This document shows, piece after piece, positions 1-64,000 of a DNA stretch of 64,000 bases (position 1 is its first letter; each line of letters opens with the position of its first letter). Both the position numbers and the translations under genes were made by a program. Source of the DNA: Collimonas humicola (GTDB lineage Bacteria; Pseudomonadota; Gammaproteobacteria; Burkholderiales; Burkholderiaceae_D); assembly GCF_018304945.1 (NCBI RefSeq), contig NZ_JAGQEE010000008.1, positions 248,001 to 312,000 of the forward strand. Reading direction: 5' to 3'. The notes beneath the pieces were generated by a model that searched no databases, was not told the origin of the DNA, and saw only the letters and a list, made by a program, of their open reading frames with translations.

Positions 1-162
1 TTTTGTGATGACTGAAATTAATGTCGCTTATGCACAACGCATTTATGAGGAACGAGCCAAAAATGTAAATGAGATTGTTTATTTGCTGATGACAAATATA
101 ATGCGCCGTCAATTTGACGTTTGAAGATTCGCAATAAAATTCCAGCCAATAATAGAAAAGAC

Positions 163-999
163 ATGCGCAAACTATCCATCACTACCGCACTGATCAGTGC
201 CTTATCCGTCTCTACCGTCCATGCCGAAGACATCATTTCTCGATTCTCCGTTTTAGATCAAGGACGCTTTGCGGTGGATGGTGATCTGTCGACACAAAAA
301 AATACCGGATCTCAAATTGACCGCACTGGCTTAACAGTAAACGGCCAACCAAAATTTTCTGGAACATCTAGAATTTACTCCAGCGCGGCATCGGTCGACG
401 CAAATGTGGGACTTGGTTACGGACTCGAACTGTTTGCCAGTCTTCCCTATGTTCTTCGCAACTATAGCGAGACGAAATATAACAACGGGCAGAATTTTAT
501 ATTTAACTCGGATGGCTTTACCGATGCCACCTTCGGCGTGAAATATCGCTTATTTAAAAGCGCCGACGCAACGGACGAAGTACTGTTCAGAGGCTCATTT
601 TTGCATCACAGTGGCTCCAGAGGAAACATGCTCGGCGAACTGGATTTTCTGCATACGTTTTCGCAGACCATCAAGATCGCGCTTTCTGCACACTATACAA
701 AGGTGCAGAGTGGCCCGGACAGCACCGGCTATGGCGCATACTTGATGTGGCAAACGTCACCGCAAATTACTTTGGTGCCATTCATCGCAGCAGGAAAAAC
801 CAATGCTTATCAACATTTATCTTCCTACAATTCGTACGAGGGTGGCTTAGAATTGCGCTATTCACCGAGCAGCAATTGGAACATCACACCAAGATTGACA
901 TTAAACCACGTCGACCAAAGAGATACCAATTACTACGTCGACAATCTGGGAAGCCAACGTATTATTGCTGGCTCAATTACTATTCAAAAAATATTTTGA
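163..999 (+). CDS. Outer-membrane beta-barrel protein, MetA/transporter-like
   Basis: The predicted protein has 278 residues. It starts with a clear signal peptide (MRKLSITTALISALSVSTVHA) and continues as alternating polar/hydrophobic strands, ending in phenylalanine as outer-membrane barrels often do. The ATG at 163 is preferred because the signal peptide starts there; an in-frame TTG at 121 would add a charged, unlikely extension. It resembles the loose family of 'transporter' or phenol-degradation MetA-like barrels, but the substrate cannot be read from sequence. The gene is visibly AT-richer than everything to the right and sits next to prophage debris and a tRNA, which suggests horizontal transfer. 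The barrel call is fairly safe; the family call is tentative. Confidence 0.7.
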   Translation: MRKLSITTALISALSVSTVHAEDIISRFSVLDQGRFAVDGDLSTQKNTGSQIDRTGLTVNGQPKFSGTSRIYSSAASVDANVGLGYGLELFASLPYVLRNYSETKYNNGQNFIFNSDGFTDATFGVKYRLFKSADATDEVLFRGSFLHHSGSRGNMLGELDFLHTFSQTIKIALSAHYTKVQSGPDSTGYGAYLMWQTSPQITLVPFIAAGKTNAYQHLSSYNSYEGGLELRYSPSSNWNITPRLTLNHVDQRDTNYYVDNLGSQRIIAGSITIQKIF

Positions 1000-1049
1000 C
1001 CAGCTACTTGAGGCGATATAGGCGCTGCCGGTAACAACGCAGTAGCTGG
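1000..1049. repeat. Inverted repeat after the barrel gene
   Basis: CCAGCTACT (1000-1008) is repeated perfectly in reverse as AGTAGCTGG (1041-1049), directly after the stop codon. The 32-base loop is long and no T-run follows, so it is a weak terminator candidate at best. It may instead mark an island junction. Confidence 0.35.
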
Positions 1050-1120
1050 GTGAGTGTACTATCAGCTCCTGGCACACCTCTTCGCCTCTTGCTCAATCTA
1101 GTAGTTAGTCATCACGATAG

Positions 1121-1413
1121 TTAGCTTGTATCTGCCTGCCACCAAAACCAGTTGGCCACATTTGTGGCCGCTTGTAGATGTGCATAATATTCGCGCAGAC
1201 CTAACGCCAACTCTCGGCAGGCGCGACAACTGGTTGCGCTGTCTGCTTCGTCAGCTTCGATTTTCTGCTCCGTCTCCGCCGCCCACTCGGTGCGCGCGGC
1301 CGGCGCCGTGCTGGTCGCCGACAAAGACCAGCGCGGCCGCCGCAAGGCACCCTAATAACAGCTCCCATAGCCAGCCCGTACGTTCGCCACACCTCAGCCA
1401 ATATCAGCGTCAT
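1121..1413 (-). pseudogene. Degenerate phage spanin (Rz-like) remnant
   Basis: A reading frame opens with an ATGA overlap on the end of the endolysin remnant, which is how Rz-type inner-membrane spanins usually sit behind endolysins. The first frame soon becomes arginine-rich and meaningless. In a second frame a hydrophobic stretch (LLLGCLAAAALVFVGD) appears, and a third frame gives a soluble-looking tail (RTEWAAETEQKIEADEADS). This pattern fits a spanin gene broken by two small indels. The identification rests on position and the transmembrane stretch, not on a conserved motif, so confidence is low. Confidence 0.35.
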
Positions 1414-1709
1414 AGCAGCATCTTCCGCGAACTCTCATACAGCGCAAGGCGATCCGCGTAGCCGTTCGAATCGCCGACCGTCGGCGTCTTCCGTTCGAGA
1501 TTGACCAGGTCGCAGACGCCGTCGAAATCGCCGGCATCCGCCCATCTATTCAGACCATCGGTTTGCCAGAACCAGCCAGCAGACCGGCAGACGCCGGCAG
1601 ACTGTGCGATCAGCTCGGGATGCTCAACACAATCAATGCCGAGCGCCATCATCAGCGCCGTATAGTTAGTCCAACCGGTAATTTGAATCAGTCCACGTCC
1701 GCGGAACAA
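1410..1709 (-). pseudogene. Truncated phage endolysin, glycoside hydrolase family 19 type
   Basis: About 99 residues of a family 19 chitinase/lysozyme-like endolysin remain. The family signature FRGRGLIQITGWTNY is followed by the usual tail with WFWQTDGLNRWAD and a late NGYADRL segment. Intact phage enzymes are near 200 residues; the N-terminal half, which carries the catalytic glutamates, is gone. Just upstream of the signature the frame runs into a TGA stop. The piece is therefore a non-functional prophage relic. It lies back to back with the spanin-like remnant and close to a broken integrase, all beside a tRNA-Ser gene. Confidence 0.75.
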
Positions 1710-1849
1710 ATATCAGTCGCCATTGGTTTGCGCTACTGACGCCTGTCGCGCAACCGGCCGCAAAGGCAATATGCAAATCCCCAGTGCAGGCGCTGAAATT
1801 TAAAGTTCAAAAATGAAAGCGAGGAAAAATGGGCGAATCATCAATTTAA

Positions 1850-2269
1850 ATTCAATGGGTATCCCGCAAGGTCAAATTGAACAGCTTGTCGTTGGAGGTG
1901 CTCAAGAGGTAAAAGGCTCACACCTTCCTGGCGAGCGATTTCATTTTCCACGATCCAAAAACAAATAAGCCTTGTGGCTACCGGCGCGTCACTGACGTTC
2001 GGGGACATTGGGATATAACGCTGAAGCGGGTGGGCATACGAAGTCGACGGCCATACAACGTGCGACACACCTCTGCAACAATCGGGCTCATGAGCGGCGC
2101 CAGGCCAGCGTTTCTCGCGAAACAACTCGGACACTCGTTACACATGTTTTTTGAGGTCTATGCGGACTGGATCAACGACACTGACGATGACCGTGAAATG
2201 GATAAAATTGAAGAGTCCCTAGGGAAAACTATCCCTGAGTTAACCCCAAAAGAAAAAGCCGCCCAATAA
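1850..2269 (+). pseudogene. Broken phage integrase (tyrosine recombinase), C-terminal part
   Basis: The C-terminal half of a tyrosine recombinase. Active-site signatures are readable: RRPYNVRHTSAT with the catalytic Arg-His, then KQLGHS and finally VYADWI with the nucleophilic tyrosine. Homology continues upstream in the same frame (KVKLNSLSLEVLKR, stop, KAHTFLASDFIFHDP), so an in-frame TAA at 1910-1912 interrupts the gene, probably a CAA-to-TAA change. Another in-frame TAA at 1847 marks the left limit of what I can follow. The gene ends 50 bases before the 3' end of tRNA-Ser, the usual arrangement when a phage integrates into a tRNA 3' end. Confidence 0.8.
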
Positions 2270-2283
2270 TAAAGGCGGCTTTT
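2254..2283 (+). terminator. Rho-independent terminator after the integrase
   Basis: AAAAGCCGCC (2254-2263) pairs perfectly with GGCGGCTTTT (2274-2283) around a 10-base loop. The T-rich right arm makes it a good terminator for the integrase, just before the tRNA-Ser 3' end on the opposite strand. Confidence 0.8.
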
Positions 2284-2319
2284 CTTGAAAAGTCATTTAG
2301 TTTTAATGACTTGTATACT

Positions 2320-2410
2320 TGGCGGAGAGACGGGGATTCGAACCCCGGATAGGCTATGAACCTATACACGCTTTCCAGGCGTGCGACTTCAACCACTCAT
2401 CCATCTCTCC
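2320..2410 (-). tRNA. tRNA-Ser(GGA)
   Basis: On the minus strand GGAGAGA (from 2410) pairs with TCTCTCC, followed by a G discriminator and an encoded CCA (2322-2320). The anticodon loop CTGGAAA gives anticodon GGA, for serine. A long variable arm and the T-arm GGTTCGAATCC confirm a class II tRNA. The truncated integrase beside its 3' end suggests it served as a phage attachment site and was left intact by the insertion. Confidence 0.95.
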
Positions 2411-2574
2411 TGCATTACAGCATTTCGTAAAATTTGAATTTCACGAAGCCGCGTATTATAGCAACAAATCGAGCAGAAGTAGAGATTTCTGTTTCAAGCC
2501 GTCCATTTTTGTAGATTTGTCCGCAAAGCCACAGCTTCATCCGGCAACTTCGCCCAACTTATCAAACCCGGCAA

Positions 2575-4557
2575 CTATTGCGCTTCCTTGAGTTGCTCCA
2601 GGATCGCCGGATTTTCCAAAGTGGAAACATCCTGGGTGATTTCCTCTCCTTTCGCCAATACCCGCAGCAAACGCCGCATGATCTTGCCGGAGCGGGTTTT
2701 CGGCAGGTTGTCGCCGAAGCGGATTTCCCTTGGCTTGGCGATCGGGCCGATTTCCTTGGCGACCCAGTCGCGCAGCTCCTTGGCGATCTGCTTGGCTTCG
2801 TCGCCGGTGGGGCGGCTGCGCTTGAGGACCACGAAAGCGCAGATGGCTTCGCCTGTGGTTTCGTCCGGCTTGCCGACTACCGCGGCTTCAGCCACGATCG
2901 GATTGGCGACCAGCGCCGATTCGATTTCCATGGTGCCCATGCGGTGGCCGGAGACGTTCAGCACATCGTCGATGCGGCCGGTGATGGTGAAGTAGCCGGT
3001 GTCCTTGTTGCGGATGGCGCCATCGCCGGCGAGGTACAGCTTGCCGCCGAATTCAGGCGGGAAGTAGGCGCTCTTGTAGCGCTCAGGATTGTTCCAGATG
3101 GCACGGATCATCGAAGGCCATGGACGCTTGACCACGAGGATGCCGCCGTGGCCATCCGGCAGTTCGTGCCCTGCTTCGTCGACGATCACAGCCTGGATGC
3201 CGGGCAGCGGCAAGGTGCAGGAACCCGGCACCAGCGGTGTGGCGCCCGGCAGCGGCGAGATCATGTGGCCGCCGGTTTCGGTTTGCCAGAAGGTATCGAC
3301 GATGGGGCAGCGCTCGCGGCCGATGTTCTTGTGGTACCACATCCAGGCTTCCGGATTGATCGGCTCGCCGACTGAGCCCAGCAGGCGCAGCGACGACAGA
3401 TCGTATTGGGAAGGATGGATGTTCTTGTCTGCATCGGCGGCCTTGATCAGGGAACGGATCGCGGTCGGCGCGGTGTAGAAAATGGTGGCCTTGTGCCGTT
3501 GCACCATATCCCAGAAACGCCCGGCGTTGGGGAAGGTCGGCACGCCTTCAAAGATGATCTGGGTGGCGCCGACCGCGGTCGGGCCGTATGCGATATAGGT
3601 GTGGCCGGTAATCCAGCCAATGTCGGCGGTGCACCAGTAGACATCGTCGGGTTTGACGTCGAACACCCATTTCATGGTCAGCGCCGCCCACAGCAGATAG
3701 CCGCCGGAGGAGTGCTGCACGCCCTTCGGCGTGCCGGTCGAGCCGGAGGTGTACAGGATGAACAGCGGATGTTCGGCATCGACCCATTCCGGTTCGCACA
3801 CATCGGCTTGCGATGCTACCAGTTCGTGCAGCCAGAGATCGCGCCCGGCGACAAAGTTGATGTCGCCGCCGGTGCGCTTGTAGACCACTACATTTTTGAT
3901 GGTGTCGCAACCGCCCAGCGCCAATGCTTCGTCGACGATCGATTTGAGCGGCAGGCGCTTGCCGCCGCGCGCCTGTTCGTCGGCGGTCAGCACGGCGACT
4001 GCGCCGGCATCGATGATGCGTTCCTGCAGCGACTTGGCGGAGAAGCCGCCGAACACTACCGAATGGGTTGCGCCGATGCGGGCGCAGGCTTGCATCGCCA
4101 CCACGCCTTCGACCGACATCGGCATGTAGATGACGACACGGTCGCCTTTTTTGATTCCGAGCGATTTCAGGCCGTTGGCGAACTGGCAGACTTTCTGGTG
4201 CAGCTCGCGATAGGTGACCTTGCTGACATCGCCGCCGTCGGTTTCAAAGATGACCGCGACCTTGTCGGCGTTGCCGTTGTGCAGATGGACGTCGAGGCAG
4301 TTGTAGGAGACGTTCAGCTGGCCGTCGTCGAACCATTTGTAGAACGGCGCATTGGACTCATCCAGCACCTTGGTGAATGGCTTGTGCCATTGCAGGTTTT
4401 CACGGGCCAGGCGGCCCCAGAAGCCCTGTTCATCCTGCTCGGCTTCGGCGGCCAGGGCGCGGTAGGCGTCCATGCCGGAAATTGCCGCAGTCTTGGAAAA
4501 TTCTGCCGGGGCCGGAAAAATGCGGGTTTCCTGGCCAAAGGTTTCAATGTTCGCCAT
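2575..4557 (-). CDS. acs: Acetyl-CoA synthetase
   Basis: A 660-residue AMP-forming acetate:CoA ligase that activates acetate through acetyl-AMP to acetyl-CoA in the cytoplasm. The ATP-binding P-loop [11 protein letters not shown] lies near residue 268 and is followed by the [13 protein letters not shown]-type region (seen here as [13 protein letters not shown]). The C-terminal lysine motif [15 protein letters not shown] near residue 620 holds the lysine that is acetylated to switch off Acs enzymes in other bacteria. Length and order match full-length Acs. The gene is transcribed alone, away from the divergent EamA transporter, and ends about 160 bases from tRNA-Ser, so it marks the stable chromosome next to the island. 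Confidence 0.97.
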
Positions 4558-4711
4558 GCTGTCTCCTGCCTTTAATAGTTAAAGCCAAACATAAACTTTT
4601 ACACTTACTCAAGCCTTACGTGCCCTTTACGTTCCTTATGCAGGGCAATGCTAGCGCTATCAAAGCACCACAATCGGATATCATCGCACATTCAGCTTAT
4701 TCCTACAGCCC

Positions 4712-5608
4712 ATGCGTCACACAAAATCCTACGTTTACCTGGCATTGGCCATGATGCTGGTAGGCGCCAACATTGGTTTCGGCAAGGCCGTCATCGCCGT
4801 CGTGCCGGTGCTGACGTTCGCCCTGCTGCGCTTCGTCATTGCCGTGATCGTGATGGCGCCGCAGTTCTTCAAGGCCGCGCCGCGGCTGGCGCGCCATGAA
4901 TGGCTGACCTTGTTCGGCCAGGCTTTCTTCGGCACCTTCTTGTTTACATTGTGCATGCTGTACGGCGTCCAGCACACTACCGCCACGGCTGCGGGCGTGA
5001 TCACCAGCACACTGCCGGCGGCGGTGGCAATCCTGTCGCGCCTGATCCTCAAGGAAAAGCTGCAGGCGCGCACGCTGGCCTCAGTCATGCTGGCGATCGC
5101 CGGCATCGCCGTGCTCAACCTGAGCAAGGGCGATAGCGGCGACAGCGGCAACACCCCGCTGGTGGGCAACCTGTTCATCATCGCCGCAGTGCTGTGCGAG
5201 GCAACCTATGTGGTGCTGTCCAAGCGCCTGACGCAAACCCTGTCGCCGTTGCGGATCACCGCTTACAGCCATCTGTTTGGCCTGCTGCTGATGCTGCCCA
5301 TCGGGCTGGGCGCCGCCCTGTCTTTCGACTTCAGCGTGGTCACTGCCAGCATGTGGCTGCTGATCATCTGGTATGCGGTGGCGGCCAGCGTGATCGTGTT
5401 CTGGCTGTGGCTGACCGGCACCAAGCATGTGCAAGCCAACGTGGCGGGCATCTTCACCGCCCTGATGCCGCTGGCGGCAGCCTTCATCGGCGTGGTGTTC
5501 CTGCACGAGAGCCTGGGCTGGGCGCACTTCGCGGCGCTGGTGCTGGTGCTGACCGGAATTGCGATAGCCAGCTGGCCGCAGTCCGTGAAAGCGGTGCAAG
5601 AAGTGTAA
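4712..5608 (+). CDS. EamA/DMT-family transporter
   Basis: A 298-residue integral membrane protein with about ten hydrophobic helices arranged as two EamA repeats, the drug/metabolite transporter (RhaT/YdcZ-like) fold. The second repeat begins near the SKRLTQTLSPLRITAYSH region. Such proteins usually export amino acids or metabolites, but the substrate is not predictable. It is divergent from acs with about 150 bases between the two starts. Nothing about it is unusual. Confidence 0.9.
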   Translation: MRHTKSYVYLALAMMLVGANIGFGKAVIAVVPVLTFALLRFVIAVIVMAPQFFKAAPRLARHEWLTLFGQAFFGTFLFTLCMLYGVQHTTATAAGVITSTLPAAVAILSRLILKEKLQARTLASVMLAIAGIAVLNLSKGDSGDSGNTPLVGNLFIIAAVLCEATYVVLSKRLTQTLSPLRITAYSHLFGLLLMLPIGLGAALSFDFSVVTASMWLLIIWYAVAASVIVFWLWLTGTKHVQANVAGIFTALMPLAAAFIGVVFLHESLGWAHFAALVLVLTGIAIASWPQSVKAVQEV

Positions 5609-5727
5609 AATAGCGCGCTTCGGCTACTACGCCTTTATCACATCGTAATGGCAGCGCGTTATTGCAATTCGTTGTTGCTACCGTTGTTACAACATCAATA
5701 TCATCACCGCCACACCAGACAATACCA

Positions 5728-6342
5728 ATGAGCAACATTCAAATTTCCCCGGTCAAAAAAGCCATAGGCGTCCTGCCGAACCTGATTTTCATGAGCCGCT
5801 GGCTGCAGCTGCCACTGTACCTGGGCCTGATCCTGGCGCAGTGCGTGTATGTCTTTCATTTCTGGGTCGAGCTGACCGACCTGATCGGCGCGGTGTTCGG
5901 CAATGCAGCCTCGCTGGACCACATCCTCGATGTGGTCACCATCGAGGGCGCAGTGCGTCCGACCAAGCTGACCGAAGCCACCATCATGCTGGTGGTGCTG
6001 GGACTGATCGACGTCGTCATGATCTCCAACCTGCTGATCATGGTGATCGTCGGCGGCTATGAAACCTTTGTCTCGCGCATGAACCTGGAGAGCCATCCCG
6101 ACCAGCCGGAGTGGCTGTCGCACGTGAATGCTTCCGTGCTGAAGGTCAAGCTGGCGATGGCGATCATCGGCATTTCCTCCATCCACCTGCTGAAGACTTT
6201 CATCAACGCCAACGCCTATGACGTCAAGACGCTGATCGCCCAGACCGGCATCCACATCACATTCCTGCTGTCGGCGCTGGCGATCGCCTGGTGCGACCGC
6301 ATCATGACGGCGACCCAGAACCAGGCCAACCAGGATCACTAA
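5728..6342 (+). CDS. YqhA-family (UPF0114/TIGR00645) membrane protein
   Basis: A 204-residue inner-membrane protein with four hydrophobic segments and the family-typical sequence FMSRWLQLPLYLGLI near the start and LLIMVIVGGYETFVSR in the middle. The function of the YqhA family is not established; the fold has been linked to channel-like proteins. The ATG at 5728 gives the normal family N terminus; an earlier in-frame start at 5662 adds residues unlike the family. It ends 44 bases before the fumarase gene, so the two could be co-transcribed. Confidence 0.85.
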   Translation: MSNIQISPVKKAIGVLPNLIFMSRWLQLPLYLGLILAQCVYVFHFWVELTDLIGAVFGNAASLDHILDVVTIEGAVRPTKLTEATIMLVVLGLIDVVMISNLLIMVIVGGYETFVSRMNLESHPDQPEWLSHVNASVLKVKLAMAIIGISSIHLLKTFINANAYDVKTLIAQTGIHITFLLSALAIAWCDRIMTATQNQANQDH

Positions 6343-6386
6343 TCGCTTCACCCATTTTCTGACAGAGCATCTTAAAGAGATACGCC

Positions 6387-7943
6387 ATGACCACTCTAGC
6401 CACCCTGACCACGATCAAGCAAGAAGACCTCATCGAGTCGGTAGCCGCTGCGCTCCAGTACATCAGCTACTACCATCCCGTCGACTACATCCAGCACCTG
6501 GCGCGCGCCTACGAGCAGGAACAGAATCCTGCCGCCAAGGACGCGATCGCGCAGATCCTGACCAACTCGCGCATGTGCGCCGAAGGCAAGCGGCCGATCT
6601 GCCAGGACACCGGCATCGTCAACGTGTTCCTGAAGATCGGCATGGACGTGCGCTTCGAAGGCTTCAAGGGATCGATCACCGACGCCGTCAACGAAGGCGT
6701 GCGGCGCGGTTACCTGAACCCGGACAACATGCTGCGCGCCTCGATCGTGGCGGACCCGCAGTTCGAGCGCAAGAACACCAAGGACAACACGCCGGCCGTG
6801 GTGCACATGGAACTGGTGCCCGGCAATACCGTGGACGTGCAGATCGCGGCCAAGGGCGGCGGTTCGGAAAACAAGACCAAGTTCGTGATGCTCAATCCTT
6901 CCGATTCGCTGGTCGACTGGGTCATGAAGACCGTGCCGACCATGGGCGCCGGCTGGTGCCCGCCAGGCATGCTCGGCATCGGCATCGGCGGCACCGCCGA
7001 ACGGGCGATGCTGATGGCCAAGCAGGTGTTGATGGAAGATATCGACATGTACGACCTGCTCAAGCGCGGCCCGCAAAACAAGACGGAAGAACTGCGCATC
7101 GAACTGTTCCAGAAAGTGAACTCGCTGGGCATCGGCGCGCAAGGACTGGGCGGCCTGACCACCGTGCTGGACGTCAAGATCATGATGCACCCGACCCACG
7201 CGGCCTCCAAGCCGGTGGCGATGATCCCGAACTGCGCGGCGACCCGCCACGGCCATTTCGTGCTGGACGGCTCCGGCCCGGCCTATATGGAGCCGCCATC
7301 GCTGTCGGAATGGCCGGAAGTGCACTGGGTGCCGGACACCGAGAAATCAAAACGCGTCGATCTCAATACATTGACGAAGGAAGAAGTCGCATCGTGGAAG
7401 CCTGGCCAGACCCTGCTGTTGAACGGCAAGATGCTGACCGGCCGCGATGCCGCCCACAAGCGTATCCAGGAGATGCTGGCCAAGGGCGAGAAGCTGCCGG
7501 TCGATTTCACCAACCGCGTGATCTATTACGTCGGTCCGGTCGATCCGGTGCGCGATGAAGTGGTTGGCCCGGCCGGCCCGACTACTGCAACCCGCATGGA
7601 CAAGTTCACCGACATGATGCTGGAACAGACCGGCCTGATCTCGATGATCGGCAAGTCGGAACGCGGCCCGACCGCCATCGAATCGATCAAGAAGCACAAG
7701 TCGGCTTACCTGATGGCCGTCGGCGGCGCCGCTTACCTGGTGTCGAAGGCGATCAAGTCGGCGCAGGTGCTGGGCTTTGCCGACCTCGGCATGGAAGCGA
7801 TCTACGAGTTCGACGTCAAGGACATGCCGGTGACGGTAGCGGTCGATTCCAACGGCATCTCGGTGCACAACACCGGGCCGAAGGAATGGCAGGAAAAGAT
7901 CGCGCATGCAGCGCTGTCGAAAATCCCCGTGACCACCATCTGA
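6387..7943 (+). CDS. fumA: Fumarate hydratase, class I (iron-sulfur type)
   Basis: A 518-residue class I fumarase, which interconverts fumarate and malate in the TCA cycle with an oxygen-sensitive [4Fe-4S] cluster. The N-terminal alpha part holds the cysteine segments MCAEGKRPICQDTG and IPNCAATRHGHF, and a third cysteine occurs in GWCPPGMLG. The C-terminal beta part has GPVDPVRDEVVGPAGPTTATRMD. Both halves are in one chain, as in FumA/FumB. An AAAGAGA ribosome-binding stretch precedes the ATG. It is followed after 12 bases by murI, so the genes may form a YqhA-fumA-murI unit. Confidence 0.95.
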   Translation: MTTLATLTTIKQEDLIESVAAALQYISYYHPVDYIQHLARAYEQEQNPAAKDAIAQILTNSRMCAEGKRPICQDTGIVNVFLKIGMDVRFEGFKGSITDAVNEGVRRGYLNPDNMLRASIVADPQFERKNTKDNTPAVVHMELVPGNTVDVQIAAKGGGSENKTKFVMLNPSDSLVDWVMKTVPTMGAGWCPPGMLGIGIGGTAERAMLMAKQVLMEDIDMYDLLKRGPQNKTEELRIELFQKVNSLGIGAQGLGGLTTVLDVKIMMHPTHAASKPVAMIPNCAATRHGHFVLDGSGPAYMEPPSLSEWPEVHWVPDTEKSKRVDLNTLTKEEVASWKPGQTLLLNGKMLTGRDAAHKRIQEMLAKGEKLPVDFTNRVIYYVGPVDPVRDEVVGPAGPTTATRMDKFTDMMLEQTGLISMIGKSERGPTAIESIKKHKSAYLMAVGGAAYLVSKAIKSAQVLGFADLGMEAIYEFDVKDMPVTVAVDSNGISVHNTGPKEWQEKIAHAALSKIPVTTI

Positions 7944-7955
7944 CCAGTCAAATCC

Positions 7956-8822
7956 ATGACAGCAAGCAGTAACTCCATGCCGATGGCGCCCAGCGCGCCC
8001 ATCGGCATTTTCGATTCCGGCATCGGGGGCTTGTCGGTGCTGCGCCACATCCACCAGAACCTGCCGCACGAAGACCTTTTATATTTCGCCGATTCCGCCT
8101 ACGCGCCTTATGGCGACAAGTCGGAAGCGGCCATTTCGGTGCGCACGCTGGCGGTGACGGAATTCCTGCTGCAAAGCGGCGCCAAGGCGCTGGTGGTGGC
8201 CTGCAACACCGCGACCACCGCCGCCATCAAGGCAGTGCGCGCAGCCTACCCGGCGCTGCCGGTGATCGGCATCGAGCCCGGCCTCAAACCGGCCTCGGCG
8301 CAAACCCGCAGCAAGATCGTCGGTGTGCTGGCGACCAAGGCCACCTTGTCCAGCGCCCGCCTGCTGACGCTGCAGGAACAGATCTGCGCCGCCAGCGGGG
8401 TCCGCTTTATCCTCCAGCCCTGCGTCGGCCTGGTCGACCAGATCGAAAAAGGCGAACTGCGCTCGCCCCAGACCGCCTTGCTGGTGCGCCGCTATGTGGC
8501 GCCGCTGCTGGAACAGGGTGCGGACACCCTGGTGCTGGGCTGCACCCACTATCCTTTCATCCGCCCGCTGATCGAAGACGTAGTGCAGGAACTGGGCAGC
8601 GGTGCAGTGACCATCATCGATACCGGCGACGCCGTCTGCCGCCAGCTGGCCAGGGTCTTGAACGAAAACGGCCTGCTGCAAACGCAGGCACGTCCCGGAA
8701 GCGTCGCCGCCTTTGCCACCGGCAGCCTGTCGATGATCAAAACAACATTTGCCAGCCTGTTGCAGCTGTATCCGCCGGTGTCGCAAGTGGCAACGATTGC
8801 CCTGCCGGAAGGAATATCGTAA
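7956..8822 (+). CDS. murI: Glutamate racemase
   Basis: A 288-residue cofactor-independent racemase that makes D-glutamate for peptidoglycan. The N-terminal signature PIGIFDSGIGGLSVLRHI and the two catalytic cysteines in VVACNTATTAA and VLGCTHYPFI are all present. The start may be the ATG at 7956 or the later ATG at 7977; neither has a strong ribosome-binding site, and the upstream one is kept because it lies closer to the fumarase stop. Full family length. Confidence 0.95.
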   Translation: MTASSNSMPMAPSAPIGIFDSGIGGLSVLRHIHQNLPHEDLLYFADSAYAPYGDKSEAAISVRTLAVTEFLLQSGAKALVVACNTATTAAIKAVRAAYPALPVIGIEPGLKPASAQTRSKIVGVLATKATLSSARLLTLQEQICAASGVRFILQPCVGLVDQIEKGELRSPQTALLVRRYVAPLLEQGADTLVLGCTHYPFIRPLIEDVVQELGSGAVTIIDTGDAVCRQLARVLNENGLLQTQARPGSVAAFATGSLSMIKTTFASLLQLYPPVSQVATIALPEGIS

Positions 8823-8838
8823 TTCTGCATTATTTGAT

Positions 8839-8867
8839 TTGCCAGGCCGCAGGTTAGTTTGTATAAT
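8839..8867 (+). promoter_or_regulatory. Sigma-70-type promoter for tRNA-His
   Basis: TTGCCA (8839-8844) and a perfect TATAAT (8862-8867) are separated by 17 bases and lie 55 bases upstream of the tRNA-His gene. Confidence 0.7.
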
Positions 8868-8922
8868 AGCCAGCTGCCTTACTGCTGAACAAGCGGTGAG
8901 GTGTTGCAGAAGTAATGCAATG

Positions 8923-8998
8923 GTGGCTGTAGCTCAGTTGGTAGAGTCCAGGATTGTGATTCCTGTTGTCGCGGGTTCGAGTCCCGTCAGCCACCCCA
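8923..8998 (+). tRNA. tRNA-His(GTG)
   Basis: GTGGCTG pairs with CAGCCAC; the anticodon loop TTGTGAT gives GTG. The discriminator is C and CCA is encoded. A G lies at 8922, giving the extra G-1 that histidine tRNAs need. The T-arm GGTTCGAGTCC is normal. Confidence 0.96.
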
Positions 8999-9073
8999 AC
9001 TAATTCAATAAAATCAAACAGTTATACGATTGCTTGATTTTCATATCGTGGAATTTCCAACGAAAACCGCGAT

Positions 9074-9310
9074 TTAACAACGAAGCCCATCCAAATGATG
9101 GGCTTTTTTGCATTTAATCCAGCGACTCGCAGCGCGCTTCCTCTCAAAATCATCATTTTCCCCACCTGCCATAAGAGCAACATATTCTTGGCTCACGATT
9201 GCCAAATGCGCCTCGATCTCTTTATCACGCCAGGCCTGGTTACAGTTAGCGATCCAGACGCAAGCGCAGGCGAGATTGAGAAACGACCGGTAGTTGCAGC
9301 AAGTTTTCAT
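9074..9310 (-). CDS. Possible 78-residue protein coupled to the hybrid kinase
   Basis: The ATG overlaps the stop codon of the large hybrid kinase as ATGA, the arrangement expected for translational coupling. The product has an N-terminal cysteine-rich segment (CCNYRSFLNLACACVW) and a charged tail; I recognise no family. Its last codons run through the tRNA-His terminator, and an overlapping frame exists on the other strand, so it may be chance. Reported only because of the overlap. Confidence 0.25.
   Translation of the reverse strand: MKTCCNYRSFLNLACACVWIANCNQAWRDKEIEAHLAIVSQEYVALMAGGENDDFERKRAASRWIKCKKAHHLDGLRC
9083..9109 (+). terminator. Terminator after tRNA-His
   Basis: AAGCCCATC pairs perfectly with GATGGGCTT around a 5-base loop and runs into six Ts. 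It lies 85 bases after the tRNA. Confidence 0.8.
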
Positions 9311-12300
9311 GAGGGCCCTGTTTCCGAATCAATGAGTTCCGTCCGTTGAAGACTGTCTTGTCCCATGACAAACTCAATGAACTGTTCCGCCGGCATGGGT
9401 TTTCCAAAGTAATAGCCTTGCATCATGTCGCATGAATTTTCTCTCAAGAAATCAAGCTGGGATTCGTTTTCCACCCCCTCGGCAACAACTTCCAGACGTA
9501 AGCTATGCGCCAGCGCAATAATGCTTTTAACGATGGCGGCGTCGTCCTGGTCATGGGGGATGTCGCGCACGAAAGACTGATCTATCTTGATGATATCGAC
9601 AGGAAAGCGCTTGAGGTAAGCAAGCGAGGAATAACCGGTACCGAAATCGTCGATAGTCAGGCGCACTCCGAGGGTATGCAGCCGATGCAGGGCCTGTAAA
9701 TTATCTTCGGCGTTTTCCATGAGCGTACTCTCGGTGATCTCCAGCTCCAGCAGGTGCGGCGGCAAACCGGTTTCTACCAGGACCTGCTCCACAGCGGCAG
9801 TGAAATCGGATCTTAGCTGCCTAACAGAAAAATTCACAGCCATCCTCATGGCCGGCATGCCCGCTTTGATCCAGCTCTGCAATTGAAAACACGCGGTGCG
9901 CATGACCCAGGCGCCAATGATGTTGATCAGCTCGGTTTCTTCTGCAAGCGGGATGAACTCCTTGGGAGCCAGCATGCCCCGGGTCGGATGATGCCAACGT
10001 ATCAGCGCTTCCATGCCAACGATGCGACCTGTGTCGAATTGGACTTGCGGCTGATAAAACACATCCAATTCCTTCCGATGCAATGCTTCGCGCAAGTCGC
10101 TTTCCAAGCGCATGCGTTCCGATATGGAATGCTCCATGGAGGCTTCGAAAAACATGAAACCGGAACTGGCCTTCTTGGCGCGGTACATTGCGGTATCGGC
10201 ATGCTGCAGCAAGGTGCCCACGTCGGCGCCGTCCTGAGGATAGAGCGAAATACCGATGCTGGCGCTGACGACGATGCCATGGTTTGCAATCAGAAAAGGC
10301 TTGGATAAGGACTGGCAAATCTTCTGGGCCACGACACTGGCCGTATTCGATGTCGTCACATCGGCCAGCACGACAGTGAACTCATCCCCGCCCAGACGGG
10401 CCACGCAGTCGACGACGCGTACGCTGCGCTGGATTCGACGCGCCACGGCAATCAGCAATTGATCCCCGATATCGTGGCCAAGGGTGTCGTTCACGTACTT
10501 GAAGCGATCCAGGTCAAGGAACAGCACCGCCGCGCCGTTTCCGCTTTGCCGCGCCTGCTCGATGCAGCGCTTCAGCTGATCGAAAAACATGGCCCGGTTC
10601 GGCAGGCCCGTCAACGAATCGTTGAAGGCCAGGTTGCGCACCCGCTTCTCCGCGCGATTGGCTTCGACGATGCGGCGCACCCGTTGCGGCAGGACCGCGA
10701 AGTGGATCGGCTTGGGGATATAGTCGCTGGCTCCGGCTGCGAACGCGCGCTCTACCGACAGGTTGTCTTCCAGGCCGGTGATGATCAGCACGGGGATATG
10801 CTGGCGGCCGGGCAGCTCTTGCATGCGGGCGCAGGCGGTAAAGCCGTCCATCACCGGCATCACGGCATCCATCAGGATGACGTCCGGCTTGATACGCTTA
10901 AGGACACGCAACGCCTGGGCGCCATTTTCCGCCTCCGCCACCCGGAAGCCGTCTCTTAACAAGGTGTAGCGCAGGGCGCTGCGGGTGCTGCGGTCGTCAT
11001 CGACCACCAGCACCAGGGCGCTGCCTTCCGTCGGCTTGGTGCTGAAATAGTTTTCGCTTGTCACCTCGCTGTACAGCAGGGCAGCCACATCATCGAATGC
11101 TGAACGCAGTTGCGACAGCAGAGGGTGGATTTCGTCGATATGCCCGGCCTGCTCCAGCTCCTCCACTTTCTTGGCCAGCATGGTCATGTTGGTTGCCCCC
11201 AGGTTGCCGCTGCTGCCCTTGATGGTATGGGCCAAAGACCGCACGGCCTCCGCATCCTTCTGTTCGATCGCCTTCTCCAGCTGATCAAGATTAAGCGGCG
11301 TATCTTCCAGGTAGGGCGTTATTGCATGCTGCAAGCTCGGCCCCAATATCTCCCGCAGCTTGTCGAATACCGAGCGATCCAGCGGACGCCCTTCGCTCTC
11401 GGCAAGGCTCGCCGCCGCCAATGCCGCTTCAGGTTCCCCGGCCTTGCTTCCGGCAGCTTGAATCAGCCAGCGCTCCAGCTTGCGCCGCAGCTCAATCAGG
11501 GTGATTGGCTTTGCCAGGTAATCATCCATGCCTGCCGCCATGCATTTTTCCACGTCGCCGCTCTGGGTATTGGCAGTCATGGCAACGATTGGCGTATGCA
11601 GTCCTTCAAGCTCTTCAATCTTGCGAATGCGCGCGGTGACCTCATAGCCGTCCATCTCAGGCATGTTGCAATCCATGAGAATCAGATCAAAGCGGTTGCG
11701 CTGAACCGTATCGATCGCCTCCCAGCCATTGTCGACACATTCACAGAGACAATCGCTCATGACAAGCATGCCGGTAGCCACCACTTGATTGGTGCGATTG
11801 TCGTCGACCACCAGCACGCTGTATTTTTTTGTCTTGGCAGGCAGCGCGTCCGGCAAATGTGCGCCCAGGACCGCGGCGGCATCTGTCTGTCGATCTGCCC
11901 GCGGCTGCCGGATCGCTTCCAGCAGGCGCTGCAGGCGCAACGGTTTGTCCAGGTAGGCATCGACCTCCTTGAACTGCACGCCTTTCGATGCGCCATGGTG
12001 CTGCAACAGCAGCAGGCGTGTCGCCGACAGCGTCGGTATGGAGCGGATATACCTTGGCAAGTCCCCGTCCTGCTCGTCTGCCTGGCTGCCTTCAATGATA
12101 AGTTGCGTATATGGCGCTGGCGCCGCCCGCGCCAGTTCTTCCCGCACTTCCGCAGCACTGCCGGCCATGCGGCAATGGATTCCGCGACTGGCCAGGCTCT
12201 GCTCCAGGAAGCTGCGAACGATCTCGCTTTTGGCCGAAATCAGGACCCGCATCCCATGCAAGTCCGGCTCCGGCGCGGCCATGACTGGATTTTCGCCTGG

Positions 12301-13791
12301 CTGGCAGACAATCGTGAACCAGAATGTGGAGCCTTGGCCCGGCGCACTGATCACGCCGATCTCGCCTCCCATGAGTTCCACCAGCTGCTTGCAAATCGCC
12401 AGGCCGAGGCCGGTGCCGCCGTATTGGCGCGCGGTGGCGCTGTCGGCCTGGGCAAACGAATCGAATACATGGCGAATCGCTTCCTGGTCCATGCCGATGC
12501 CGGTATCGCTCACTTCGATCCTCAGGCCGAAGCGTTCGCCGCTATCCGGATTGCGGGAGATGCGGACCGCCACCTGGCCGGTCCCGGTGAATTTCAAAGC
12601 GTTTCCGACCAGGTTGATCAGGACCTGCCGCAAGCGCATCGAGTCGCCTTTGATCCGGTCTGCGACATCGGTGGCCAGCAGATAACCAAGATCCAGCCCT
12701 TTTTCCTGGGCTTGCCTGGCCAGCAGCTCGAGGACTTCTTCCACCAGTTTGCGCAAGTTGAAATCGATCTCTTCCAAAACCAGCTTGTTAGCCTCCATCT
12801 TGGAAAAATCAAGGACGTCGTTGATCAGATCGATGAGCGTATGGGCCGAACTCCAGGCCACCTCGACGCATTCCATCTGCGGCTTGCTGAGCCGCATCTC
12901 CCTGAGCATGTCCAGCATTCCCACCACGCCGCTCAAGGGCGTGCGCACTTCATGGCTGACGGTGGCCGCAAATTGCGCCTTCATCATTGCCGCGTGCAAT
13001 GCCTGGTCGCGCGACTGCTTCAATTCGAGTTCGCGCTCCTCCAGCACCGCCATCATCTTGTTGAAAGCCTGGGCCATGTCGATGATGTCGCGCGGCCCCT
13101 CGCGCATTGCACGCATGCCGGACTCGCCTGCCTCGGCGCGCCCCATCAGCTCTGACAAGGCATTCAAAGGCCGGAGCAGATTGCGCGCCAAAAGGCGCAT
13201 GATTCCCAGCAAGATGAGAGCAAAGGAAAGCGTAATGGCCAGGTTGACCATCAGTAAGGAGAACACCAGCCGATTCATGGTTCCCTTGCCGAGCACGATA
13301 TAGACATACCCTAGGAGTTGCGGCTTGTTCTCCTGCAACTCGAACGGCGATGCCGCTTCATGGCCTTGGTAGACCGGCGCGCCGAAGCGCCATTCCTTAT
13401 CGTTTTCCTGTTCCAGCGTGGCCCTGCTCAGGACGACGCCAGAGCGCAGATTTTCGGTCGGCTTGACTGTCCGCCCTGCCTTGGTTTCCAACAACAAGAC
13501 TTTGTGCGCAGTGTCAGTAATCTCTACCTGGATCACGTCAGGAAACGCGAGCGTGGTGGCGACCTCTTCACGGACATTGTCCGCGGAATGGTAAAGCAAG
13601 GCCAAGGTGCTCTGGCGCGCCAGATTCTCTGCAATATGCAGCCCTTGCTCGATCAGATAGCCCCGCACGCTGCGGTTGGTTTGCCAGGAATTCATCAGGG
13701 AGGAAAACAATGCCAGGCCCAAGATCGAGATGGTGACAATCGCCATCAATTGACGGCGAAATCCGGTGCGGCGTAAATAGGCTTGCAACAT
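9307..13791 (-). CDS. Giant hybrid sensor kinase with REC, Hpt, GGDEF and EAL domains
   Basis: A 1494-residue inner-membrane signalling protein. In order: a transmembrane helix near residue 20, a periplasmic sensor, a second helix near 170-195, HAMP, HisKA with VSHEVRTP (His near 275), HATPase, a degenerate receiver (VLISAKSEIV), a full receiver (LMDCNMPEMDG), an Hpt domain (LAHTIKGSS), another receiver (LMDAVMPVMDG), GGDEF with intact RLGGDEF near 1135, and EAL with intact EALIRW near 1260. It could therefore run a complete phosphorelay in one chain and control both making and breaking of c-di-GMP. The ATG at 13791 puts the first helix near the N terminus; 13827 is an alternative with no visible ribosome-binding site. 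It is the last large gene of the leftward operon, behind a binding protein that may feed its sensor. Confidence 0.93.
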   Translation of the reverse strand: MLQAYLRRTGFRRQLMAIVTISILGLALFSSLMNSWQTNRSVRGYLIEQGLHIAENLARQSTLALLYHSADNVREEVATTLAFPDVIQVEITDTAHKVLLLETKAGRTVKPTENLRSGVVLSRATLEQENDKEWRFGAPVYQGHEAASPFELQENKPQLLGYVYIVLGKGTMNRLVFSLLMVNLAITLSFALILLGIMRLLARNLLRPLNALSELMGRAEAGESGMRAMREGPRDIIDMAQAFNKMMAVLEERELELKQSRDQALHAAMMKAQFAATVSHEVRTPLSGVVGMLDMLREMRLSKPQMECVEVAWSSAHTLIDLINDVLDFSKMEANKLVLEEIDFNLRKLVEEVLELLARQAQEKGLDLGYLLATDVADRIKGDSMRLRQVLINLVGNALKFTGTGQVAVRISRNPDSGERFGLRIEVSDTGIGMDQEAIRHVFDSFAQADSATARQYGGTGLGLAICKQLVELMGGEIGVISAPGQGSTFWFTIVCQPGENPVMAAPEPDLHGMRVLISAKSEIVRSFLEQSLASRGIHCRMAGSAAEVREELARAAPAPYTQLIIEGSQADEQDGDLPRYIRSIPTLSATRLLLLQHHGASKGVQFKEVDAYLDKPLRLQRLLEAIRQPRADRQTDAAAVLGAHLPDALPAKTKKYSVLVVDDNRTNQVVATGMLVMSDCLCECVDNGWEAIDTVQRNRFDLILMDCNMPEMDGYEVTARIRKIEELEGLHTPIVAMTANTQSGDVEKCMAAGMDDYLAKPITLIELRRKLERWLIQAAGSKAGEPEAALAAASLAESEGRPLDRSVFDKLREILGPSLQHAITPYLEDTPLNLDQLEKAIEQKDAEAVRSLAHTIKGSSGNLGATNMTMLAKKVEELEQAGHIDEIHPLLSQLRSAFDDVAALLYSEVTSENYFSTKPTEGSALVLVVDDDRSTRSALRYTLLRDGFRVAEAENGAQALRVLKRIKPDVILMDAVMPVMDGFTACARMQELPGRQHIPVLIITGLEDNLSVERAFAAGASDYIPKPIHFAVLPQRVRRIVEANRAEKRVRNLAFNDSLTGLPNRAMFFDQLKRCIEQARQSGNGAAVLFLDLDRFKYVNDTLGHDIGDQLLIAVARRIQRSVRVVDCVARLGGDEFTVVLADVTTSNTASVVAQKICQSLSKPFLIANHGIVVSASIGISLYPQDGADVGTLLQHADTAMYRAKKASSGFMFFEASMEHSISERMRLESDLREALHRKELDVFYQPQVQFDTGRIVGMEALIRWHHPTRGMLAPKEFIPLAEETELINIIGAWVMRTACFQLQSWIKAGMPAMRMAVNFSVRQLRSDFTAAVEQVLVETGLPPHLLELEITESTLMENAEDNLQALHRLHTLGVRLTIDDFGTGYSSLAYLKRFPVDIIKIDQSFVRDIPHDQDDAAIVKSIIALAHSLRLEVVAEGVENESQLDFLRENSCDMMQGYYFGKPMPAEQFIEFVMGQDSLQRTELIDSETGPS

Positions 13792-13879
13792 GATGAACTC
13801 GTCAAGATGAGGGAAAAAAGGCATCACATACTGGCTGGCCGCGCGGATTGCATCTGCATTGCATGAGCAATTTCGTCAA

Positions 13880-15010
13880 CTAAGGCTCTGGAAAGACAAA
13901 ATCAAAACTGCGTTGCTGCTGATAATCGAGATTCAATCCGATGTGGCTGGCGGTGCGCAGATTGACCGCCGTCAGCACCTCGCGCAACGGCGACACCCCG
14001 CGCTTGCGCGACTCTCCCGAAAGCACGCTCAAGGCGGAACTGGCCAGGTCGCGCCCTAGTCCCAGGTTATTAGGATACAAGGCGAACATGACGCCTTTCT
14101 TGACATGCAGGAAGCTGCTGGAAAACACAGGCAAGCCTCTGCTCCAGGATTCTTTCAGGACCAGCGGCAGGATGGTTTCATCATCTACCGTGGTGGCATC
14201 CTGGGGCAGCCAGATGGCGTCCTGCCGACTGTCGGCGACGGCGAAGGCAGCGTCGTAGAGGTGCGCCGCCGAGGCCAGGTCATGCGCTTCACGCGTGACC
14301 AGTTCCAGCCCCTGCGCCTTGGCTGCCTCGCGCGCCAGCTTGATCAGCCAGTCGTTATGCTGCGGGTCGTAGATCACGGTCACCCTTTTTATGCCGGGCA
14401 GCAGCCTTTTCAATAGTGCGAACAGCAGGGCCGGATCCGGCGTCAGGCTGATGCCGGTCAGATTGCGGCTTTCGCTTTCCGGCACCGACAGCACCCCGCC
14501 GACCACCACCGCGATGTCCGGCGTCAGCCCGGATACAGCCTTCAATCCTTGACGCCCTAGTGCAATCACCACCCTGACGCCGCCGCGCGTCAATTGCGCG
14601 CTGAGATCGCCGGCATTGCTGTTTGGCCCGACGGGATAAATGCTTATCTGTACCTTGGCTTGCTCCTGAATGCCTTCGATTATCTTGGAAAAGATGCTGC
14701 GATACGGCTCGCCGATATCCGGATAAATGACAGCGATCGCGCCTTTGCCGTCCAATACATCCTGTCGCCGTGGCGCGTCCAGCGTGGCCATGGTGGCGAT
14801 GATCAGCGGCTGGAGCTCGCGGCGCACCACCTGCGCCTCGGCGGTATTTTCACGCCAGTCGGGCAAGCGGTTGACGACCGCGCCGGCGCGACCGCCAGGA
14901 TCCTGGCCGGCGCTTCCCTGGGCGGCGAGGCCGAACGTGCATGCCAGCGAAAGAAGCAGGCCGGCTGCGATCCGCAATACAGCGGTGCAGGATATCCTGC
15001 ACCGCTGCAT
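13880..15010 (-). CDS. Periplasmic ABC-type substrate-binding-like protein (PF04392-like)
   Basis: A 376-residue secreted protein. The chosen ATG starts a signal peptide (RIAAGLLLSLACTFGLAAQG) and lies 13 bases after the TonB-receptor stop; an earlier in-frame start would overlap that gene and hide the signal. The core resembles the ABC_sub_bind family (IAVIYPDIGEPYRSIF, VVIALGRQGLKAV, KRVTVIYDPQHNDWL, ALYPNNLGLGRDLASSAL). No permease or ATPase gene is nearby, so transport is unlikely. Position between a TonB receptor and a hybrid kinase suggests that it presents a ligand to the kinase; that role is an inference. Confidence 0.85.
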   Translation of the reverse strand: MQRCRISCTAVLRIAAGLLLSLACTFGLAAQGSAGQDPGGRAGAVVNRLPDWRENTAEAQVVRRELQPLIIATMATLDAPRRQDVLDGKGAIAVIYPDIGEPYRSIFSKIIEGIQEQAKVQISIYPVGPNSNAGDLSAQLTRGGVRVVIALGRQGLKAVSGLTPDIAVVVGGVLSVPESESRNLTGISLTPDPALLFALLKRLLPGIKRVTVIYDPQHNDWLIKLAREAAKAQGLELVTREAHDLASAAHLYDAAFAVADSRQDAIWLPQDATTVDDETILPLVLKESWSRGLPVFSSSFLHVKKGVMFALYPNNLGLGRDLASSALSVLSGESRKRGVSPLREVLTAVNLRTASHIGLNLDYQQQRSFDFVFPEP

Positions 15011-15023
15011 CAGCACGGACGAC

Positions 15024-17135
15024 TCACAGTTTGTGCTGAAACTGCACATAGAAAGTACGGCCTGGCAACGGGAAATCGAATGGAATGTTGCCTGGGGCGA
15101 AGCTGGGCTCCCTGGCATCTCGATTAAACACGTTCAACACCATCACGCTGGCACTCCAGTTGCCAATCAATTTTTCCTTGCGCACATTCAAATCCAGAGT
15201 GGTGTAGTCGGGCAGCTGGGGACGGGTATCGCCCGGCTGCCGCTTGCGGTCAGTGACGCGATTGATCGTGCTGCCGAATTGCCATAGCGGTGCGAAACGC
15301 CAGTCGGCGCGGCCGAACCAGCGCTGACGAGGCGCCAGGCCGGCATCCTGGCCGGTGGTCTGGTCTGTGGAATGCTGCAACGAATAGCTGCCGGACAAGC
15401 GCAGATTGCGCGTCGCGTCCCAGGTGGCTTCCATTTCCAGGCCGCGTCCGGTTTGATCGCCCGTGTTTTGCGCAGTCGAGCCGCTCGAAGGGTCGGCGTT
15501 CGGCACAAACTGGATGATGTTGTGCATGCGGTAGTAAAACAGGCTCAGGTTGGTTTGAAGCGTCTGGGTAGGCTGCCACGAGAACGCCAGTTCGCGGGTA
15601 GCAATGGTTTCCGGCCTGAGGCTGGGATTGCCGATGGTGACCGGATTGTTGATGCTGTACTGCTCGGTGAACGACGGTGCGCGGAAGGCGCTGCCATACA
15701 AGGCCTTGATCGAAAAATTGTAAGCAGCGTCCCAAACCAATGCCAGGCGCGGATTGACGGTGTTGCCGAAATCGGAATAGCGATCCTCTCGCACTCCGGA
15801 AGTCAGCGTCCAGTCTTTCGCCAGAGTCCACTCGTCCTGCGCGAACACATAACTGATGGTGCGCTTGTGGGGAGTCAGGTATACGTCGCTGGTGCCGCTG
15901 ACATCGACGACGCTCGCAAGCGGAACGAATTCGACCCCAACCCCGGGAACCGCCACGATCTTGAAGTTCTTGCTTTCGCTGGTCTGGTACAGGTTTTCAA
16001 TCCGATAGCCGGCGCCGAGCCGGATCCGATGCTTGTCGAACCCGGTATAGAAACCGGACACGCTGAATTGACTGTCGCGTTCAGCATGCCCCGGATTGCC
16101 GATCACCCCGTTCGGGAAAGCGCCAGCGAAAGCGCCTGGCGGGAACAGCACAGTTGGCGGCGACGCCGGCAGCTCGTTGACGTCTTTCACCGACGCTTGC
16201 GCCGTGACATCCCAATTGCGGAAAAAATTGGGGTTGGAGTAGGTCAGGTCTGCATTCCAGCGTTGCGCCCGCACCCGCGCGCCGGGATCGAGGCTGTTGG
16301 CCAGCCCGGCGCCGGTGCCGGTTTCCTGATCCTGGTAGCCGGCGCGCAAACGCCATAGCTCATAGGCGATGTCGACCTGCATATCCAGGCTGTTGCGCAT
16401 GAGCTGCTCGTGTCCAGGGGCCAGCGAAGCGCGCGTGCCGAAGATTTTGTCGAGGCCGGTTTGCGCGTCCGCGTCTATCGTTTTATTCGCGCCGCCGGTG
16501 TGGCCCGCGCCAAGGTAGAAAGCGACATCCAGCGGCCCCATTTTCCCGCCGTGCTGAAACCAGGCCTCATGCGTATCGAATGATCCAGCCCGTGCGCCAT
16601 ACGCGGTGCCATTGATATCGGCCGCAGTCTTGGTAATGACATTGATCACCCCGGCGAAAGCATCGGCGCCATACAGCGCGGATCCAGGGCCGCGGATAAT
16701 TTCGATGCGGGCGATATTCTGGACTGGCACGCCGCCCCAGGCGAAGTCGCGGTTGCCGAGAAAAGCATTGTTGATGGGGATGCCGTTCACCAGCATCAAT
16801 GTCTGCGGGTTGTATTGCGTAGTGATGCCGCGGAAGGAATAGATCGGATCGTTGTAGAGGCCGGAGTAAGACACATGCAAGCCCGGCACGCTTTCCAGCG
16901 CCTGGTTCATATTGGTCGCCCCCATGGCCTGGATATCCTGGGCGGTTATCACCGAGGCCACCGCCGGCGCCCGGGAAATATCCTGCTGACTGCCGGTGGC
17001 TATGCTGACGAACGCTTTGTTCCCGTAAGAAAGCACCAGATCGTCTTCATCTGCATTTTGCTGTGCCGCAGCCGCAGCGGCGCTCAGAAACAGGATGGCA
17101 GCACATGGAATTCGAGATTGCCAGCGGTTTTTCAT
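15024..17135 (-). CDS. TonB-dependent outer-membrane receptor, CirA/BtuB-like
   Basis: A 703-residue receptor with a signal peptide ending near AAAAAAQQ. The plug domain follows (VASVITAQDIQAMGATNMNQALESVPG is characteristic in style; IARIEIIRGPGSALYGADAF marks its end), then a 22-strand type barrel ending in FYVQFQHKL. Such receptors import metal chelates, cobalamin or carbohydrates using TonB energy. A GGAG ribosome-binding site sits 6 bases before the start. It lies 78 bases after the citrate-synthase-like gene with no terminator between, so it belongs to the same leftward operon. No cobalamin riboswitch or Fur box was recognised upstream, and the ligand is unknown. Confidence 0.93.
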   Translation of the reverse strand: MKNRWQSRIPCAAILFLSAAAAAAQQNADEDDLVLSYGNKAFVSIATGSQQDISRAPAVASVITAQDIQAMGATNMNQALESVPGLHVSYSGLYNDPIYSFRGITTQYNPQTLMLVNGIPINNAFLGNRDFAWGGVPVQNIARIEIIRGPGSALYGADAFAGVINVITKTAADINGTAYGARAGSFDTHEAWFQHGGKMGPLDVAFYLGAGHTGGANKTIDADAQTGLDKIFGTRASLAPGHEQLMRNSLDMQVDIAYELWRLRAGYQDQETGTGAGLANSLDPGARVRAQRWNADLTYSNPNFFRNWDVTAQASVKDVNELPASPPTVLFPPGAFAGAFPNGVIGNPGHAERDSQFSVSGFYTGFDKHRIRLGAGYRIENLYQTSESKNFKIVAVPGVGVEFVPLASVVDVSGTSDVYLTPHKRTISYVFAQDEWTLAKDWTLTSGVREDRYSDFGNTVNPRLALVWDAAYNFSIKALYGSAFRAPSFTEQYSINNPVTIGNPSLRPETIATRELAFSWQPTQTLQTNLSLFYYRMHNIIQFVPNADPSSGSTAQNTGDQTGRGLEMEATWDATRNLRLSGSYSLQHSTDQTTGQDAGLAPRQRWFGRADWRFAPLWQFGSTINRVTDRKRQPGDTRPQLPDYTTLDLNVRKEKLIGNWSASVMVLNVFNRDAREPSFAPGNIPFDFPLPGRTFYVQFQHKL

Positions 17136-17213
17136 TGTTGCTCCATTTAATGGAACTCAAATATCGTCAGAAGATGTCGCCTCACCATCCCTCGCCTCCT
17201 CCTATCGACTACC

Positions 17214-18020
17214 TTATTCTTGCTGCCAGAGCCGCCGTCCGGGTCCTTCATAACGCAGCTGTGAACAACGCAGCGGAAATGTCGCTCCTGCAGGGCGTTC
17301 GCTGGCTTCCAGATAGCAAGGAGGCATGCCGGCCATAAACGATGGCAGCAGGAACAAGTAGCACTCTCGCGGCGAGAAGCCCATATCCAGCGGAATGGCC
17401 ACGACTACGGCTGCATAGTTGATCGGTAGCCGCCGTCCCATCTGCAACAGCTGCCGTTCTATGTCAAAGGCCAGTCGAAGATGCGGCCCCTGCGGTATTT
17501 TTTCGCCTTCTATGCGCGCCAGAATCGCCGGAATGCGTTCATCCACCTGCAATGTCGCCACAGGGCGGCCATATCCCAGGATGCGCCGATGCTGCAGCAA
17601 CTCTTGCTGCAGGACTGCTTCCAGCGACTCGCCTCCATTGATGCGGCCATGGGCCCGGACCAGGAAATCTGCCGCGGCGAATTCCGGTTGCCATCCATAG
17701 ATGCTGGCTTCCGAGACCGCGATGGCGGCGGCGACGCCGAGCGCGCCGGTACTGCGGGCACTCCCCGCCAGGGCGGCAACACGGTTGTTCCACAATCGCG
17801 GATCCGGGTAACTGGTATAAGTCCAGAGAGCATGCAGGACGGCTATTTGCTCCTGCGAGTATCGGCGGCCGGTAATACCGAAGGTATACAGTGCGATCCA
17901 ATCCATGTCTTTCAGATCCGCATGCAGATCGTGTCCGCGGAATACCGCGCGCTCTCCAGGAAAACAGGCGCCCATCCTGGTGCGCAAAGGGCCTTCATAG
18001 TCCAGCAAGACGTTGCTCAT
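17214..18020 (-). CDS. Citrate-synthase-like protein lacking catalytic histidines
   Basis: A 268-residue protein of the citrate synthase/citryl-CoA lyase superfamily, overlapping the previous gene by four bases (ATGA). The fold is recognisable from GHDLHADLKDMDWIALY, SYPDPRLWNNRVAALAGSA and LPINYAAVVVAIPLDMGF. The loop that normally carries the first catalytic histidine (HGGA) reads SIYGWQPEF, and the GHR-type loop with the second histidine reads GYGRPVATLQVDER. Both catalytic histidines therefore seem to be lost. It probably acts as a structural or regulatory partner of the adjacent paralogue. Substrate and pathway are unknown. Confidence 0.75.
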   Translation of the reverse strand: MSNVLLDYEGPLRTRMGACFPGERAVFRGHDLHADLKDMDWIALYTFGITGRRYSQEQIAVLHALWTYTSYPDPRLWNNRVAALAGSARSTGALGVAAAIAVSEASIYGWQPEFAAADFLVRAHGRINGGESLEAVLQQELLQHRRILGYGRPVATLQVDERIPAILARIEGEKIPQGPHLRLAFDIERQLLQMGRRLPINYAAVVVAIPLDMGFSPRECYLFLLPSFMAGMPPCYLEASERPAGATFPLRCSQLRYEGPGRRLWQQE

Positions 18021-18838
18021 GCTTGCTCCTCGCGGAAAGCGGGACCGGGATCGTTTTCCAGATCCAGTTCAAAGAAGGGAAACTGACGGAAACCCTGCCT
18101 GCCTTGTTCCAGGGCGTGGATGGCGGCTCCCGGGAGGCGCAGCAGCAAGGCCAGCATCTCGCCTTCGCTTGCGGAAAAATCCATATCGGCAAGCGCAGCG
18201 GCGGCCACGCCGGTCATTGCCAGCGGATGGCCGGCTATCGTTTCCAGCGCCTCTCTTTCTTGCGACAACCAAGCCAGGCGCCCCGCAGGCATCATCGCAG
18301 CCAGATGCGAGAGGGTCTGGCGCACCGGATTGGCGCAGCGTTTTCCATAGGGATCGAAGCCAGGGGGATGCTCCGGCTCCGGCCATACTTGCAGGCGGGT
18401 CGGCGCGGCCGGGCTGGCAAGAGCGAAGCGCCAGTTTGCAAGTTCGGTTCCATTATTCTTCCATGCCTCCAGCGCCAGGAAGATTTCTCTTGCGCCGCCA
18501 TGTGAACCAGCGCCGACCGCCAGCGCGGCCATGAGCACGGAGGCAGCGGTTGAGCCGCCGACTCCGGCTGCCATCGCCGCGTGCACGGAAGGATCGCGCG
18601 GGCCGGGATTGGCCAACGCTACGGCCAGCATTTCCAGGACTGCGGTCACAGCCGGTTCCGGGCGTTCGCCTTTGAACAGAAGGTACAGATATTCGACATA
18701 AGTGATCTTGCCGAGCAAATCGCCATAGACATCGTAACCTCGGCAATAGCAGGCTGCGGCGGCGAATGGATTGTCCGCTTCAGCTTCTTCTTGCCAGACG
18801 CTGCTGCGAATGCTGTGCCGGCTTTCTTTATCGCTCAT
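18017..18838 (-). CDS. Citrate-synthase / citryl-CoA-lyase-like protein
   Basis: A 273-residue member of the citrate synthase superfamily, shorter than true citrate synthases (about 430) and closer in size to citryl-CoA lyase-type proteins. VGAGSHGGAREIF contains the first catalytic histidine and EHPPGFDPYGKR the second-histidine loop; DMDFSASEG near the end may contain the catalytic aspartate. It forms a translationally coupled pair with a downstream paralogue that lacks these residues. An SDR and an acetolactate-synthase-like enzyme lie just upstream. The reaction is probably a C-C bond formation or cleavage on a CoA thioester, which is inference from the family. Confidence 0.8.
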   Translation of the reverse strand: MSDKESRHSIRSSVWQEEAEADNPFAAAACYCRGYDVYGDLLGKITYVEYLYLLFKGERPEPAVTAVLEMLAVALANPGPRDPSVHAAMAAGVGGSTAASVLMAALAVGAGSHGGAREIFLALEAWKNNGTELANWRFALASPAAPTRLQVWPEPEHPPGFDPYGKRCANPVRQTLSHLAAMMPAGRLAWLSQEREALETIAGHPLAMTGVAAAALADMDFSASEGEMLALLLRLPGAAIHALEQGRQGFRQFPFFELDLENDPGPAFREEQA

Positions 18839-18863
18839 CTGATCCCCTGTCCGAAGAAAACTG

Positions 18864-19613
18864 TTAAAGCAGGCTCATGCCGCCATCGACCACGATTTCC
18901 TCGCCGAGCACATAGGCAGCGTCGTCCGAAGCCAGGAACAAGGCGACCTTGGCTACTTCTGAAGGATGGCCGAAACGCTTGCTCGGGGACTTTTGCGCAA
19001 TCTCGGCTTTTATGCTGTCGGCGACGTCGGGCGGCAGGCCGAATCGATCGAAGATCGGGGTGGCGATGGGACCAGGACTGATCGCATTGATCCGGATCCC
19101 GCGACTGACCAGTTCCAGTCCCAATGACTGCACCAGGGAGCGCAAGGCGGCTTTGCTGGCGCCGTAGACGCTGAAATTCGGCGATCCCAGCTGGTTGGCA
19201 ATCGAGGTGGTGACAATGATGGACGCCGCGGCGCTGAACAGCGGCAACGCTTTCTGGATAGTGAAGAATGCGCCTTTGAAATTGGTCCTCATGATGTCGT
19301 CAAACAGGGTTTCCGAGACCAGCTCCATAGGCGCTGCCGCGGCAACGGCGGCATTGACGAACAGCACGTCCAGGTGCGTGAAGCGGCGTTCTACCTGCTG
19401 CATCAAGGATTCGATTTCGGCCAGATTTCCGGTATCGCTGCGGATCGCCAGGACATCGCCGCCTAACTCATCCCGGGCGCGCGCCAAGCCGTCCGGATCG
19501 CGTCCGGTAATCGCCAGGCGGGCGCCATGCTCCAGGAAAAGCTTGGCGCTTGCCAAGCCGATCCCGCTGGAACCGCCTGTGATGAGTACAGTCTTGCCGT
19601 TCAGTTTGCCCAT
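18864..19613 (-). CDS. Short-chain dehydrogenase/reductase
   Basis: A 249-residue NAD(P)-dependent classical SDR. The cofactor loop TGGSSGIG is near the N terminus, the catalytic Ser lies in IIVTTSIAN and the Tyr/Lys pair in VYGASKAAL; the C terminus (GEEIVVDGGMSLL) is typical. It starts 9 bases after the thiamine-enzyme gene and ends 25 bases before the citrate-synthase-like pair, so all four enzymes look co-expressed. An obvious role is reduction of a ketone made by the thiamine enzyme. Confidence 0.92.
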   Translation of the reverse strand: MGKLNGKTVLITGGSSGIGLASAKLFLEHGARLAITGRDPDGLARARDELGGDVLAIRSDTGNLAEIESLMQQVERRFTHLDVLFVNAAVAAAAPMELVSETLFDDIMRTNFKGAFFTIQKALPLFSAAASIIVTTSIANQLGSPNFSVYGASKAALRSLVQSLGLELVSRGIRINAISPGPIATPIFDRFGLPPDVADSIKAEIAQKSPSKRFGHPSEVAKVALFLASDDAAYVLGEEIVVDGGMSLL

Positions 19614-19622
19614 GTCTGCTCC

Positions 19623-21482
19623 TTATAGATTTCCGGCCAGAACCCGCATGCGAAGATTGATCGGAGGCACCTCGTCGCGGTCTATCAGCACGTCCAGCAG
19701 CGTCGGCCCCGGCCGCGCGCACATCGCAGCGATATCCAGCTTGACCAGATCTTCAGGCGCGCGAATGGTATAAGCTGCAGCGCCCATGGCGCGCGCCATG
19801 GCAGCGAAATCGGTAGGCGGCAGATCGCAGCCGATATGCTCTGCTTCCGCCAGCCGCTGGCCATGCTTGACCATTCCCAAGGCCTGGTCGTTGAGTACGA
19901 CGAAAATGACGGATAGCTTTTCGGCGACGGCTACCGATATTTCCTGACCGTTCATCAGGAAACTGCCGTCACCGGTAATGCACACCACTGGCATTTTCGG
20001 ATTGCCGATGGCGGTGCCGATCGCGCCGCCGATAGCCCAGCCCATCGGCGCAAAATTCATGATGACGCGCAGCCAGCCGCCATAGGTCTTGCGTCGCCCC
20101 GGTGCGCGCGTGCTGCCTCCCCCGCCCTGGCGCCTTTCGGATATGCGCCTGTCCCGGGGTTGCAGATAATGAATCGCCCAGGCGGCGCTATTGCCGGTAT
20201 CGGCAAGGAAACGCGTGGTCGGCGGAAATAACCTGCTGAGCTCACGCATCAGCCGCTGCGGAAGGATCGGTATGACGCTGCTCTCGTATTTTTTGGGAGC
20301 AATCAGCATCGTCTCAGGCTCCCAATGGTCGCTATGCTGCTTGCGGGCGAAGCGTCTCTGTTCATACTCGAAATTGCCGGAGCGGCGAACATCCTGCATG
20401 TGCTTGATCAAGCGATTGAAGATCGACAGGATCCGTCCCCGCATGTGAAAACGCGCCATTGGGCTCTGGCTGAGATGCTCCTCGGTGTCATCAATATGCA
20501 CCAGCCGCGAGTTGAGCAAGCCGTCGCTCCAGCCGCCGCTGCTCCACTCCCCCAAGCCGGTGCCTATCGCCATGATCAAATCCACCGACTTGTCGCGTAA
20601 GGCCGTCTCGGCGGAAGCGTGGCCGGCGAAACCGAATACGCCGCGAAAAAGCGGATGACGCGGATTCACCAGGCCCTTGCCGTCTGGCGTAGTGATCACC
20701 GCAGCGCCGCTCAGGTCGGCAAATTCCAGTATTGAGCCAATCGCTTCGCAGCAGCCCACGCCTACCAGTAAGACGATATTTTCCGCTTTGGAGAGCATCA
20801 GAAGCAGCGTTGCCAGCGCTTCGTCGTCAACCGACGATGATGGCTGCAAAAGCGCCTGCAAATTGTAGGAAGGGACTAATTGCGTATTCGGACTGCGAAA
20901 CACATCGACAGGTATGCTTAAGTGCACCGGTCCGACAGGCGTGCGGATGGACCGCTGCAAAGCAGTCATGAGCTTGTTTTCGAACTGCTGCGGATGGGAT
21001 ATCAGAGAGTTGTAGTGGGTGCAGTGCTGCAGCATGCTCAGCGTATCGACGCCGGTGCAAGTCGACTCTTGCAGAGGATGTTTGCCGAAAGTCGGCAAGG
21101 CTGGTTGCGCCGTGATCACCAGCATGGGGATATTGTTATCGTAGGCGCAAGCCACCCCGGTAATCAAATTGGTGGAGCCGGGGCCGGAGGTGGCGCAGCA
21201 GACGCCGATTTTGCCGGTTTCACGGGCATAGCCGTCGGCCATGTAGGCAGCCCCGGCTTCGTGCCGCGCCAAGACGTGACGCACTCCGCCCCTGCGGCCG
21301 CTTCTGGCAAGGGCATTGAAAAAAGGCTCGATGGCGCCGCCAGGAACACCGAAGACGCATTCGATTTCCATCTGCTCCAGATAGGCCACCAGCAGATCGG
21401 CTACTACCATGGGCGACGCGGAAGGCCGCTCCCAATTCTTACCCGGCATATCGCCATACACCGGAAAATTATCAGCACCCAT
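19623..21482 (-). CDS. Thiamine-diphosphate enzyme, acetolactate-synthase-like
   Basis: A 619-residue TPP-dependent enzyme of the acetolactate synthase/pyruvate oxidase family. The N-terminal domain has VFGVPGGAIEPFFNAL and the activating glutamate in LARHEAGAAYMADGYAR; the C-terminal TPP/Mg motif is GDGSFLMNGQE followed by the conserved Asn in VVLNDQALGM. It carries an unusual Gly/Arg-rich insertion (RRISERRQGGGGSTRAPGRR) before the TPP domain. The ATG at 21482 is chosen because AAGAAGGGA lies at the right distance; an upstream start at 21614 has no such site. It heads the leftward operon. No regulatory ilvN-type subunit is present, so valine/isoleucine synthesis is less likely than a specialised ketol-forming step. 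Confidence 0.88.
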   Translation of the reverse strand: MGADNFPVYGDMPGKNWERPSASPMVVADLLVAYLEQMEIECVFGVPGGAIEPFFNALARSGRRGGVRHVLARHEAGAAYMADGYARETGKIGVCCATSGPGSTNLITGVACAYDNNIPMLVITAQPALPTFGKHPLQESTCTGVDTLSMLQHCTHYNSLISHPQQFENKLMTALQRSIRTPVGPVHLSIPVDVFRSPNTQLVPSYNLQALLQPSSSVDDEALATLLLMLSKAENIVLLVGVGCCEAIGSILEFADLSGAAVITTPDGKGLVNPRHPLFRGVFGFAGHASAETALRDKSVDLIMAIGTGLGEWSSGGWSDGLLNSRLVHIDDTEEHLSQSPMARFHMRGRILSIFNRLIKHMQDVRRSGNFEYEQRRFARKQHSDHWEPETMLIAPKKYESSVIPILPQRLMRELSRLFPPTTRFLADTGNSAAWAIHYLQPRDRRISERRQGGGGSTRAPGRRKTYGGWLRVIMNFAPMGWAIGGAIGTAIGNPKMPVVCITGDGSFLMNGQEISVAVAEKLSVIFVVLNDQALGMVKHGQRLAEAEHIGCDLPPTDFAAMARAMGAAAYTIRAPEDLVKLDIAAMCARPGPTLLDVLIDRDEVPPINLRMRVLAGNL

Positions 21483-22069
21483 ATCAAATCCCTTCTTGAT
21501 GGCGGGAAGATTGCTGCGGTACGTCGATGCACGTCGGACATTCTCGCGGGCGCCAGTGCCGGAGAAATATTGCCATACGGAAATTAATTGTAGCCTTCTC
21601 TTAGCAAATCGCAAAGCAAATAATCAAATCAAGTCGCTCTGACAACGATCCGGTCTTGAGTACTGGATGCCCAATGTTGCCGTTTTCTTCAAATATTGCC
21701 ACCTATCAATATTGACAGCTATTTTTCTGAGATCTAATGCATTAATGTTAATAAGCGGTTAATGGTTATTGAACTGCCCTGCCATCGGACGCAACCTGCT
21801 ATTCACTAGGGGAAAACCAGCCATGGTCATCGCCATGCCGTAGGCTCCACCTGGAATTGCAACGCGCCGGCCTGCCTGCCAGGCGATGCAATCCGCCTAT
21901 GACGCCATTGGCCGCGTCTGCATCAACCGGCAGATCGCTATCAACGGCGACTGCACGGTCAACAGCATCACGACTGGCGGCGCACCGCTCATCCTGGCGG
22001 CGGCATCTCCGGCTTGCAATATGGCGGCATGCAGCGCAAGCCGGCTGGCCGCATATCAGGAGGCAACCC
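21483..22069. other. Divergent intergenic region between two operons
   Basis: This 587-base stretch separates the leftward metabolic/sensory operon from the rightward sensory operon. The central part (about 21640-21790) is AT-rich and should hold both promoters. A weak promoter-like TTGACA (21712) with TAATGC 17 bases on is visible. From about 21840 to 22069 GC rises and several short frames open on both strands, none with a recognisable product; one open frame on the plus strand from 21886 has regular cysteines but no family match. Confidence 0.5.
21692..21713. promoter_or_regulatory. Palindrome touching a -35-like box
   Basis: AATATTG (21692-21698) and CAATATT (21707-21713) form a perfect 7-base dyad with an 8-base spacer, two bases into a TTGACA (21712-21717). 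This is the kind of place where an operator would sit in the divergent promoter region. No regulator is assigned. Confidence 0.35.
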
Positions 22070-23224
22070 ATGGTGAGAAAATCGCTTATCTTTTTCGTAT
22101 TCAGCACGATGCTTGCAGGCCAGCTGCATGCTGCGGATCCGGGAATTTCCGACACCGAAGTACGCCTGGGCATGGTTAACGCGCAATCCGGGGCCGCCGC
22201 CGGGCTGGGCCAAGGCATGCGGGTTGGCGCCATGGCGGTTTTCAACGATATCAACGGCAACGGCGGGATTCACGGACGGCAGATAAATTTGCTGGTGGAC
22301 GACGATGCCTACGATCCCAACAAGGCAATCGATGCAACATTGAAAATGACGGAGGAAATGAATGTCTTTGCTTTGTTCGGGTATGTAGGAACGCCAACCG
22401 CAAACGCTGTCCTGCCTATTATCAAGGACACGAAAATACCTCTCGTGGGGATATTCAGCGGAGCGATGTTTTTACGAAAGCCAGTCATTCCGGAAGTGTT
22501 CAATCTGCGCGCCAGCTACGGAGATGAAACGGAAATCCTGGTCGATCATTTCATCAAGGATAAAGGCGCCAAACGCTTTGCAGTCTTTTATCAAGACGAC
22601 GGATTCGGCCTGGCGGTGCTGGCCGGAACAGAACAGGCATTAAAACGGCGCAACATCGACGTTGTCGCCAAAGCGACTTTCCAGCGCGGCACGATTGCCA
22701 TCCAGGCCGGGCTCGCCACCCTGATCGAGAGCAGGCCTGACGTGGTGATCATGGCCGGTCCCTATACGCCTCTGTCGGCATTTATCAAAGATGCGAAGAG
22801 AGAGGGATTGAATGCCAATCTGGCGACCGTGTCCTTCGTCGGAACAGACAATCTGGTGAAGCTATTGGGAGTCGACGGCGACGGCGTCGTCATATCGCAA
22901 GTAGTCCCTTTTCCAGAAAATCGCGGCTTGCCGCTCGCTAGAGAATGTGCAACCTTGATCGAAAAATACGCCCCAGGGGAAAAGCTCGGATTTGTTAATT
23001 TCGAAGGATGCATTGCCGCCAGGGCCATGGCAATCGCCCTGGAAAGAAGCGGCTCGGGATTGACGCGGCTGGGACTCATCCGCGCTCTCGAATCGATCAA
23101 GGGATTGGATATCGGCGGCATGCAGCTTAACCTCGGGCCGGACAATCATCAGGCCTCGAACTCAGTTTTTTTGACCAGAATATCGCAAGGAAAAATAACC
23201 TCGGTTGAGACCATTCCAAAATAG
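22070..23224 (+). CDS. Periplasmic binding protein, LivJ/Peripla_BP_6-like
   Basis: A 384-residue branched-chain-amino-acid-type binding protein. A perfect AGGAGG at 22058 fixes the start, which opens a signal peptide (SLIFFVFSTMLAGQLHA). The mature part starts with the family pattern ISDTEVRLGMVNAQSG and continues with RVGAMAVFNDINGNGGIHG and a two-lobe layout. No Liv permease or ATPase genes accompany it. Instead a hybrid sensor kinase follows after 54 bases, so it most likely captures a small ligand for that kinase. Ligand unknown. Confidence 0.9.
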   Translation: MVRKSLIFFVFSTMLAGQLHAADPGISDTEVRLGMVNAQSGAAAGLGQGMRVGAMAVFNDINGNGGIHGRQINLLVDDDAYDPNKAIDATLKMTEEMNVFALFGYVGTPTANAVLPIIKDTKIPLVGIFSGAMFLRKPVIPEVFNLRASYGDETEILVDHFIKDKGAKRFAVFYQDDGFGLAVLAGTEQALKRRNIDVVAKATFQRGTIAIQAGLATLIESRPDVVIMAGPYTPLSAFIKDAKREGLNANLATVSFVGTDNLVKLLGVDGDGVVISQVVPFPENRGLPLARECATLIEKYAPGEKLGFVNFEGCIAARAMAIALERSGSGLTRLGLIRALESIKGLDIGGMQLNLGPDNHQASNSVFLTRISQGKITSVETIPK

Positions 23225-23278
23225 CAGATGCGATGTCCAACCTGACAGAGAAGTTAGGCGTTAAAAAACGAGGTCTTC

Positions 23279-26200
23279 GTGAAAATAAAAACGAAACTGA
23301 TGGCGAGCACCGGATTGCTGTTACTGGGGGTGATGGCGATCTCCGTGACAAGTCTCATCGCTTTAACCGCTGTTTCTTCAAGCGTATACAGGCTGACCGA
23401 CGAAGCACTGCCCTTGCAATTGAAGACAAGCGAACTGCAGCGGACAATCGAAAAAATGTCAGCCAATTTTTTCACGCTCGGCATGTCCACTGATCGTCAG
23501 CAACAAGCGCAATCGTCTGCGGCGATCAATGGCAATATCAAATCGCTCGAGACCATCACGCGCGATATCCAGAAGCTGGACAGGCAAGGCATGGAGATCA
23601 ATCCTGCCTTGTACAGGGACATGCAGAACAAGATGAACTTGGCGGTCAGCGACCGCTTAAGCGATACCGAAATATTCAGAGACGAGGCTCGCAACGTTAA
23701 AGGCACGTTAACAAATATAGAGCAATCGATAAGCACCGTTAAGACTAGTATTGACTCGCTGAATATCCAGGCAGAAAAAGTGGTCGCCGCGGCACAGCAA
23801 GAAAATCTTTCATCGAACCAGATCATCAAAGAATTCAGCAGCATCAGGCTGCACGTGAAAGACTTGATCATCATCGTGGGCGAGCTTGAAACCGTAAAGA
23901 ACCGCTATCGGCTCACCCCCCTGGTGGAGCGCATGAAAGCTGCGGAAAATGCGATAAAGAATATTTCTTACACCCAGGATGACACGACAAAAATCAAGGA
24001 AATAGGCGATTCCGTTTCTGCATTGATTGAGCGCGTTCTCAACAACAAAAGCGGATTGATTGCCTTGCGCGCCAAAGTATTTGCGAACATCAGCGCAGAG
24101 GCCGATTATTTTTCGGAAAAGAAAAACATCATCCAGGAATTGGAGTCCGTTGACGCAAAGATATCCGAGGCCATCGATCCGATTGAAATGCAGCTCGTCC
24201 GCGACCGCCACGAGCTCGAAGCTGCCAATGCTTTCCTGCAGCAAGCGACACGCGTGAAAGACGCTGGAAACGCCATCACCGTCGATGTCAACGAGCTCAA
24301 TAGCGCAATTGCAGGCGTGATCCTGAGCGAATCGGAGAGCCAATTCAAAACCAGCGTGGCCGTTGCAAGGACCGAAGCCAAAGAGTTGCAGGAGAGCGAT
24401 TCCTTATTCAGAAAGGAGCTGCTGGAAACGCGGAAAAAAAAATACATTACCGATGCAAATGCCATCAGCCGGCTTATCCGGGTACTCATTGAGGGATCTG
24501 AAAGAATCATCACGGCAAAGGCGCGCGTGCTTGTAAGCGACGTTGCGCTGCGCGAAATCGTCGAGCAGGTGAATGTCGTCTCGCAGGGAAGAATGGCTTA
24601 CAGCGACTTGCAAGTGGAAAAAATCGGCGAGCAGCAGCAAGGCGTGGTATCGAATGTTCAAGGTTCGGTCAATGCATCGTTTATCGTCATCATGGTCGCG
24701 ACATTATTGCTGGGTTTCTGCGGCATCGCCGTCAATACGAAAATCGGAGCCTCGATCGTTCGTCCGCTTTCCCGTTTATCCACCACTATCGAACGCATAC
24801 GAGGCGGCAAGGATCTCTCTTTGCGGGTGCTCGAACACGGCTCGGACGAAATCGGCATACTGATCAACGGCTTTAACAGCATGCTCGAGAATATCGACCA
24901 GCGCGATACCCAGCTCAAGCTCGCGACTGCGGAAGCGCAGGCCGGAAGCCGCGCGAAGTCGGAATTTCTTGCCAAGATGAGCCACGAAATCCGCACCCCC
25001 ATGAACGGCGTGCTGGGCATGACCGAATTATTGCTGCGCACCGATCTCAGCGCCAAGCAACAACGTTTCGTCAACTCGGTGTACCGCTCCGGCGAATCTC
25101 TTCTGACAGTGATTGACGACATCCTGGATTTTTCAAAGATCGAAGCCGGCAGGCTGACATTGGAACAAAACGAATTCAATTTGCGGCAGACGATTGACGA
25201 TGTCATTGTCTTGCTTGCTCACAGCGCGCATCGCAAGGACCTCGATCTCATTTGCCATATGGCAGACAATTTGCCTCAGAATGTCCAAGGCGATTCGGTG
25301 CGCCTGCGACAAGTCATCACGAATCTGATCAACAATGCGATCAAGTTCACCGACCACGGACAAGTAGTGCTGGACGTGCGCTGCGAGGACCAGGACCGTG
25401 TCTGTTTTACGGTATCCGATACGGGCATAGGAATAGCGCCGGGGGTCGCAGCGAATCTGTTCCAGCCTTTCCAGCAAGCGGACAGTTCAATTTCACGTAA
25501 ATATGGCGGGACCGGACTGGGCTTGGTCATCACCAAGCAGCTCGTCGAAATGATGGGCGGGACAATCGAATTGAAGAGTTCGCCAGGTCAGGGGTCGATT
25601 TTTTCGTTCACCTTGCACTTTGAGCGGCTAGCTGAGGCGGCCGCCACCCATGCTTCTGCCATGCGGGCATCGCTAGCCGGGGTGAAAATACTGATCGTCG
25701 ACGACAATGCGACCGACCGCAGCATCCTTCTGGAGCATGCGGGTGAATGGAAGATGGATGCCGCAAGCGCCTCGAGCGGCGCAGAGGCGTTGCAACAGTT
25801 GCGCGCCGCCGTGGCCAATGACGCCCGCTTTGATGTCGCCATCATCGACGTCTGCATGCCGGTCATGGATGGCGCTGCTCTCGTAAAAGCGGTCAAAGCC
25901 GATGCTTCCCTGGCTCAACTGAAGATCATCATGCTGACTTCGTTCGACACCGTCGACGACATCAATCTTGCCCGCAAGCTGGGGGTCGAATACTGCTTCA
26001 ATAAGCCTGTGCGTGGAACCGATCTCTACGACGGCATCGTCACTGCAATGGCAGGAAATGCGCCAAATGCCGCGCGGCCCACGCTGACGGCGATCACTCC
26101 GGCATGCGCTCCGGCCGACAGTTCAGCTTCCCGTTCTCCTATGACGGTCAAAGTTTTACTGGCGGAGGACAACACAATCAATCAAGAAATCGCTGCAGCA

Positions 26201-26935
26201 ATGCTTGAGGATACCGAGTACCACGTCACCATCGCTGAAAACGGTCATGCGGTGCTGTCCATGCTTGCTGCGGGCGATTTCGATGTTGTATTGATGGATT
26301 GCCAAATGCCGGAAATGGACGGCTTCCAGGCCACGCGCGTGCTGCGGCGCCAGGAACACCTCACCGGCTGCCCGCGCATACCCGTCATCGCGCTTACCGC
26401 GAATGCAATTGGCGGCGACAGAGAACGCTGCCTGGAAGCCGGCATGGACGACTATATATCGAAGCCGTTTCGTCGCGACATACTGTTGAAGACGCTGGCG
26501 CACTGGACACAAGCCGCAAAAATCGCGCCGAGCCCCGTATCAATTGCAGACGAGGCGCTGACCACGTCATCCGCGATGGAAGCTGTCATCATCGACCCTA
26601 AAGCGCTGCAGGCACTGCGCTCGCTGCAAAGACCCGGGCGTCCTGACGTGCTGACCCGGGTTGTCGATCTGTTTATTCTTGACGCGCCCCGCTTGCTTGC
26701 CGCAATGCGCAAGGCCGTCGCGGAAAATGATGCTGAGGCTTTGCGGCATGCGGCGCATACGCTGAAATCGACAAGTGCGAATGTCGGCGCCGTGGCGCTC
26801 GCCGCGAACTGCCGTGAAATCGAACAATTGGCGCGATCCGCGAATGTTGCAGCCGCCGCCGCACCATTGGATGGCGCGGTGGGAGAACTTGATCGCGTCC
26901 TTGCAGCACTTGCATTGGAAAGGGTTGCCGCATGA
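23279..26935 (+). CDS. Hybrid sensor histidine kinase with two REC domains and Hpt
   Basis: A 1218-residue membrane kinase with a GTG start preceded by GAGG. A helix at about 8-30 and another at about 464-485 ([18 protein letters not shown]) enclose a roughly 430-residue, helix-rich periplasmic domain, unusually large. Then come HAMP, HisKA with [13 protein letters not shown] (His near 568), HATPase with GTGLGL, a receiver ([11 protein letters not shown], Asp near 856), a second receiver ([12 protein letters not shown], near 1005) and a C-terminal Hpt ([10 protein letters not shown], near 1157). The architecture is BarA/TorS-like. Its gene overlaps the next, a c-di-GMP response regulator, by four bases, so phosphotransfer from Hpt to that protein is the simplest model. 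Confidence 0.95.
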
Positions 26936-29472
26936 GCCAAGAAACCAACAGCCTTACCCTGGTGCTTGTCGTGGATGACGATGCGATGACCCGTATGCTT
27001 GTCGTCGAGGCGCTCGAGCCGGAGGGTTTCACGGTGGCGGAAGCAGCCAGCGGCATCGAAGGCATCGAGATGTTCCGGCGGCTCCAGCCTGACATCATGC
27101 TGTTAGACGTCAGCATGCCTGAGATGGACGGATTCGAGTGCTGCAAGCGCATACGTGAATTACCTGAGGGAAAGCGGATACCGATTGTCGTCCTCACCGG
27201 AAACGACGATGACGAATCGATTACGCAGGCATTTAAAGCCGGCGCTACTGATTTTCTTTCCAAGCCCATGCGCTGGAAACTGCTTCCGCATCGGGTGCGC
27301 TACTTGCTGAGGGCAAGCGAAGCATTGCAGGACCTGGCGCGCAGCGAGGCCAGTCTCACATATGCTCAGGGATTGGCCCACGTGGGAAACTGGGAATATG
27401 ACCCGGAAAGCGCTGACGGTTACTGGTCTCCTGAAATCTATCGAATTCTGGGGCTCGACGAAAATAACACGCCGCCCCGTTTCGAATCGCTGCTGCAAGC
27501 GGCGCCCAACGATGAGCAACCCAAATTGATTTATTGCTTCATGAATCTACGTACCGAGGGCATCAGCTATAGCCTGGAGCACCGCATCACGCGCCCCGAC
27601 GGGGACCAGCGAATTGTTCTCCAGCAGGCGGAAGCGTTGCGCGAGCAAGGCCGGATCCTGGCGCTGCGAGGCACTTTGCAGGACATCACCGAACGGAAGA
27701 TGCACGAAGCAAGGATCGAGTACCTGGCCAACCATGACGCGCTTACCGACCTGCCCAACCGCAACTTGTTAAGCGACCGCATTACACAGTCAATCGCTCA
27801 TGCGAATCGTAACGGCCAGCATATGGCTGTGATGTTTCTCGATCTGGATCGATTCAAATTCATTAATGACAATTTCGGCCACCCCGCGGGAGACAGCTTG
27901 CTGAAAGCCGTTGCGACCAGGCTGAAAGCGGCGACGCGCGAAGAGGATACCGTAGCGCGGCTGGGAGGAGATGAGTTCGTCATCATGCTGCCGGCTTTCA
28001 GCACTCCCGATAATACGGAGACTGCGGTACGAAGAGTACTAGAGGCATTTTCCGCGCCCTTCTCTGTCGGCGATCACGAACTGCATATCACGACCAGCAT
28101 CGGGGTGAGCATTTATCCGGAGGACGGCGGCAATAGCGAGACCTTGCTTAAAACGGCCGATGCCGCCTTATACAGCGCGAAAGAAAAGGGCAGGAATTGC
28201 TCCCAGCTCTATACCCGCGAGATGGGCGTCCAGGTAGAGGAACAGGCGGAGCTCGAAAATGCACTGCGCCTGGCTGTCCTGCAGCATGAATTCGAGCTCC
28301 ACTATCAACCCAAGGTCGACCTCAAAAGCCGCCGTGTCAATGGCGTTGAAGCGCTGCTGCGCTGGCGCCGTCCAGGAGTTGGCTTGATCCCTCCGGATAG
28401 CTTCATTCCGTTGGCAGAAGAAACGGGATTGATTGTACCGATAGGCGAATGGGTATTGAGAACGGCTTGCGTCCAGGCCAAAGCCTGGCAAGCCGCCGGG
28501 CATCTTGAGTTAAGCATGGCCGTGAACGTGTCAGCGCGCCAATTCCGGCAGCAAAATGTTATAGAACTGGTCCGCAGCGCTCTGCTTGACAGCGGCCTTG
28601 CGGCCGAATACCTGGAACTGGAGCTGACAGAAAGCGTGCTCATGCGTGATCGAGAGACTGCGGTGAAAACCCTGCGCAGCCTCAAAGAGATAGGCGTGGT
28701 TCTAACGCTGGACGATTTCGGCACCGGATATTCGAGCCTCTCCTATCTCAAGGAATTTCCCTTCGACGTAGTGAAGATAGACAAATCGTTCATCTCCGAC
28801 GTGACGAATAGCGTCGATGGCGCTTCGCTCACCAAATCTATCATTGCCATGGCCGAATCTCTTCATATGACGACCGTTGCCGAAGGAGTCGAGACGGAAG
28901 GTCAATTGGGATTTTTGAGCAATAATCGCTGCGACACCATGCAAGGCTACTATTTCAGCCGCCCATTGCCGATAGACGAAATGGATGCGCTGCTTGGCGC
29001 AGGAACGCATCTGCCGAGCGACAACCGCCCCAGCGATCCGCTCAAGCGCACTCTGCTGCTGGTCTGCAACGATGAAGAAATACTGGCCTCCCTCAATCGT
29101 CTTTTACTTCCCGACGGCTATCAAATCTTCAGCACAAGCAGTCCGCTTGAAGCGTTGGAACTGCTGGCGATCCATCCTGTCGGCGTCATCGTATCCGACC
29201 TGGGCAAGCCGGAAATATCCGTCGTCGATCCCTTAAGCCGCGTCAAGGGACTTTATCCGAATATCGTCCGCATCATGCTTTCCGGCTATTCCGAAATACA
29301 GCTGGCGACTGGCGAAATCAATGAGACAACCGTTTATAAATTCCTGACAAAGCCGTGGGACGACCGGCTGCTGCGGCGGCATGTCGGAGAGTCGTTTCGT
29401 CGCTACGAAGCACGCACAAAGCCTAAGAATCCGGTGCAGGAATTCAAACCCAATGCACCTGCTCTGAAATGA
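26932..29472 (+). CDS. Response regulator REC-PAS-GGDEF-EAL-REC
   Basis: An 846-residue cytoplasmic protein, translationally coupled (ATGA) to the hybrid kinase. The N-terminal receiver has VVDDDAMTR and the phosphorylated Asp in [15 protein letters not shown]-like region follows ([20 protein letters not shown]), then GGDEF with intact RLGGDEF near residue 342 and EAL with GVEALLRW near 470 and [13 protein letters not shown] later. The last 130 residues are a second receiver-like domain ([23 protein letters not shown]) of the RpfG/HD-GYP-associated type, in which the first acidic pair is altered. Both catalytic motifs look functional, so net cyclase or esterase activity cannot be decided. Confidence 0.94.
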
Positions 29473-29542
29473 GGAATCGCGGTACGCCGAACGAAAATTT
29501 TTCTTGAAATGCAGCGGTTTTTGAATCAACACGGAGAAGTTT

Positions 29543-31930
29543 ATGAATACCGATTTCGACTGGCCACTGCCACCGCACTTCGAATCAATCTCTGCATCCT
29601 CAGCAGCCAGCGACGGCAAAGTGCCGTGCATCGTTGCCATGCCCGACGGTAACCGGAAAGTCGGCAATCTGCTGAGCTTTGACCTGGAAACCTCGTCGAT
29701 AGAGTTCCACCCGGAACGCGCCAGCGGCAACCTGCGTATCGGCTTTGCCAATCTCAAAAGCATCCGCTTAACGTTGCCGATAGAGTTAAAGAAAATGGAA
29801 TTGCCTTTAACGGTTGAAACACAAGGAGGTTTAACCATCCCAATGCGGCAGAAATGCATGATTTCGTTCAAGGACGGGGAACATTTGCTCTCCGAAACGG
29901 TAGGTTACGTTCCGCGTGAAAGCGGGATTTTTCTCTTTCTTGTTGGCGTCGGCAACAGCGTTGTGCGCTGGTTTATTCCGACGGAGGCAATTGCCAGCTA
30001 TCAAATTGGCGAGAAACTCGGCCAGATGCTGATAGATACGAGAATGGCGTCAGCGGACGATGTCGATGCCGGCTTGAAGAAGCAAAGCCAGCTAAGGGAA
30101 TCCAAGCTGGGTGAATATCTGCAGCTGGAGAGCCTGGTCACGGAAGTGCAGGTAGAAATGGCATTGCAAAAGCAGCGGTCGATGCCTCATCTTAAGCTGG
30201 GGGAGGCATTAATCCAGGAAAAACTGATCACCATTGAGCAGCTGGCGCAGGCGCTAAAGAAGCAGAATGAAGACAGAAAGCTGCACCTGGGCGAAATTCT
30301 GGTCGGCATGGGTTTCGTCACCAAGGAAAGCATTAAAAGAATATTGGCGCAAAAGCTTGGCATTCCCTTCGTTACCCTGCCCCAGTTCCAGTTCGACTTG
30401 AATCTGACCAAGATCGTGCCTGCCGACCTGGCGCGGAAATACATTGTGATGCCGCTCTACCGAACCCAGTCACGCATGGTGGTGGCAATGGAAGATCCAC
30501 TGTCGTCAGAAGCGTTGAAGGCGCTGGCGTTCTGCGCCAAGCTGACGATCGACCCCGTCATGGCGTCGGAAACTGATCTGGTGGAAGTCATTTCAAGATT
30601 CTATGGCCGGCAGGGAGAACGGCAGGATATCTCTGAATTTGTTTCTAAGATGGACGATGGCATCGGCGCCGAACTGAGCCCGGCTGCCAATGAGGTCATT
30701 ACTGAATCCGACAACACCATGGTTCGCCTGGTCAACAAGATCATCCTCGACGCCTTCGAACAAGGCGCCTCCGACATCCATATCGAAGTCATGAAAGGCA
30801 ATGAACCCACCCGGGTCCGCTTTCGCAAAGACGGCATCATGGTCGATTATTCGAACATTCCGGCAAACTATCGCAATGCCCTGGTGTCCCGTCTCAAGAT
30901 CATGAGCCGCCTCGATATTTCCGAGAAGCGCCGCTCCCAGGACGGGAAGCTGAATTTCGAGCAGTTCGGCCCTGCCAACATTGAGCTTCGAGTCGTCACC
31001 ATGCCGACCACGGAAGGCCTGGAAGATATCGTGATGCGCATACTTGCCGCGCCAAAGGCCTTATCCCTGGACGCGCTAGGCCTGTCTGCCTCGGTGCTGG
31101 AAGGACTCAAAAAACTCGCCCTGAAACCCCATGGGCTGTTGTTTGTCTGCGGTCCGACCGGGTCGGGAAAAACGACGACTTTGCATTCTCTGCTTAGTTA
31201 TATCAACACCAGCGAACGGAAAATATGGACGGTCGAAGATCCTATAGAAATTACCCAGAAGGGTCTGCGGCAAGTACAGGTCCACGCAAAAATCGACCTG
31301 ACATTCGCTGCGGTATTGCGCAGCTTTTTGCGGGCAGATCCCGATGTCATCATGGTCGGAGAAACAAGGGATCCGGAAACGGCCAGGACCGTCATCGAAG
31401 CTTCACTCACCGGGCATCTGGTATTTTCCACCTTGCATACCAACAGCGCAGTCGAAAGCGTCGTCAGGTTGCTGGATCTCGGCCTGGACCCTTTTAATTT
31501 TGCCGATGCGCTATTAGGCGTAGTCGGTCAACGGCTCACGCGAAAATTGTGTACAGCCTGCCGTCAACGTTACTCCGCCACTGCCGAGCAAATCAAGATG
31601 CTCGCTTACGAATATTGCCTGGAAACCGGCCTCCAGGAAGACGAAGTGGTAGCGCAATGGCAAAAACAATATGGCAACGGCAGTGCAGCGCCGACGCTAT
31701 ACAAGGCCGTAGGCTGCGACAAATGCGACAAGAGCGGCTACAAAGGCAGATTAGGCGTACACGAATTACTGATTAACGCTCCAGCCATCAGGAAACAAAT
31801 CCATGCGAAAGCGAATGTGCCGGAAATATTGAAAACCGCTGTTGGAGAAGGCATGCGGACCTTGAAGCAAGACGGAATCGACAAGATATTTCAAGGCTTG
31901 ACCGACTGGGAGCAGGTAAGAATGCTCTAA
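29543..31930 (+). CDS. GspE/PilB-family ATPase with MshEN-like repeats
   Basis: A 795-residue type II secretion/type IV pilus assembly ATPase. Residues 1-140 form a domain I do not recognise. About 150-300 holds four repeats of the MshEN style: KLGQMLIDTRMAS, KLGEYLQLESLVT, KLGEALIQEKLIT and HLGEILVGMGFVT, each followed by a helix with a KKQ-like end. MshEN domains bind c-di-GMP in MshE and relatives. The motor has Walker A GPTGSGKTTT near 536, Walker B DPDVIMVGETRD near 600, and the tetracysteine zinc site CTACRQ with CDKCDKSGYKGR. GGAGAAG precedes the ATG. It follows the GGDEF-EAL regulator by 70 bases. No other pilus or secretion genes are adjacent, so its machine lies elsewhere. Confidence 0.92.
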   Translation: MNTDFDWPLPPHFESISASSAASDGKVPCIVAMPDGNRKVGNLLSFDLETSSIEFHPERASGNLRIGFANLKSIRLTLPIELKKMELPLTVETQGGLTIPMRQKCMISFKDGEHLLSETVGYVPRESGIFLFLVGVGNSVVRWFIPTEAIASYQIGEKLGQMLIDTRMASADDVDAGLKKQSQLRESKLGEYLQLESLVTEVQVEMALQKQRSMPHLKLGEALIQEKLITIEQLAQALKKQNEDRKLHLGEILVGMGFVTKESIKRILAQKLGIPFVTLPQFQFDLNLTKIVPADLARKYIVMPLYRTQSRMVVAMEDPLSSEALKALAFCAKLTIDPVMASETDLVEVISRFYGRQGERQDISEFVSKMDDGIGAELSPAANEVITESDNTMVRLVNKIILDAFEQGASDIHIEVMKGNEPTRVRFRKDGIMVDYSNIPANYRNALVSRLKIMSRLDISEKRRSQDGKLNFEQFGPANIELRVVTMPTTEGLEDIVMRILAAPKALSLDALGLSASVLEGLKKLALKPHGLLFVCGPTGSGKTTTLHSLLSYINTSERKIWTVEDPIEITQKGLRQVQVHAKIDLTFAAVLRSFLRADPDVIMVGETRDPETARTVIEASLTGHLVFSTLHTNSAVESVVRLLDLGLDPFNFADALLGVVGQRLTRKLCTACRQRYSATAEQIKMLAYEYCLETGLQEDEVVAQWQKQYGNGSAAPTLYKAVGCDKCDKSGYKGRLGVHELLINAPAIRKQIHAKANVPEILKTAVGEGMRTLKQDGIDKIFQGLTDWEQVRML

Positions 31931-31967
31931 GGCGAATATCGGCAGACCGGGCAGACCGAATAGATAA

Positions 31968-31993
31968 ATCCACCTCCCGTTCAAGAGGTGGAT
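31968..31993. terminator. Hairpin between convergent genes
   Basis: ATCCACCTC and GAGGTGGAT form a perfect 9-base stem with an 8-base loop. The T-run is better on the minus strand (TTTATCT), so it probably ends the leftward 138-residue gene and may also serve the ATPase gene. Confidence 0.6.
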
Positions 31994-32012
31994 GGAATTC
32001 TACCCGGCATGA

Positions 32013-32429
32013 TCAGGTACTACTTGCCTTCTCCAGCTGTATCGGCTGCTTGGCAACCGGGGCAGCTCCGGTGTCGAAATAAAGCTTCAAAGCCATGATC
32101 TCGCGCGAGACATCCGCAGGAAAACCTTTGCGGGTTCCTCGTTGATCCAGCAAGAGTTCGGCAAACAGTTTTTCACCAGCAGGACGCTGCGGCCAAACTT
32201 CGGCGAATTGATTGGCGATACGCGGATAATGTTTGATGAGCCATAAAGGCCAGATTTCTGTAGGCAGGGACAGCAACCAATTGTATGTCCGCTCCTGCAA
32301 CTTCAAATCGGCGGGCCCATGCAAGCGGCGCAATTTTTCCCAGTTCTGTTCTTGCCTGCTCTTCAGCTCCGCGTCAAGTACAGCCTTTGCTTCCGAAACC
32401 GAGACTTTTTCGAATGGAATTGAGTCCAT
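32013..32429 (-). CDS. Hypothetical protein, 138 residues
   Basis: A soluble, helix-rich protein without signal peptide or membrane segment. The start is set by AGGAGG six bases upstream of an ATG; longer in-frame starts lack such a site. Recognisable stretches (LPTEIWPLWLIKHYPRIANQ, DVSREIMALKLYFDTG) do not match a family known to me. It is convergent with the ATPase gene and divergent from the Cache-GGDEF gene. No function is assigned. Confidence 0.75.
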   Translation of the reverse strand: MDSIPFEKVSVSEAKAVLDAELKSRQEQNWEKLRRLHGPADLKLQERTYNWLLSLPTEIWPLWLIKHYPRIANQFAEVWPQRPAGEKLFAELLLDQRGTRKGFPADVSREIMALKLYFDTGAAPVAKQPIQLEKASST

Positions 32430-32826
32430 AAAACCTCCTGAAAGGGGGGATGCAGAGTCGAAGTCGTCACTCTCCAGGTAACAATGGCGGGTGATTGGCG
32501 TCAATTGAAATATCCGACAACAAGCAGCTAAAATGTTTCCACCTGGAATTTATTCTACACCTTTTCAATCGTTGGAAACGATTGCTCCCTCTCGGCGATG
32601 TTGAGAATTTTCTGGCATGCAAGCCGTTAAGCAGCGGAACCCGCTATCGAAACAGCAGATTCTCACAATGAGATTAATAAATAACTATTGTATTGATCTG
32701 TGGCAGCCTATGATGAATAATAGTTTCCACAGAAGAACATTTTGATATATTTCCGTACGCCCTTTTACGATAGAAAAGAGACACGCCGACTTTCAATTTT
32801 GCAATCACTTCCCACAATAAAAAACC
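32430..32826. other. Intergenic region with a palindrome
   Basis: About 400 AT-rich bases between divergent genes with no credible coding frame. It should contain promoters for the 138-residue protein and the cyclase. The clearest element is a perfect dyad CAATCGTT-GGA-AACGATTG (32566-32584), shaped like a repressor or activator site. Confidence 0.5.
32566..32584. promoter_or_regulatory. Perfect 19-base palindrome, possible operator
   Basis: CAATCGTT and AACGATTG are exact inverted copies around GGA. The three-base loop and lack of a T-run argue against a terminator. Regulator unknown. Confidence 0.35.
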
Positions 32827-34437
32827 ATGAACGGTCTCCGAGACAGATTGGCACGGCAAGCAGGATTAGCGACCAAACGTATATCGATTACGTCGCTGGC
32901 CATGATTTTCGTGATTCTTGTATGCCTGTCTTTGGTATTCATCGATGGCTGGCGAAGCTGGACAGCCCGTAATATCCAGCTGCAGGAAATGAGGGTTTCC
33001 ACCTCCAATATGACGCGCGCCATAGCGCAACATGCGGACGATACGATTAAGGCAGCCGACACCACCCTGGTCGGTCTCGTCGAGCGGGTGCAAGCTGACG
33101 GCACCGGTCCTGAAGCTTTGCAGCGACTGCATCGGCTACTGGTCCAGCGGGTTCGCGAACTGCCTCAGCTCCAAGGTTTGTTCATCTATGACGAAAAAGG
33201 GAATTGGCTCGCCAATGCGTTGCCGGCGATGCCATCCAACGTCAATAATTCAGACCGGGATTATTTCATCTATCACAGTACCCACTTCGAACCAAAGCCT
33301 TACATCGGACTGCCCATACGCAGCCGGTCGACAGGCAAATGGATCATCACCGTCTCGCGCAGAATCAACCATGCCGACGGTAGCTTCGCCGGCGTTGCGC
33401 TGGCCACCATCGACATGGATTACTTCAATAAATTTTACGAAAGCTTCGATATCGGCCACCACGGCGCCGTCGTGCTTGGACTGAACAATGGCATCATGCT
33501 GACCCGTCGGCCGCTGTTAGAGGATACCAATGGGAAAAGCATAGCCAATACTCCTCTGTTCCGCGACTACGTTGCCAAGAGAGCCACAGGCACGATCTTC
33601 ATCGTTTCCGCGCTGGACGGGGTAAGGCGCCTGAACAGCTTCCGACACTTGGACCAATATCCCTTGTTCGTCGCCACGGCGCTGTCGGAAGATGAAATCC
33701 TTGCCGATTGGCTCACAGATACTTATTTGCATTCCGCAGGCGTGGGGATACTGCTCATCGTATTGAGCATGCTGGGATTTCATCTGGTCGCTCAGATCAA
33801 ACTGCGCTTGAATGCCGAAGCAGAACTGGTCCGGGCACGGGATGCATTGGAAACGCTCAACCAGACCCTTGAAAGGCTGGCGCTGCAAGACGGCCTCACC
33901 GGCCTTGCGAACCGCCGCCATTTCGACCTTGCGCTGGACAAGGAGTTTAGCCGCGCGGTGCGGGAGGCAAGTTCACTGGCCCTGGTGATGATTGATGTCG
34001 ACTGCTTCAAGCAATATAACGACATCTACGGCCACGCGGCAGGAGATGAGTGCCTGCGGAAGATCAGCGAGGTTGTAAAGACCTGCCAAAGCCGTCCCGG
34101 CGACGTCGCCGCCCGCTATGGCGGCGAGGAGCTTGGTGTGCTGCTTCCCGGCACCGATGTGCGCGGCGCGATGGCGATTGCCGAAAAAATCCGTCTGGAG
34201 ATCCACAACCTGGGCATTGAGCATACGGGGAATTCAGCCGGCGTGGTCACAGTCAGCGCTGGCGTCGACGCGTTCGTTCCGATCCGGGATCTGGATAATC
34301 CGCTAGAGCTGATACAGGCGGCGGACAAGGCCCTATACGCGGCGAAATCCGGCGGACGTGACCGCGTTTGCGAAAACAATAGCCCCGCTAGCTCCCACCG
34401 ATCCGCCTTCCTGCAGGAGTCGCCTGCCGTCCTGTAA
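32827..34437 (+). CDS. Membrane diguanylate cyclase with Cache sensor
   Basis: A 536-residue inner-membrane protein: helix at about 21-42, a periplasmic double-Cache-type sensor at about 50-295 (features: LFIYDEKGNWLANALP, SDRDYFIYH, YIGLPIRSRSTGKWIITVSR), a second helix near 304-324, a short coiled segment, then GGDEF. The active site is GGEEL, a form seen in working cyclases, and the RxxD inhibitory site is present as RPGD exactly five residues before it. It therefore should make c-di-GMP with product inhibition. There is no EAL domain. It is a single gene at the right end of the signalling region. Confidence 0.95.
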   Translation: MNGLRDRLARQAGLATKRISITSLAMIFVILVCLSLVFIDGWRSWTARNIQLQEMRVSTSNMTRAIAQHADDTIKAADTTLVGLVERVQADGTGPEALQRLHRLLVQRVRELPQLQGLFIYDEKGNWLANALPAMPSNVNNSDRDYFIYHSTHFEPKPYIGLPIRSRSTGKWIITVSRRINHADGSFAGVALATIDMDYFNKFYESFDIGHHGAVVLGLNNGIMLTRRPLLEDTNGKSIANTPLFRDYVAKRATGTIFIVSALDGVRRLNSFRHLDQYPLFVATALSEDEILADWLTDTYLHSAGVGILLIVLSMLGFHLVAQIKLRLNAEAELVRARDALETLNQTLERLALQDGLTGLANRRHFDLALDKEFSRAVREASSLALVMIDVDCFKQYNDIYGHAAGDECLRKISEVVKTCQSRPGDVAARYGGEELGVLLPGTDVRGAMAIAEKIRLEIHNLGIEHTGNSAGVVTVSAGVDAFVPIRDLDNPLELIQAADKALYAAKSGGRDRVCENNSPASSHRSAFLQESPAVL

Positions 34438-34512
34438 AGCGATCACCGTCGGCGCACAAGGCAAGCAGGCTGGAAGAGAGACGCCATCACGCTTGCACCT
34501 TACAGCCAGGCG

Positions 34513-34890
34513 TCAGAAATCCGTTTTCCCAAAACGGGCGACACCCTTGTTCATGCCGGGAGGATCGAGCGGCGCAAGATCAAGTTCGATGGGCTCGCCT
34601 ATCCAATGCGCCAGACTGGTGTGATCGGCGAGGTCGTCGTCGGTGAGCGGATGCACCAGCGCTGTCAGCCCCGAGGATTCGATGATGGGAACAATTGCTC
34701 CCAGGTCCGCTTTTACGAAATGGATTTCAAACTGGGGAATCGGATGCGGGCCGACCTTGCGGTCCCGCAGCTGCCCGACAAAAAGAATCGGCGCAAGTCC
34801 GCTCAGGCGCCGATGCAAGGCTTCGGCGGCTGCGCGCTTATCGAGCTGGTAGTAGATATGGGCGTGATAAGGAGCGTTGTGATCATTCAT
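34513..34890 (-). CDS. DOPA 4,5-dioxygenase-like protein
   Basis: A 125-residue protein matching the small DOPA 4,5-dioxygenase family: YHAHIYYQLDKRAAAE at the start, VGPHPIPQFEIHF in the middle and ALVHPLTDDDLADHTSLAHW with further histidines. The family extradiol-cleaves DOPA in fungi and plants; the role of bacterial members is poorly known. Monocistronic and convergent with the cyclase gene. Confidence 0.88.
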   Translation of the reverse strand: MNDHNAPYHAHIYYQLDKRAAAEALHRRLSGLAPILFVGQLRDRKVGPHPIPQFEIHFVKADLGAIVPIIESSGLTALVHPLTDDDLADHTSLAHWIGEPIELDLAPLDPPGMNKGVARFGKTDF

Positions 34891-35118
34891 GTTGTTTTCA
34901 GTTTGAAGGTTATATGATGAAGCTGCCGTGACTAGACTGAGACGCAGATCATTTTACAGCGCATTCCGAGTCGCCTATCCCGTCCCCTCTTTCCCCATCA
35001 CATGCTCAGCGCGGAGATGCCATGACTGAAAAATCGATTCCCCCGGGCCAGCCTCCGGCTGCCGGCATTTAAATTCCCGGCCAATACAATATTTCCGCCT
35101 GTGATACGTCTTCACAGC

Positions 35119-35691
35119 ATGGCAACGACGCTGACCCCTGACCTGATGGCCGCATCCGACAAGCAAATCACCGATACCGTCTTGCGCGAAACGGCGCGGC
35201 TGCGCAATTTCATCCGCCAGCGCATGTCCGATGCCAACGAGGCGGAAGACGTGCTGCAGGAGGTGTTCCATGAACTGGTCGAAGCCAGCCGGCTGCCTGA
35301 GCCGATAGAACAGGTGGGAGCATGGCTGTTCCGGGTGGCGCGCAACCGCATCGTCGACCGCTTCCGCAAGAAAAGGGAACAGCAGCTGCCGGATACGGAA
35401 CAGCTCGACGACGAGGACGCCGGCATAGCCGAGCTGCTGCCGCAGGCCGACGCCGGCCCGGAAGCCGCCTATGCGCGCAGCGTATTGCTGGCGGCGCTGC
35501 ATGAGGCGCTCGATGAATTGCCGCCCAAGCAGCGCGATGTATTCATCGCCCACGAACTGGAACGGCGCAGCTTCAAGGAACTGGCGGCGGAGAGCGGCGA
35601 GAGCGTCAACACGCTGCTGGCGCGCAAGCGCTATGCCGTGCTGCATCTGCGCCAGCGCCTGCAGGAAATTTACGACGAATTCGATGTGTAA
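35119..35691 (+). CDS. RNA polymerase sigma factor, ECF type
   Basis: A 190-residue ECF sigma factor. Region 2 is visible as MSDANEAEDVLQEVF with AWLFRVARNRIVDRFRKK, and region 4 as LPPKQRDVFIAHELERRSFKELA. The ATG at 35119 is preferred over an in-frame GTG 18 bases upstream. The next gene, 12 bases downstream, encodes a small membrane protein rather than a recognisable anti-sigma factor. Which genes it controls is not evident. Confidence 0.92.
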   Translation: MATTLTPDLMAASDKQITDTVLRETARLRNFIRQRMSDANEAEDVLQEVFHELVEASRLPEPIEQVGAWLFRVARNRIVDRFRKKREQQLPDTEQLDDEDAGIAELLPQADAGPEAAYARSVLLAALHEALDELPPKQRDVFIAHELERRSFKELAAESGESVNTLLARKRYAVLHLRQRLQEIYDEFDV

Positions 35692-35703
35692 TATGAAGGA
35701 GAA

Positions 35704-36024
35704 ATGAAGATGGACGACAGAAGAGGAAAGCTCCTGAAAATCGCGTTGCTGGTCTTGTTCGGCATCGCCGCCCTCGGCTGGATCGTGATGTCGCTATGGA
35801 ACTGGCTATTGCCGTCGCTGTTCGCCGGCGTGCACCAGATCGACTACCTGCGCGCCATCGGCCTGCTGGTCCTGTGCCGCATTCTGTTCGGCGGCTTCCG
35901 CGGACGCGGCGGCTGGCATGGCGGCCATCATCGCCGGCGCTGGGAACAGATGACGGAAGAGGAAAAAGAAAAATTCAAGGATGGCATGCGCATGTTCCGC
36001 GGCCGCGGTAGATGGCATGAGTAA
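35704..36024 (+). CDS. Small membrane protein with acidic/arginine-rich tail
   Basis: A 106-residue protein with one or two hydrophobic segments (IALLVLFGIAALGWIVMSLW; IGLLVLCRILFGGF) followed by a His/Arg/Gly-rich stretch (GWHGGHHRRRWEQM) and a helical tail. An AAGGAGAA site precedes the start. It is sandwiched between an ECF sigma factor and a ferredoxin gene, and overlaps the latter by eight bases. It could be a membrane partner of the sigma factor; that is a guess from position, and no anti-sigma motif is seen. Confidence 0.75.
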   Translation: MKMDDRRGKLLKIALLVLFGIAALGWIVMSLWNWLLPSLFAGVHQIDYLRAIGLLVLCRILFGGFRGRGGWHGGHHRRRWEQMTEEEKEKFKDGMRMFRGRGRWHE

Positions 36025-36313
36025 GCCGGTTTCAGCAAACTGCAAGCAGCCGCCCGGCGTCATCGTGCCGCTGGTGAATTTCAAGCGCTGCGAAGGCAAG
36101 GCGGATTGCGTGGCGGTGTGTCCGGAAAACGTGTTTGAAATCCGCCGCATCGACGCCGCCGATTTCCAGCCGCTGGGGACGCTGAATAAATTGAAGCTGC
36201 GGGTGCACGGCATGCAAGTGGCTTACGCGCCGAATGCCGACGCCTGCCGGGCTTGCGGCTTGTGCGTGGCAGCCTGCCCGGAAAAAGCGATTTCCCTGAC
36301 GCGCGCAGCCTGA
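36017..36313 (+). CDS. 4Fe-4S dicluster ferredoxin-like protein
   Basis: A 98-residue protein with two cysteine clusters: CEGKADCVAVCPENVF and CRACGLCVAACPEKAI. The first has irregular spacing (CX5CX3CP), the second is a standard CX2CX2CX3CP. It would bind two iron-sulfur clusters and carry electrons in the cytoplasm. The ATG at 36017 lies inside the previous gene; an upstream in-frame start at 35981 is less likely. Co-transcribed with the ECF sigma factor. Confidence 0.85.
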   Translation: MSKPVSANCKQPPGVIVPLVNFKRCEGKADCVAVCPENVFEIRRIDAADFQPLGTLNKLKLRVHGMQVAYAPNADACRACGLCVAACPEKAISLTRAA

Positions 36314-36401
36314 TCAGTTCCTCCCAGCAATATTCTGGCAGGCGCGCTAAAATCGCGGCTACATTCCGTTACATGTCATCCGAAACTATGGAGCCCGATT
36401 C

Positions 36402-38174
36402 ATGCTGCGTTCTGCCGTGCTGTCCGCCTTGCTCACCCTCACCGTCACTCCCTTCGTCAACGCCGCCAACGATTCCTTGAGTACCGTCGCCGAGCGCTCC
36501 GGTTTCCAGAAGACCGGGCGCTACGAAGAAGTCATTGCGCTGTGCGCCGCCTTCCAGAAAACTTATCCGAAACAGGTACGCTGCACTGAATTCGGCCGCA
36601 CGCCGGAAGGACGGCCGATGCTGGCGCTGATCGTCTCGCGCAGCGGTGCGCTCAGTGCTGCAGAGGCGCACAAGCGCGGCCTGCCGGTGCTGCTGGTGCA
36701 GGGCGGCATCCATGCCGGCGAAATCGACGGCAAGGATGCCGGCTTCCTGGCTTTGCGCGAAGCCTTGCAGGATACATCCGCCGACAACCCGCTCAGCAAG
36801 CAGGTGCTGGTCTTCGTGCCGGTCTTCAATATCGACGGCCATGAGCGCTTCGGCCGCTGGAACCGTCCCAACCAGCGCGGTCCGGAAGAAATGGGCTGGC
36901 GCACCACCGGCCAGAACTTCAATCTCAATCGCGACTATGCCAAGGCCGATGCGCCGGAAATGCAGGCCATGCTGAAGCTGGTCAACCAATGGGATCCGCT
37001 GGCCTATATCGACCTGCACGTCACCGACGGGGCCAAGTTCGAACACGACGTCTCGATCCAGGTCGAGCCGGTGCATGCCAGCGACCTGGCCTTGCGCAAG
37101 GATGGCCAGGCGCTGCGCGACAACGTCATCGGCGATCTCGCCAAGCATGGTTCGCTGCCGCAGGCTTTCTATCTCTCCTTCAATGTCGACGACGATCCGA
37201 GCTCGGGTTTTGTCGACGACGTTTCACCGCCGCGTTTTTCCACCGGCTATTTCCATCTGCGCAACCGCTTCGGCATGCTGGTGGAAACGCATTCCTGGAA
37301 AGATTATCCGACCCGCGTGCGCATCACGCATAACGCCATCGTCGCCGTCATGGCGCAGATCGCGGCGCATGGCAGCGACTGGCTGAAGACGGCGCAGCAG
37401 GCCGACCTGCGCGCGGCGCAACTGGGCGGCGAGGCGGTGCCCTTAAGCTACAAGGCCAGCGCGCAAACCCGGCCGGTGGCGTTTCGCGGCTACGAATACA
37501 CCCGCACGCCATCGGATATTTCCGGCGCGCTGATGACGCATTACGATGAAAGCAAACCGCAGATCTGGAATGTGACGCTGCGCGACGACCTGCAGCCGGA
37601 CCTGAGCGTCAAGGCGCCGCTGGCCGGTTATCTGGTGCCGGCAGCGCATGCCGCCTGGGTCGGGCAGAAACTGCAGCAGCACGGGATCGCTTTCCGCGTA
37701 TTGCCGGCGGCCCAGGCTAACGCGCAGCTGGAAGCCTTCCGCGCCGACAAGACCAGCCTCGATCCGAAATCGCTGGAGAGTCACCAGCGCCTGACGCTGC
37801 AGGGCGCATGGCATGCCGAAACCCGCGAGCTCGGCGCCGGCGCCTTGTTCGTACCGATCGCCCAGGCCAAGGCGCGGCTGGTGATGGCTTTGCTGGAGCC
37901 GCAGGCGCCGGATTCGCTGGCAGCCTGGGGCCGATTCAACAATGCCTTCGAAAAGAAGGAATATATGGAAGCGTATGTAGCGGAAGACGTCGCGCGCGCG
38001 CAACTGGCGGCGGATCCTGCGCTGGCGGCGGAGTTCAAGAAGAAGCTGGCCGACGATCCTGAATTCGCCAAGGATCCGGCAGCGCGGCTGGAGTTCTTCG
38101 CGCGCAGGCACTCTTCCTGGGACGAACGGTTCAATCTGTACCCGGTGCTGCGCACCGATGTAGTGCCGGGGTAA
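36402..38174 (+). CDS. Secreted M14-family zinc carboxypeptidase
   Basis: A 590-residue protein with a signal peptide (SAVLSALLTLTVTPFVNAA). The M14 zinc signature is present as QGGIHAGEIDGKDAG (His and Glu ligands) and a later histidine in YIDLHVTDG; NFNLNRDYAKADAPEM is also typical. Members cleave C-terminal residues or peptidoglycan peptides. The C-terminal half (from about 330) is an added domain without an obvious match. Monocistronic, after the ferredoxin gene. Substrate unknown. Confidence 0.88.
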   Translation: MLRSAVLSALLTLTVTPFVNAANDSLSTVAERSGFQKTGRYEEVIALCAAFQKTYPKQVRCTEFGRTPEGRPMLALIVSRSGALSAAEAHKRGLPVLLVQGGIHAGEIDGKDAGFLALREALQDTSADNPLSKQVLVFVPVFNIDGHERFGRWNRPNQRGPEEMGWRTTGQNFNLNRDYAKADAPEMQAMLKLVNQWDPLAYIDLHVTDGAKFEHDVSIQVEPVHASDLALRKDGQALRDNVIGDLAKHGSLPQAFYLSFNVDDDPSSGFVDDVSPPRFSTGYFHLRNRFGMLVETHSWKDYPTRVRITHNAIVAVMAQIAAHGSDWLKTAQQADLRAAQLGGEAVPLSYKASAQTRPVAFRGYEYTRTPSDISGALMTHYDESKPQIWNVTLRDDLQPDLSVKAPLAGYLVPAAHAAWVGQKLQQHGIAFRVLPAAQANAQLEAFRADKTSLDPKSLESHQRLTLQGAWHAETRELGAGALFVPIAQAKARLVMALLEPQAPDSLAAWGRFNNAFEKKEYMEAYVAEDVARAQLAADPALAAEFKKKLADDPEFAKDPAARLEFFARRHSSWDERFNLYPVLRTDVVPG

Positions 38175-38235
38175 AAACGGCGCTGAACGCTGGTTTTGTT
38201 GTTGCGCCCGGGATTACTGCCGGCGCAGCAACGAT

Positions 38236-38331
38236 TTACTCTTGCGAACCGCCGGCTTTACGGGACAGGTAGAAACGCAGGGCGAAAGCAGCGACAACGG
38301 CCAGCAGCGGCAAAGTTTGAAGAAAGGTCAT
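38236..38331 (-). CDS. Small membrane protein, 31 residues
   Basis: A short frame encodes MTFLQTLPLLAVVAAFALRF followed by a basic, polar end (YLSRKAGGSQE). This single-helix design, with a GGAG seven bases before the ATG, is typical of real small membrane proteins. I know no family. It is convergent with the peptidase gene. Confidence 0.55.
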   Translation of the reverse strand: MTFLQTLPLLAVVAAFALRFYLSRKAGGSQE

Positions 38332-38664
38332 GATAGGGCTCCGAAAGAATAGAATCAGTGTTGATGCGTTGCAGCATATAAAAACGCTGCACATATAGCC
38401 AATTCTTATTTCTGATGCCTACTATCAGTTCCGTGAATAACACGGCGCCGGCTTTCCCGTTTTCCCATATAAAAAGCCCGCTATCTTTAACGATGCGGGC
38501 TTTCCCTGTCTCCTCACCTCTAGAGAGATGGACTCTTTTTTGCGTGAAAGTGATACTGAGCTAAAAAACTTTAACAGTCATCATGCGCCGCAACATAGCG
38601 TTGTTTTGCGCCCACACAGACAGATACAACTTGTTGCTCAGGTCGATTTCGCGTAGCGGTAGCA
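38332..38664. other. Intergenic region with terminator
   Basis: No coding sequence can be supported here. It contains the terminator described separately and an AT-rich segment upstream of the 31-residue frame, with a small TGCAGC/GCTGCA dyad near 38370-38392. Confidence 0.5.
38473..38503 (-). terminator. Terminator downstream of the GMC oxidoreductase
   Basis: AAAGCCCGC and GCGGGCTTT pair perfectly around a 13-base loop. On the minus strand the stem runs into five Ts, so it fits leftward transcription from the GMC gene. Confidence 0.65.
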
Positions 38665-40260
38665 TCACCGTCCCTGCCGGATAAAATCCACGGCCTTTTC
38701 GGCAATCATGATGGTCGGTGCGTTGGTGTTGCCGCCAATCAAGGTCGGCATGATCGATGCATCAACCACCCGCAAACCCTGTACGCCATGCACTTTCAAG
38801 GTGGGATCGACCACCGCGGCCGGGTCGGCGCCCATCTTGCAGCTGCCGACCGGATGATAGACCGTATCCGTATAAGTCCGCAGCACATCGCGGATCTGGT
38901 CGTCCGACTCCACTCCCGCGGTGCGTATGTCGCGTTTGCTGTAGGCGGCCAGCGCCGGCGCCTCCAGCAGCTTGCGCGTCATCTTGAAGCCGGCCACCAT
39001 ATCTTCCAGGTCTTGCGGATCACCGAAAAAATTCGGGTCGATCAGCGGTGCATCCTGCGGATTGGTGTTGCGCAGCCTGACCTCGCCTTTGCTGCGCGGG
39101 CGCAGCAGGCAGACGTGACAGGAAAAGCCGTGTCCCAGATGCAGTTTGCGAGCGTGGTTTTCGACGCAGGCGATGACAAAGTGCAGCTGCAGATCCGGCG
39201 CCGCCAGCTCCGGACGCGTCTTCAGAAAACCGCCGCATTCAGAGAAATTACTGGTGAGCATGCCGCGCCGCTCATGCCGAAAGCGCTGCAGTTCCTTGAA
39301 CATGCGCAGCGAACCGCTAGCGGAAATGCCGAAGGTGTCCAGGCTGTCCGACTTATGGCAAAACACGAAGTCGGGATGGTCCTGCAGATTCTTGCCGACG
39401 CCGGGTAAATGATGCTGCACCTGGATGCCGAGCTTGCGCAGCTCGGTGCCGTCGCCTATGCCCGACAGCATCAGGATCTGGGGCGACTGGAAGGCGCCGG
39501 CCGACAGGATCACTTCGCGCCGCGCGCGCACGGTGCGCAGCTGGCCGCCCTGCCGCACTTCGACGCCGACGGCCCGCCCTTGCCGCATGATCAGGCGCTC
39601 GGTATAGGCGCCGGTTTGCACGCTCAGGTTGCTGCGCTGCCCGATATGCGGCAGCAGATAGGCGCGCGCCGCACTCCAGCGCTCGCCATTTTTTTGCGTC
39701 ACCTGATATATGCCCAGCCCTTCTTGATGCTCGGCGTTGAAATCGGAACTGAGCGGGTAGCCGGCCTGGCGCGCGGCTTCCAGATAGTGCTGGTGGATGG
39801 GATTGTCGGTGCGCAGGCCGCTGACCCATAAAGGACCGTCCTGCCCGTGCCAGGCGTTGGAAAACTGTTCGTTATGTTCTGATTTCTTGAAATAAGGCAG
39901 CACATCGTCGAAGGACCAGCCGCTGTTGCCCAGCTGCGCCCAGTGATCGTAGTCTGTGCGATGGCCGCGGATATAGACCATGGCATTGATCGCCGAGGAG
40001 CCGCCCAGCGTCTTGCCGCGCGGCTGATAACCGCGACGGCCGTTGAAACCGGCTTGCGGCACGGTCTCGAAGGCCCAGTTGTTGAACCTGGTGGGCACCA
40101 TGCTGAGCGCGCCGACCGGCATCTTCACCGCCCAGCTGTCGCCGCTGCCGCCGGCCTCCAGCAGACATACCGACACTGCCGGATCTTCCGTCAGGCGCCC
40201 TGCCATCACGCAGCCGCCAGAGCCGCCGCCGACCACCACAAAGTCGAACTCTTCATCCAC
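38665..40260 (-). CDS. GMC-family FAD oxidoreductase (choline/alcohol dehydrogenase-like)
   Basis: A 531-residue flavoenzyme. The FAD-binding motif VVVGGGSGGCVMAGRL is at the N terminus, the GMC signature GKTLGGSSAINAMVYIRG follows, and the catalytic histidine lies in VYHPVGSCKMG; the end GGNTNAPTIMIAEKA is typical. It resembles choline dehydrogenase and AlkJ-type alcohol dehydrogenases. The GTG at 40260 has GGGGAG at proper distance; a further in-frame ATG upstream adds residues unlike the family. No betaine genes are adjacent, so an alcohol substrate other than choline is possible. Confidence 0.93.
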   Translation of the reverse strand: MDEEFDFVVVGGGSGGCVMAGRLTEDPAVSVCLLEAGGSGDSWAVKMPVGALSMVPTRFNNWAFETVPQAGFNGRRGYQPRGKTLGGSSAINAMVYIRGHRTDYDHWAQLGNSGWSFDDVLPYFKKSEHNEQFSNAWHGQDGPLWVSGLRTDNPIHQHYLEAARQAGYPLSSDFNAEHQEGLGIYQVTQKNGERWSAARAYLLPHIGQRSNLSVQTGAYTERLIMRQGRAVGVEVRQGGQLRTVRARREVILSAGAFQSPQILMLSGIGDGTELRKLGIQVQHHLPGVGKNLQDHPDFVFCHKSDSLDTFGISASGSLRMFKELQRFRHERRGMLTSNFSECGGFLKTRPELAAPDLQLHFVIACVENHARKLHLGHGFSCHVCLLRPRSKGEVRLRNTNPQDAPLIDPNFFGDPQDLEDMVAGFKMTRKLLEAPALAAYSKRDIRTAGVESDDQIRDVLRTYTDTVYHPVGSCKMGADPAAVVDPTLKVHGVQGLRVVDASIMPTLIGGNTNAPTIMIAEKAVDFIRQGR

Positions 40261-40425
40261 GTCGCGTCTCCCCGTCTTGTTATAGGCATTGCGTGCAGCA
40301 GGCTCAGCCGGCCGATGCAACAAATTTAACAGCTACGGGAAAATCACGCTACGTGGTGAGCTAGAGCAATTGTTTCAATTGCGTAAAACGATTACATAAA
40401 CCGATCGGAAAGATATCTGCTGGAT

Positions 40426-40650
40426 TCAGTGTGCTTTTGACATCACTACCAGCCATTTGCGGAACAGCAGGATTTCCAGGTGGCCGGCCTGGATGCCGGC
40501 ATTGCACTCGAGGACAGGATTGCTTCGATACAGGCGTTTGTAGAAATCGCGGCAGATGAACAGCTCGCGCTTGCCGAAACGCATCATGATTGAGGAAGGG
40601 GTAGACTCCATACCAAAGCGGGAGCCGGAGGTAATATCCAAGTTCGTCAT
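40426..40650 (-). CDS. Small protein behind a LexA box
   Basis: A 74-residue basic protein of unknown family (MTNLDITSGSRFGMESTPSS..., ending LLFRKWLVVMSKAH). No signal peptide or clear membrane helix. The ATG at 40650 is chosen; a TTG 45 bases upstream is in frame. About 49 bases upstream is a perfect CTGT-N8-ACAG box, so it is likely induced by DNA damage. It is too short and dissimilar to be called SulA; it could be a division or mutagenesis accessory factor. Confidence 0.65.
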   Translation of the reverse strand: MTNLDITSGSRFGMESTPSSIMMRFGKRELFICRDFYKRLYRSNPVLECNAGIQAGHLEILLFRKWLVVMSKAH

Positions 40651-40698
40651 GGCAGCAATTCCAATCTCGTTGAAGGAGATTGAACTGTACCACAACTA

Positions 40699-40714
40699 CT
40701 GTATATTCATACAG
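40699..40714 (-). promoter_or_regulatory. LexA (SOS) box
   Basis: CTGTATATTCATACAG matches the proteobacterial LexA consensus CTGT-N8-ACAG exactly, with an AT-rich, nearly symmetrical core. The only gene it can serve is the leftward 74-residue one; the rightward neighbour is also on the minus strand and ends here. Confidence 0.75.
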
Positions 40715-40784
40715 TAAAATGCGGCGTGTCTGTTTTTAGTCACGCCGCACTATATTGCTTCTCTTGCCGATCAGCGCGGCAAGA

Positions 40785-41108
40785 TCAACGACGCCAGCCG
40801 CCGCGGTCATGCCAGTGATCGTGCCAGCCGCGTCCGCGCCAGTAGGCCGGACGGCCATAGCCATAATAGCCGGGAGGATAGTAGCCCGGAGCGCCATAGA
40901 CTACGACTGGCGCCGGACGCACATAGACTGGCGGCGGCGGTGCATAGTAGACCGGCGGCGGCGCTAAATAGACCGGTGGCGGCGGATAATAAGCCGGCAC
41001 GCCGACATTTACCGACCAGTTGACGCCGGCAAAGGCAGGCGCGGCCGAAAACATCAGGCCGGCGGCGGCAAACAATCCAAGCAAGGTAACGCGCATGGTC
41101 TTTTTCAT
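40785..41108 (-). CDS. Secreted Pro/Tyr/Gly-rich protein
   Basis: A 107-residue protein with a signal peptide ending in SAAPAFA and a low-complexity mature region built on PPPPVYLAPPPVYYAPP-like units, then GYYPPGYYGYG and a His/Trp/Arg-rich end (GWHDHWHDRGGW). PXPV-repeat proteins of this kind are common in Burkholderiales, are exported and have no known function. The ATG at 41108 gives the signal peptide; an upstream start is not needed. Confidence 0.8.
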   Translation of the reverse strand: MKKTMRVTLLGLFAAAGLMFSAAPAFAGVNWSVNVGVPAYYPPPPVYLAPPPVYYAPPPPVYVRPAPVVVYGAPGYYPPGYYGYGRPAYWRGRGWHDHWHDRGGWRR

Positions 41109-41246
41109 GGCAGCTCTCGATGTATCTGGGTTAAACATAGCTATATTTAACCTAAATTCCGGACACATCGCCACGCAGAAGTCGTAAGGCCTGTAACAAC
41201 ATGTATCGCGATGGCCAAACCGTGGCGTTTTAGGAACAGCCGAGAG

Positions 41247-41903
41247 CTAATCGGTCGCCAGTTCGCTGCGCTTGAACCTGGCGACAGCGACCATTCCCAA
41301 TGCGATCACGAAGAGCCCTGCCAGCAGCATGGCGGCGTTGCCCATCACCCGGGCATAACCCAGATTGGCGACATTCAGGAAAGGATAAGGATAGAAGCCG
41401 GACGAACCGCCGCGCAGCATCGCCATCACGAAATACGCCAGCGGATAGATCAGCCACAGCAAGCTGTCCTTCGCCTGCAAACCCTGCTTCGGCACATACA
41501 GCGACCAGTACAGCAAGCACAGCAGCGGCACGACCGTGTGCAAGCCCTCGTCGGACAGGCGGTGCAGGCCGGTGAACGGCGCATGGTTGCGCAGCAGCAG
41601 GTTGTAGCCGACGCCGACGAAGATGATGTACAGGGTCACCGCCGTCTGCACCCCGGGCCGGGAGAAATACTGGCCGGGCAGCGAGTCCGGTTTCAGCAGC
41701 AGCACGCTGCAAGCCACTGCGACCAGTATATTGGTGAGGATCGTCAGGTAGCCGAACATGCGCCACACCGCCTCGCCATAAGTCATGCCTTGAGACAGCA
41801 GCAAGGGAATCGAAATCGAGAATTGCGCAATGATGGCAAACCATGCAATCAGGGCAATCAGGAGCAGCAGCAAGCGCGGCGCAAGGGCGGTATTTTTATT
41901 CAT
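41247..41903 (-). CDS. Pr6Pr-family membrane protein
   Basis: A 218-residue protein with about six hydrophobic helices (LLLLLIALIAWFAIIAQF first; AAMLLAGLFVIALGMVAVA last) and the family-typical MFGYLTILTNILVAV and SLLWLIYPLAYFVMAM stretches. Function is not established for this family. It begins 14 bases after riboflavin synthase and may be its downstream operon partner. Confidence 0.82.
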   Translation of the reverse strand: MNKNTALAPRLLLLLIALIAWFAIIAQFSISIPLLLSQGMTYGEAVWRMFGYLTILTNILVAVACSVLLLKPDSLPGQYFSRPGVQTAVTLYIIFVGVGYNLLLRNHAPFTGLHRLSDEGLHTVVPLLCLLYWSLYVPKQGLQAKDSLLWLIYPLAYFVMAMLRGGSSGFYPYPFLNVANLGYARVMGNAAMLLAGLFVIALGMVAVARFKRSELATD

Positions 41904-41917
41904 AGCCGGGCCTGGAT

Positions 41918-42541
41918 TCAAGCGACGCCCTGATCGAGGCTCAGCATGCGTTCCACGTAGCGGGCGATCAGGTCGACTTCCAGGTTGACCTGCTTGCCGA
42001 CCTGCAGATGCTTGAGCGCGGTCACTTCGATCGTATGCGGAATCAGGTTGATCGAAAACAGGCAGCCGTCGGCGACGTCGTCGACCCGGTTGACGGTCAG
42101 CGAAACGCCGTTGACCACCACCGAGCCCTTGTAGGCGAAATACTTGGCCAGATCGCGTTCAGACTTGATCACCAGCTCCCAGGACTCGCCCACCGGTTCG
42201 AATTTTTCGACGCGGCCGAGGCCGTCGACGTGGCCCGACACCAGGTGGCCGCCGAGGCGGTCGGCCAGGGTCAGCGCCTTTTCCAGGTTGATCTCGCCGC
42301 TGGCGTCGAGGCCGACAGTGCGGTTCAGGCTTTCGCGCGAGACATCCACTTCAAAGGTGTTTTCGGTCTTGGCGACCACCGTCATGCAGGCGCCGTTGAG
42401 CGAAATCGAATCGCCCAGCGCGACGTCGGCCAGGGCCAGGCCGCCGGCATCAACCACCAGCCGGACGCCGTCTTCGGCGCTGCTGCCCAGTGGTTTAACA
42501 GAAGTGATTTTGCCGACTGCGGCGACGATACCAGTGAACAT
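41918..42541 (-). CDS. ribE: Riboflavin synthase alpha chain
   Basis: A 207-residue enzyme that dismutates two dimethyl-ribityl-lumazine molecules to riboflavin. It begins with the hallmark MFTGIVAAVG and has two lumazine-binding repeats, the second with GHLVSGHVDGLGRV close to the repeat border. Start set by this conserved N terminus. It lies 16 bases after ribD, so both are co-expressed. No FMN riboswitch is visible before the pair. Confidence 0.95.
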   Translation of the reverse strand: MFTGIVAAVGKITSVKPLGSSAEDGVRLVVDAGGLALADVALGDSISLNGACMTVVAKTENTFEVDVSRESLNRTVGLDASGEINLEKALTLADRLGGHLVSGHVDGLGRVEKFEPVGESWELVIKSERDLAKYFAYKGSVVVNGVSLTVNRVDDVADGCLFSINLIPHTIEVTALKHLQVGKQVNLEVDLIARYVERMLSLDQGVA

Positions 42542-42557
42542 GATAGCAATCAAAAAA

Positions 42558-43643
42558 TTAATGGAATCGTGCAAGGATACGCAAATCCTCGCCGATTTGC
42601 TCGATTTGGTGGAATTTCAGGGCAATTTTATCCTGCAGGTTTTCCAGCGCGGGCAGGCCGAACATGCCGCGGCCGTCGCCCAGGATGACCGGCGCCAGGT
42701 AGACCAGCAGCTCATCCACGCAATGCTCGCGGATCAGGGAAGCGTTCAGCTTGGAGCCGGCTTCCACGTGCAGTTCATTGATCTCGCGCTTGCCCAGCTC
42801 CAGGATAACTTGCGGCAAATCCACTTTGCCGCCGGGATTCGGCAGCACCACTACCTCGGCGCCCTGCTGCTCCAGGATGGCTTGCTTGGCGGCATCGACA
42901 GTCGCGGTAAAGATCAGGTTGCCGCCGCCGATCAGGATCTTGGCGTCCGCACTGATGCTTAGCTTGCTGTCAACAATTACCCGCAGCGGCTGCCGCGCCA
43001 GCTTGACGGTGCGCACCGTGAGCTGGGGATTGTCTTCCTTGACGGTGCCGATGCCGGTCAGGATGGCGCCGGCGCGCGCGCGCCACATATGGCCGTCATC
43101 GCGCGCCGCCTGGGAAGTAATCCACTGGCTCTGGCCGTTATGCAGCGCGGTCTTGCCATCCAGGCTGGCGGCCACCTTGAGCCGGACCCAGGGCTTGCCG
43201 GTCTGCATGCGTGTAAAGAAACCGATATTCATTTCGCGCGCCGGCGCCGCCAGCACGCCAGACTCGACGGCAATGCCGGCCGCCTGCAGGCGCGCCATGC
43301 CCTGCCCGGCCACCAGCGGATTAGGATCTTCCAGCGCCGCCACCACCTTGCCGACGCCGGCGCGCACCAGCGCATCGGCGCAAGGCGGGGTGCGGCCGAA
43401 ATGACTGCACGGCTCCAGCGTCACGTACACCGTGGCGCCGCGCACATCGTGGCCCCTGGCGGCAGCATCCTGCAGGGCCTGGATTTCGGCATGGTTGCCG
43501 CCCGGCGGCTGGGTAAAGCCGCTGCCGATCAGCTGGCCATCCTTGACGATCACGCAGCCGATCGCGGGATTGGGCGAACTGGAGAGGCGGCCGTTTTCAG
43601 CAAGCTGCAAGGCTTGCGACATGAAGATTTCAGCCTGGGTCAT
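42558..43643 (-). CDS. ribD: Bifunctional riboflavin biosynthesis protein RibD
   Basis: A 361-residue fusion of pyrimidine deaminase and reductase for steps two and three of riboflavin synthesis. The zinc deaminase motifs are GGNHAEIQAL and EPCSHFGRTPPC; the reductase half starts near RLKVAASLDGKTAL and has ELHVEAGSKLNASLI. The ATG at 43643 gives the normal N terminus (MTQAEIFMSQALQLA); a longer frame upstream is not supported. It follows the pilW gene by 110 bases. Confidence 0.96.
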   Translation of the reverse strand: MTQAEIFMSQALQLAENGRLSSSPNPAIGCVIVKDGQLIGSGFTQPPGGNHAEIQALQDAAARGHDVRGATVYVTLEPCSHFGRTPPCADALVRAGVGKVVAALEDPNPLVAGQGMARLQAAGIAVESGVLAAPAREMNIGFFTRMQTGKPWVRLKVAASLDGKTALHNGQSQWITSQAARDDGHMWRARAGAILTGIGTVKEDNPQLTVRTVKLARQPLRVIVDSKLSISADAKILIGGGNLIFTATVDAAKQAILEQQGAEVVVLPNPGGKVDLPQVILELGKREINELHVEAGSKLNASLIREHCVDELLVYLAPVILGDGRGMFGLPALENLQDKIALKFHQIEQIGEDLRILARFH

Positions 43644-43753
43644 GGGGTGCGCACGAAAATCATAGGTAAACCGTCGGAAAGGGGGATATATATTGATTGT
43701 ACAAAATATGCCGTATCGCAAGCGAATTTAAATCGGAGATGGAGATCAGGCAG

Positions 43754-44668
43754 TTATGGCGCCGGCGGCGGGGCCAGGCTGGCGGCGGCCTGGTTGCGCA
43801 GCGTGACGGTGCGCATGAATACCTGGCGCAGGCTGCGGTCGCCCGCTACCCGGGCGGCGCCGTCGCAATCGAGGTAATGTTGCGGCGCCGCGCCGACCAT
43901 CTGCTCGCCGCGGATCTGCAAACACAGCCGGACGCTGACCACGCGTTTCCAGTTGGCCTGCTGATCCTCCGATAACGCCGCAACCTGGCTGGCGTCCAGC
44001 AGTTGGCCCGGCGTCGCATCTCCCGCCGCCGCCACGCCGTACATCAGCTGCAATTGTTCGACGTTGTTGAGCAGCGGCTGCGCGCTGTTGTTGCCATTGC
44101 CGTGGCAATACAAGGTATTGACGGAGCTGTCGGGACTGCTGGCGACAAAGAACCGATTGAGCGCGATGCGGACCTGCGGGCTCAGGCGGTAGGCCGGATG
44201 ATCGTCAGGCACCGCCATCGGGTCCACTTTGTAGCTGTTGCAGTCCACCCCGGCGCCGCTGGCCGAATCCACATAATCGTCAGTCCGGTAAGCGACTTCA
44301 AAAGCCGCCGTTCCTGGCCCGCTGCCGCAGGAAAAATCCTTCTTGCCTGAACCAAGCGGCGTGGCAAAGCCATGCGCACAACCGCGCAAGCCTTGCGCCG
44401 GCCGTCCGTCCGCTTGAATAAAATCGGTGATGGCCGGCATACCCGCCGACACCAGGTTGCCGAAACCGGCCTGCCGCAGATTCCGCTCCATCAAACCCAT
44501 GGCATGGCTGCCATCCTGCTGCAGCCGCAGCTTTTCATCGCTCAGGCGGAAGCTGGCTTTGCTGCTGAGATAAAGGGTTGTGCTCAACAATAGCAGCGCC
44601 GCACCCAGCGCCGTCGACACCAGCAATTCCACCAGTGAAAAGCCAGGCTGCACTGCTGGCTTCAGCAT
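43754..44668 (-). CDS. pilW: Type IV pilus minor pilin PilW-like
   Basis: A 304-residue prepilin. The N terminus has a prepilin peptidase site, QPG/FSLVELLVSTALG, with Glu at position five of the mature protein. The remainder is the large globular domain of PilW type (NLRQAGFGNLVSAG). It overlaps fimT by seven bases. The usual pilV, pilX, pilY1 and pilE genes do not follow; ribD does. Confidence 0.88.
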   Translation of the reverse strand: MLKPAVQPGFSLVELLVSTALGAALLLLSTTLYLSSKASFRLSDEKLRLQQDGSHAMGLMERNLRQAGFGNLVSAGMPAITDFIQADGRPAQGLRGCAHGFATPLGSGKKDFSCGSGPGTAAFEVAYRTDDYVDSASGAGVDCNSYKVDPMAVPDDHPAYRLSPQVRIALNRFFVASSPDSSVNTLYCHGNGNNSAQPLLNNVEQLQLMYGVAAAGDATPGQLLDASQVAALSEDQQANWKRVVSVRLCLQIRGEQMVGAAPQHYLDCDGAARVAGDRSLRQVFMRTVTLRNQAAASLAPPPAP

Positions 44669-45216
44669 TTGCTGCCATCGCTCTTCAATCTGATGCGGCC
44701 GGAACCGGCGACGCATACCATGCGCGCAAACTCACCCTTGTGGCTGAATTCCACATTAGTGTAGCTGGAGCCGGCATCGCCGCCGGCGTGATAGGTAATC
44801 GTGGCGCGGCTGGCTGGGGCCTGGGTATCGGCGCCGAGCGCGCCTTGCCGCAGCAGTATCTGGCCATTGTCGGCCTCCAGCACCAGCCAGCCCGCGGCCC
44901 AGTCGGCGCCGTCGCGATCGCCGCTGGCGGCGGCGCTGCAGCGCGCGCCGCCCGCATCGGCAGTGCTGCTGCGGCAGACCTTCACCGCGCGGCCACGCTT
45001 GACGGCTTCGCTGCGCGCCAGGGTAAGTGCAGCGATCAGCAGGCGGCTTTCCGCCGCCAGCCGGTTCTGGATCACAAACGCGCGCATCGACGGCAGCGCC
45101 ATGGCCAGCAAAATGCCCATGATCGCCAGCACGGCCAAGGCTTCAAGCAGCGTTATGCCGCCCTGCCGCGGCAAGAGCTGCTCAGGCGATCGAGGAAAGG
45201 ACATCGGCGGCCTCAT
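44662..45216 (-). CDS. fimT: Minor pilin FimT/GspH-like
   Basis: A 184-residue prepilin with site RQG/ITLLEALAVLAIMG and a GspH/FimT-type body containing RLLIAALTLARSEAVKRG and several cysteines (VCRSST, ARCSAA, ending DGSKC). It would prime pilus or pseudopilus assembly. It is the first gene of a two-gene unit with pilW, and sits after nrdR with an 83-base gap. Confidence 0.88.
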   Translation of the reverse strand: MRPPMSFPRSPEQLLPRQGGITLLEALAVLAIMGILLAMALPSMRAFVIQNRLAAESRLLIAALTLARSEAVKRGRAVKVCRSSTADAGGARCSAAASGDRDGADWAAGWLVLEADNGQILLRQGALGADTQAPASRATITYHAGGDAGSSYTNVEFSHKGEFARMVCVAGSGRIRLKSDGSKC

Positions 45217-45299
45217 GCTTATCTGAAAAATTTCATTTCAAACAAGCATTCTGGCAAGAAAATAGCGCCGCTTGGCGCGGCGCTGGCTTATTTAAGCGT

Positions 45300-45767
45300 T
45301 TACTTCCTCCGGCTCGGCGGTCCGGAGAATTCTTCGATCATGTTCTGGAATTCGGCGACGTCTTCAAAACTCTTGTAGACCGAGGCGAAGCGGATATAGG
45401 CGATCTTGTCCAGCCGCTTCAGCTCGCGCATGACCAGCTCGCCGACGTGGCCGGACAATACTTCGCGCTCGCCGCTGGAGAGCAGCTTGTCCTTGATGCG
45501 CTGCAAAGCCTCGTCCAGCGCCTCGACCGAGACCGGCCGCTTGCGCAAGGCCAGCATCAGGCTGGCGCGCAATTTGAGCGGATCGAAATCGGTGCGGCTG
45601 CCGTTTTTCTTGACGATCACCGGCATCGCCAGCTCGATCCGTTCAAAGGTGGTGAAGCGCTTGTCGCAATGCATGCAGCGGCGCCGGCGGCGAATCGAAT
45701 CGCCCTCTTCCGACACGCGGGTGTCGAGCACCTGGGTTTCTTCATGCTGGCAGAATGGGCATTTCAT
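45300..45767 (-). CDS. nrdR: Transcriptional repressor NrdR
   Basis: A 155-residue ATP-cone repressor of ribonucleotide reductase genes. The zinc ribbon is [15 protein letters not shown] with a second pair in [16 protein letters not shown], followed by the ATP cone from about residue 50. It follows glyA, the common order in beta-proteobacteria. The ATG is fixed by the zinc ribbon at the N terminus. Confidence 0.96.
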
Positions 45768-45870
45768 GATGGCAGTAATCCGAAGGTGATTGCGGCTGAC
45801 TGGGTCGACATCTCTACATTATTCCTATTCGGGGCCACGCGCCGGTCGCTGAGAACCGGTATTTCATTGA

Positions 45871-45910
45871 GGCTTGCTTGGTCTTGCTTGGTCTTGCTTG
45901 GTCTTACTTG
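45871..45910. repeat. Tandem 10-base repeat, four copies
   Basis: Four units of about GTCTTGCTTG stand in a row (GGCTTGCTTG, GTCTTGCTTG twice, GTCTTACTTG). It lies in the 240-base gap between nrdR and glyA and may vary in copy number between strains. Confidence 0.85.
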
Positions 45911-45916
45911 GCACTA

Positions 45917-45949
45917 GGGCCCGTGCAGTGTTAAAACTGCAACGGGCCC
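45917..45949 (-). terminator. Strong hairpin after glyA
   Basis: GGGCCCGTGCAGT pairs with ACTGCAACGGGCCC with one bulged base and a six-base loop. No good T-run follows on either strand, so it may be an attenuating or processing hairpin rather than a full terminator. It lies 59 bases after the glyA stop. Confidence 0.55.
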
Positions 45950-46007
45950 AGGATTTCCCTGACCGGCATCCGCAACGGCATGCCGGTCAGTACATCGGAC
46001 TACGGTA

Positions 46008-47255
46008 TTAAGCTGCGTACACCGGGAAGGCGTCAGTCAGCTTCTTGACTTCAGCCTTGACCCGTTCGATGGTCGCGGCGTCATGCGGATTGTCCAGCAC
46101 GTCGGCGATCAGGTTGCCGACCTTGACGGCTTCCGCTTCCTTGAAGCCGCGGGTGGTGAACGCCGGGCTGCCGACACGGATGCCGGAAGTGACGAACGGC
46201 TTTTCCGGATCGTTAGGAATGGCGTTCTTGTTGCAAGTCATGTGCGCCGAACCCAGGATCGCTTCGGCTTCCTTGCCGGTGATCTTCTTGGCGCGCAGGT
46301 CGACCAGCATGACGTGCGATTCGGTGCGGCCGGAAACGATGCGCAAGCCGCGTGCAATCAATGTCTTCGCCAGGGCGTCGGCATTCTTCACCACTTGCTG
46401 CTGGTAAGCCTTGAATTCCGGCGTCAGCGCTTCCTTGAACGCCACTGCCTTGCCGGCGATGACGTGCATCAGCGGACCGCCCTGGATGCCTGGGAAGATC
46501 GCCGAATTGATGGCTTTCTCGAACTCGGCCTTCATCAGGATGATGCCGCCGCGCGGACCGCGCAGGGATTTGTGGGTAGTCGACGTGACGAAATCGGCAT
46601 GCGGCACCGGATTCGGATACTCGCCGGCAGCGATCAGGCCGGCGTAGTGCGCCATGTCGACCATGAAGTAAGCGCCGACCGCCTTGGCGACCTTGGACAT
46701 GCGCTCGAAGTCGATGCGCAGGGCGTAGGCGGAAGCGCCGGCGATGATCAGCTTCGGCTTCTTTTCGTGCGCCAGGCGCTCGAATGCTTCGTAGTCGATT
46801 TCTTCTTTTTCGTTCAAGCCGTAGGACACCACGTTGAACCATTTGCCGGACATGTTCAATGCCATGCCGTGGGTCAGGTGGCCGCCTTCCGCCAGCGACA
46901 TGCCCATGATGGTGTCGCCAGGTTTCAGCATGGCGAAGAATACGCCCTGGTTGGCTTGCGAACCGGAATTCGGCTGCACGTTGGCGGCTTCGGCGCCGAA
47001 CAACTGCTTGACGCGGTCGATCGCCAGCTGCTCGGCGATGTCGACGAATTCGCAGCCGCCGTAGTAGCGCTTGCCTGGATAGCCTTCAGCGTACTTGTTG
47101 GTCAGCTGCGTGCCTTGCGCTTCCATGACGGCCGGCGAGGTGTAGTTTTCCGACGCGATCAGCTCGATGTGTTCTTGCTGGCGATGGTTTTCTTTCTGGA
47201 CGGCGCTCCACAATTCCGGATCGACATTGGCTAAGGTATGGTTTTTCTCGAACAT
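46008..47255 (-). CDS. glyA: Serine hydroxymethyltransferase
   Basis: A 415-residue PLP enzyme that converts serine and tetrahydrofolate to glycine and methylene-THF. The PLP lysine is in [35 protein letters not shown] and [10 protein letters not shown] are also conserved. GGAG seven bases upstream supports the ATG at 47255. A ZTP riboswitch lies in its leader, linking expression to folate and purine one-carbon status. Confidence 0.97.
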
Positions 47256-47345
47256 GTAATACTCCAATCGATAAGGGTGAGCCTAAATCGAATGAGGGCC
47301 AAAAAATTAGGGGAATGCGGCAGCCTCAGTCGTACTTTCCATTCG

Positions 47346-47468
47346 GGCTGCCCAGGCGCACGGCGGATGAAATCTCACGCTTCCCGGTGGATGCCCACCT
47401 TTTGCCAATGCCCGCCGCGATTTTTTGGACCTGCGGCGGTATGGTTTTTTCGCCAGTCACGTGAGACG
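47346..47468 (-). promoter_or_regulatory. ZTP (pfl) riboswitch upstream of glyA
   Basis: Read on the minus strand, the leader has the conserved blocks of the ZTP riboswitch in the right order: P1 arm TCTCACG, then TGACTGGCG, a variable hairpin, GGTGGGCATCCACCGGGAAG, the closing arm CGTGAGA, and after a short linker CGCCTGGGCA. Downstream, GGCAGCC within the last block can pair with GGCTGCC (47319-47325), and a run of six T follows 12 bases later (47306-47301). Ligand-dependent formation of the pseudoknot would free or hide that pairing. ZTP riboswitches commonly control glyA, purH and folD. The match is from memory of the consensus, without a covariance search. Confidence 0.82.
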
Positions 47469-47536
47469 AAATGGTGCGCTTATTGTAAGCGAAGCACTCG
47501 ATTTGAGCAAGATTGGCCCGGGCTGCAGCGCCGGAC

Positions 47537-47559
47537 AAAAAAACCGCCCCGGAAGGCGG
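47537..47559 (-). terminator. Terminator after the TonB receptor
   Basis: On the minus strand CCGCC pairs with GGCGG around a six-base loop and runs into seven Ts. It lies 43 bases after the receptor stop and just before the glyA leader. Confidence 0.7.
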
Positions 47560-47601
47560 CTTTTGCATAGAGGTTACTAAAAACACAACGGCGATGGACC
47601 G

Positions 47602-49950
47602 TTATATCTTGCCCGCCAGGCTGATCCCTATGGTACGCGGATCGAGCCGGTAGCCTTCCGATACCGACTGCACGTTCGGACGCTGGATCACCTTGTCGTT
47701 ATTGAAGGCATTCTTGACGAACAAGGTCAGCTCCCAGCGGTCGAAGGTGGCGCCGATGCTGGCGTCGAAGGTGCTGTAGGCCGGCCGCTGGTAATCCGGG
47801 TCGGTCGCCACCAGGGTGCCGTGGCTGCTGCCGGTCCAGTGCGCGGCGGCACGCGCAAAGCCGTAGTAATCGCCCGGCAGGTTGAAATTGTACTGGCCGG
47901 TCAGGGTGGCGTTGTATTTAGGCACGCCCTGGATCTGGTCGCCTGCATGCGCATGCAGGGATGGCACATCCGATGACAAGGTGGCATTGGTATAGCCGCC
48001 CGATAGCCCAAGCACGATATTGGAAGCCGGCTTGGCCTTGATCTCGAACTCGGCGCCATAGCTGCTGGCGTTGCCGACATTGGTTTCATAGTCGAAACCG
48101 CAGCCCGGCAGCTGGATATCCTGCTGCAAGCCATTCCATTTGATATAGAACAAGGCGGCATTGACCTGCAGGCGGTTGCCCAGCAGGCGCGACTTGTTGC
48201 CCAGCTCGTAGCTCCACAGCTTGTCCGACTTGAACGAGGTCGGCGCCGCGGTGATGCCGAGATTGTTGAAATCCGCCGCGCACAGCGAAGCCGGGATCGG
48301 ACGGTCGTTGCCGCCCAGGCGGAAGCCTTCGGTGGCTGAGGTGTACACGGTGTTGTTGGGGTCGACTTCCCAGCTCAGCGAGAACTTCGGCGTAAATGCC
48401 GACGACTTGCTGGTGACAGAGGAACTGGTCGGACCGCCGTTCCAGTAAAAATCGCCGTTGCGGCTCAGGCTGTCGGTGGCTTGCAGGTAGCGCATGCCGA
48501 TCGTGGCGTGCAGGCTAGGCATGAAATAGTAGTTCAGCTCGCCGAAGACAGCCTCTTGCTCGGTATGGTAGTGGCGCTCGCTGAAATACGAATTATCGTT
48601 GGGGAAAGCGATGCCGAGCTGGCCCGGGTCGGCTGGATTGGCGCCGAACGCCGCATAGGTCGCGTTGAGGCCGAAAATCGGTTCGTTGTCGGTGACGTTG
48701 GTATGCAGGTTGGCGTAGTAAACCCCGCCCAGCCAGGTGAACGGCGAGACCTTCTGGTCATACGGCTTGGAAGTGACGCGCAGCTCTTGCGAGAATTGCC
48801 GCACCTGGTTTTGCAGGTAGACCGCCGACGGCAAGGCGCCGACCGCGGCCGCCAGGCCTGGCGGCGTAGCCGGCACCGCAAATCCCAGGTTGTTGACAGT
48901 GGTGCCGTCCTGGGTGCGGTTGAAGGTGCGCTGGTAAAAACTGGAGACCGAAATCAGGTCTGCCATGCCCATGTCGTAATTGACAGTCAGGCTGGGCACC
49001 AGCAAACGGTCGTTGCCCGGCTCGCGCACCAGCTTGCCGGTCTGGTTCTTCGGCAGGGCCAGGTAGGAGGCGTCGATATCCTTGGAATTGACTTCCTGGT
49101 AGAACACCGAGGGCGTCAGGCTGAGCTGCGGCGTCGGCGCCCACTTGATGGCCAGCTTGACCACGCTCGCATCCTGCGAGTTGATGCCGCTGGCGACGAC
49201 GTTGCCGGTGGCCGGCGAAACCTGGTCGATATAGCCGCTCTGGTGTCCGCTCTGGACGCCGACGCGCAGCGCCAGTTCGCCCGGAATCAAGGGCTGGTTG
49301 ACAACGCCGTTGACGGTGTAGTTGGCGCCGCCGCCGACGGTCCCCGACACTTCCGAATAGACGCTGGCTTCGCGCTCCTTCAGGTTCGGCTGGTTGCTGA
49401 TGAACTTGATGGTGCCGCCCATCGAACTGGCGCCGTACAAGGTGCCCTGCGGACCGCGCAGCACTTCGATGCGGTCGATGTCGAAGAATTTCGGTTCGGA
49501 ACTGCCGAGGCTGTACAGATTGCGCGTGGTCATCGAGACATCGTCCAGGTAGACGCCCACCGTGGCCGAGCCGGCCGCCGAGCTGATGCCGCGGATTTCG
49601 ATGTTGCTCAGGCCGGCGCCGGCGCCGCTGGCGCCCGAGAACGAGATATTCGGCATGGCCCGCGTGACGTCGGCAAAGTTGTTGATGTGGGCGGCCTGCA
49701 GTTCCTCGCCGCTGATCACCGAAATGCTGAGCGGCACCTTGCTGGCGTCTTCCTTGCGCTTTTGCGCCGTCACCACCACCGCTTCAATCTGCTCGCTCTG
49801 CTTCGCCGTTTTTTTCACCTCGGGCGCGGCGGCCGGATCGGCGCCGGCGGGCGGCTGTTGCGCCGCTGCCGTCGCTGTCGCCAGCAGCAAGGTGGAAGTT
49901 GCCGCGGCCGCGGCAATCGCGCAGGTCAGATTCGAGGAAGCAGGTCTCAT
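47602..49950 (-). CDS. TonB-dependent receptor, siderophore/carbohydrate type
   Basis: A 782-residue outer-membrane receptor with a signal peptide ending near ATATAAAQQ and a TonB box-like VVVTAQKRKED. The plug carries LQAAHINNFADVTRAMPNIS and ends at RIEVLRGPQGTLYGASSMGG; the long barrel finishes with RTIGISLAGKI. This style resembles the sugar/vitamin/siderophore group often annotated only as TonB receptor in alpha- and beta-proteobacteria. It stands alone, divergent from the SDR gene, with its own terminator. No substrate is assigned. Confidence 0.92.
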   Translation of the reverse strand: MRPASSNLTCAIAAAAATSTLLLATATAAAQQPPAGADPAAAPEVKKTAKQSEQIEAVVVTAQKRKEDASKVPLSISVISGEELQAAHINNFADVTRAMPNISFSGASGAGAGLSNIEIRGISSAAGSATVGVYLDDVSMTTRNLYSLGSSEPKFFDIDRIEVLRGPQGTLYGASSMGGTIKFISNQPNLKEREASVYSEVSGTVGGGANYTVNGVVNQPLIPGELALRVGVQSGHQSGYIDQVSPATGNVVASGINSQDASVVKLAIKWAPTPQLSLTPSVFYQEVNSKDIDASYLALPKNQTGKLVREPGNDRLLVPSLTVNYDMGMADLISVSSFYQRTFNRTQDGTTVNNLGFAVPATPPGLAAAVGALPSAVYLQNQVRQFSQELRVTSKPYDQKVSPFTWLGGVYYANLHTNVTDNEPIFGLNATYAAFGANPADPGQLGIAFPNDNSYFSERHYHTEQEAVFGELNYYFMPSLHATIGMRYLQATDSLSRNGDFYWNGGPTSSSVTSKSSAFTPKFSLSWEVDPNNTVYTSATEGFRLGGNDRPIPASLCAADFNNLGITAAPTSFKSDKLWSYELGNKSRLLGNRLQVNAALFYIKWNGLQQDIQLPGCGFDYETNVGNASSYGAEFEIKAKPASNIVLGLSGGYTNATLSSDVPSLHAHAGDQIQGVPKYNATLTGQYNFNLPGDYYGFARAAAHWTGSSHGTLVATDPDYQRPAYSTFDASIGATFDRWELTLFVKNAFNNDKVIQRPNVQSVSEGYRLDPRTIGISLAGKI

Positions 49951-50215
49951 TGTTTTATCGCCCTTATCGTAGACAGCAGTGAAAAATGCTTATCTGCAAT
50001 ATTTATGCCACGCCACGCTTTCCGGCAAAACCAGGCATCGCTACCGGCAACGATCTTGGCTGGCCAAAACCGGCACCGGTTCCTGTGCCACGTTCTGGTG
50101 CGCCCCTGCACCAAGGCAAATGCGGAGCCGCGGTTCTGCGATAGGCAATGGCGGCCCGCCAAATTGGGCTACAATTTCCGGCTAGACCTACACCGCAACG
50201 ACAGGAGCATTGACC

Positions 50216-50962
50216 ATGATTGTCTTGATTACCGGCGCAACCGCTGGCTTCGGCGCCGAAATGGCACGTAAATTCACCAAGAACGGCCATCGGGTCATCG
50301 CTACCGGCCGCCGCAAGGACCGGCTGGACCAGCTGGCCGCCGAACTGGGCGCGGCGGTCCTGCCGATCGTCATGGATGTCACCGACAAGGCTTCCATCAG
50401 CAGCGCGCTGGCGGCGCTACCGCCGGAATGGCAGGAAATCGACGTGCTGGTCAACAACGCCGGCCTGGCGCTGGGCGTGGAATCGGCGCAGCAGGCTTCG
50501 CTGGAAGAATGGGAAACCATGATCGAGACCAACTGCAAAGGGCTGGTGACCATGACCCGCCTGGTGCTGCCAGGCATGGTGGCGCGCGGCCGCGGCACCG
50601 TCATCAATCTCGGTTCGATCGCCGGCGAATATCCGTATCCGGGCGGCAATGTGTACGGCGCCACCAAGGCTTTCGTCAAGCAGTTCACGCTGAACCTGCG
50701 CGCCGACCTGGTGGGCACCGGCGTGCGCGCCACCGACATCGCGCCCGGCCTGTGCGGCGGCACCGAGTTCTCCAACGTGCGCTACCGCGGCGACGACGCA
50801 GCGGCTGCCAAGGTCTATGAAGGCACGCAGCCGCTGACGCCGGCAGATATCGCCGACACCGCGTTCTGGGTCGCCACCCTGCCGCCGCATATCAACATCA
50901 ACCGCATTGAAATGATGCCGACCTGCCAGGGTTTCGCCGGCATGAGCATCAAACGCAATTAA
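50216..50962 (+). CDS. SDR oxidoreductase, YdfG (3-hydroxy acid dehydrogenase)-like
   Basis: A 248-residue classical SDR: TGATAGFGAEMARKF cofactor loop, NNAGLALG, catalytic Ser in VINLGSIAG and Tyr/Lys in VYGATKAFVK. The C terminus PPHININRIEMMP is typical of YdfG, an NADP-dependent dehydrogenase for serine, threonine and related 3-hydroxy acids including malonic semialdehyde. AGGAG precedes the ATG at 50216. Monocistronic, 88 bases before ybgC. Confidence 0.93.
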   Translation: MIVLITGATAGFGAEMARKFTKNGHRVIATGRRKDRLDQLAAELGAAVLPIVMDVTDKASISSALAALPPEWQEIDVLVNNAGLALGVESAQQASLEEWETMIETNCKGLVTMTRLVLPGMVARGRGTVINLGSIAGEYPYPGGNVYGATKAFVKQFTLNLRADLVGTGVRATDIAPGLCGGTEFSNVRYRGDDAAAAKVYEGTQPLTPADIADTAFWVATLPPHININRIEMMPTCQGFAGMSIKRN

Positions 50963-51050
50963 TCAAGCACGATCGCAGGGCGGACACTTGTGTCCACCCT
51001 GCCAGGCCTTGCCTCAGATTTCCGCCAGACAACTTAAAGCAACAGCACCG

Positions 51051-51497
51051 ATGAGCCTCCCCCTTTCCGACCCGCATGCCGATTTCAGCTGGCGCATCCG
51101 CGTGTACTATGAAGACACCGACGCCGGCGGCGTGGTTTTCTATGCCAACTACCTGAAGTTCTTTGAGCGCGCCCGCACCGAATGGCTGCGCGCGGCAGGC
51201 ATCGGCCAGCATGCGCTGGAACAAAGCGACGGCGCCATCTTCATCGTCAAAAGCACCAGCATCGACTATCATGCCCCCGCCAAGCTGGACGACGAGCTGC
51301 AGCTGACCGTGGTGGTCGAACGCCTCGGACGGGCCGGCGTGGACTTCGTCCAGCAAGCCTGGCGCATCGGCGATGGCGAACCGGTCCTGATGTGCACCGG
51401 CCGCATCACCGTGGTGTGTGTCGGCACCGATACGTTTCGGCCGCGCGGCATTCCCAGGCAGGTGCTGGAGAACATCAAAGCCGCCGTCAAAGCCTAA
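51051..51497 (+). CDS. ybgC: Tol-Pal-associated acyl-CoA thioesterase YbgC
   Basis: A 148-residue hotdog-fold thioesterase with the YbgC motif VYYEDTDAGGVVFYANYL containing the catalytic Asp, and ERARTEWLR. It is the usual first gene before tolQ. Here a 280-base gap separates the two. Known YbgC enzymes cleave short-chain acyl-CoA and contact acyl carrier protein. Confidence 0.94.
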   Translation: MSLPLSDPHADFSWRIRVYYEDTDAGGVVFYANYLKFFERARTEWLRAAGIGQHALEQSDGAIFIVKSTSIDYHAPAKLDDELQLTVVVERLGRAGVDFVQQAWRIGDGEPVLMCTGRITVVCVGTDTFRPRGIPRQVLENIKAAVKA

Positions 51498-51728
51498 CCC
51501 AGTCCAGCGCTGGCACGCCTTTCGCTATGGCAATGAGATGAAAGCCGCGCCAGGGCGTCCGCTGCCGATAGTTCAAAAAAGCAATTTTTTGCAGTGCAAT
51601 GAACCTTCTCCAGGCAAGCATGGTCTGAAGCTTCGTTGCAGCGAACTTGGAGCAAAGCGATAGCGCCCGGCAAGATTGCCTGCCCCACCGCAGATATTGC
51701 GGCAAGCACTTTACGTTTACAATTCACT

Positions 51729-51749
51729 GTTTAAGTCTTTTACTTAAAC
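51729..51749. promoter_or_regulatory. Palindrome before tolQ
   Basis: GTTTAAGT and ACTTAAAC are perfect inverted copies around CTTTT, about 28 bases before the tolQ start. It lies in the likely promoter/leader of the tol genes. No T-run follows, so a regulator site or leader hairpin is possible. Confidence 0.35.
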
Positions 51750-51777
51750 CTAAGACCATTCCTCAAGACCGCTATCC

Positions 51778-52479
51778 ATGACTGTCACCCAAGATCTTTC
51801 GTTTATCACCCTTATTACCAACGCATCTGTATTAGTACAGCTGGTCATGGCGCTGCTGCTGGCGGTCTCTGTGATGAGCTGGACTTATATTTTCCGCAAG
51901 ATGTTCGCCATCCGCAGCGCGCGCCGCCAGACGGAAGAATTCGAACGTGCATTCTGGTCGGGCGGCAACCTGGCCACCTTGTACCAGGACGCTACCTCCA
52001 ACCGCCGCAAAGGCGCGAGCCGGACCGGCGCGCTGGAACGCATCTTCGAAGCCGGCATGGACGAGTTCAACAAGGTCAAGGCCTCGCTCGGCAGCAAAGG
52101 CGGCAACGACTCGGCCGCCCTGCTGGACGGCGCCCGGCGCGCGATGCGCGCGGCCTACCAGCGTGAGATGGATGCGCTGGAATCGCACCTGGCCTTCCTC
52201 GCCTCGGTCGGCTCGGTGTCGCCCTATGTCGGCCTGTTCGGCACCGTGTGGGGCATCATGAATGCGTTCCGCGGCCTGGCGAATGTGCAGCAAGCTACCC
52301 TGGCAGCCGTCGCGCCGGGTATCGCCGAAGCCCTGATCGCCACCGCCATCGGCCTGTTTGCGGCGATTCCTGCAGTGGTTGCCTACAACCGCTTCTCGCA
52401 CGACGTCGACCGCCTGGCGATCCGCTTCGAAAGCTTCATCGAAGAATTCTCCAACATCTTGCAACGTCAGGCCCGCTAA
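51778..52479 (+). CDS. tolQ: Tol-Pal system protein TolQ
   Basis: A 233-residue inner-membrane proton-channel subunit of the MotA/ExbB/TolQ family. Three hydrophobic helices are visible: near residues 18-38 (VMALLLAVSVMSWTYIFRKM), near 140-160 (SVSPYVGLFGTVWGIM) and near 175-200 (GIAEALIATAIGLFAAIPAV). It energises envelope constriction at division with TolR and TolA. The stop overlaps the tolR start (TAATG). Confidence 0.96.
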   Translation: MTVTQDLSFITLITNASVLVQLVMALLLAVSVMSWTYIFRKMFAIRSARRQTEEFERAFWSGGNLATLYQDATSNRRKGASRTGALERIFEAGMDEFNKVKASLGSKGGNDSAALLDGARRAMRAAYQREMDALESHLAFLASVGSVSPYVGLFGTVWGIMNAFRGLANVQQATLAAVAPGIAEALIATAIGLFAAIPAVVAYNRFSHDVDRLAIRFESFIEEFSNILQRQAR

Positions 52480-52910
52480 TGTCCGGCTCTTCCATGCGCG
52501 GTGGCCGCCCCCGCAAGTTCAAGGCGGAAATCAACGTCGTCCCGTATATCGACGTGATGATGGTGCTGCTGGTGATCTTCATGGTCTCGGCGCCGCTCAC
52601 CAATCCGAGCGTCATCAATTTGCCGAATGCGGCGAAATCGGCGACGCCGCCGACCGAATATATCGAGATCACCCTGAAGCCGGAGCAGCAGACCAGCGTG
52701 CGCATCAACGGCCAGAAGAGCGGCACCAGCGCCGCTGAAAGCGTGCCGCGCAACGGCCTGAAACGCAAGCTGCAAGCCCTGCACGCCGACAAGCCGGACA
52801 TGCCGGTGATGATTTCGGCCGACAAGGACATCAAATACGATGAAGTGATCCAGGTCATTTCCGAGGCCAAGATGCTTGGCATTAACCGCGTCGGACTGGC
52901 GACAAAGTGA
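52479..52910 (+). CDS. tolR: Tol-Pal system protein TolR
   Basis: A 143-residue ExbD/TolR protein with a short cytoplasmic tail, one helix (VMMVLLVIFMVSAPL) containing the channel Asp in VVPYIDVMMV, and a periplasmic domain. The ATG shares a base with the tolQ stop, indicating coupled translation. Confidence 0.95.
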   Translation: MSGSSMRGGRPRKFKAEINVVPYIDVMMVLLVIFMVSAPLTNPSVINLPNAAKSATPPTEYIEITLKPEQQTSVRINGQKSGTSAAESVPRNGLKRKLQALHADKPDMPVMISADKDIKYDEVIQVISEAKMLGINRVGLATK

Positions 52911-52920
52911 CGATCTGGTT

Positions 52921-53853
52921 ATGACAGGCAACTCCCCGTATTCCGTACCGAAAGAACCCGGCAGCATCCGCGCCATCATCCTTGCAGCGGCAGTGCATGC
53001 CGCCCTGTTTGCATTCCTGTGGTTCGGCATTCATTGGCAGAGCCAGCAGCCGATCGCCGTGGAAGCCGAAGTCTGGAGCCCCGACATCAAGGAAGCCGCG
53101 CCGCCGGCGCCGGAACCGACCCCGCTGCCGCAGCCTACGCCCGAGCCGAAACCGGAACCCGTGGTGCAGGAAACCGCGCCGCCGAAGGTGGTGACGCCGC
53201 CGCAGCCGGATCCTGAAATCGCCCTGGAAAGGGAAAAGAAGCGCAAAGAACAGGAGCGCAAGGACCAGCAACGCCAGGAAGAACTTGAAAAACAACGGCA
53301 ATTGCAAAAAGAGCAAGCTGAAGAAGAGCGCAAGGACAAGCTGAAAGCGGAAGCCGAGCAAAAAGCCGCCAAGGACAAGGCCGCTGCCCAGGAAAAGCAG
53401 AAGCAGGAAGCCGCCAGGAAACTGGAGGCCGACGCCGCCAAGAAGAAACAGGCTGCCGATGCCGCCGCTGAGACCAAGCGCCGCAGCGACGAAATGAAGC
53501 GCATGCTGGGCCAGGCGGTCGGCAACGGCGCCGCCAACAGCAGCGGCACTGCGGCCCAGTCGCAAGGGCCGCGCGGCGATCCTGGCTATGGACAAAAGGT
53601 AGGCGCCAAGATCAAGTCGAACATCATCTTTAATGTGCCTGAAAGCCTGGCCGGAAACCCCGACGTGCAATTCGATGTCCAATTGCTTCCCGACGGCTCG
53701 GTGGCCAGCATTCGACTGAAGAAATCCTCCGGGGTATCCGGCTTTGACGAAGCGGTGAAACGCGCAATCGAGAAATCGGCGCCTTATCCGAAAGACAAGA
53801 CCGGTACTGTACCATCCAGCTTTATCGGAACTCATAGACCGAAAGATCAGTAA
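52921..53853 (+). CDS. tolA: Cell envelope protein TolA
   Basis: A 310-residue protein: one N-terminal helix (AIILAAAVHAALFAFLWFG), a Pro/Glu-rich segment (PAPEPTPLPQPTPEPKPEP), a long charged coiled helix rich in Lys, Glu, Gln and Ala (about 100-205), then a TonB-like C-terminal domain with DVQFDVQLLPDGSVASIRL. It links TolQR to Pal and TolB. Start 10 bases after tolR. Confidence 0.94.
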   Translation: MTGNSPYSVPKEPGSIRAIILAAAVHAALFAFLWFGIHWQSQQPIAVEAEVWSPDIKEAAPPAPEPTPLPQPTPEPKPEPVVQETAPPKVVTPPQPDPEIALEREKKRKEQERKDQQRQEELEKQRQLQKEQAEEERKDKLKAEAEQKAAKDKAAAQEKQKQEAARKLEADAAKKKQAADAAAETKRRSDEMKRMLGQAVGNGAANSSGTAAQSQGPRGDPGYGQKVGAKIKSNIIFNVPESLAGNPDVQFDVQLLPDGSVASIRLKKSSGVSGFDEAVKRAIEKSAPYPKDKTGTVPSSFIGTHRPKDQ

Positions 53854-53856
53854 GCC

Positions 53857-55140
53857 ATGAAAAACAAATTGCATCAAATATTCGCAATCCTCGGACTTGC
53901 AGTGAGCGCGCTGGTTGCCAGCGTCCCGGCCAGCGCCCAGCTGCGCATCGAAACCTCCGGCGTCGGCGCCAGCCAGATCCCGATCGCCATCGCCGGCTTC
54001 AGCGATGAAAACCTGGCGCCGCAACAGGTCACCGCCATCATCAAGGCCGACCTCGCGCGCAGCGGCTTCTTCAAGATCATCGATACCGGCGACGTCATCT
54101 CCGAAGCCAGCCAGGTCAACCTGCCCGACTGGAAAGCGCGCGGCGCCGACGCACTGGTGGTCGGCAGCGTGCAGCGCCTGGCCGACGGCCGTTTCGATGT
54201 GCGCTACCGCTTGCTCGATACCGTCAAATCGTCCCAGCTGTCAGCCCTGGCGATGGCTGCCGCGCCGCAGTACACGCGGGTCACCGCCCACAAGATCGCC
54301 GATGACATCTACGAAAAACTGATCGGCGCGCGCGGCGCTTTCGCTACCCGCATCGCCTACATCATCAAGGCCGGCAAGGAATACCGGCTGGAAGTGGCAG
54401 ACTCCGACGGCGAAGGCACGCAAGTGGCCTTGCGCTCCAACGAACCGATCATCTCGCCGGCCTGGTCGCCGGACGGCACCAAGGTGGCCTACGTTTCGTT
54501 TGAAGCGAAGAAGCCGGTGGTGTATGTGCAGAACCTGATCACCAAACAGCGCATCGTGGTGGCCAACTACAAGGGCAGCAACTCGGCGCCGTCGTGGTCG
54601 CCGGACGGCAGCAAGCTGGCGATTGCGCTGGCGCGCGACGGCCTGACCCAGGTCTACGTGGTCAACAGCGACGGCGGCAACCTGCGCCGCCTGACCCAGA
54701 CCAACGGCATCGACACTGAACCGCAATTTTCGGCTGACGGCCAGAGCATCTACTTCACCAGCGACCGCAGCGGCGGCCCGCAAATCTACAAGATGAGCGC
54801 CAACGGCGGCGACGCCCAGCGCGTGACCTTCGGCGGCAGCTACAACATCAGCCCGCGGATTTCACCGGACGGCAAGACATTAGCGTATATTTCGCAGCGC
54901 GGCGGCCGCTTCCAGCTGTATGCGCTGGACCTGACCAACAACCAGGAGCAGCGTTTGTCGGATACGGTCAAGGATGAATCCCCAAGTTTTTCACCCAATG
55001 GCAAATACATCATGTACGCCACGGAATCAGGACGCCGCGGTTCGCTGGCGGTGGTCTCGGTTGACGGCCGCGTGAAACAGCGTTTAACTATGCAGGCAGG
55101 CGATATACGGGAGCCTACTTGGGGTCCTTTCATGAAATAA
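53857..55140 (+). CDS. tolB: Tol-Pal translocation protein TolB
   Basis: A 427-residue periplasmic protein with a signal peptide ending VPASAQ, an N-terminal alpha/beta domain and a C-terminal beta-propeller with repeated SPDG blades (PAWSPDGTKVAYVSF, PSWSPDGSKLAIAL, PRISPDGKTLAYIS, PSFSPNGKYIMYA). It starts three bases after the tolA stop. Confidence 0.97.
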   Translation: MKNKLHQIFAILGLAVSALVASVPASAQLRIETSGVGASQIPIAIAGFSDENLAPQQVTAIIKADLARSGFFKIIDTGDVISEASQVNLPDWKARGADALVVGSVQRLADGRFDVRYRLLDTVKSSQLSALAMAAAPQYTRVTAHKIADDIYEKLIGARGAFATRIAYIIKAGKEYRLEVADSDGEGTQVALRSNEPIISPAWSPDGTKVAYVSFEAKKPVVYVQNLITKQRIVVANYKGSNSAPSWSPDGSKLAIALARDGLTQVYVVNSDGGNLRRLTQTNGIDTEPQFSADGQSIYFTSDRSGGPQIYKMSANGGDAQRVTFGGSYNISPRISPDGKTLAYISQRGGRFQLYALDLTNNQEQRLSDTVKDESPSFSPNGKYIMYATESGRRGSLAVVSVDGRVKQRLTMQAGDIREPTWGPFMK

Positions 55141-55191
55141 TCAGGTTTTACTTTGAATCGACGTTCGTTTCCCACTCTGGAGAATTAAAAA

Positions 55192-55710
55192 ATGCTAAAT
55201 ATCAGAAACTTTGCCCTTATCGTCGCCAGCGCCATCTTGCTGGCTGCCTGCTCATCCCCTGTCAAGCTGGACGACAAGGCGGTTCCGGTAGTCGATAGCG
55301 GCGCCACCGGCGCGGACGCACGTTCGGTCAATACGGTTGACGCCGGCTCCAGCGATCCGCTGAACCAGCCAGGCGGCATCCTCTCCAAGCGCAGCATCTA
55401 CTTTGATTTCGACAGCTACATCGTCAAGGACGAGTTCAAGTCGGTGGTCGAAGCGCACGCCCAGTACCTGAACAGCCACAAGAACCGCAAGATCATCATC
55501 CAAGGCAATACCGATGACCGCGGCGGCCGTGAGTACAACCTGGCGCTGGGACAAAAGCGTGCTGAAGCGGTTCGCAAGGCGCTGGTATTGTTAGGCGTAT
55601 CCGACACCCAGGTCGAAGCAGTCTCGCTGGGCAAGGAAAAACCTAAGGCCCTCGGCAGCGACGAAGCGTCCTACGCTGAAAACCGCCGTTCAGATATCGT
55701 TTATCAATAA
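55192..55710 (+). CDS. pal: Peptidoglycan-associated lipoprotein Pal
   Basis: A 172-residue outer-membrane lipoprotein. The lipobox LLAAC places the lipidated cysteine near residue 20. The C-terminal OmpA-like domain (IYFDFDSYIVKDEF, GNTDDRGGREYNLALGQKRA) binds peptidoglycan diaminopimelate. Start supported by GGAG upstream. Overlaps the next start as TAATG. Confidence 0.97.
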   Translation: MLNIRNFALIVASAILLAACSSPVKLDDKAVPVVDSGATGADARSVNTVDAGSSDPLNQPGGILSKRSIYFDFDSYIVKDEFKSVVEAHAQYLNSHKNRKIIIQGNTDDRGGREYNLALGQKRAEAVRKALVLLGVSDTQVEAVSLGKEKPKALGSDEASYAENRRSDIVYQ

Positions 55711-56459
55711 TGATGCGGACGTTCTTCAAAGCTACGATGACCGCGGCCATGCTGGCCGCGGTTTTTTCCGCTCCGACCGCCCGCGCCGGGCTGTTTGACG
55801 ACGATGAAGCACGTCGGGCGATATTAGACATACGCGCCAAGATTGACGCGGTCAATGCACGGGTCGACGCCAAGGCGGACAAAACCAGTTCGCTCAGCCT
55901 GTCGGACCAGAATGAGCGCCTGAATCAGGAGCTGGCCAAGCTGCGTGGACAGATCGAAGTGCTCACCAATGAGCTGGCCAACACGCAGCAGCGCCAGAAA
56001 GATTTCTACGTCGACCTGGATACGCGCCTGCGCAAGCTGGAACCGCAAAAGGTCAGCGTCGACGGCCAGGAAGTCAACATCGGCGCCAACGACCAGAAAA
56101 CTTATGACGCAGCGCTGGCGACCTTCAAGTCCGGCGACTACAAGGGTGCAGCCGCAGCCTTCTCCAGCTTTGTGCGCAGCAGCCCGGACTCCGGCCTGGC
56201 GCCATCGGCACAATACTGGCTGGGCAATGCCTACTATGCCCTGCGCGACTACAAGAATGCGATTGCAGCCCAACAGGTGGTCGTCACCAAATATGCCGAC
56301 AACCCCAAGGCCGCGGATGCATTGCTGAATATCTCCAGCAGCTACACCGAGCTGAAGAACAAGCCGCAGGCGAAGCGCGCGCTGGAGCAACTGCTGTCGC
56401 AGTATCCCAACACGCCGGCAGCGCAGACGGCAAAAGAACGCCTGGCCACGCTGAAGTAG
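55710..56459 (+). CDS. cpoB: Cell division coordinator CpoB (YbgF)
   Basis: A 249-residue periplasmic protein: signal peptide ending in APTARA, an N-terminal coiled coil (LSDQNERLNQELAKLRGQIE) that trimerises in homologues, and C-terminal TPR repeats (YDAALATFKSGDYKGAAAAF, APSAQYWLGNAYYALRDYKNA). It couples peptidoglycan synthesis to Tol constriction. Last gene of the tol-pal operon. Confidence 0.95.
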   Translation: MMRTFFKATMTAAMLAAVFSAPTARAGLFDDDEARRAILDIRAKIDAVNARVDAKADKTSSLSLSDQNERLNQELAKLRGQIEVLTNELANTQQRQKDFYVDLDTRLRKLEPQKVSVDGQEVNIGANDQKTYDAALATFKSGDYKGAAAAFSSFVRSSPDSGLAPSAQYWLGNAYYALRDYKNAIAAQQVVVTKYADNPKAADALLNISSSYTELKNKPQAKRALEQLLSQYPNTPAAQTAKERLATLK

Positions 56460-56492
56460 GCGCCGAATATTATTTTGCGGATTTCGCAAATA

Positions 56493-56528
56493 AAAGCGCA
56501 TATAGGTTTGACACCTGATATGCGCTTT
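56493..56528 (+). terminator. Long hairpin ending the tol-pal operon
   Basis: AAAGCGCATAT and ATATGCGCTTT pair perfectly, and the stem extends inward through AGGT/ACCT with one bulge. Only three Ts follow. The hairpin loop holds the TTGACA of the tRNA-Lys promoter, so terminator and promoter are superimposed. Confidence 0.65.
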
Positions 56529-56537
56529 GTCTATAAT
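56508..56537 (+). promoter_or_regulatory. Strong promoter for tRNA-Lys
   Basis: Consensus TTGACA (56508-56513) and TATAAT (56532-56537) with an 18-base spacer, 11 bases before the tRNA. Confidence 0.85.
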
Positions 56538-56548
56538 AGCGGTCTTTC

Positions 56549-56624
56549 GGGTCGTTAGCTCAGCTGGTAGAGCAGCGGACTTTTAATCCGTTGGTCGCAG
56601 GTTCGAATCCCGCACGGCCTACCA
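56549..56624 (+). tRNA. tRNA-Lys(TTT)
   Basis: GGGTCGT pairs with ACGGCCT (with wobble pairs); the anticodon loop CTTTTAA gives TTT for lysine. The T-arm GGTTCGAATCC, discriminator A and encoded CCA are present. Confidence 0.96.
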
Positions 56625-56642
56625 CGAATAAGCAGTACAGAT

Positions 56643-56669
56643 AAGGCCCTCAGCAATGAGGGCCTTTTT
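56643..56669 (+). terminator. Terminator after tRNA-Lys
   Basis: AAGGCCCTCA and TGAGGGCCTT form a perfect 10-base stem with a GCAA tetraloop and five Ts. Confidence 0.88.
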
Positions 56670-57122
56670 CTTTGTCCTCTGACGTTCGATCACCGATGCC
56701 GGATCCCCTTATAGAAATTCTCAATTCCCTGTCGCCCTTGTTTTGGGCAATCCACTGAAGGCTTGATAAGCCGCATAGCCTTCAGGCCTTGAGCAACGAA
56801 TGCATCGCGCCAAGCGCAGCTGGCTCAATCAAAGCAAAGTAGAACGATCTCTGGGAAATGACGTGCAACGAATTTGCCACAGCAAATCGTGAAGGCCGGA
56901 ACTGGCGCCGAGAGCCGGTTCTGCAAGGTTCGCACGACTCAGTAGCATGTGAAGAACCAGTTCCTTGCCCAAGGCAGTTTACGGACCAGGGAGCTGATTT
57001 TATTTGTAGGCAAAAAACAAGGTCAGCAACGAACAGCATTGGCCTCATTGCAAGACCCGCCCCTTGCCTATTGTCGATAAGCGCGTGGCATTTGATTCGT
57101 TTCGCGCTTCATTGACACAAAA
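56670..57122. other. Gene-poor stretch
   Basis: About 450 bases with frames on both strands of 85-88 codons that have no ribosome-binding site, no recognisable motif and irregular composition. I see no supported gene, repeat or RNA here. Confidence 0.5.
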
Positions 57123-57395
57123 TCAGCCTGTGTAGGCACCCTTATACCAGCCTTCACCATCCCAGCACCACTCGGTCGTTTGGCTGCCAGTGGTTGCGTA
57201 GACGCGGATATGGATGGTGCTTCCGTTCAACCAGCTGGTTGCAGAGGCATTTTCACCAGGTTGCTTAAAAGCGCCTGTGTACCACCCCTTCGGTCCGTCG
57301 TAGCAACGTTCAGTGATTGTAGAGCCATTGGAAGTATAAACACGGATCGACGGCGAGCTGGTTCCCCATGAAACGGCGGCAGTTTGAGTTGACAT
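57123..57395 (-). CDS. Fucose-binding lectin of the RSL type
   Basis: A 90-residue protein nearly identical in length and layout to the Ralstonia solanacearum lectin RSL. Two internal repeats of about 45 residues each carry sugar-site elements: [19 protein letters not shown] with GWYTGAF, and [20 protein letters not shown] with GWYKGAY. Arg, Glu and Trp residues of the fucose pocket are conserved. RSL trimers form a six-bladed propeller with six fucose sites. No signal peptide, as in RSL. AGGAG lies upstream. It could bind fungal or plant glycans, which suits a soil bacterium living on fungi. Confidence 0.95.
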
Positions 57396-57957
57396 TTTTA
57401 AACTCCTAGGATGAGTTGAATAAAGTGACGAACTAAAACACTTCAGCGATCACGACATGCGCGTCACTGCGATGGTGCTCATCCAGAGTAGCAAGCGGCC
57501 AGCGAAATAAACACCTGTCAACTTTCGCAGCGAGCGGATGCAGGCACAATCTTGCGGACGCTGGATCCGGGGTCAATACAGTTTGGCTGGATGAGAAATG
57601 ATGAGTCATCAAATGATGGCAATAGCCAGCCCAAAAAAACTGCAGCCCCTCCCCTCGGCATGCTCCGGCCGTCCCAGGCTTGCCGCCAGCCAGGGAAAAT
57701 TCAAAGACACTATTTATTTCCCATGAGAAACAATGTAATCTAGCCCGCAAGGATCATGCAACGCCGATCCCTCCTGGCTGCTGAAAACGCATTTTGAGTC
57801 AAACGAAGCGCAGATCTTGCGCATCGTTATGGGGGAGCATGACGAAGCAATCGTAGTAAATCCCCCCACTGACATGCGGCTTCGGAAGGCCTAATTTCTA
57901 CTCATACGATTGTGCATTGTGCTGCGCCGGCAATCCAATCATCAGGGGAGATTCATA
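57396..57957. other. Divergent intergenic region, lectin to cytochrome-porin
   Basis: About 560 bases without a convincing gene. It should hold promoters for the lectin and the cytochrome-porin. Visible elements are a short dyad GCGCA/TGCGC (57808-57822) and GGGGGA (57831) mirrored by TCCCCC (57861). No lux-type box was recognised near the lectin. Confidence 0.5.
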
Positions 57958-59310
57958 ATGAAGAATATATGCACGTTGCTGATACGCGCTGCGGCTGCCT
58001 TGTGGCTGATTATTCCTTTGGGCTTGATATCGAACGCCGGCGCCAATCCTCTTTTTGCAAGGCAAACCAGCCTGAAGTGCTCGTCCTGCCATACCATCTA
58101 TCCCGAGCTGACGCCGTTCGGCCGGAAATTCAAGCTGGGGGGATATACCTTGGGGGAACGCGAGAAGATTCCGCTGGCCTTCATGGCCATCGTCTCGCGC
58201 AACTCGATCAACAATAATACGGACAAATCCAGCGGCGACATGCTGTTCGCGAAGAACCGCGAATTGGTGGTCGAGGCAGCCAGCCTGTTTACCGGCGGGA
58301 AATTCACCGATTACGCCGGCGGCTTTGTCCAATGGACCTACAACAATATCAGCACCACCGACAACCAGAGATATTACGGGCACGGCGCGCTGGACAATAC
58401 CGATCTGCGGCTGGTGAAAATGACCGGCACGGAAGAAAAGCCGACGTTTTTCGGCCTGACCTTGCACAACAACCCTACCGTTCAAGACATCTGGAATACG
58501 ACGCCGGCCTGGAGCTTTCCATACTACAGCCCGACCATCGCCGGCCCGGGCCGCGGCGTGCCGACCTTCCTTGAGTCCGGCGTGCGGGTGGCGGGCATCG
58601 GCGCCTACACTTACCTGTTCGATGCGCTCTATCTGGAGGCAGCCTCGTATCAAACCGCCAAAGGTCCGCTTTCGGTTTTACGCTCGGGTACGCCCGATGC
58701 GCAAAGAGTATCGCTGTCAGGCGGCAATCCTTACTTGCGCGCGACCTACACCTTCGGCAGCGACCATCAGAATTTCACCATCGGCGCCACCGCCGCCCGG
58801 GTGGCGATGAAGGCGCCGGACATGACTCCCCAGGGCGACCGCTTCACCGACCTGGGATTCGACGCCACCTATCAGTTCTTCAGCAAGGACGACCTCCATA
58901 TTGTCACCGCCATGGCTTCCACCATCCACGAGAAAGCCGATTGGCGGGCCGGCTTCCCGAACGGGAACAACGATAATCCGAGCTCGAACCTGCGCTCCAC
59001 CCGCGCCAAGCTCAGTTATCTATATGACCGTACCTACGGCATTACGGGCGCTGTGTTCAAGCTCACCGGCGATGCCGACTTCGCGCGATTCCCCACCAAC
59101 AATGGCAAGCCGGACACCGCGGGCTATATCGTCGAACTGAATTACTGGCCGCACTACGTTTTCAACTGGGACCCGCAGGCGAACATCCGCTTCGGGCTGC
59201 AATACACCGGCTATACGAAATTCAATGGCAGTAAAACGAATTACGACAGCACCCTGAGAGATGCCAAGGACAACAACACGCTTTACCTGTACGCCTGGCT
59301 CATGTTCTGA
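57958..59310 (+). CDS. Cyc2-like fused cytochrome c / outer-membrane porin
   Basis: A 450-residue exported protein. After a signal peptide (LWLIIPLGLISNAGA) the mature N terminus reads FARQTSLKCSSCHTIYPELT, then PFGRKFKLGGYTL: one CxxCH heme site followed at once by the segment typical of Cyc2 proteins. The remaining 390 residues are beta-strand rich, with alternating aromatic patterns and a terminal phenylalanine (YLYAWLMF), as in a porin of about 16 strands. Cyc2 passes electrons from Fe(II) outside the cell through the outer membrane via the heme in the pore. GGGGAG precedes the ATG. A HiPIP gene follows 94 bases later. Whether iron is the donor here is inference; the family contains distant members of unknown role. 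Confidence 0.82.
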   Translation: MKNICTLLIRAAAALWLIIPLGLISNAGANPLFARQTSLKCSSCHTIYPELTPFGRKFKLGGYTLGEREKIPLAFMAIVSRNSINNNTDKSSGDMLFAKNRELVVEAASLFTGGKFTDYAGGFVQWTYNNISTTDNQRYYGHGALDNTDLRLVKMTGTEEKPTFFGLTLHNNPTVQDIWNTTPAWSFPYYSPTIAGPGRGVPTFLESGVRVAGIGAYTYLFDALYLEAASYQTAKGPLSVLRSGTPDAQRVSLSGGNPYLRATYTFGSDHQNFTIGATAARVAMKAPDMTPQGDRFTDLGFDATYQFFSKDDLHIVTAMASTIHEKADWRAGFPNGNNDNPSSNLRSTRAKLSYLYDRTYGITGAVFKLTGDADFARFPTNNGKPDTAGYIVELNYWPHYVFNWDPQANIRFGLQYTGYTKFNGSKTNYDSTLRDAKDNNTLYLYAWLMF

Positions 59311-59404
59311 CAGCCGCCAGGCGTATTTTCCAAACCGTAGTGCGGGCGTAACGGATAGATGCGGGCAATCCAGGCTGGCCCATTTTATTCGAAGAGGAAA
59401 CGCC

Positions 59405-59692
59405 ATGAACCAAGAGAAAAAAACATCGCGCCGCATTATGCTATGCCGCAGCGGCGCTGTGCTGGGAGCGATCATCCTGACTCCTCTCGCGACGCACTCG
59501 CCGCCTGCCCATGCAGGCTCCACGAAAAAAGGCATGCTGCATTACCAGGATAGCCCCAAGGATGGAAGGATGTGCGCCGACTGCGCCGCGTACACACCGC
59601 CGCCGTCGTCGGACCAAGGCACCGGCACCTGCAAAATCGTGGAAGGCCCGGTCAATCCCCAAGGCTGGTGCATGGCATACTCGCACCGCTGA
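59405..59692 (+). CDS. High-potential iron-sulfur protein (HiPIP)
   Basis: A 95-residue protein with a Tat-like leader (SRRIMLCRSGAVLGAIILT) ending near PPAHAG. The mature part has the four cluster cysteines in HiPIP spacing: RMCADCAAYT, GTCKIVEGP and GWCMAYSHR. HiPIPs are periplasmic one-electron carriers at high potential. GAGGAAA supports the ATG. Lying just behind the cytochrome-porin, it is the natural periplasmic acceptor, as HiPIP Iro is proposed to be in Acidithiobacillus. Confidence 0.93.
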   Translation: MNQEKKTSRRIMLCRSGAVLGAIILTPLATHSPPAHAGSTKKGMLHYQDSPKDGRMCADCAAYTPPPSSDQGTGTCKIVEGPVNPQGWCMAYSHR

Positions 59693-59769
59693 AGGATCGC
59701 AGCAAACCGTCGTCAAACAGCAGGCAAAAACGGCGCTGCAATTCGGCGCCGCTGCATCTGCAGGCCATG

Positions 59770-59796
59770 TGCTTGATCAAGCTGCTCGATCAAGCA
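59770..59796. terminator. Hairpin between convergent units
   Basis: TGCTTGATC and GATCAAGCA pair perfectly around nine bases, between the HiPIP gene and the response regulator gene. No T-run is present, so termination is only a possibility. Confidence 0.4.
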
Positions 59797-59817
59797 GCCG
59801 GCGGCTACGCGTCCCGC

Positions 59818-60573
59818 TCATTCCAGCGAAATTGCCGAGCTGTCAGGCGGCTTTTTGGAAGACAGGTCCGGCGACAACGCCGGACTGCCGGCCGCTCCGT
59901 TGGCGCTGTGCGAGGAATGGTTGACATGCTCGATCAAGCCCATGTCCAGGGCCATCAGGATCAGCTCAGCCGAATTGTGCAGACCGAGCTTGTGCATCAG
60001 ATTGGCGCGATGCTTTTCGACGGTCTTGGCGCTGATATTGAGAAATTCGCCGGTCATGCGATTGGTGCGTCCCTCCGCCACCAGCTTGAGGATGCTGCGT
60101 TCGCGCGCGGTGAGCTTGTTCCAGGGCGTCACCGCCTTCGGCGCATCGCATCGATGCAGGAAATCGTTGATCAAGTGCATGGAGACGTCGGGGCAAATAT
60201 ATTTCTTGCCGCCGATGACCGTCTGGATCGCAATCACGAACTCATCGTACGAAGCATCTTTCAAGACATAGCCGTCCGCCCCCACCCGCAGCGCTTCCGT
60301 CACATATTCGTCGGTCTTGTAGACCGTCAGCACAAGCACGCGGATATCCGGCACGCGCCTTTTGATCTGCGCCGTAGCCTCGATGCCGTTCATGCCAGGC
60401 AGGGACAGGTCCATGAGGATCATGTCCGGACGCAACGACAATGCCTCGCGGATGGCTTCTTTTCCTTCGCGTGCTTCGCCCACCACCTCATAGTTGGGCA
60501 ACGCCGTGATCATTGACCGCAGCCCGTGCCGTAGCAGATTGTGGTCCTCGACTATCAGAATTCGGTAGGTCAT
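59818..60573 (-). CDS. LuxR/NarL-type response regulator
   Basis: A 251-residue two-domain regulator: receiver with VEDHNLLRHGL and the phosphorylated Asp in MILMDLSLPGMNG, conserved Lys in GYVLKDAS, then a LuxR helix-turn-helix (LTARERSILKLVAEGRTNRM, ISAKTVEKHRANLMHKLG). A 30-residue serine-rich tail is extra. It overlaps the upstream pseudopilin gene by four bases (ATGA), so it is made with the secretion genes. No kinase gene lies nearby. Confidence 0.94.
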   Translation of the reverse strand: MTYRILIVEDHNLLRHGLRSMITALPNYEVVGEAREGKEAIREALSLRPDMILMDLSLPGMNGIEATAQIKRRVPDIRVLVLTVYKTDEYVTEALRVGADGYVLKDASYDEFVIAIQTVIGGKKYICPDVSMHLINDFLHRCDAPKAVTPWNKLTARERSILKLVAEGRTNRMTGEFLNISAKTVEKHRANLMHKLGLHNSAELILMALDMGLIEHVNHSSHSANGAAGSPALSPDLSSKKPPDSSAISLE

Positions 60574-61112
60574 GGCTTTCCTCCGCTGGCTACGGGTGGA
60601 TGCGACAATGGCGACGGCAATTTGCGGCTGGTTTTCCCCGATACAGGTGGACTAAACAGGAATCTCCATTGATTGTAGGTCTCAAATCCCTCAAATGCAC
60701 TATCGGCGCGAGAAAAACCGCTGCGTTTGATGGTCGGCGTTGTAGAACTGCTGACTACGCCGCTGATTTGTTCGCCATTGCGCAGCAATTCAAATGGCTG
60801 GCCGGTGACCGGATCCGCATAGGCGCGCCGCAAATGCCGTACTGGCACCGGGAAACGCTGATCTTCAACCAGGTCGTCAATGCTCGTCGGCAGCGTCTTG
60901 CCGGCCCCGGGCGTGGCGTAATAGTAGTGTTCGATCGCCAGCCGGTACTGGTCGCCGACATACAGCAACTCCGCCTCGGTCTCGCGCTGCCGTTCGAACG
61001 ACCAGACTTCGACCGCCCCCATCAGCGCCACAGCCATCAGCGCCAGGGTCAGCAGCAGCGCCAGCAAGACGATGCCGCGTGCGGGAAGCTTAATTCGTGG
61101 TTGCGCTAACAT
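60570..61112 (-). CDS. Pseudopilin-like protein
   Basis: A 180-residue protein with a short basic leader then a single N-terminal helix ARGIVLLALLLTLALMAVAL and a following amphipathic region (VGDQYRLAIEHYYYA), as in general-secretion pseudopilins. It has no Glu at position five of the presumed mature helix, which is unusual and resembles GspK-like or modified minor pseudopilins. It overlaps the preceding gene by 23 bases and the response regulator by four. Confidence 0.75.
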   Translation of the reverse strand: MLAQPRIKLPARGIVLLALLLTLALMAVALMGAVEVWSFERQRETEAELLYVGDQYRLAIEHYYYATPGAGKTLPTSIDDLVEDQRFPVPVRHLRRAYADPVTGQPFELLRNGEQISGVVSSSTTPTIKRSGFSRADSAFEGFETYNQWRFLFSPPVSGKTSRKLPSPLSHPPVASGGKP

Positions 61113-61512
61113 TCTCGCTCCCCGCGGTCTTTGCCGCGCTCCGCACATCGTAAACCCCGCTCAGGGCGGGATCGATGGGAGCAATGGCAATCCAGTTAGG
61201 GCTCTCTGTCATCGGATCTACCGGGACGCTGCGCAAATAATGCTTCTGCACCAGTTCGTCGAGTGTTTCCGGATAGCGGCCCTGATCGCCGAAGAATTTG
61301 TCCAGCGCGTCGCGCATGGTTGCCAGGTTTTGCTGCTGCACCTTGACCTTGCCGTTATCAAGTGCGACGAAATAGCGCGGCACGGCGAGCGTCAGCAGCA
61401 GGCCGATCAGCGCCATGACGATCACCATTTCGATCAGCGTGAAGCCATGCCGGCAGCCGCCGGCCTTTTGTCCTGGATGCTTGCCGCGCAAGAGTGGGAA
61501 CGTTCGCAACAT
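61090..61512 (-). CDS. GspG-like pseudopilin
   Basis: A 140-residue prepilin: site CRHG/FTLIEMVIVMALIG, then a GspG-type body (QQQNLATMRDALDKFFGDQG, LVQKHYLRSVPVDPMT). The long leader before the Gly is unusual. The chosen ATG is two bases after the upstream stop. GspG-like proteins form the main rod of type II secretion pseudopili. Confidence 0.86.
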   Translation of the reverse strand: MLRTFPLLRGKHPGQKAGGCRHGFTLIEMVIVMALIGLLLTLAVPRYFVALDNGKVKVQQQNLATMRDALDKFFGDQGRYPETLDELVQKHYLRSVPVDPMTESPNWIAIAPIDPALSGVYDVRSAAKTAGSENVSATTN

Positions 61513-61514
61513 GG

Positions 61515-61985
61515 CTACCACTCCTTGTAGGCGATGCCGTTCAAGCCCTTGCCGGTCGAGAGCGACGCCACGTCATACACGTCGTTCCCCGGCACCGGGT
61601 CGGTAGGCGGACTGCCATAGCTGCGCAACGCCCAGGTTTGTTCCGCCGGCTGGGTTGGATCCGGGTAGAACGGGTCGCGCGGCACATGGCGCAGGAATAC
61701 CAGGCGGGAGTGATTCACATCCTTGGCATTTTCGACGCCGTTCACCAATATTTCCAAGGAGGGCGGATAGCCGGAATCGCCCGACTCCAGCGTAATCTGG
61801 CCGGTGTCGGCCGCGGTCTTGTAGTTATCCAGGGCGACGCGGATCTGGCGCAAGGCCAGTTTCAGCTCGGTTTCCTTCAGGCGGGTCGCCGAAATTTCGT
61901 AGAGCGGCAACGCGACCAGCGCCACTAGGCCTACCAAGGCCAGCGTGATGACCAGCTCTATGAGCGTAAATCCGCGCGTTTTCAT
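61515..61985 (-). CDS. Pseudopilin with typical prepilin site
   Basis: A 156-residue prepilin: MKTRG/FTLIELVITLALVG, then ELKLALRQIRVALDNYKTAAD and a GspG-like calcium-loop style C terminus (GSPPTDPVPGNDVYDVASLS). Overlaps the secretin stop by four bases, so it is coupled to it. Probably a second rod or tip subunit of the same machine. Confidence 0.87.
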   Translation of the reverse strand: MKTRGFTLIELVITLALVGLVALVALPLYEISATRLKETELKLALRQIRVALDNYKTAADTGQITLESGDSGYPPSLEILVNGVENAKDVNHSRLVFLRHVPRDPFYPDPTQPAEQTWALRSYGSPPTDPVPGNDVYDVASLSTGKGLNGIAYKEW

Positions 61986-64000
61986 GGCTCGATCTTCAGC
62001 TTCAGCGGTTGTGGCCGGGAGATGTTGCGCAGAGCGCCGCCGCTCATGCCAAGCTGCGCCAGCTGCATCTCCACCGTTGTCTGCCTGCTCGATACCTTGG
62101 CGGCGAAGGTCAGGTTCATCAGCGCCCCCGAGCCGGCGAAGAACTTGCCGGCGTCGGCGTCCAGCGTCATGTTGACGCGGCCGGCGGCGTCGTTGACGGT
62201 CGGATCGATGTTATTGACGCCGACCCGGCTGCTGACCGCTCCAGGGCTGGCGCCGACAAAGGACAGCACGCGCGGATCGTAGAGGATAAAGAATGGCAGC
62301 GAATGAACGCCATTGAAACTTGAAGCGTTCAAAGTGACCTTGAACTGATCTCCCGCCTTGACGCTGTCAAGCTTGCTCCAGGTGATCTGCGGCCTGCCGC
62401 CGGCACTGTTAGCGCTACCGTCGGCGCCGCTATCCCCGCTGCCTGGCGCCGGGCTTGCTGCCGGACTTGCCGATTGAGCGCTTTTGTCTGCTGCAGCAAC
62501 AGCCGGCATGCCGGCGGCAACCATGACCGGTGCGGCGTTTGCAGGCGGCGCAGCGGCGCTTGCTGCTGCGGGTATCTCCGCGGCCGCCGAACTGACCGGC
62601 ACGGCCGCCGGCGCAACCGCGGGCACCGCAGCTGCCGGCACACTATCCGGAGGCAGGGCCGCTGACTGATCGGTCGACGCCGGCGTGACAGGCTCCGGTA
62701 TCGGCACAGGCGCGGGCACAGGCGCAACCGCCGGCGGCGCAGGCATAGGTGCGGTTGATGGGTAGGCTCCATCCAGCGGCGGCGGATTGAGGACTTTCTC
62801 GACGCCTTGCGGCTGCGACGCCGACGGTGTCGGCGCGCTAGGCGACACGCCGTTCAGGATGGCTGGCGTGACCGGCGGCACCGTTGGCGCGGATACTGCG
62901 GCAGGCGGCGCCGGCGGTGTTACTGCTGCAGCCGGCACAGGTGCCGGTGCGGCGTCGGCGCGCGGCGCGTTACTGCTTACGCCGCTGCTGGAGCCCGACA
63001 CGCTGGAGATCGGATCAAGTCGGAACTGGCCCGAGTGAATCGTGGTTTCGGTGCCGGACCAGACATCGCGCATCGTGTCTTCGGCAATGCCTTGCGCGCG
63101 CAAGATGCGGGGCGTGATCGACAGCACGATCTCGGTCTTGGTGTGATCGCCGTTATGTTCCGAGAACAAGCGCCCGATGATCGGCAACTGGCCGAGGCCA
63201 GGAACCTTGGCGGCGGCATTGCGATCGGAATCGCTGATCAAGCCGCCCAGCACCTGGGTTTCGCCGTCGCGCAGGCGCAGGCTGGTGGTGGCGCTGCGGG
63301 TGCCGATCTGATAGGCGAGCGAGCCGGAAGGGCCTGAGATTTCCTTGACGATGTTGCTGACCTCCAGGTTCAGCTTGATGCCGACCTCGCCTTCCGGATA
63401 GACATGCGGTTCGGCTTCAAGCTTGATGCCGACGTCGATATACTGGATCGAGCCGGTGACCACCGAGGCGCCGGTTTGCACCGGCGTCACGGTATTGGTG
63501 ATGATAGGCACCTTGTCGCCGATCAGGATCTTCGCCTTTTCATGATCGCGCACGCGGATGCGCGGACTGGCCAGCAGGTTGGCGTCGGTATCCTGGAGCT
63601 TGAAGCCTATGCCCAGCGAGAACGGCGTGACCTGCAGCTGGCCGCGCGTCAGATCGCCGAGGGCGCCAAGGGTCAGCGTGCCGGCGGCCCCGGTCGGGGT
63701 CGATATGGTGGCGCTGTTGGGCCAGGTGATGCCAAGGTCGGTCAGGCGGTCGCGGGAAATTTCCAGCACTTCGACTTCCAGCATCACTTCGGCATCGGCC
63801 AGATCGTGGGCCGCGATGACCTTGGCGGCGACATCCAGCGCCTCCGGCGTATCGCGCAAGACCAGCGTGTTGGTGCGTTCGTCGACCAGGGCATCCTTGA
63901 TCTTCAGCACCGACTTGAGCACTGTCAGGATGTACTTCGCATCGCCGTTCGAAATATGGAAGGTGCGCACTTTCAGCTCTTGATATTCCTTTTGCTTGGC
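61982..64000 (-). CDS. Secretin with C-terminal cohesin-like domain (partial)
   Basis: The frame is open to the right edge, so the N terminus is missing; about 672 residues are visible. The N-side contains an N-domain end (RTFHISNGDAKYILTVLKS) and the secretin core (VMLEVEVLEISRDRLTDLGI, VGIKLNLEVSNIVKEISG, GLISDSDRNAAAKVPGLGQL, KTEIVLSITPRIL), as in GspD/PilQ/MshL. After a roughly 200-residue Pro/Ala linker comes a beta-rich domain (VKAGDQFKVTLNASSFNGVH, FFILYDPRVLSFVGASPGAV, NMTLDADAGKFFAGSGALMN) with the pattern of a cohesin fold. A secretin carrying a cohesin domain is unusual. Pseudopilin genes follow on the same strand. Confidence 0.88.
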   Translation of the reverse strand, partial: AKQKEYQELKVRTFHISNGDAKYILTVLKSVLKIKDALVDERTNTLVLRDTPEALDVAAKVIAAHDLADAEVMLEVEVLEISRDRLTDLGITWPNSATISTPTGAAGTLTLGALGDLTRGQLQVTPFSLGIGFKLQDTDANLLASPRIRVRDHEKAKILIGDKVPIITNTVTPVQTGASVVTGSIQYIDVGIKLEAEPHVYPEGEVGIKLNLEVSNIVKEISGPSGSLAYQIGTRSATTSLRLRDGETQVLGGLISDSDRNAAAKVPGLGQLPIIGRLFSEHNGDHTKTEIVLSITPRILRAQGIAEDTMRDVWSGTETTIHSGQFRLDPISSVSGSSSGVSSNAPRADAAPAPVPAAAVTPPAPPAAVSAPTVPPVTPAILNGVSPSAPTPSASQPQGVEKVLNPPPLDGAYPSTAPMPAPPAVAPVPAPVPIPEPVTPASTDQSAALPPDSVPAAAVPAVAPAAVPVSSAAAEIPAAASAAAPPANAAPVMVAAGMPAVAAADKSAQSASPAASPAPGSGDSGADGSANSAGGRPQITWSKLDSVKAGDQFKVTLNASSFNGVHSLPFFILYDPRVLSFVGASPGAVSSRVGVNNIDPTVNDAAGRVNMTLDADAGKFFAGSGALMNLTFAAKVSSRQTTVEMQLAQLGMSGGALRNISRPQPLKLKIEP

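Follow-up and report, generated by a model that had tools for sequence, protein, structure and literature searches.

A predicted Cyc2-type cytochrome-porin paired with a HiPIP beside a secretion and multicopper-oxidase module: a candidate electron-uptake system in a Collimonas-like bacterium

In the window (the whole stretch of DNA analysed here, 64,000 nucleotides), a gene for a predicted fused cytochrome-porin of the Cyc2 superfamily is followed directly by a gene for a HiPIP, and this pair is linked to about 21 further genes that include secretion and multicopper-oxidase genes. We propose, with a probability of about one half, that the pair forms an extracellular electron-uptake line, most probably from Fe(II), that feeds the HiPIP and works beside the linked module as part of a metal-oxidising surface system in a heterotroph. 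To what the initial annotation had described we add two observations: in all members of the clade of this porin a HiPIP takes the position that a diheme cytochrome usually has, and the pair is linked to the secretion and copper-protein module. The porin and the HiPIP lie exactly where that annotation had placed them; the role in Fe(II) oxidation and mineral weathering that it had suggested is plausible but putative.

Results and discussion

Sequence features of the cytochrome-porin

The open frame at 57958..59310 (+ strand, stop codon included) encodes 450 aa. Its homologs in Collimonas, Cupriavidus and a Ralstonia MAG have 64-92% identity, and the tree described below agrees with the assignment to the Cyc2 superfamily. 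Residues 1-28 (57958..58041, + strand) are a predicted signal peptide with a presumed cleavage place; the N terminus is hydrophobic, with a best 15-residue Kyte-Doolittle mean of 2.18 vs 1.04 elsewhere in the protein. The Cyc2 signature ANPLFARQT follows at residues 29-37 (58042..58068, + strand), and then the heme c site CSSCH at residues 41-45 (58078..58092, + strand) and PEL, in the order ANPLFARQT-SLK-CSSCH-TIY-PEL. This corresponds to the published family mark, AXPXFAR[Q/K][T/Y] before CXXCH and PXL after it (PMC8406198). The same paper places the signature '5 amino acids upstream' of CXXCH; the gap is 3 in the window porin, as it is in the six other porins compared with it. Family members are expected to have at least 365 aa and one heme site, and the single CXXCH of this 450-aa protein is at residue 41. 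Both Cys and the His of CXXCH are invariant in a 17-row alignment (A1), and Met76, nearly invariant in the porin alignments, is a candidate for the second heme ligand.

Over its six frames the window contains a single copy of the signature with PXL behind it, and none of 60 first-order Markov copies of the window contains one. Pairwise dN/dS (21 pairs for each gene, from 7 of the 8 clade members, some dS >1) lay in the range 0.07-0.23 in the porin and 0.14-0.30 in the HiPIP, and both genes thus appear to be under purifying selection. The dN/dS values and the Markov copies argue against a chance open frame. We also rejected a plain cytochrome or a plain porin, since signature, length of the fusion and tree favour the Cyc2 superfamily, and a virus-borne copy, as two scans of viral contigs gave no relative. 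The porin has no match in Pfam or NCBIfam, and Pfam is empty for all 17 of 17 family members. Upstream of the gene, the promoter scan found no sigma-70-like site; the bases ahead of the start codon are conserved in an upstream alignment and match no nameable site.

We obtained one structure prediction of the porin, built from seven sequences. The model was poor (mean pLDDT 40.5, pTM 0.46; pLDDT about 24 in the heme region), and at this quality it has 16 predicted strands of at least 8 residues after the heme region, with a family expectation of about 16. With this poor model as query, Foldseek found 66 structures at an E of at most 0.001; among the 50 matches listed, all are outer-membrane barrels, by title except for 5nup, which we take to be one. 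The matches of the poor model include 5o78, the entry reported as closest to AfCyc2 (PMC10654088). The porin sequence itself matched no solved structure at E 1 or better, and a profile search of solved structures returned two weak partial matches. The predicted strand pattern, the fold matches of the poor model (pLDDT 40.5) and the C-terminal Phe support the beta-barrel that the initial annotation had expected after the N terminus; because the model is poor, this support extends to the outer-membrane barrel class and no further.

Placement in the Cyc2 family

A scan of named genomes gave six loci with close porins: Collimonas antrihumi (92% identity to the window porin), C. silvisoli (88%), Collimonas sp. 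OK307 (72%), two Cupriavidus basilensis records (72 and 71%) and a Ralstonia MAG (65%). The nearest named match, C. antrihumi at 92%, agrees with the earlier description of the host as Collimonas-like. A single-protein search matched 19 of 60 genomes, the window's own counted, with full-length matches of at least 72% in four further genomes of the window's genus. The window clade comprises eight members, window included. For the order and the phylum we used a 17-row porin profile, which matched 93 of 399 and 89 of 398 genomes, respectively, with the window's genome in both counts. Most of the matched genomes in the phylum, 65 of 89, come from a single family of another class (f79, genomes of about 1.2-3.1 Mb); among 13 f79 loci read, 8 have FARQT and 5 have FARKY, and G433 has both. 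Zetaproteobacteria carry cluster 1 and cluster 3 Cyc2 (PMC7029218), and f79 probably corresponds to them, as f24/f37 probably do to the Gallionellaceae.

The cluster 1 and cluster 2 anchors of our trees were assigned by gene order or distribution, and their names are presumed. At L236 the order is porin, diheme cytochrome, a cup-like gene (by eye), COX2 and COX1, with a UbiA-family protein further on, which is the order seen in the rus operon (PMC10654088); a COX1 gene is also present at L224 and L237. The family of these rus-order loci was reached through G989, the sole rusticyanin match over cut-off in 369 genomes, and the loci are anchored by gene order, rusticyanin itself not being located in them. 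In L223 and L226, also from presumed acidithiobacilli, the positions that cox genes occupy in L224, L225, L236 and L237 are taken by other genes (by eye).

From 128 rows, 16 near-duplicates were dropped before a 112-row tree and 58 before a careful 70-row tree. The window clade had a support of 100 in both. It also groups with Cyc2 of Burkholderiales. The main split, with 98/94 support in the 70-row tree, leaves the rus-order proteins on its side and the presumed cluster-1 and FARKY/RKY-type proteins on the other; the long branches join on the far side of this split, where the tree program flags a possible false join in the 112-row tree. The placing of the clade among the cluster-2-like proteins has weak resolution (sister group 79/93, deeper forks at most 67 bootstrap). 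BLASTP of the window porin against L224 gave a full-length match (8e-39, 29.8% identity), and identity to L236 is 25.7%, vs 18-20% to four presumed neutrophilic cluster-1 proteins. Similarity to the far-side proteins is confined to the first ~110 residues, with further stretches at E 0.59 or worse. Membership in cluster 1, the neutrophilic iron oxidisers, is not supported by the tree, in which the window porin lies across the 98/94 split, the group names being presumed ones.

Motif, length, full-length similarity to the rus-order porins and phylogeny thus support a fused cytochrome-porin of the Cyc2 superfamily, and on the presumed anchors, where it groups with Acidithiobacillus Cyc2, the porin is cluster-2-like. 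The family claim of the initial annotation, made from the N terminus, is borne out by these lines together, and in the phylogeny that it had named as a check the porin falls among Cyc2 sequences, on the cluster-2-like side. Cluster 2 cyc2 has already been published for Leptothrix-Sphaerotilus genomes (PMC11412304, PMC13386937), and Burkholderiales are listed among the relatives of Acidithiobacillus Cyc2 (PMC10654088), so a Cyc2-type protein in this order is not new. Functional inference is regarded as safest in the clade of neutrophilic iron oxidisers; for a large part of clusters 2 and 3 the function is described as unverified and other functions as possible (PMC8406198).

Acidithiobacillus Cyc2 (rus operon, cluster 2) resembles the window porin in signature, single CXXCH, PXL and similar length, in full-length similarity, seen through rus-order genomes of presumed kinship, and in lying on the same side of the main split. 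Unlike the rus operon, the window has no cytochrome, cup, cox or rusticyanin genes alongside the porin, the HiPIP stands in the cyc1 position, and the host gave no RuBisCO match. Cluster 1 Cyc2 of Mariprofundus PV-1 and the Gallionellaceae shares the signature, the single heme and the fused porin but differs in its low, local similarity and its place across the main split, the membership of the genomes sampled being presumed.

A HiPIP in the place of the diheme cytochrome

The next gene, 94 bases downstream (59405..59692, + strand), encodes a 95-aa protein with a twin-arginine leader and Cys57/60/76/89. It matches Pfam HIPIP (PF01355; 8.6e-7, 29.6 bits, cut-off 22), NCBIfam Iro (NF041615; 5.2e-14, 52.3 bits) and solved HiPIPs. 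The Iro score is below the cut-off of 100, and we therefore call the protein Iro-like, not Iro. The four Cys have the HIPIP spacing, and the twin-arginine leader in the sequence marks the protein for export. That this gene encodes a HiPIP, as first read from the letters, is thus sustained by a Pfam match over cut-off at the right coordinates. Four clade HiPIPs score 52-63 bits with the Iro model, their best NCBIfam match, vs 17 for the HiPIP of L014, a locus of the second Collimonas type (type B).

We took a census of the genes within 1.5 kb downstream of the porins. A HiPIP lies directly 3' of the porin, with no cytochrome there, in all eight clade members (7 of 7 census rows and the window). 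The 91 other cluster-2-like rows, which include near-duplicates, have a diheme cytochrome in 51, another c-type cytochrome in 8 and neither in 32, one of which has too little sequence. In four of the 51 diheme rows a HiPIP follows behind the cytochrome, and a HiPIP without a cytochrome is seen in none of the 91. L143, a row from outside the clade, has no cytochrome by script but a HiPIP at a distance of 1.6 kb downstream, and this HiPIP resembles those of the clade in sequence; since it is just past the 1.5-kb limit, the HiPIP partner is perhaps not confined to the clade. In L027 and L130 a HiPIP gene precedes the porin and a diheme cytochrome gene follows it. L108 (porin, diheme cytochrome, HiPIP) was left out of the census by the filter on the place of CXXCH, and the broken L165 was excluded. 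A cytochrome adjoins the porin in 8 of 8 rows of presumed acidithiobacilli, 1 of 7 f24/f37 rows and 0 of 13 f79 rows.

Other Burkholderiales and type B share the superfamily and the order of porin then carrier, but their carrier is the diheme cytochrome. In the census, three of the four type-B loci of the genus read porin, diheme cytochrome, HiPIP, and the HiPIP of L014 is hardly Iro-like. Among 15 genomes searched in the genus, the clade-type HiPIP is present in exactly the five that bear the porin. By the Pfam HIPIP model in 35 genomes, the five porin-bearing genus genomes have no HiPIP but those of this clade, except that OK307 (G002) has a type-B HiPIP as well, and the ten porin-less ones have either no HiPIP or stronger-scoring ones. 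G004 has two HiPIPs and no porin match, and G009 has a type-B porin and no HiPIP match. With eight of eight clade members and five of 15 genus genomes, the link between porin and HiPIP is firmer than the sequence of one locus alone could show.

The window HiPIP resembles Acidithiobacillus Iro/HiPIP, with Iro as its best NCBIfam match, a twin-arginine leader and four Cys; it differs in falling below the 100-bit cut-off and in adjoining a Cyc2-type gene. In the literature, iro is described downstream of a pet operon with a cytochrome b/b6 gene (PMC10654088), and HiPIP/Iro and Cyc2 are treated as separate parts of acidophile chains (PMC4725956, PMC10879576, PMC12113256, PMC10715153, PMC10512742). 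We found no cyc2-HiPIP operon in the parts of the literature on Cyc2 and HiPIP/Iro that were covered, and no literature that joins Collimonas with cyc2.

Linkage to a secretion and copper-protein module

Beyond the HiPIP, five genes on the - strand reach the end of the window. They encode a LuxR-type response regulator (59818..60573), three pseudopilin-like proteins and a secretin. Of the pseudopilin-like proteins, psp_193 (60570..61148), which has no Pfam match, is named by resemblance and place, with synteny in the module as evidence, and psp_143 (61090..61521) and psp_156 (61515..61985) have the N-methylation motif. The 941-aa secretin has a C-terminal cohesin domain and runs from 61982..64000 past the window end to contig position 312807. 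Proteins E, F and G of a T2SS follow outside the window on contig C23, and the remainder of the module is on contig C19; the module thus lies partly outside the window and mostly outside the stretch that the initial annotation covered. Besides the regulator, the pseudopilin-like proteins, the secretin, GspE, GspF and GspG, it contains SCO1, a monoheme cytochrome c, a LolA-like protein and a similar one without Pfam match, a giant protein of ~2,870 aa, a PAS histidine kinase, the two multicopper-oxidase proteins MCO540 and MCO516 (lengths of 540 and 516 aa in the G006 copies) and others.

We compared the module across genomes with 23 reference proteins, porin and HiPIP included. The window's genome has 23 of 23 matches, which lie in two groups, one at the end of contig C23 and one at the start of C19. 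For the two C. basilensis records and for the Ralstonia MAG the count is 22 of 23 each, some of partial length, and in these three records pair and module share a contig in differing gene orders. Relatives of the regulator (51-56%) are on the porin's contig in the same three records; in seven porin-less genus genomes none was found at E 1e-40 or better, save a 41% match in G008. MCO516, our module marker, is present in five of five porin-bearing genus genomes and in none of the ten porin-less ones, a coincidence with a chance of 1 in 3003 when kinship is ignored. In the order sample it has matches in 7 of 399 genomes; three are full length, all in porin-positive genomes, and four partial multicopper matches (G069, G138, G244, G295) are in porin-negative ones.

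The module also occurs apart from the pair. A 41.5-kb stretch of the megaplasmid of C. metallidurans CH34 has 20 of 23 matches and neither porin nor HiPIP, with no porin match in the megaplasmid at E 1e-5. G213 likewise has 20 of 23, and its porin is half a megabase away with a diheme cytochrome. Since these modules lack a linked pair, the pair is not essential to the module. G197 has just the two multicopper proteins and a partial giant protein in about 39 kb.

Such records could mean that pair and module are neighbours merely through the transfer of an island as one block and have no common function. The patchy distribution in the genus (5 of 15), the two genomes with module and no linked pair, and an identity of the window porin of 72% to another Collimonas and equally 72% to Cupriavidus are all consistent with this. 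Against it, pair and module occur together in three genera in three different arrangements, and porin and module marker are found in the same five genus genomes; we consider shared transfer without shared function quite improbable. Under the preferred reading of an electron-uptake line, the pair would have been inherited or gained together with the module.

A protective or iron-handling role, in which surface oxidation of Fe(II), Mn(II) or Cu(I) by the pair together with the multicopper-oxidase proteins would serve detoxification or iron scavenging and yield no useful energy, draws on the same comparison, as Cupriavidus metallidurans keeps most of the module without the pair. It also fits the lack of a RuBisCO match in the host genome and a report that, for manganese oxidation by the multicopper oxidases of heterotrophs, it is not clear how energy would be conserved (PMC9040806). 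An outer-membrane heme and a periplasmic carrier would seem costly, however, if the electrons went to oxygen outside the cell, and we hold this role to be unlikely.

Proposed electron path and host setting

In the electron-uptake reading, the porin would sit in the outer membrane as a barrel loaded with one heme c near its periplasmic mouth, as is expected from the family. Fe(II) or another small dissolved reductant would meet the heme from the pore and give up single electrons, which would pass from the heme to the HiPIP of the adjacent gene, in the place held by the diheme cytochrome in most relatives, and then presumably to a terminal oxidase. Alongside the pair, the module would supply a type II secretion-like apparatus and multicopper-oxidase proteins. 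It has been argued that Cyc2, with one small heme domain, is limited to Fe(II) in solution (PMC8406198), so weathering acids or secreted copper proteins would have to supply the ion from minerals.

Collimonas is a described mineral-weathering genus that mobilises iron, and multi-omics of Collimonas pratensis on biotite reported acidification, iron mobilisation and regulated cytochrome oxidases (PMC12542777). The same study reported a type II/III secretion gene, NKI72191.1, as up-regulated with biotite; no tie between this biotite-induced gene and the window module could be made, and 'iron oxid', 'electron transfer', 'high-potential' and 'multicopper' have 0 occurrences in its main text. We found no host names in PMC12442345. 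Because no RuBisCO match was found in the window's genome, autotrophy on iron is unlikely, and any energy gain would be auxiliary in a heterotroph.

The pair might instead run in reverse, exporting electrons to reduce Fe(III)/Mn(IV) minerals or another acceptor for iron nutrition or for electron disposal at low oxygen. Cyc2/Cyc1 isoforms have been cited for Fe(III) reduction in acidithiobacilli (PMC10715153), and the mobilisation of iron by Collimonas (PMC12542777) would also accord with it. A HiPIP is high-potential, however, with measured values of 50-633 mV (PMC10879576), and would be a poor outward donor at neutral pH; the multicopper-oxidase proteins and SCO1 of the module would fit an oxic setting. 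We regard the outward direction as rather improbable.

Electron uptake, most probably from Fe(II), remains our preferred reading, and it gives the locus a wider interest. The occurrence of Cyc2 homologs outside the known iron oxidisers has been named as an open question (PMC8406198), and the window system, from a bacterium that is not known to grow on iron, is a candidate on which metal oxidation can be tested. With porin and module marker in 5 of 15 genus genomes and neither in the other 10, the genus offers a natural comparison for electron uptake from Fe(II) minerals by a heterotroph. The multicopper-oxidase proteins extend the question to manganese: Mn(II) lithotrophy by multicopper oxidases would require that electrons reach a periplasmic carrier (PMC9040806), and the heme porin and HiPIP linked to the module could be such a path.

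Copper proteins and the giant protein of the module

A more far-reaching proposal would make the whole set of ~23 genes a 'metal-oxidation island' of Burkholderiales from soil and metal sites. A T2SS-like machine would bring split-motif multicopper proteins and a giant adhesin-like protein to the surface, and porin and HiPIP would wire electrons from Fe(II)/Mn(II) inward to respiration, not to oxygen, so as to conserve energy. We think this doubtful as a whole and set out here the proteins on which it bears.

Two described systems are close to parts of it. Geobacter OmpB with the OxpG/Pul type II secretion system (PMC3543383) is likened to the module by description, but the window module is linked to a fused cytochrome-porin and a HiPIP. 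Leptothrix, also of the Burkholderiales, has cluster 2 cyc2 together with Mn/Fe-linked multicopper oxidases (PMC11412304, PMC13386937), with mofA likened by description; cyc2 and mofA are described there as present in the genome, not as a linked cluster with HiPIP and secretion genes as at the window. We found no literature that joins multicopper oxidase, type II secretion, manganese oxidation and Leptothrix.

In its N-terminal part the giant protein is a relative of MCO540 (23.6% over 406 columns, E 6.6e-6). A role of the giant protein as a copper-ligated oxidase was rejected, as HxH is present in none of three copies, and for this reason we do not call it an enzyme. MCO516 and MCO540 have Pfam multicopper-oxidase domains over cut-offs. 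In the window's genome MCO516 has the motifs HTVHFHG and WHCHITPPEH, and MCO540 has PHMHPGE, HPFHEHG and WHSHNE, which we take to be copper-ligand motifs. Copper-ligand motifs that are usual in one chain thus look to be divided over the two chains. The solved relatives of the G006 copies, as found by sequence, are mostly of the small laccase type and the nitrite-reductase type (for MCO516 among the best 60 of 82, for MCO540 among 8).

Genes preceding the cytochrome-porin

Upstream of the porin, a run of genes on the forward strand (51778-56459) was identified by eye in the ORF list, and its TolQ-, TolR-, TolA-, TolB-, Pal-, and CpoB-like products look like a Tol-Pal system. A small lectin-like protein is encoded on the opposite strand (57126-57395, -) and matches the Pfam Fungal_lectin family (fucose-specific; 4.7e-13); it may resemble the lectin RSL of Ralstonia solanacearum. 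A near-identical copy of this gene likewise lies upstream of the porin in another genome searched (G006, locus L238).

Related cytochrome-porins and their partner genes

Outside the window clade, at locus L143, a porin from a different branch is followed at a distance of 1.6 kb by a HiPIP gene (6984-7268) whose product resembles the HiPIPs of the clade, which hints that the porin-HiPIP pairing arose or spread elsewhere too. Relatives with 33-35% identity are found on two Acidiphilium plasmids, and one with 33% identity is carried by an Acidithiobacillus ferrooxidans plasmid (CP084173.1; L028, 4890-6257), where a c-type cytochrome gene comes next and a transposase gene lies alongside.

The genus also has a second, distinct cytochrome-porin (type B, about 41% identity) at loci L159, L161, and L239. 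Three of the four type B loci in the census encode a diheme cytochrome followed by a HiPIP, and the one such HiPIP scored (L014) is hardly Iro-like. Both types are present in Collimonas sp. OK307, which was also the only one of the 16 genomes searched with a match to the RuBisCO large chain (L255). The type B copy in a further genome, G010, is broken.

The linked module

On the Cupriavidus metallidurans CH34 megaplasmid, 20 of the 23 reference proteins were matched within one stretch (L302, 7704-37420); neither the cytochrome-porin nor the HiPIP was among the matches there. At another locus (L292), two multicopper-oxidase proteins are encoded at 14705-17879, and their copper-ligand motifs appear to be divided between the two chains. 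The adjoining protein of ~2,870 amino acids has a related N terminus and lacks HxH motifs.
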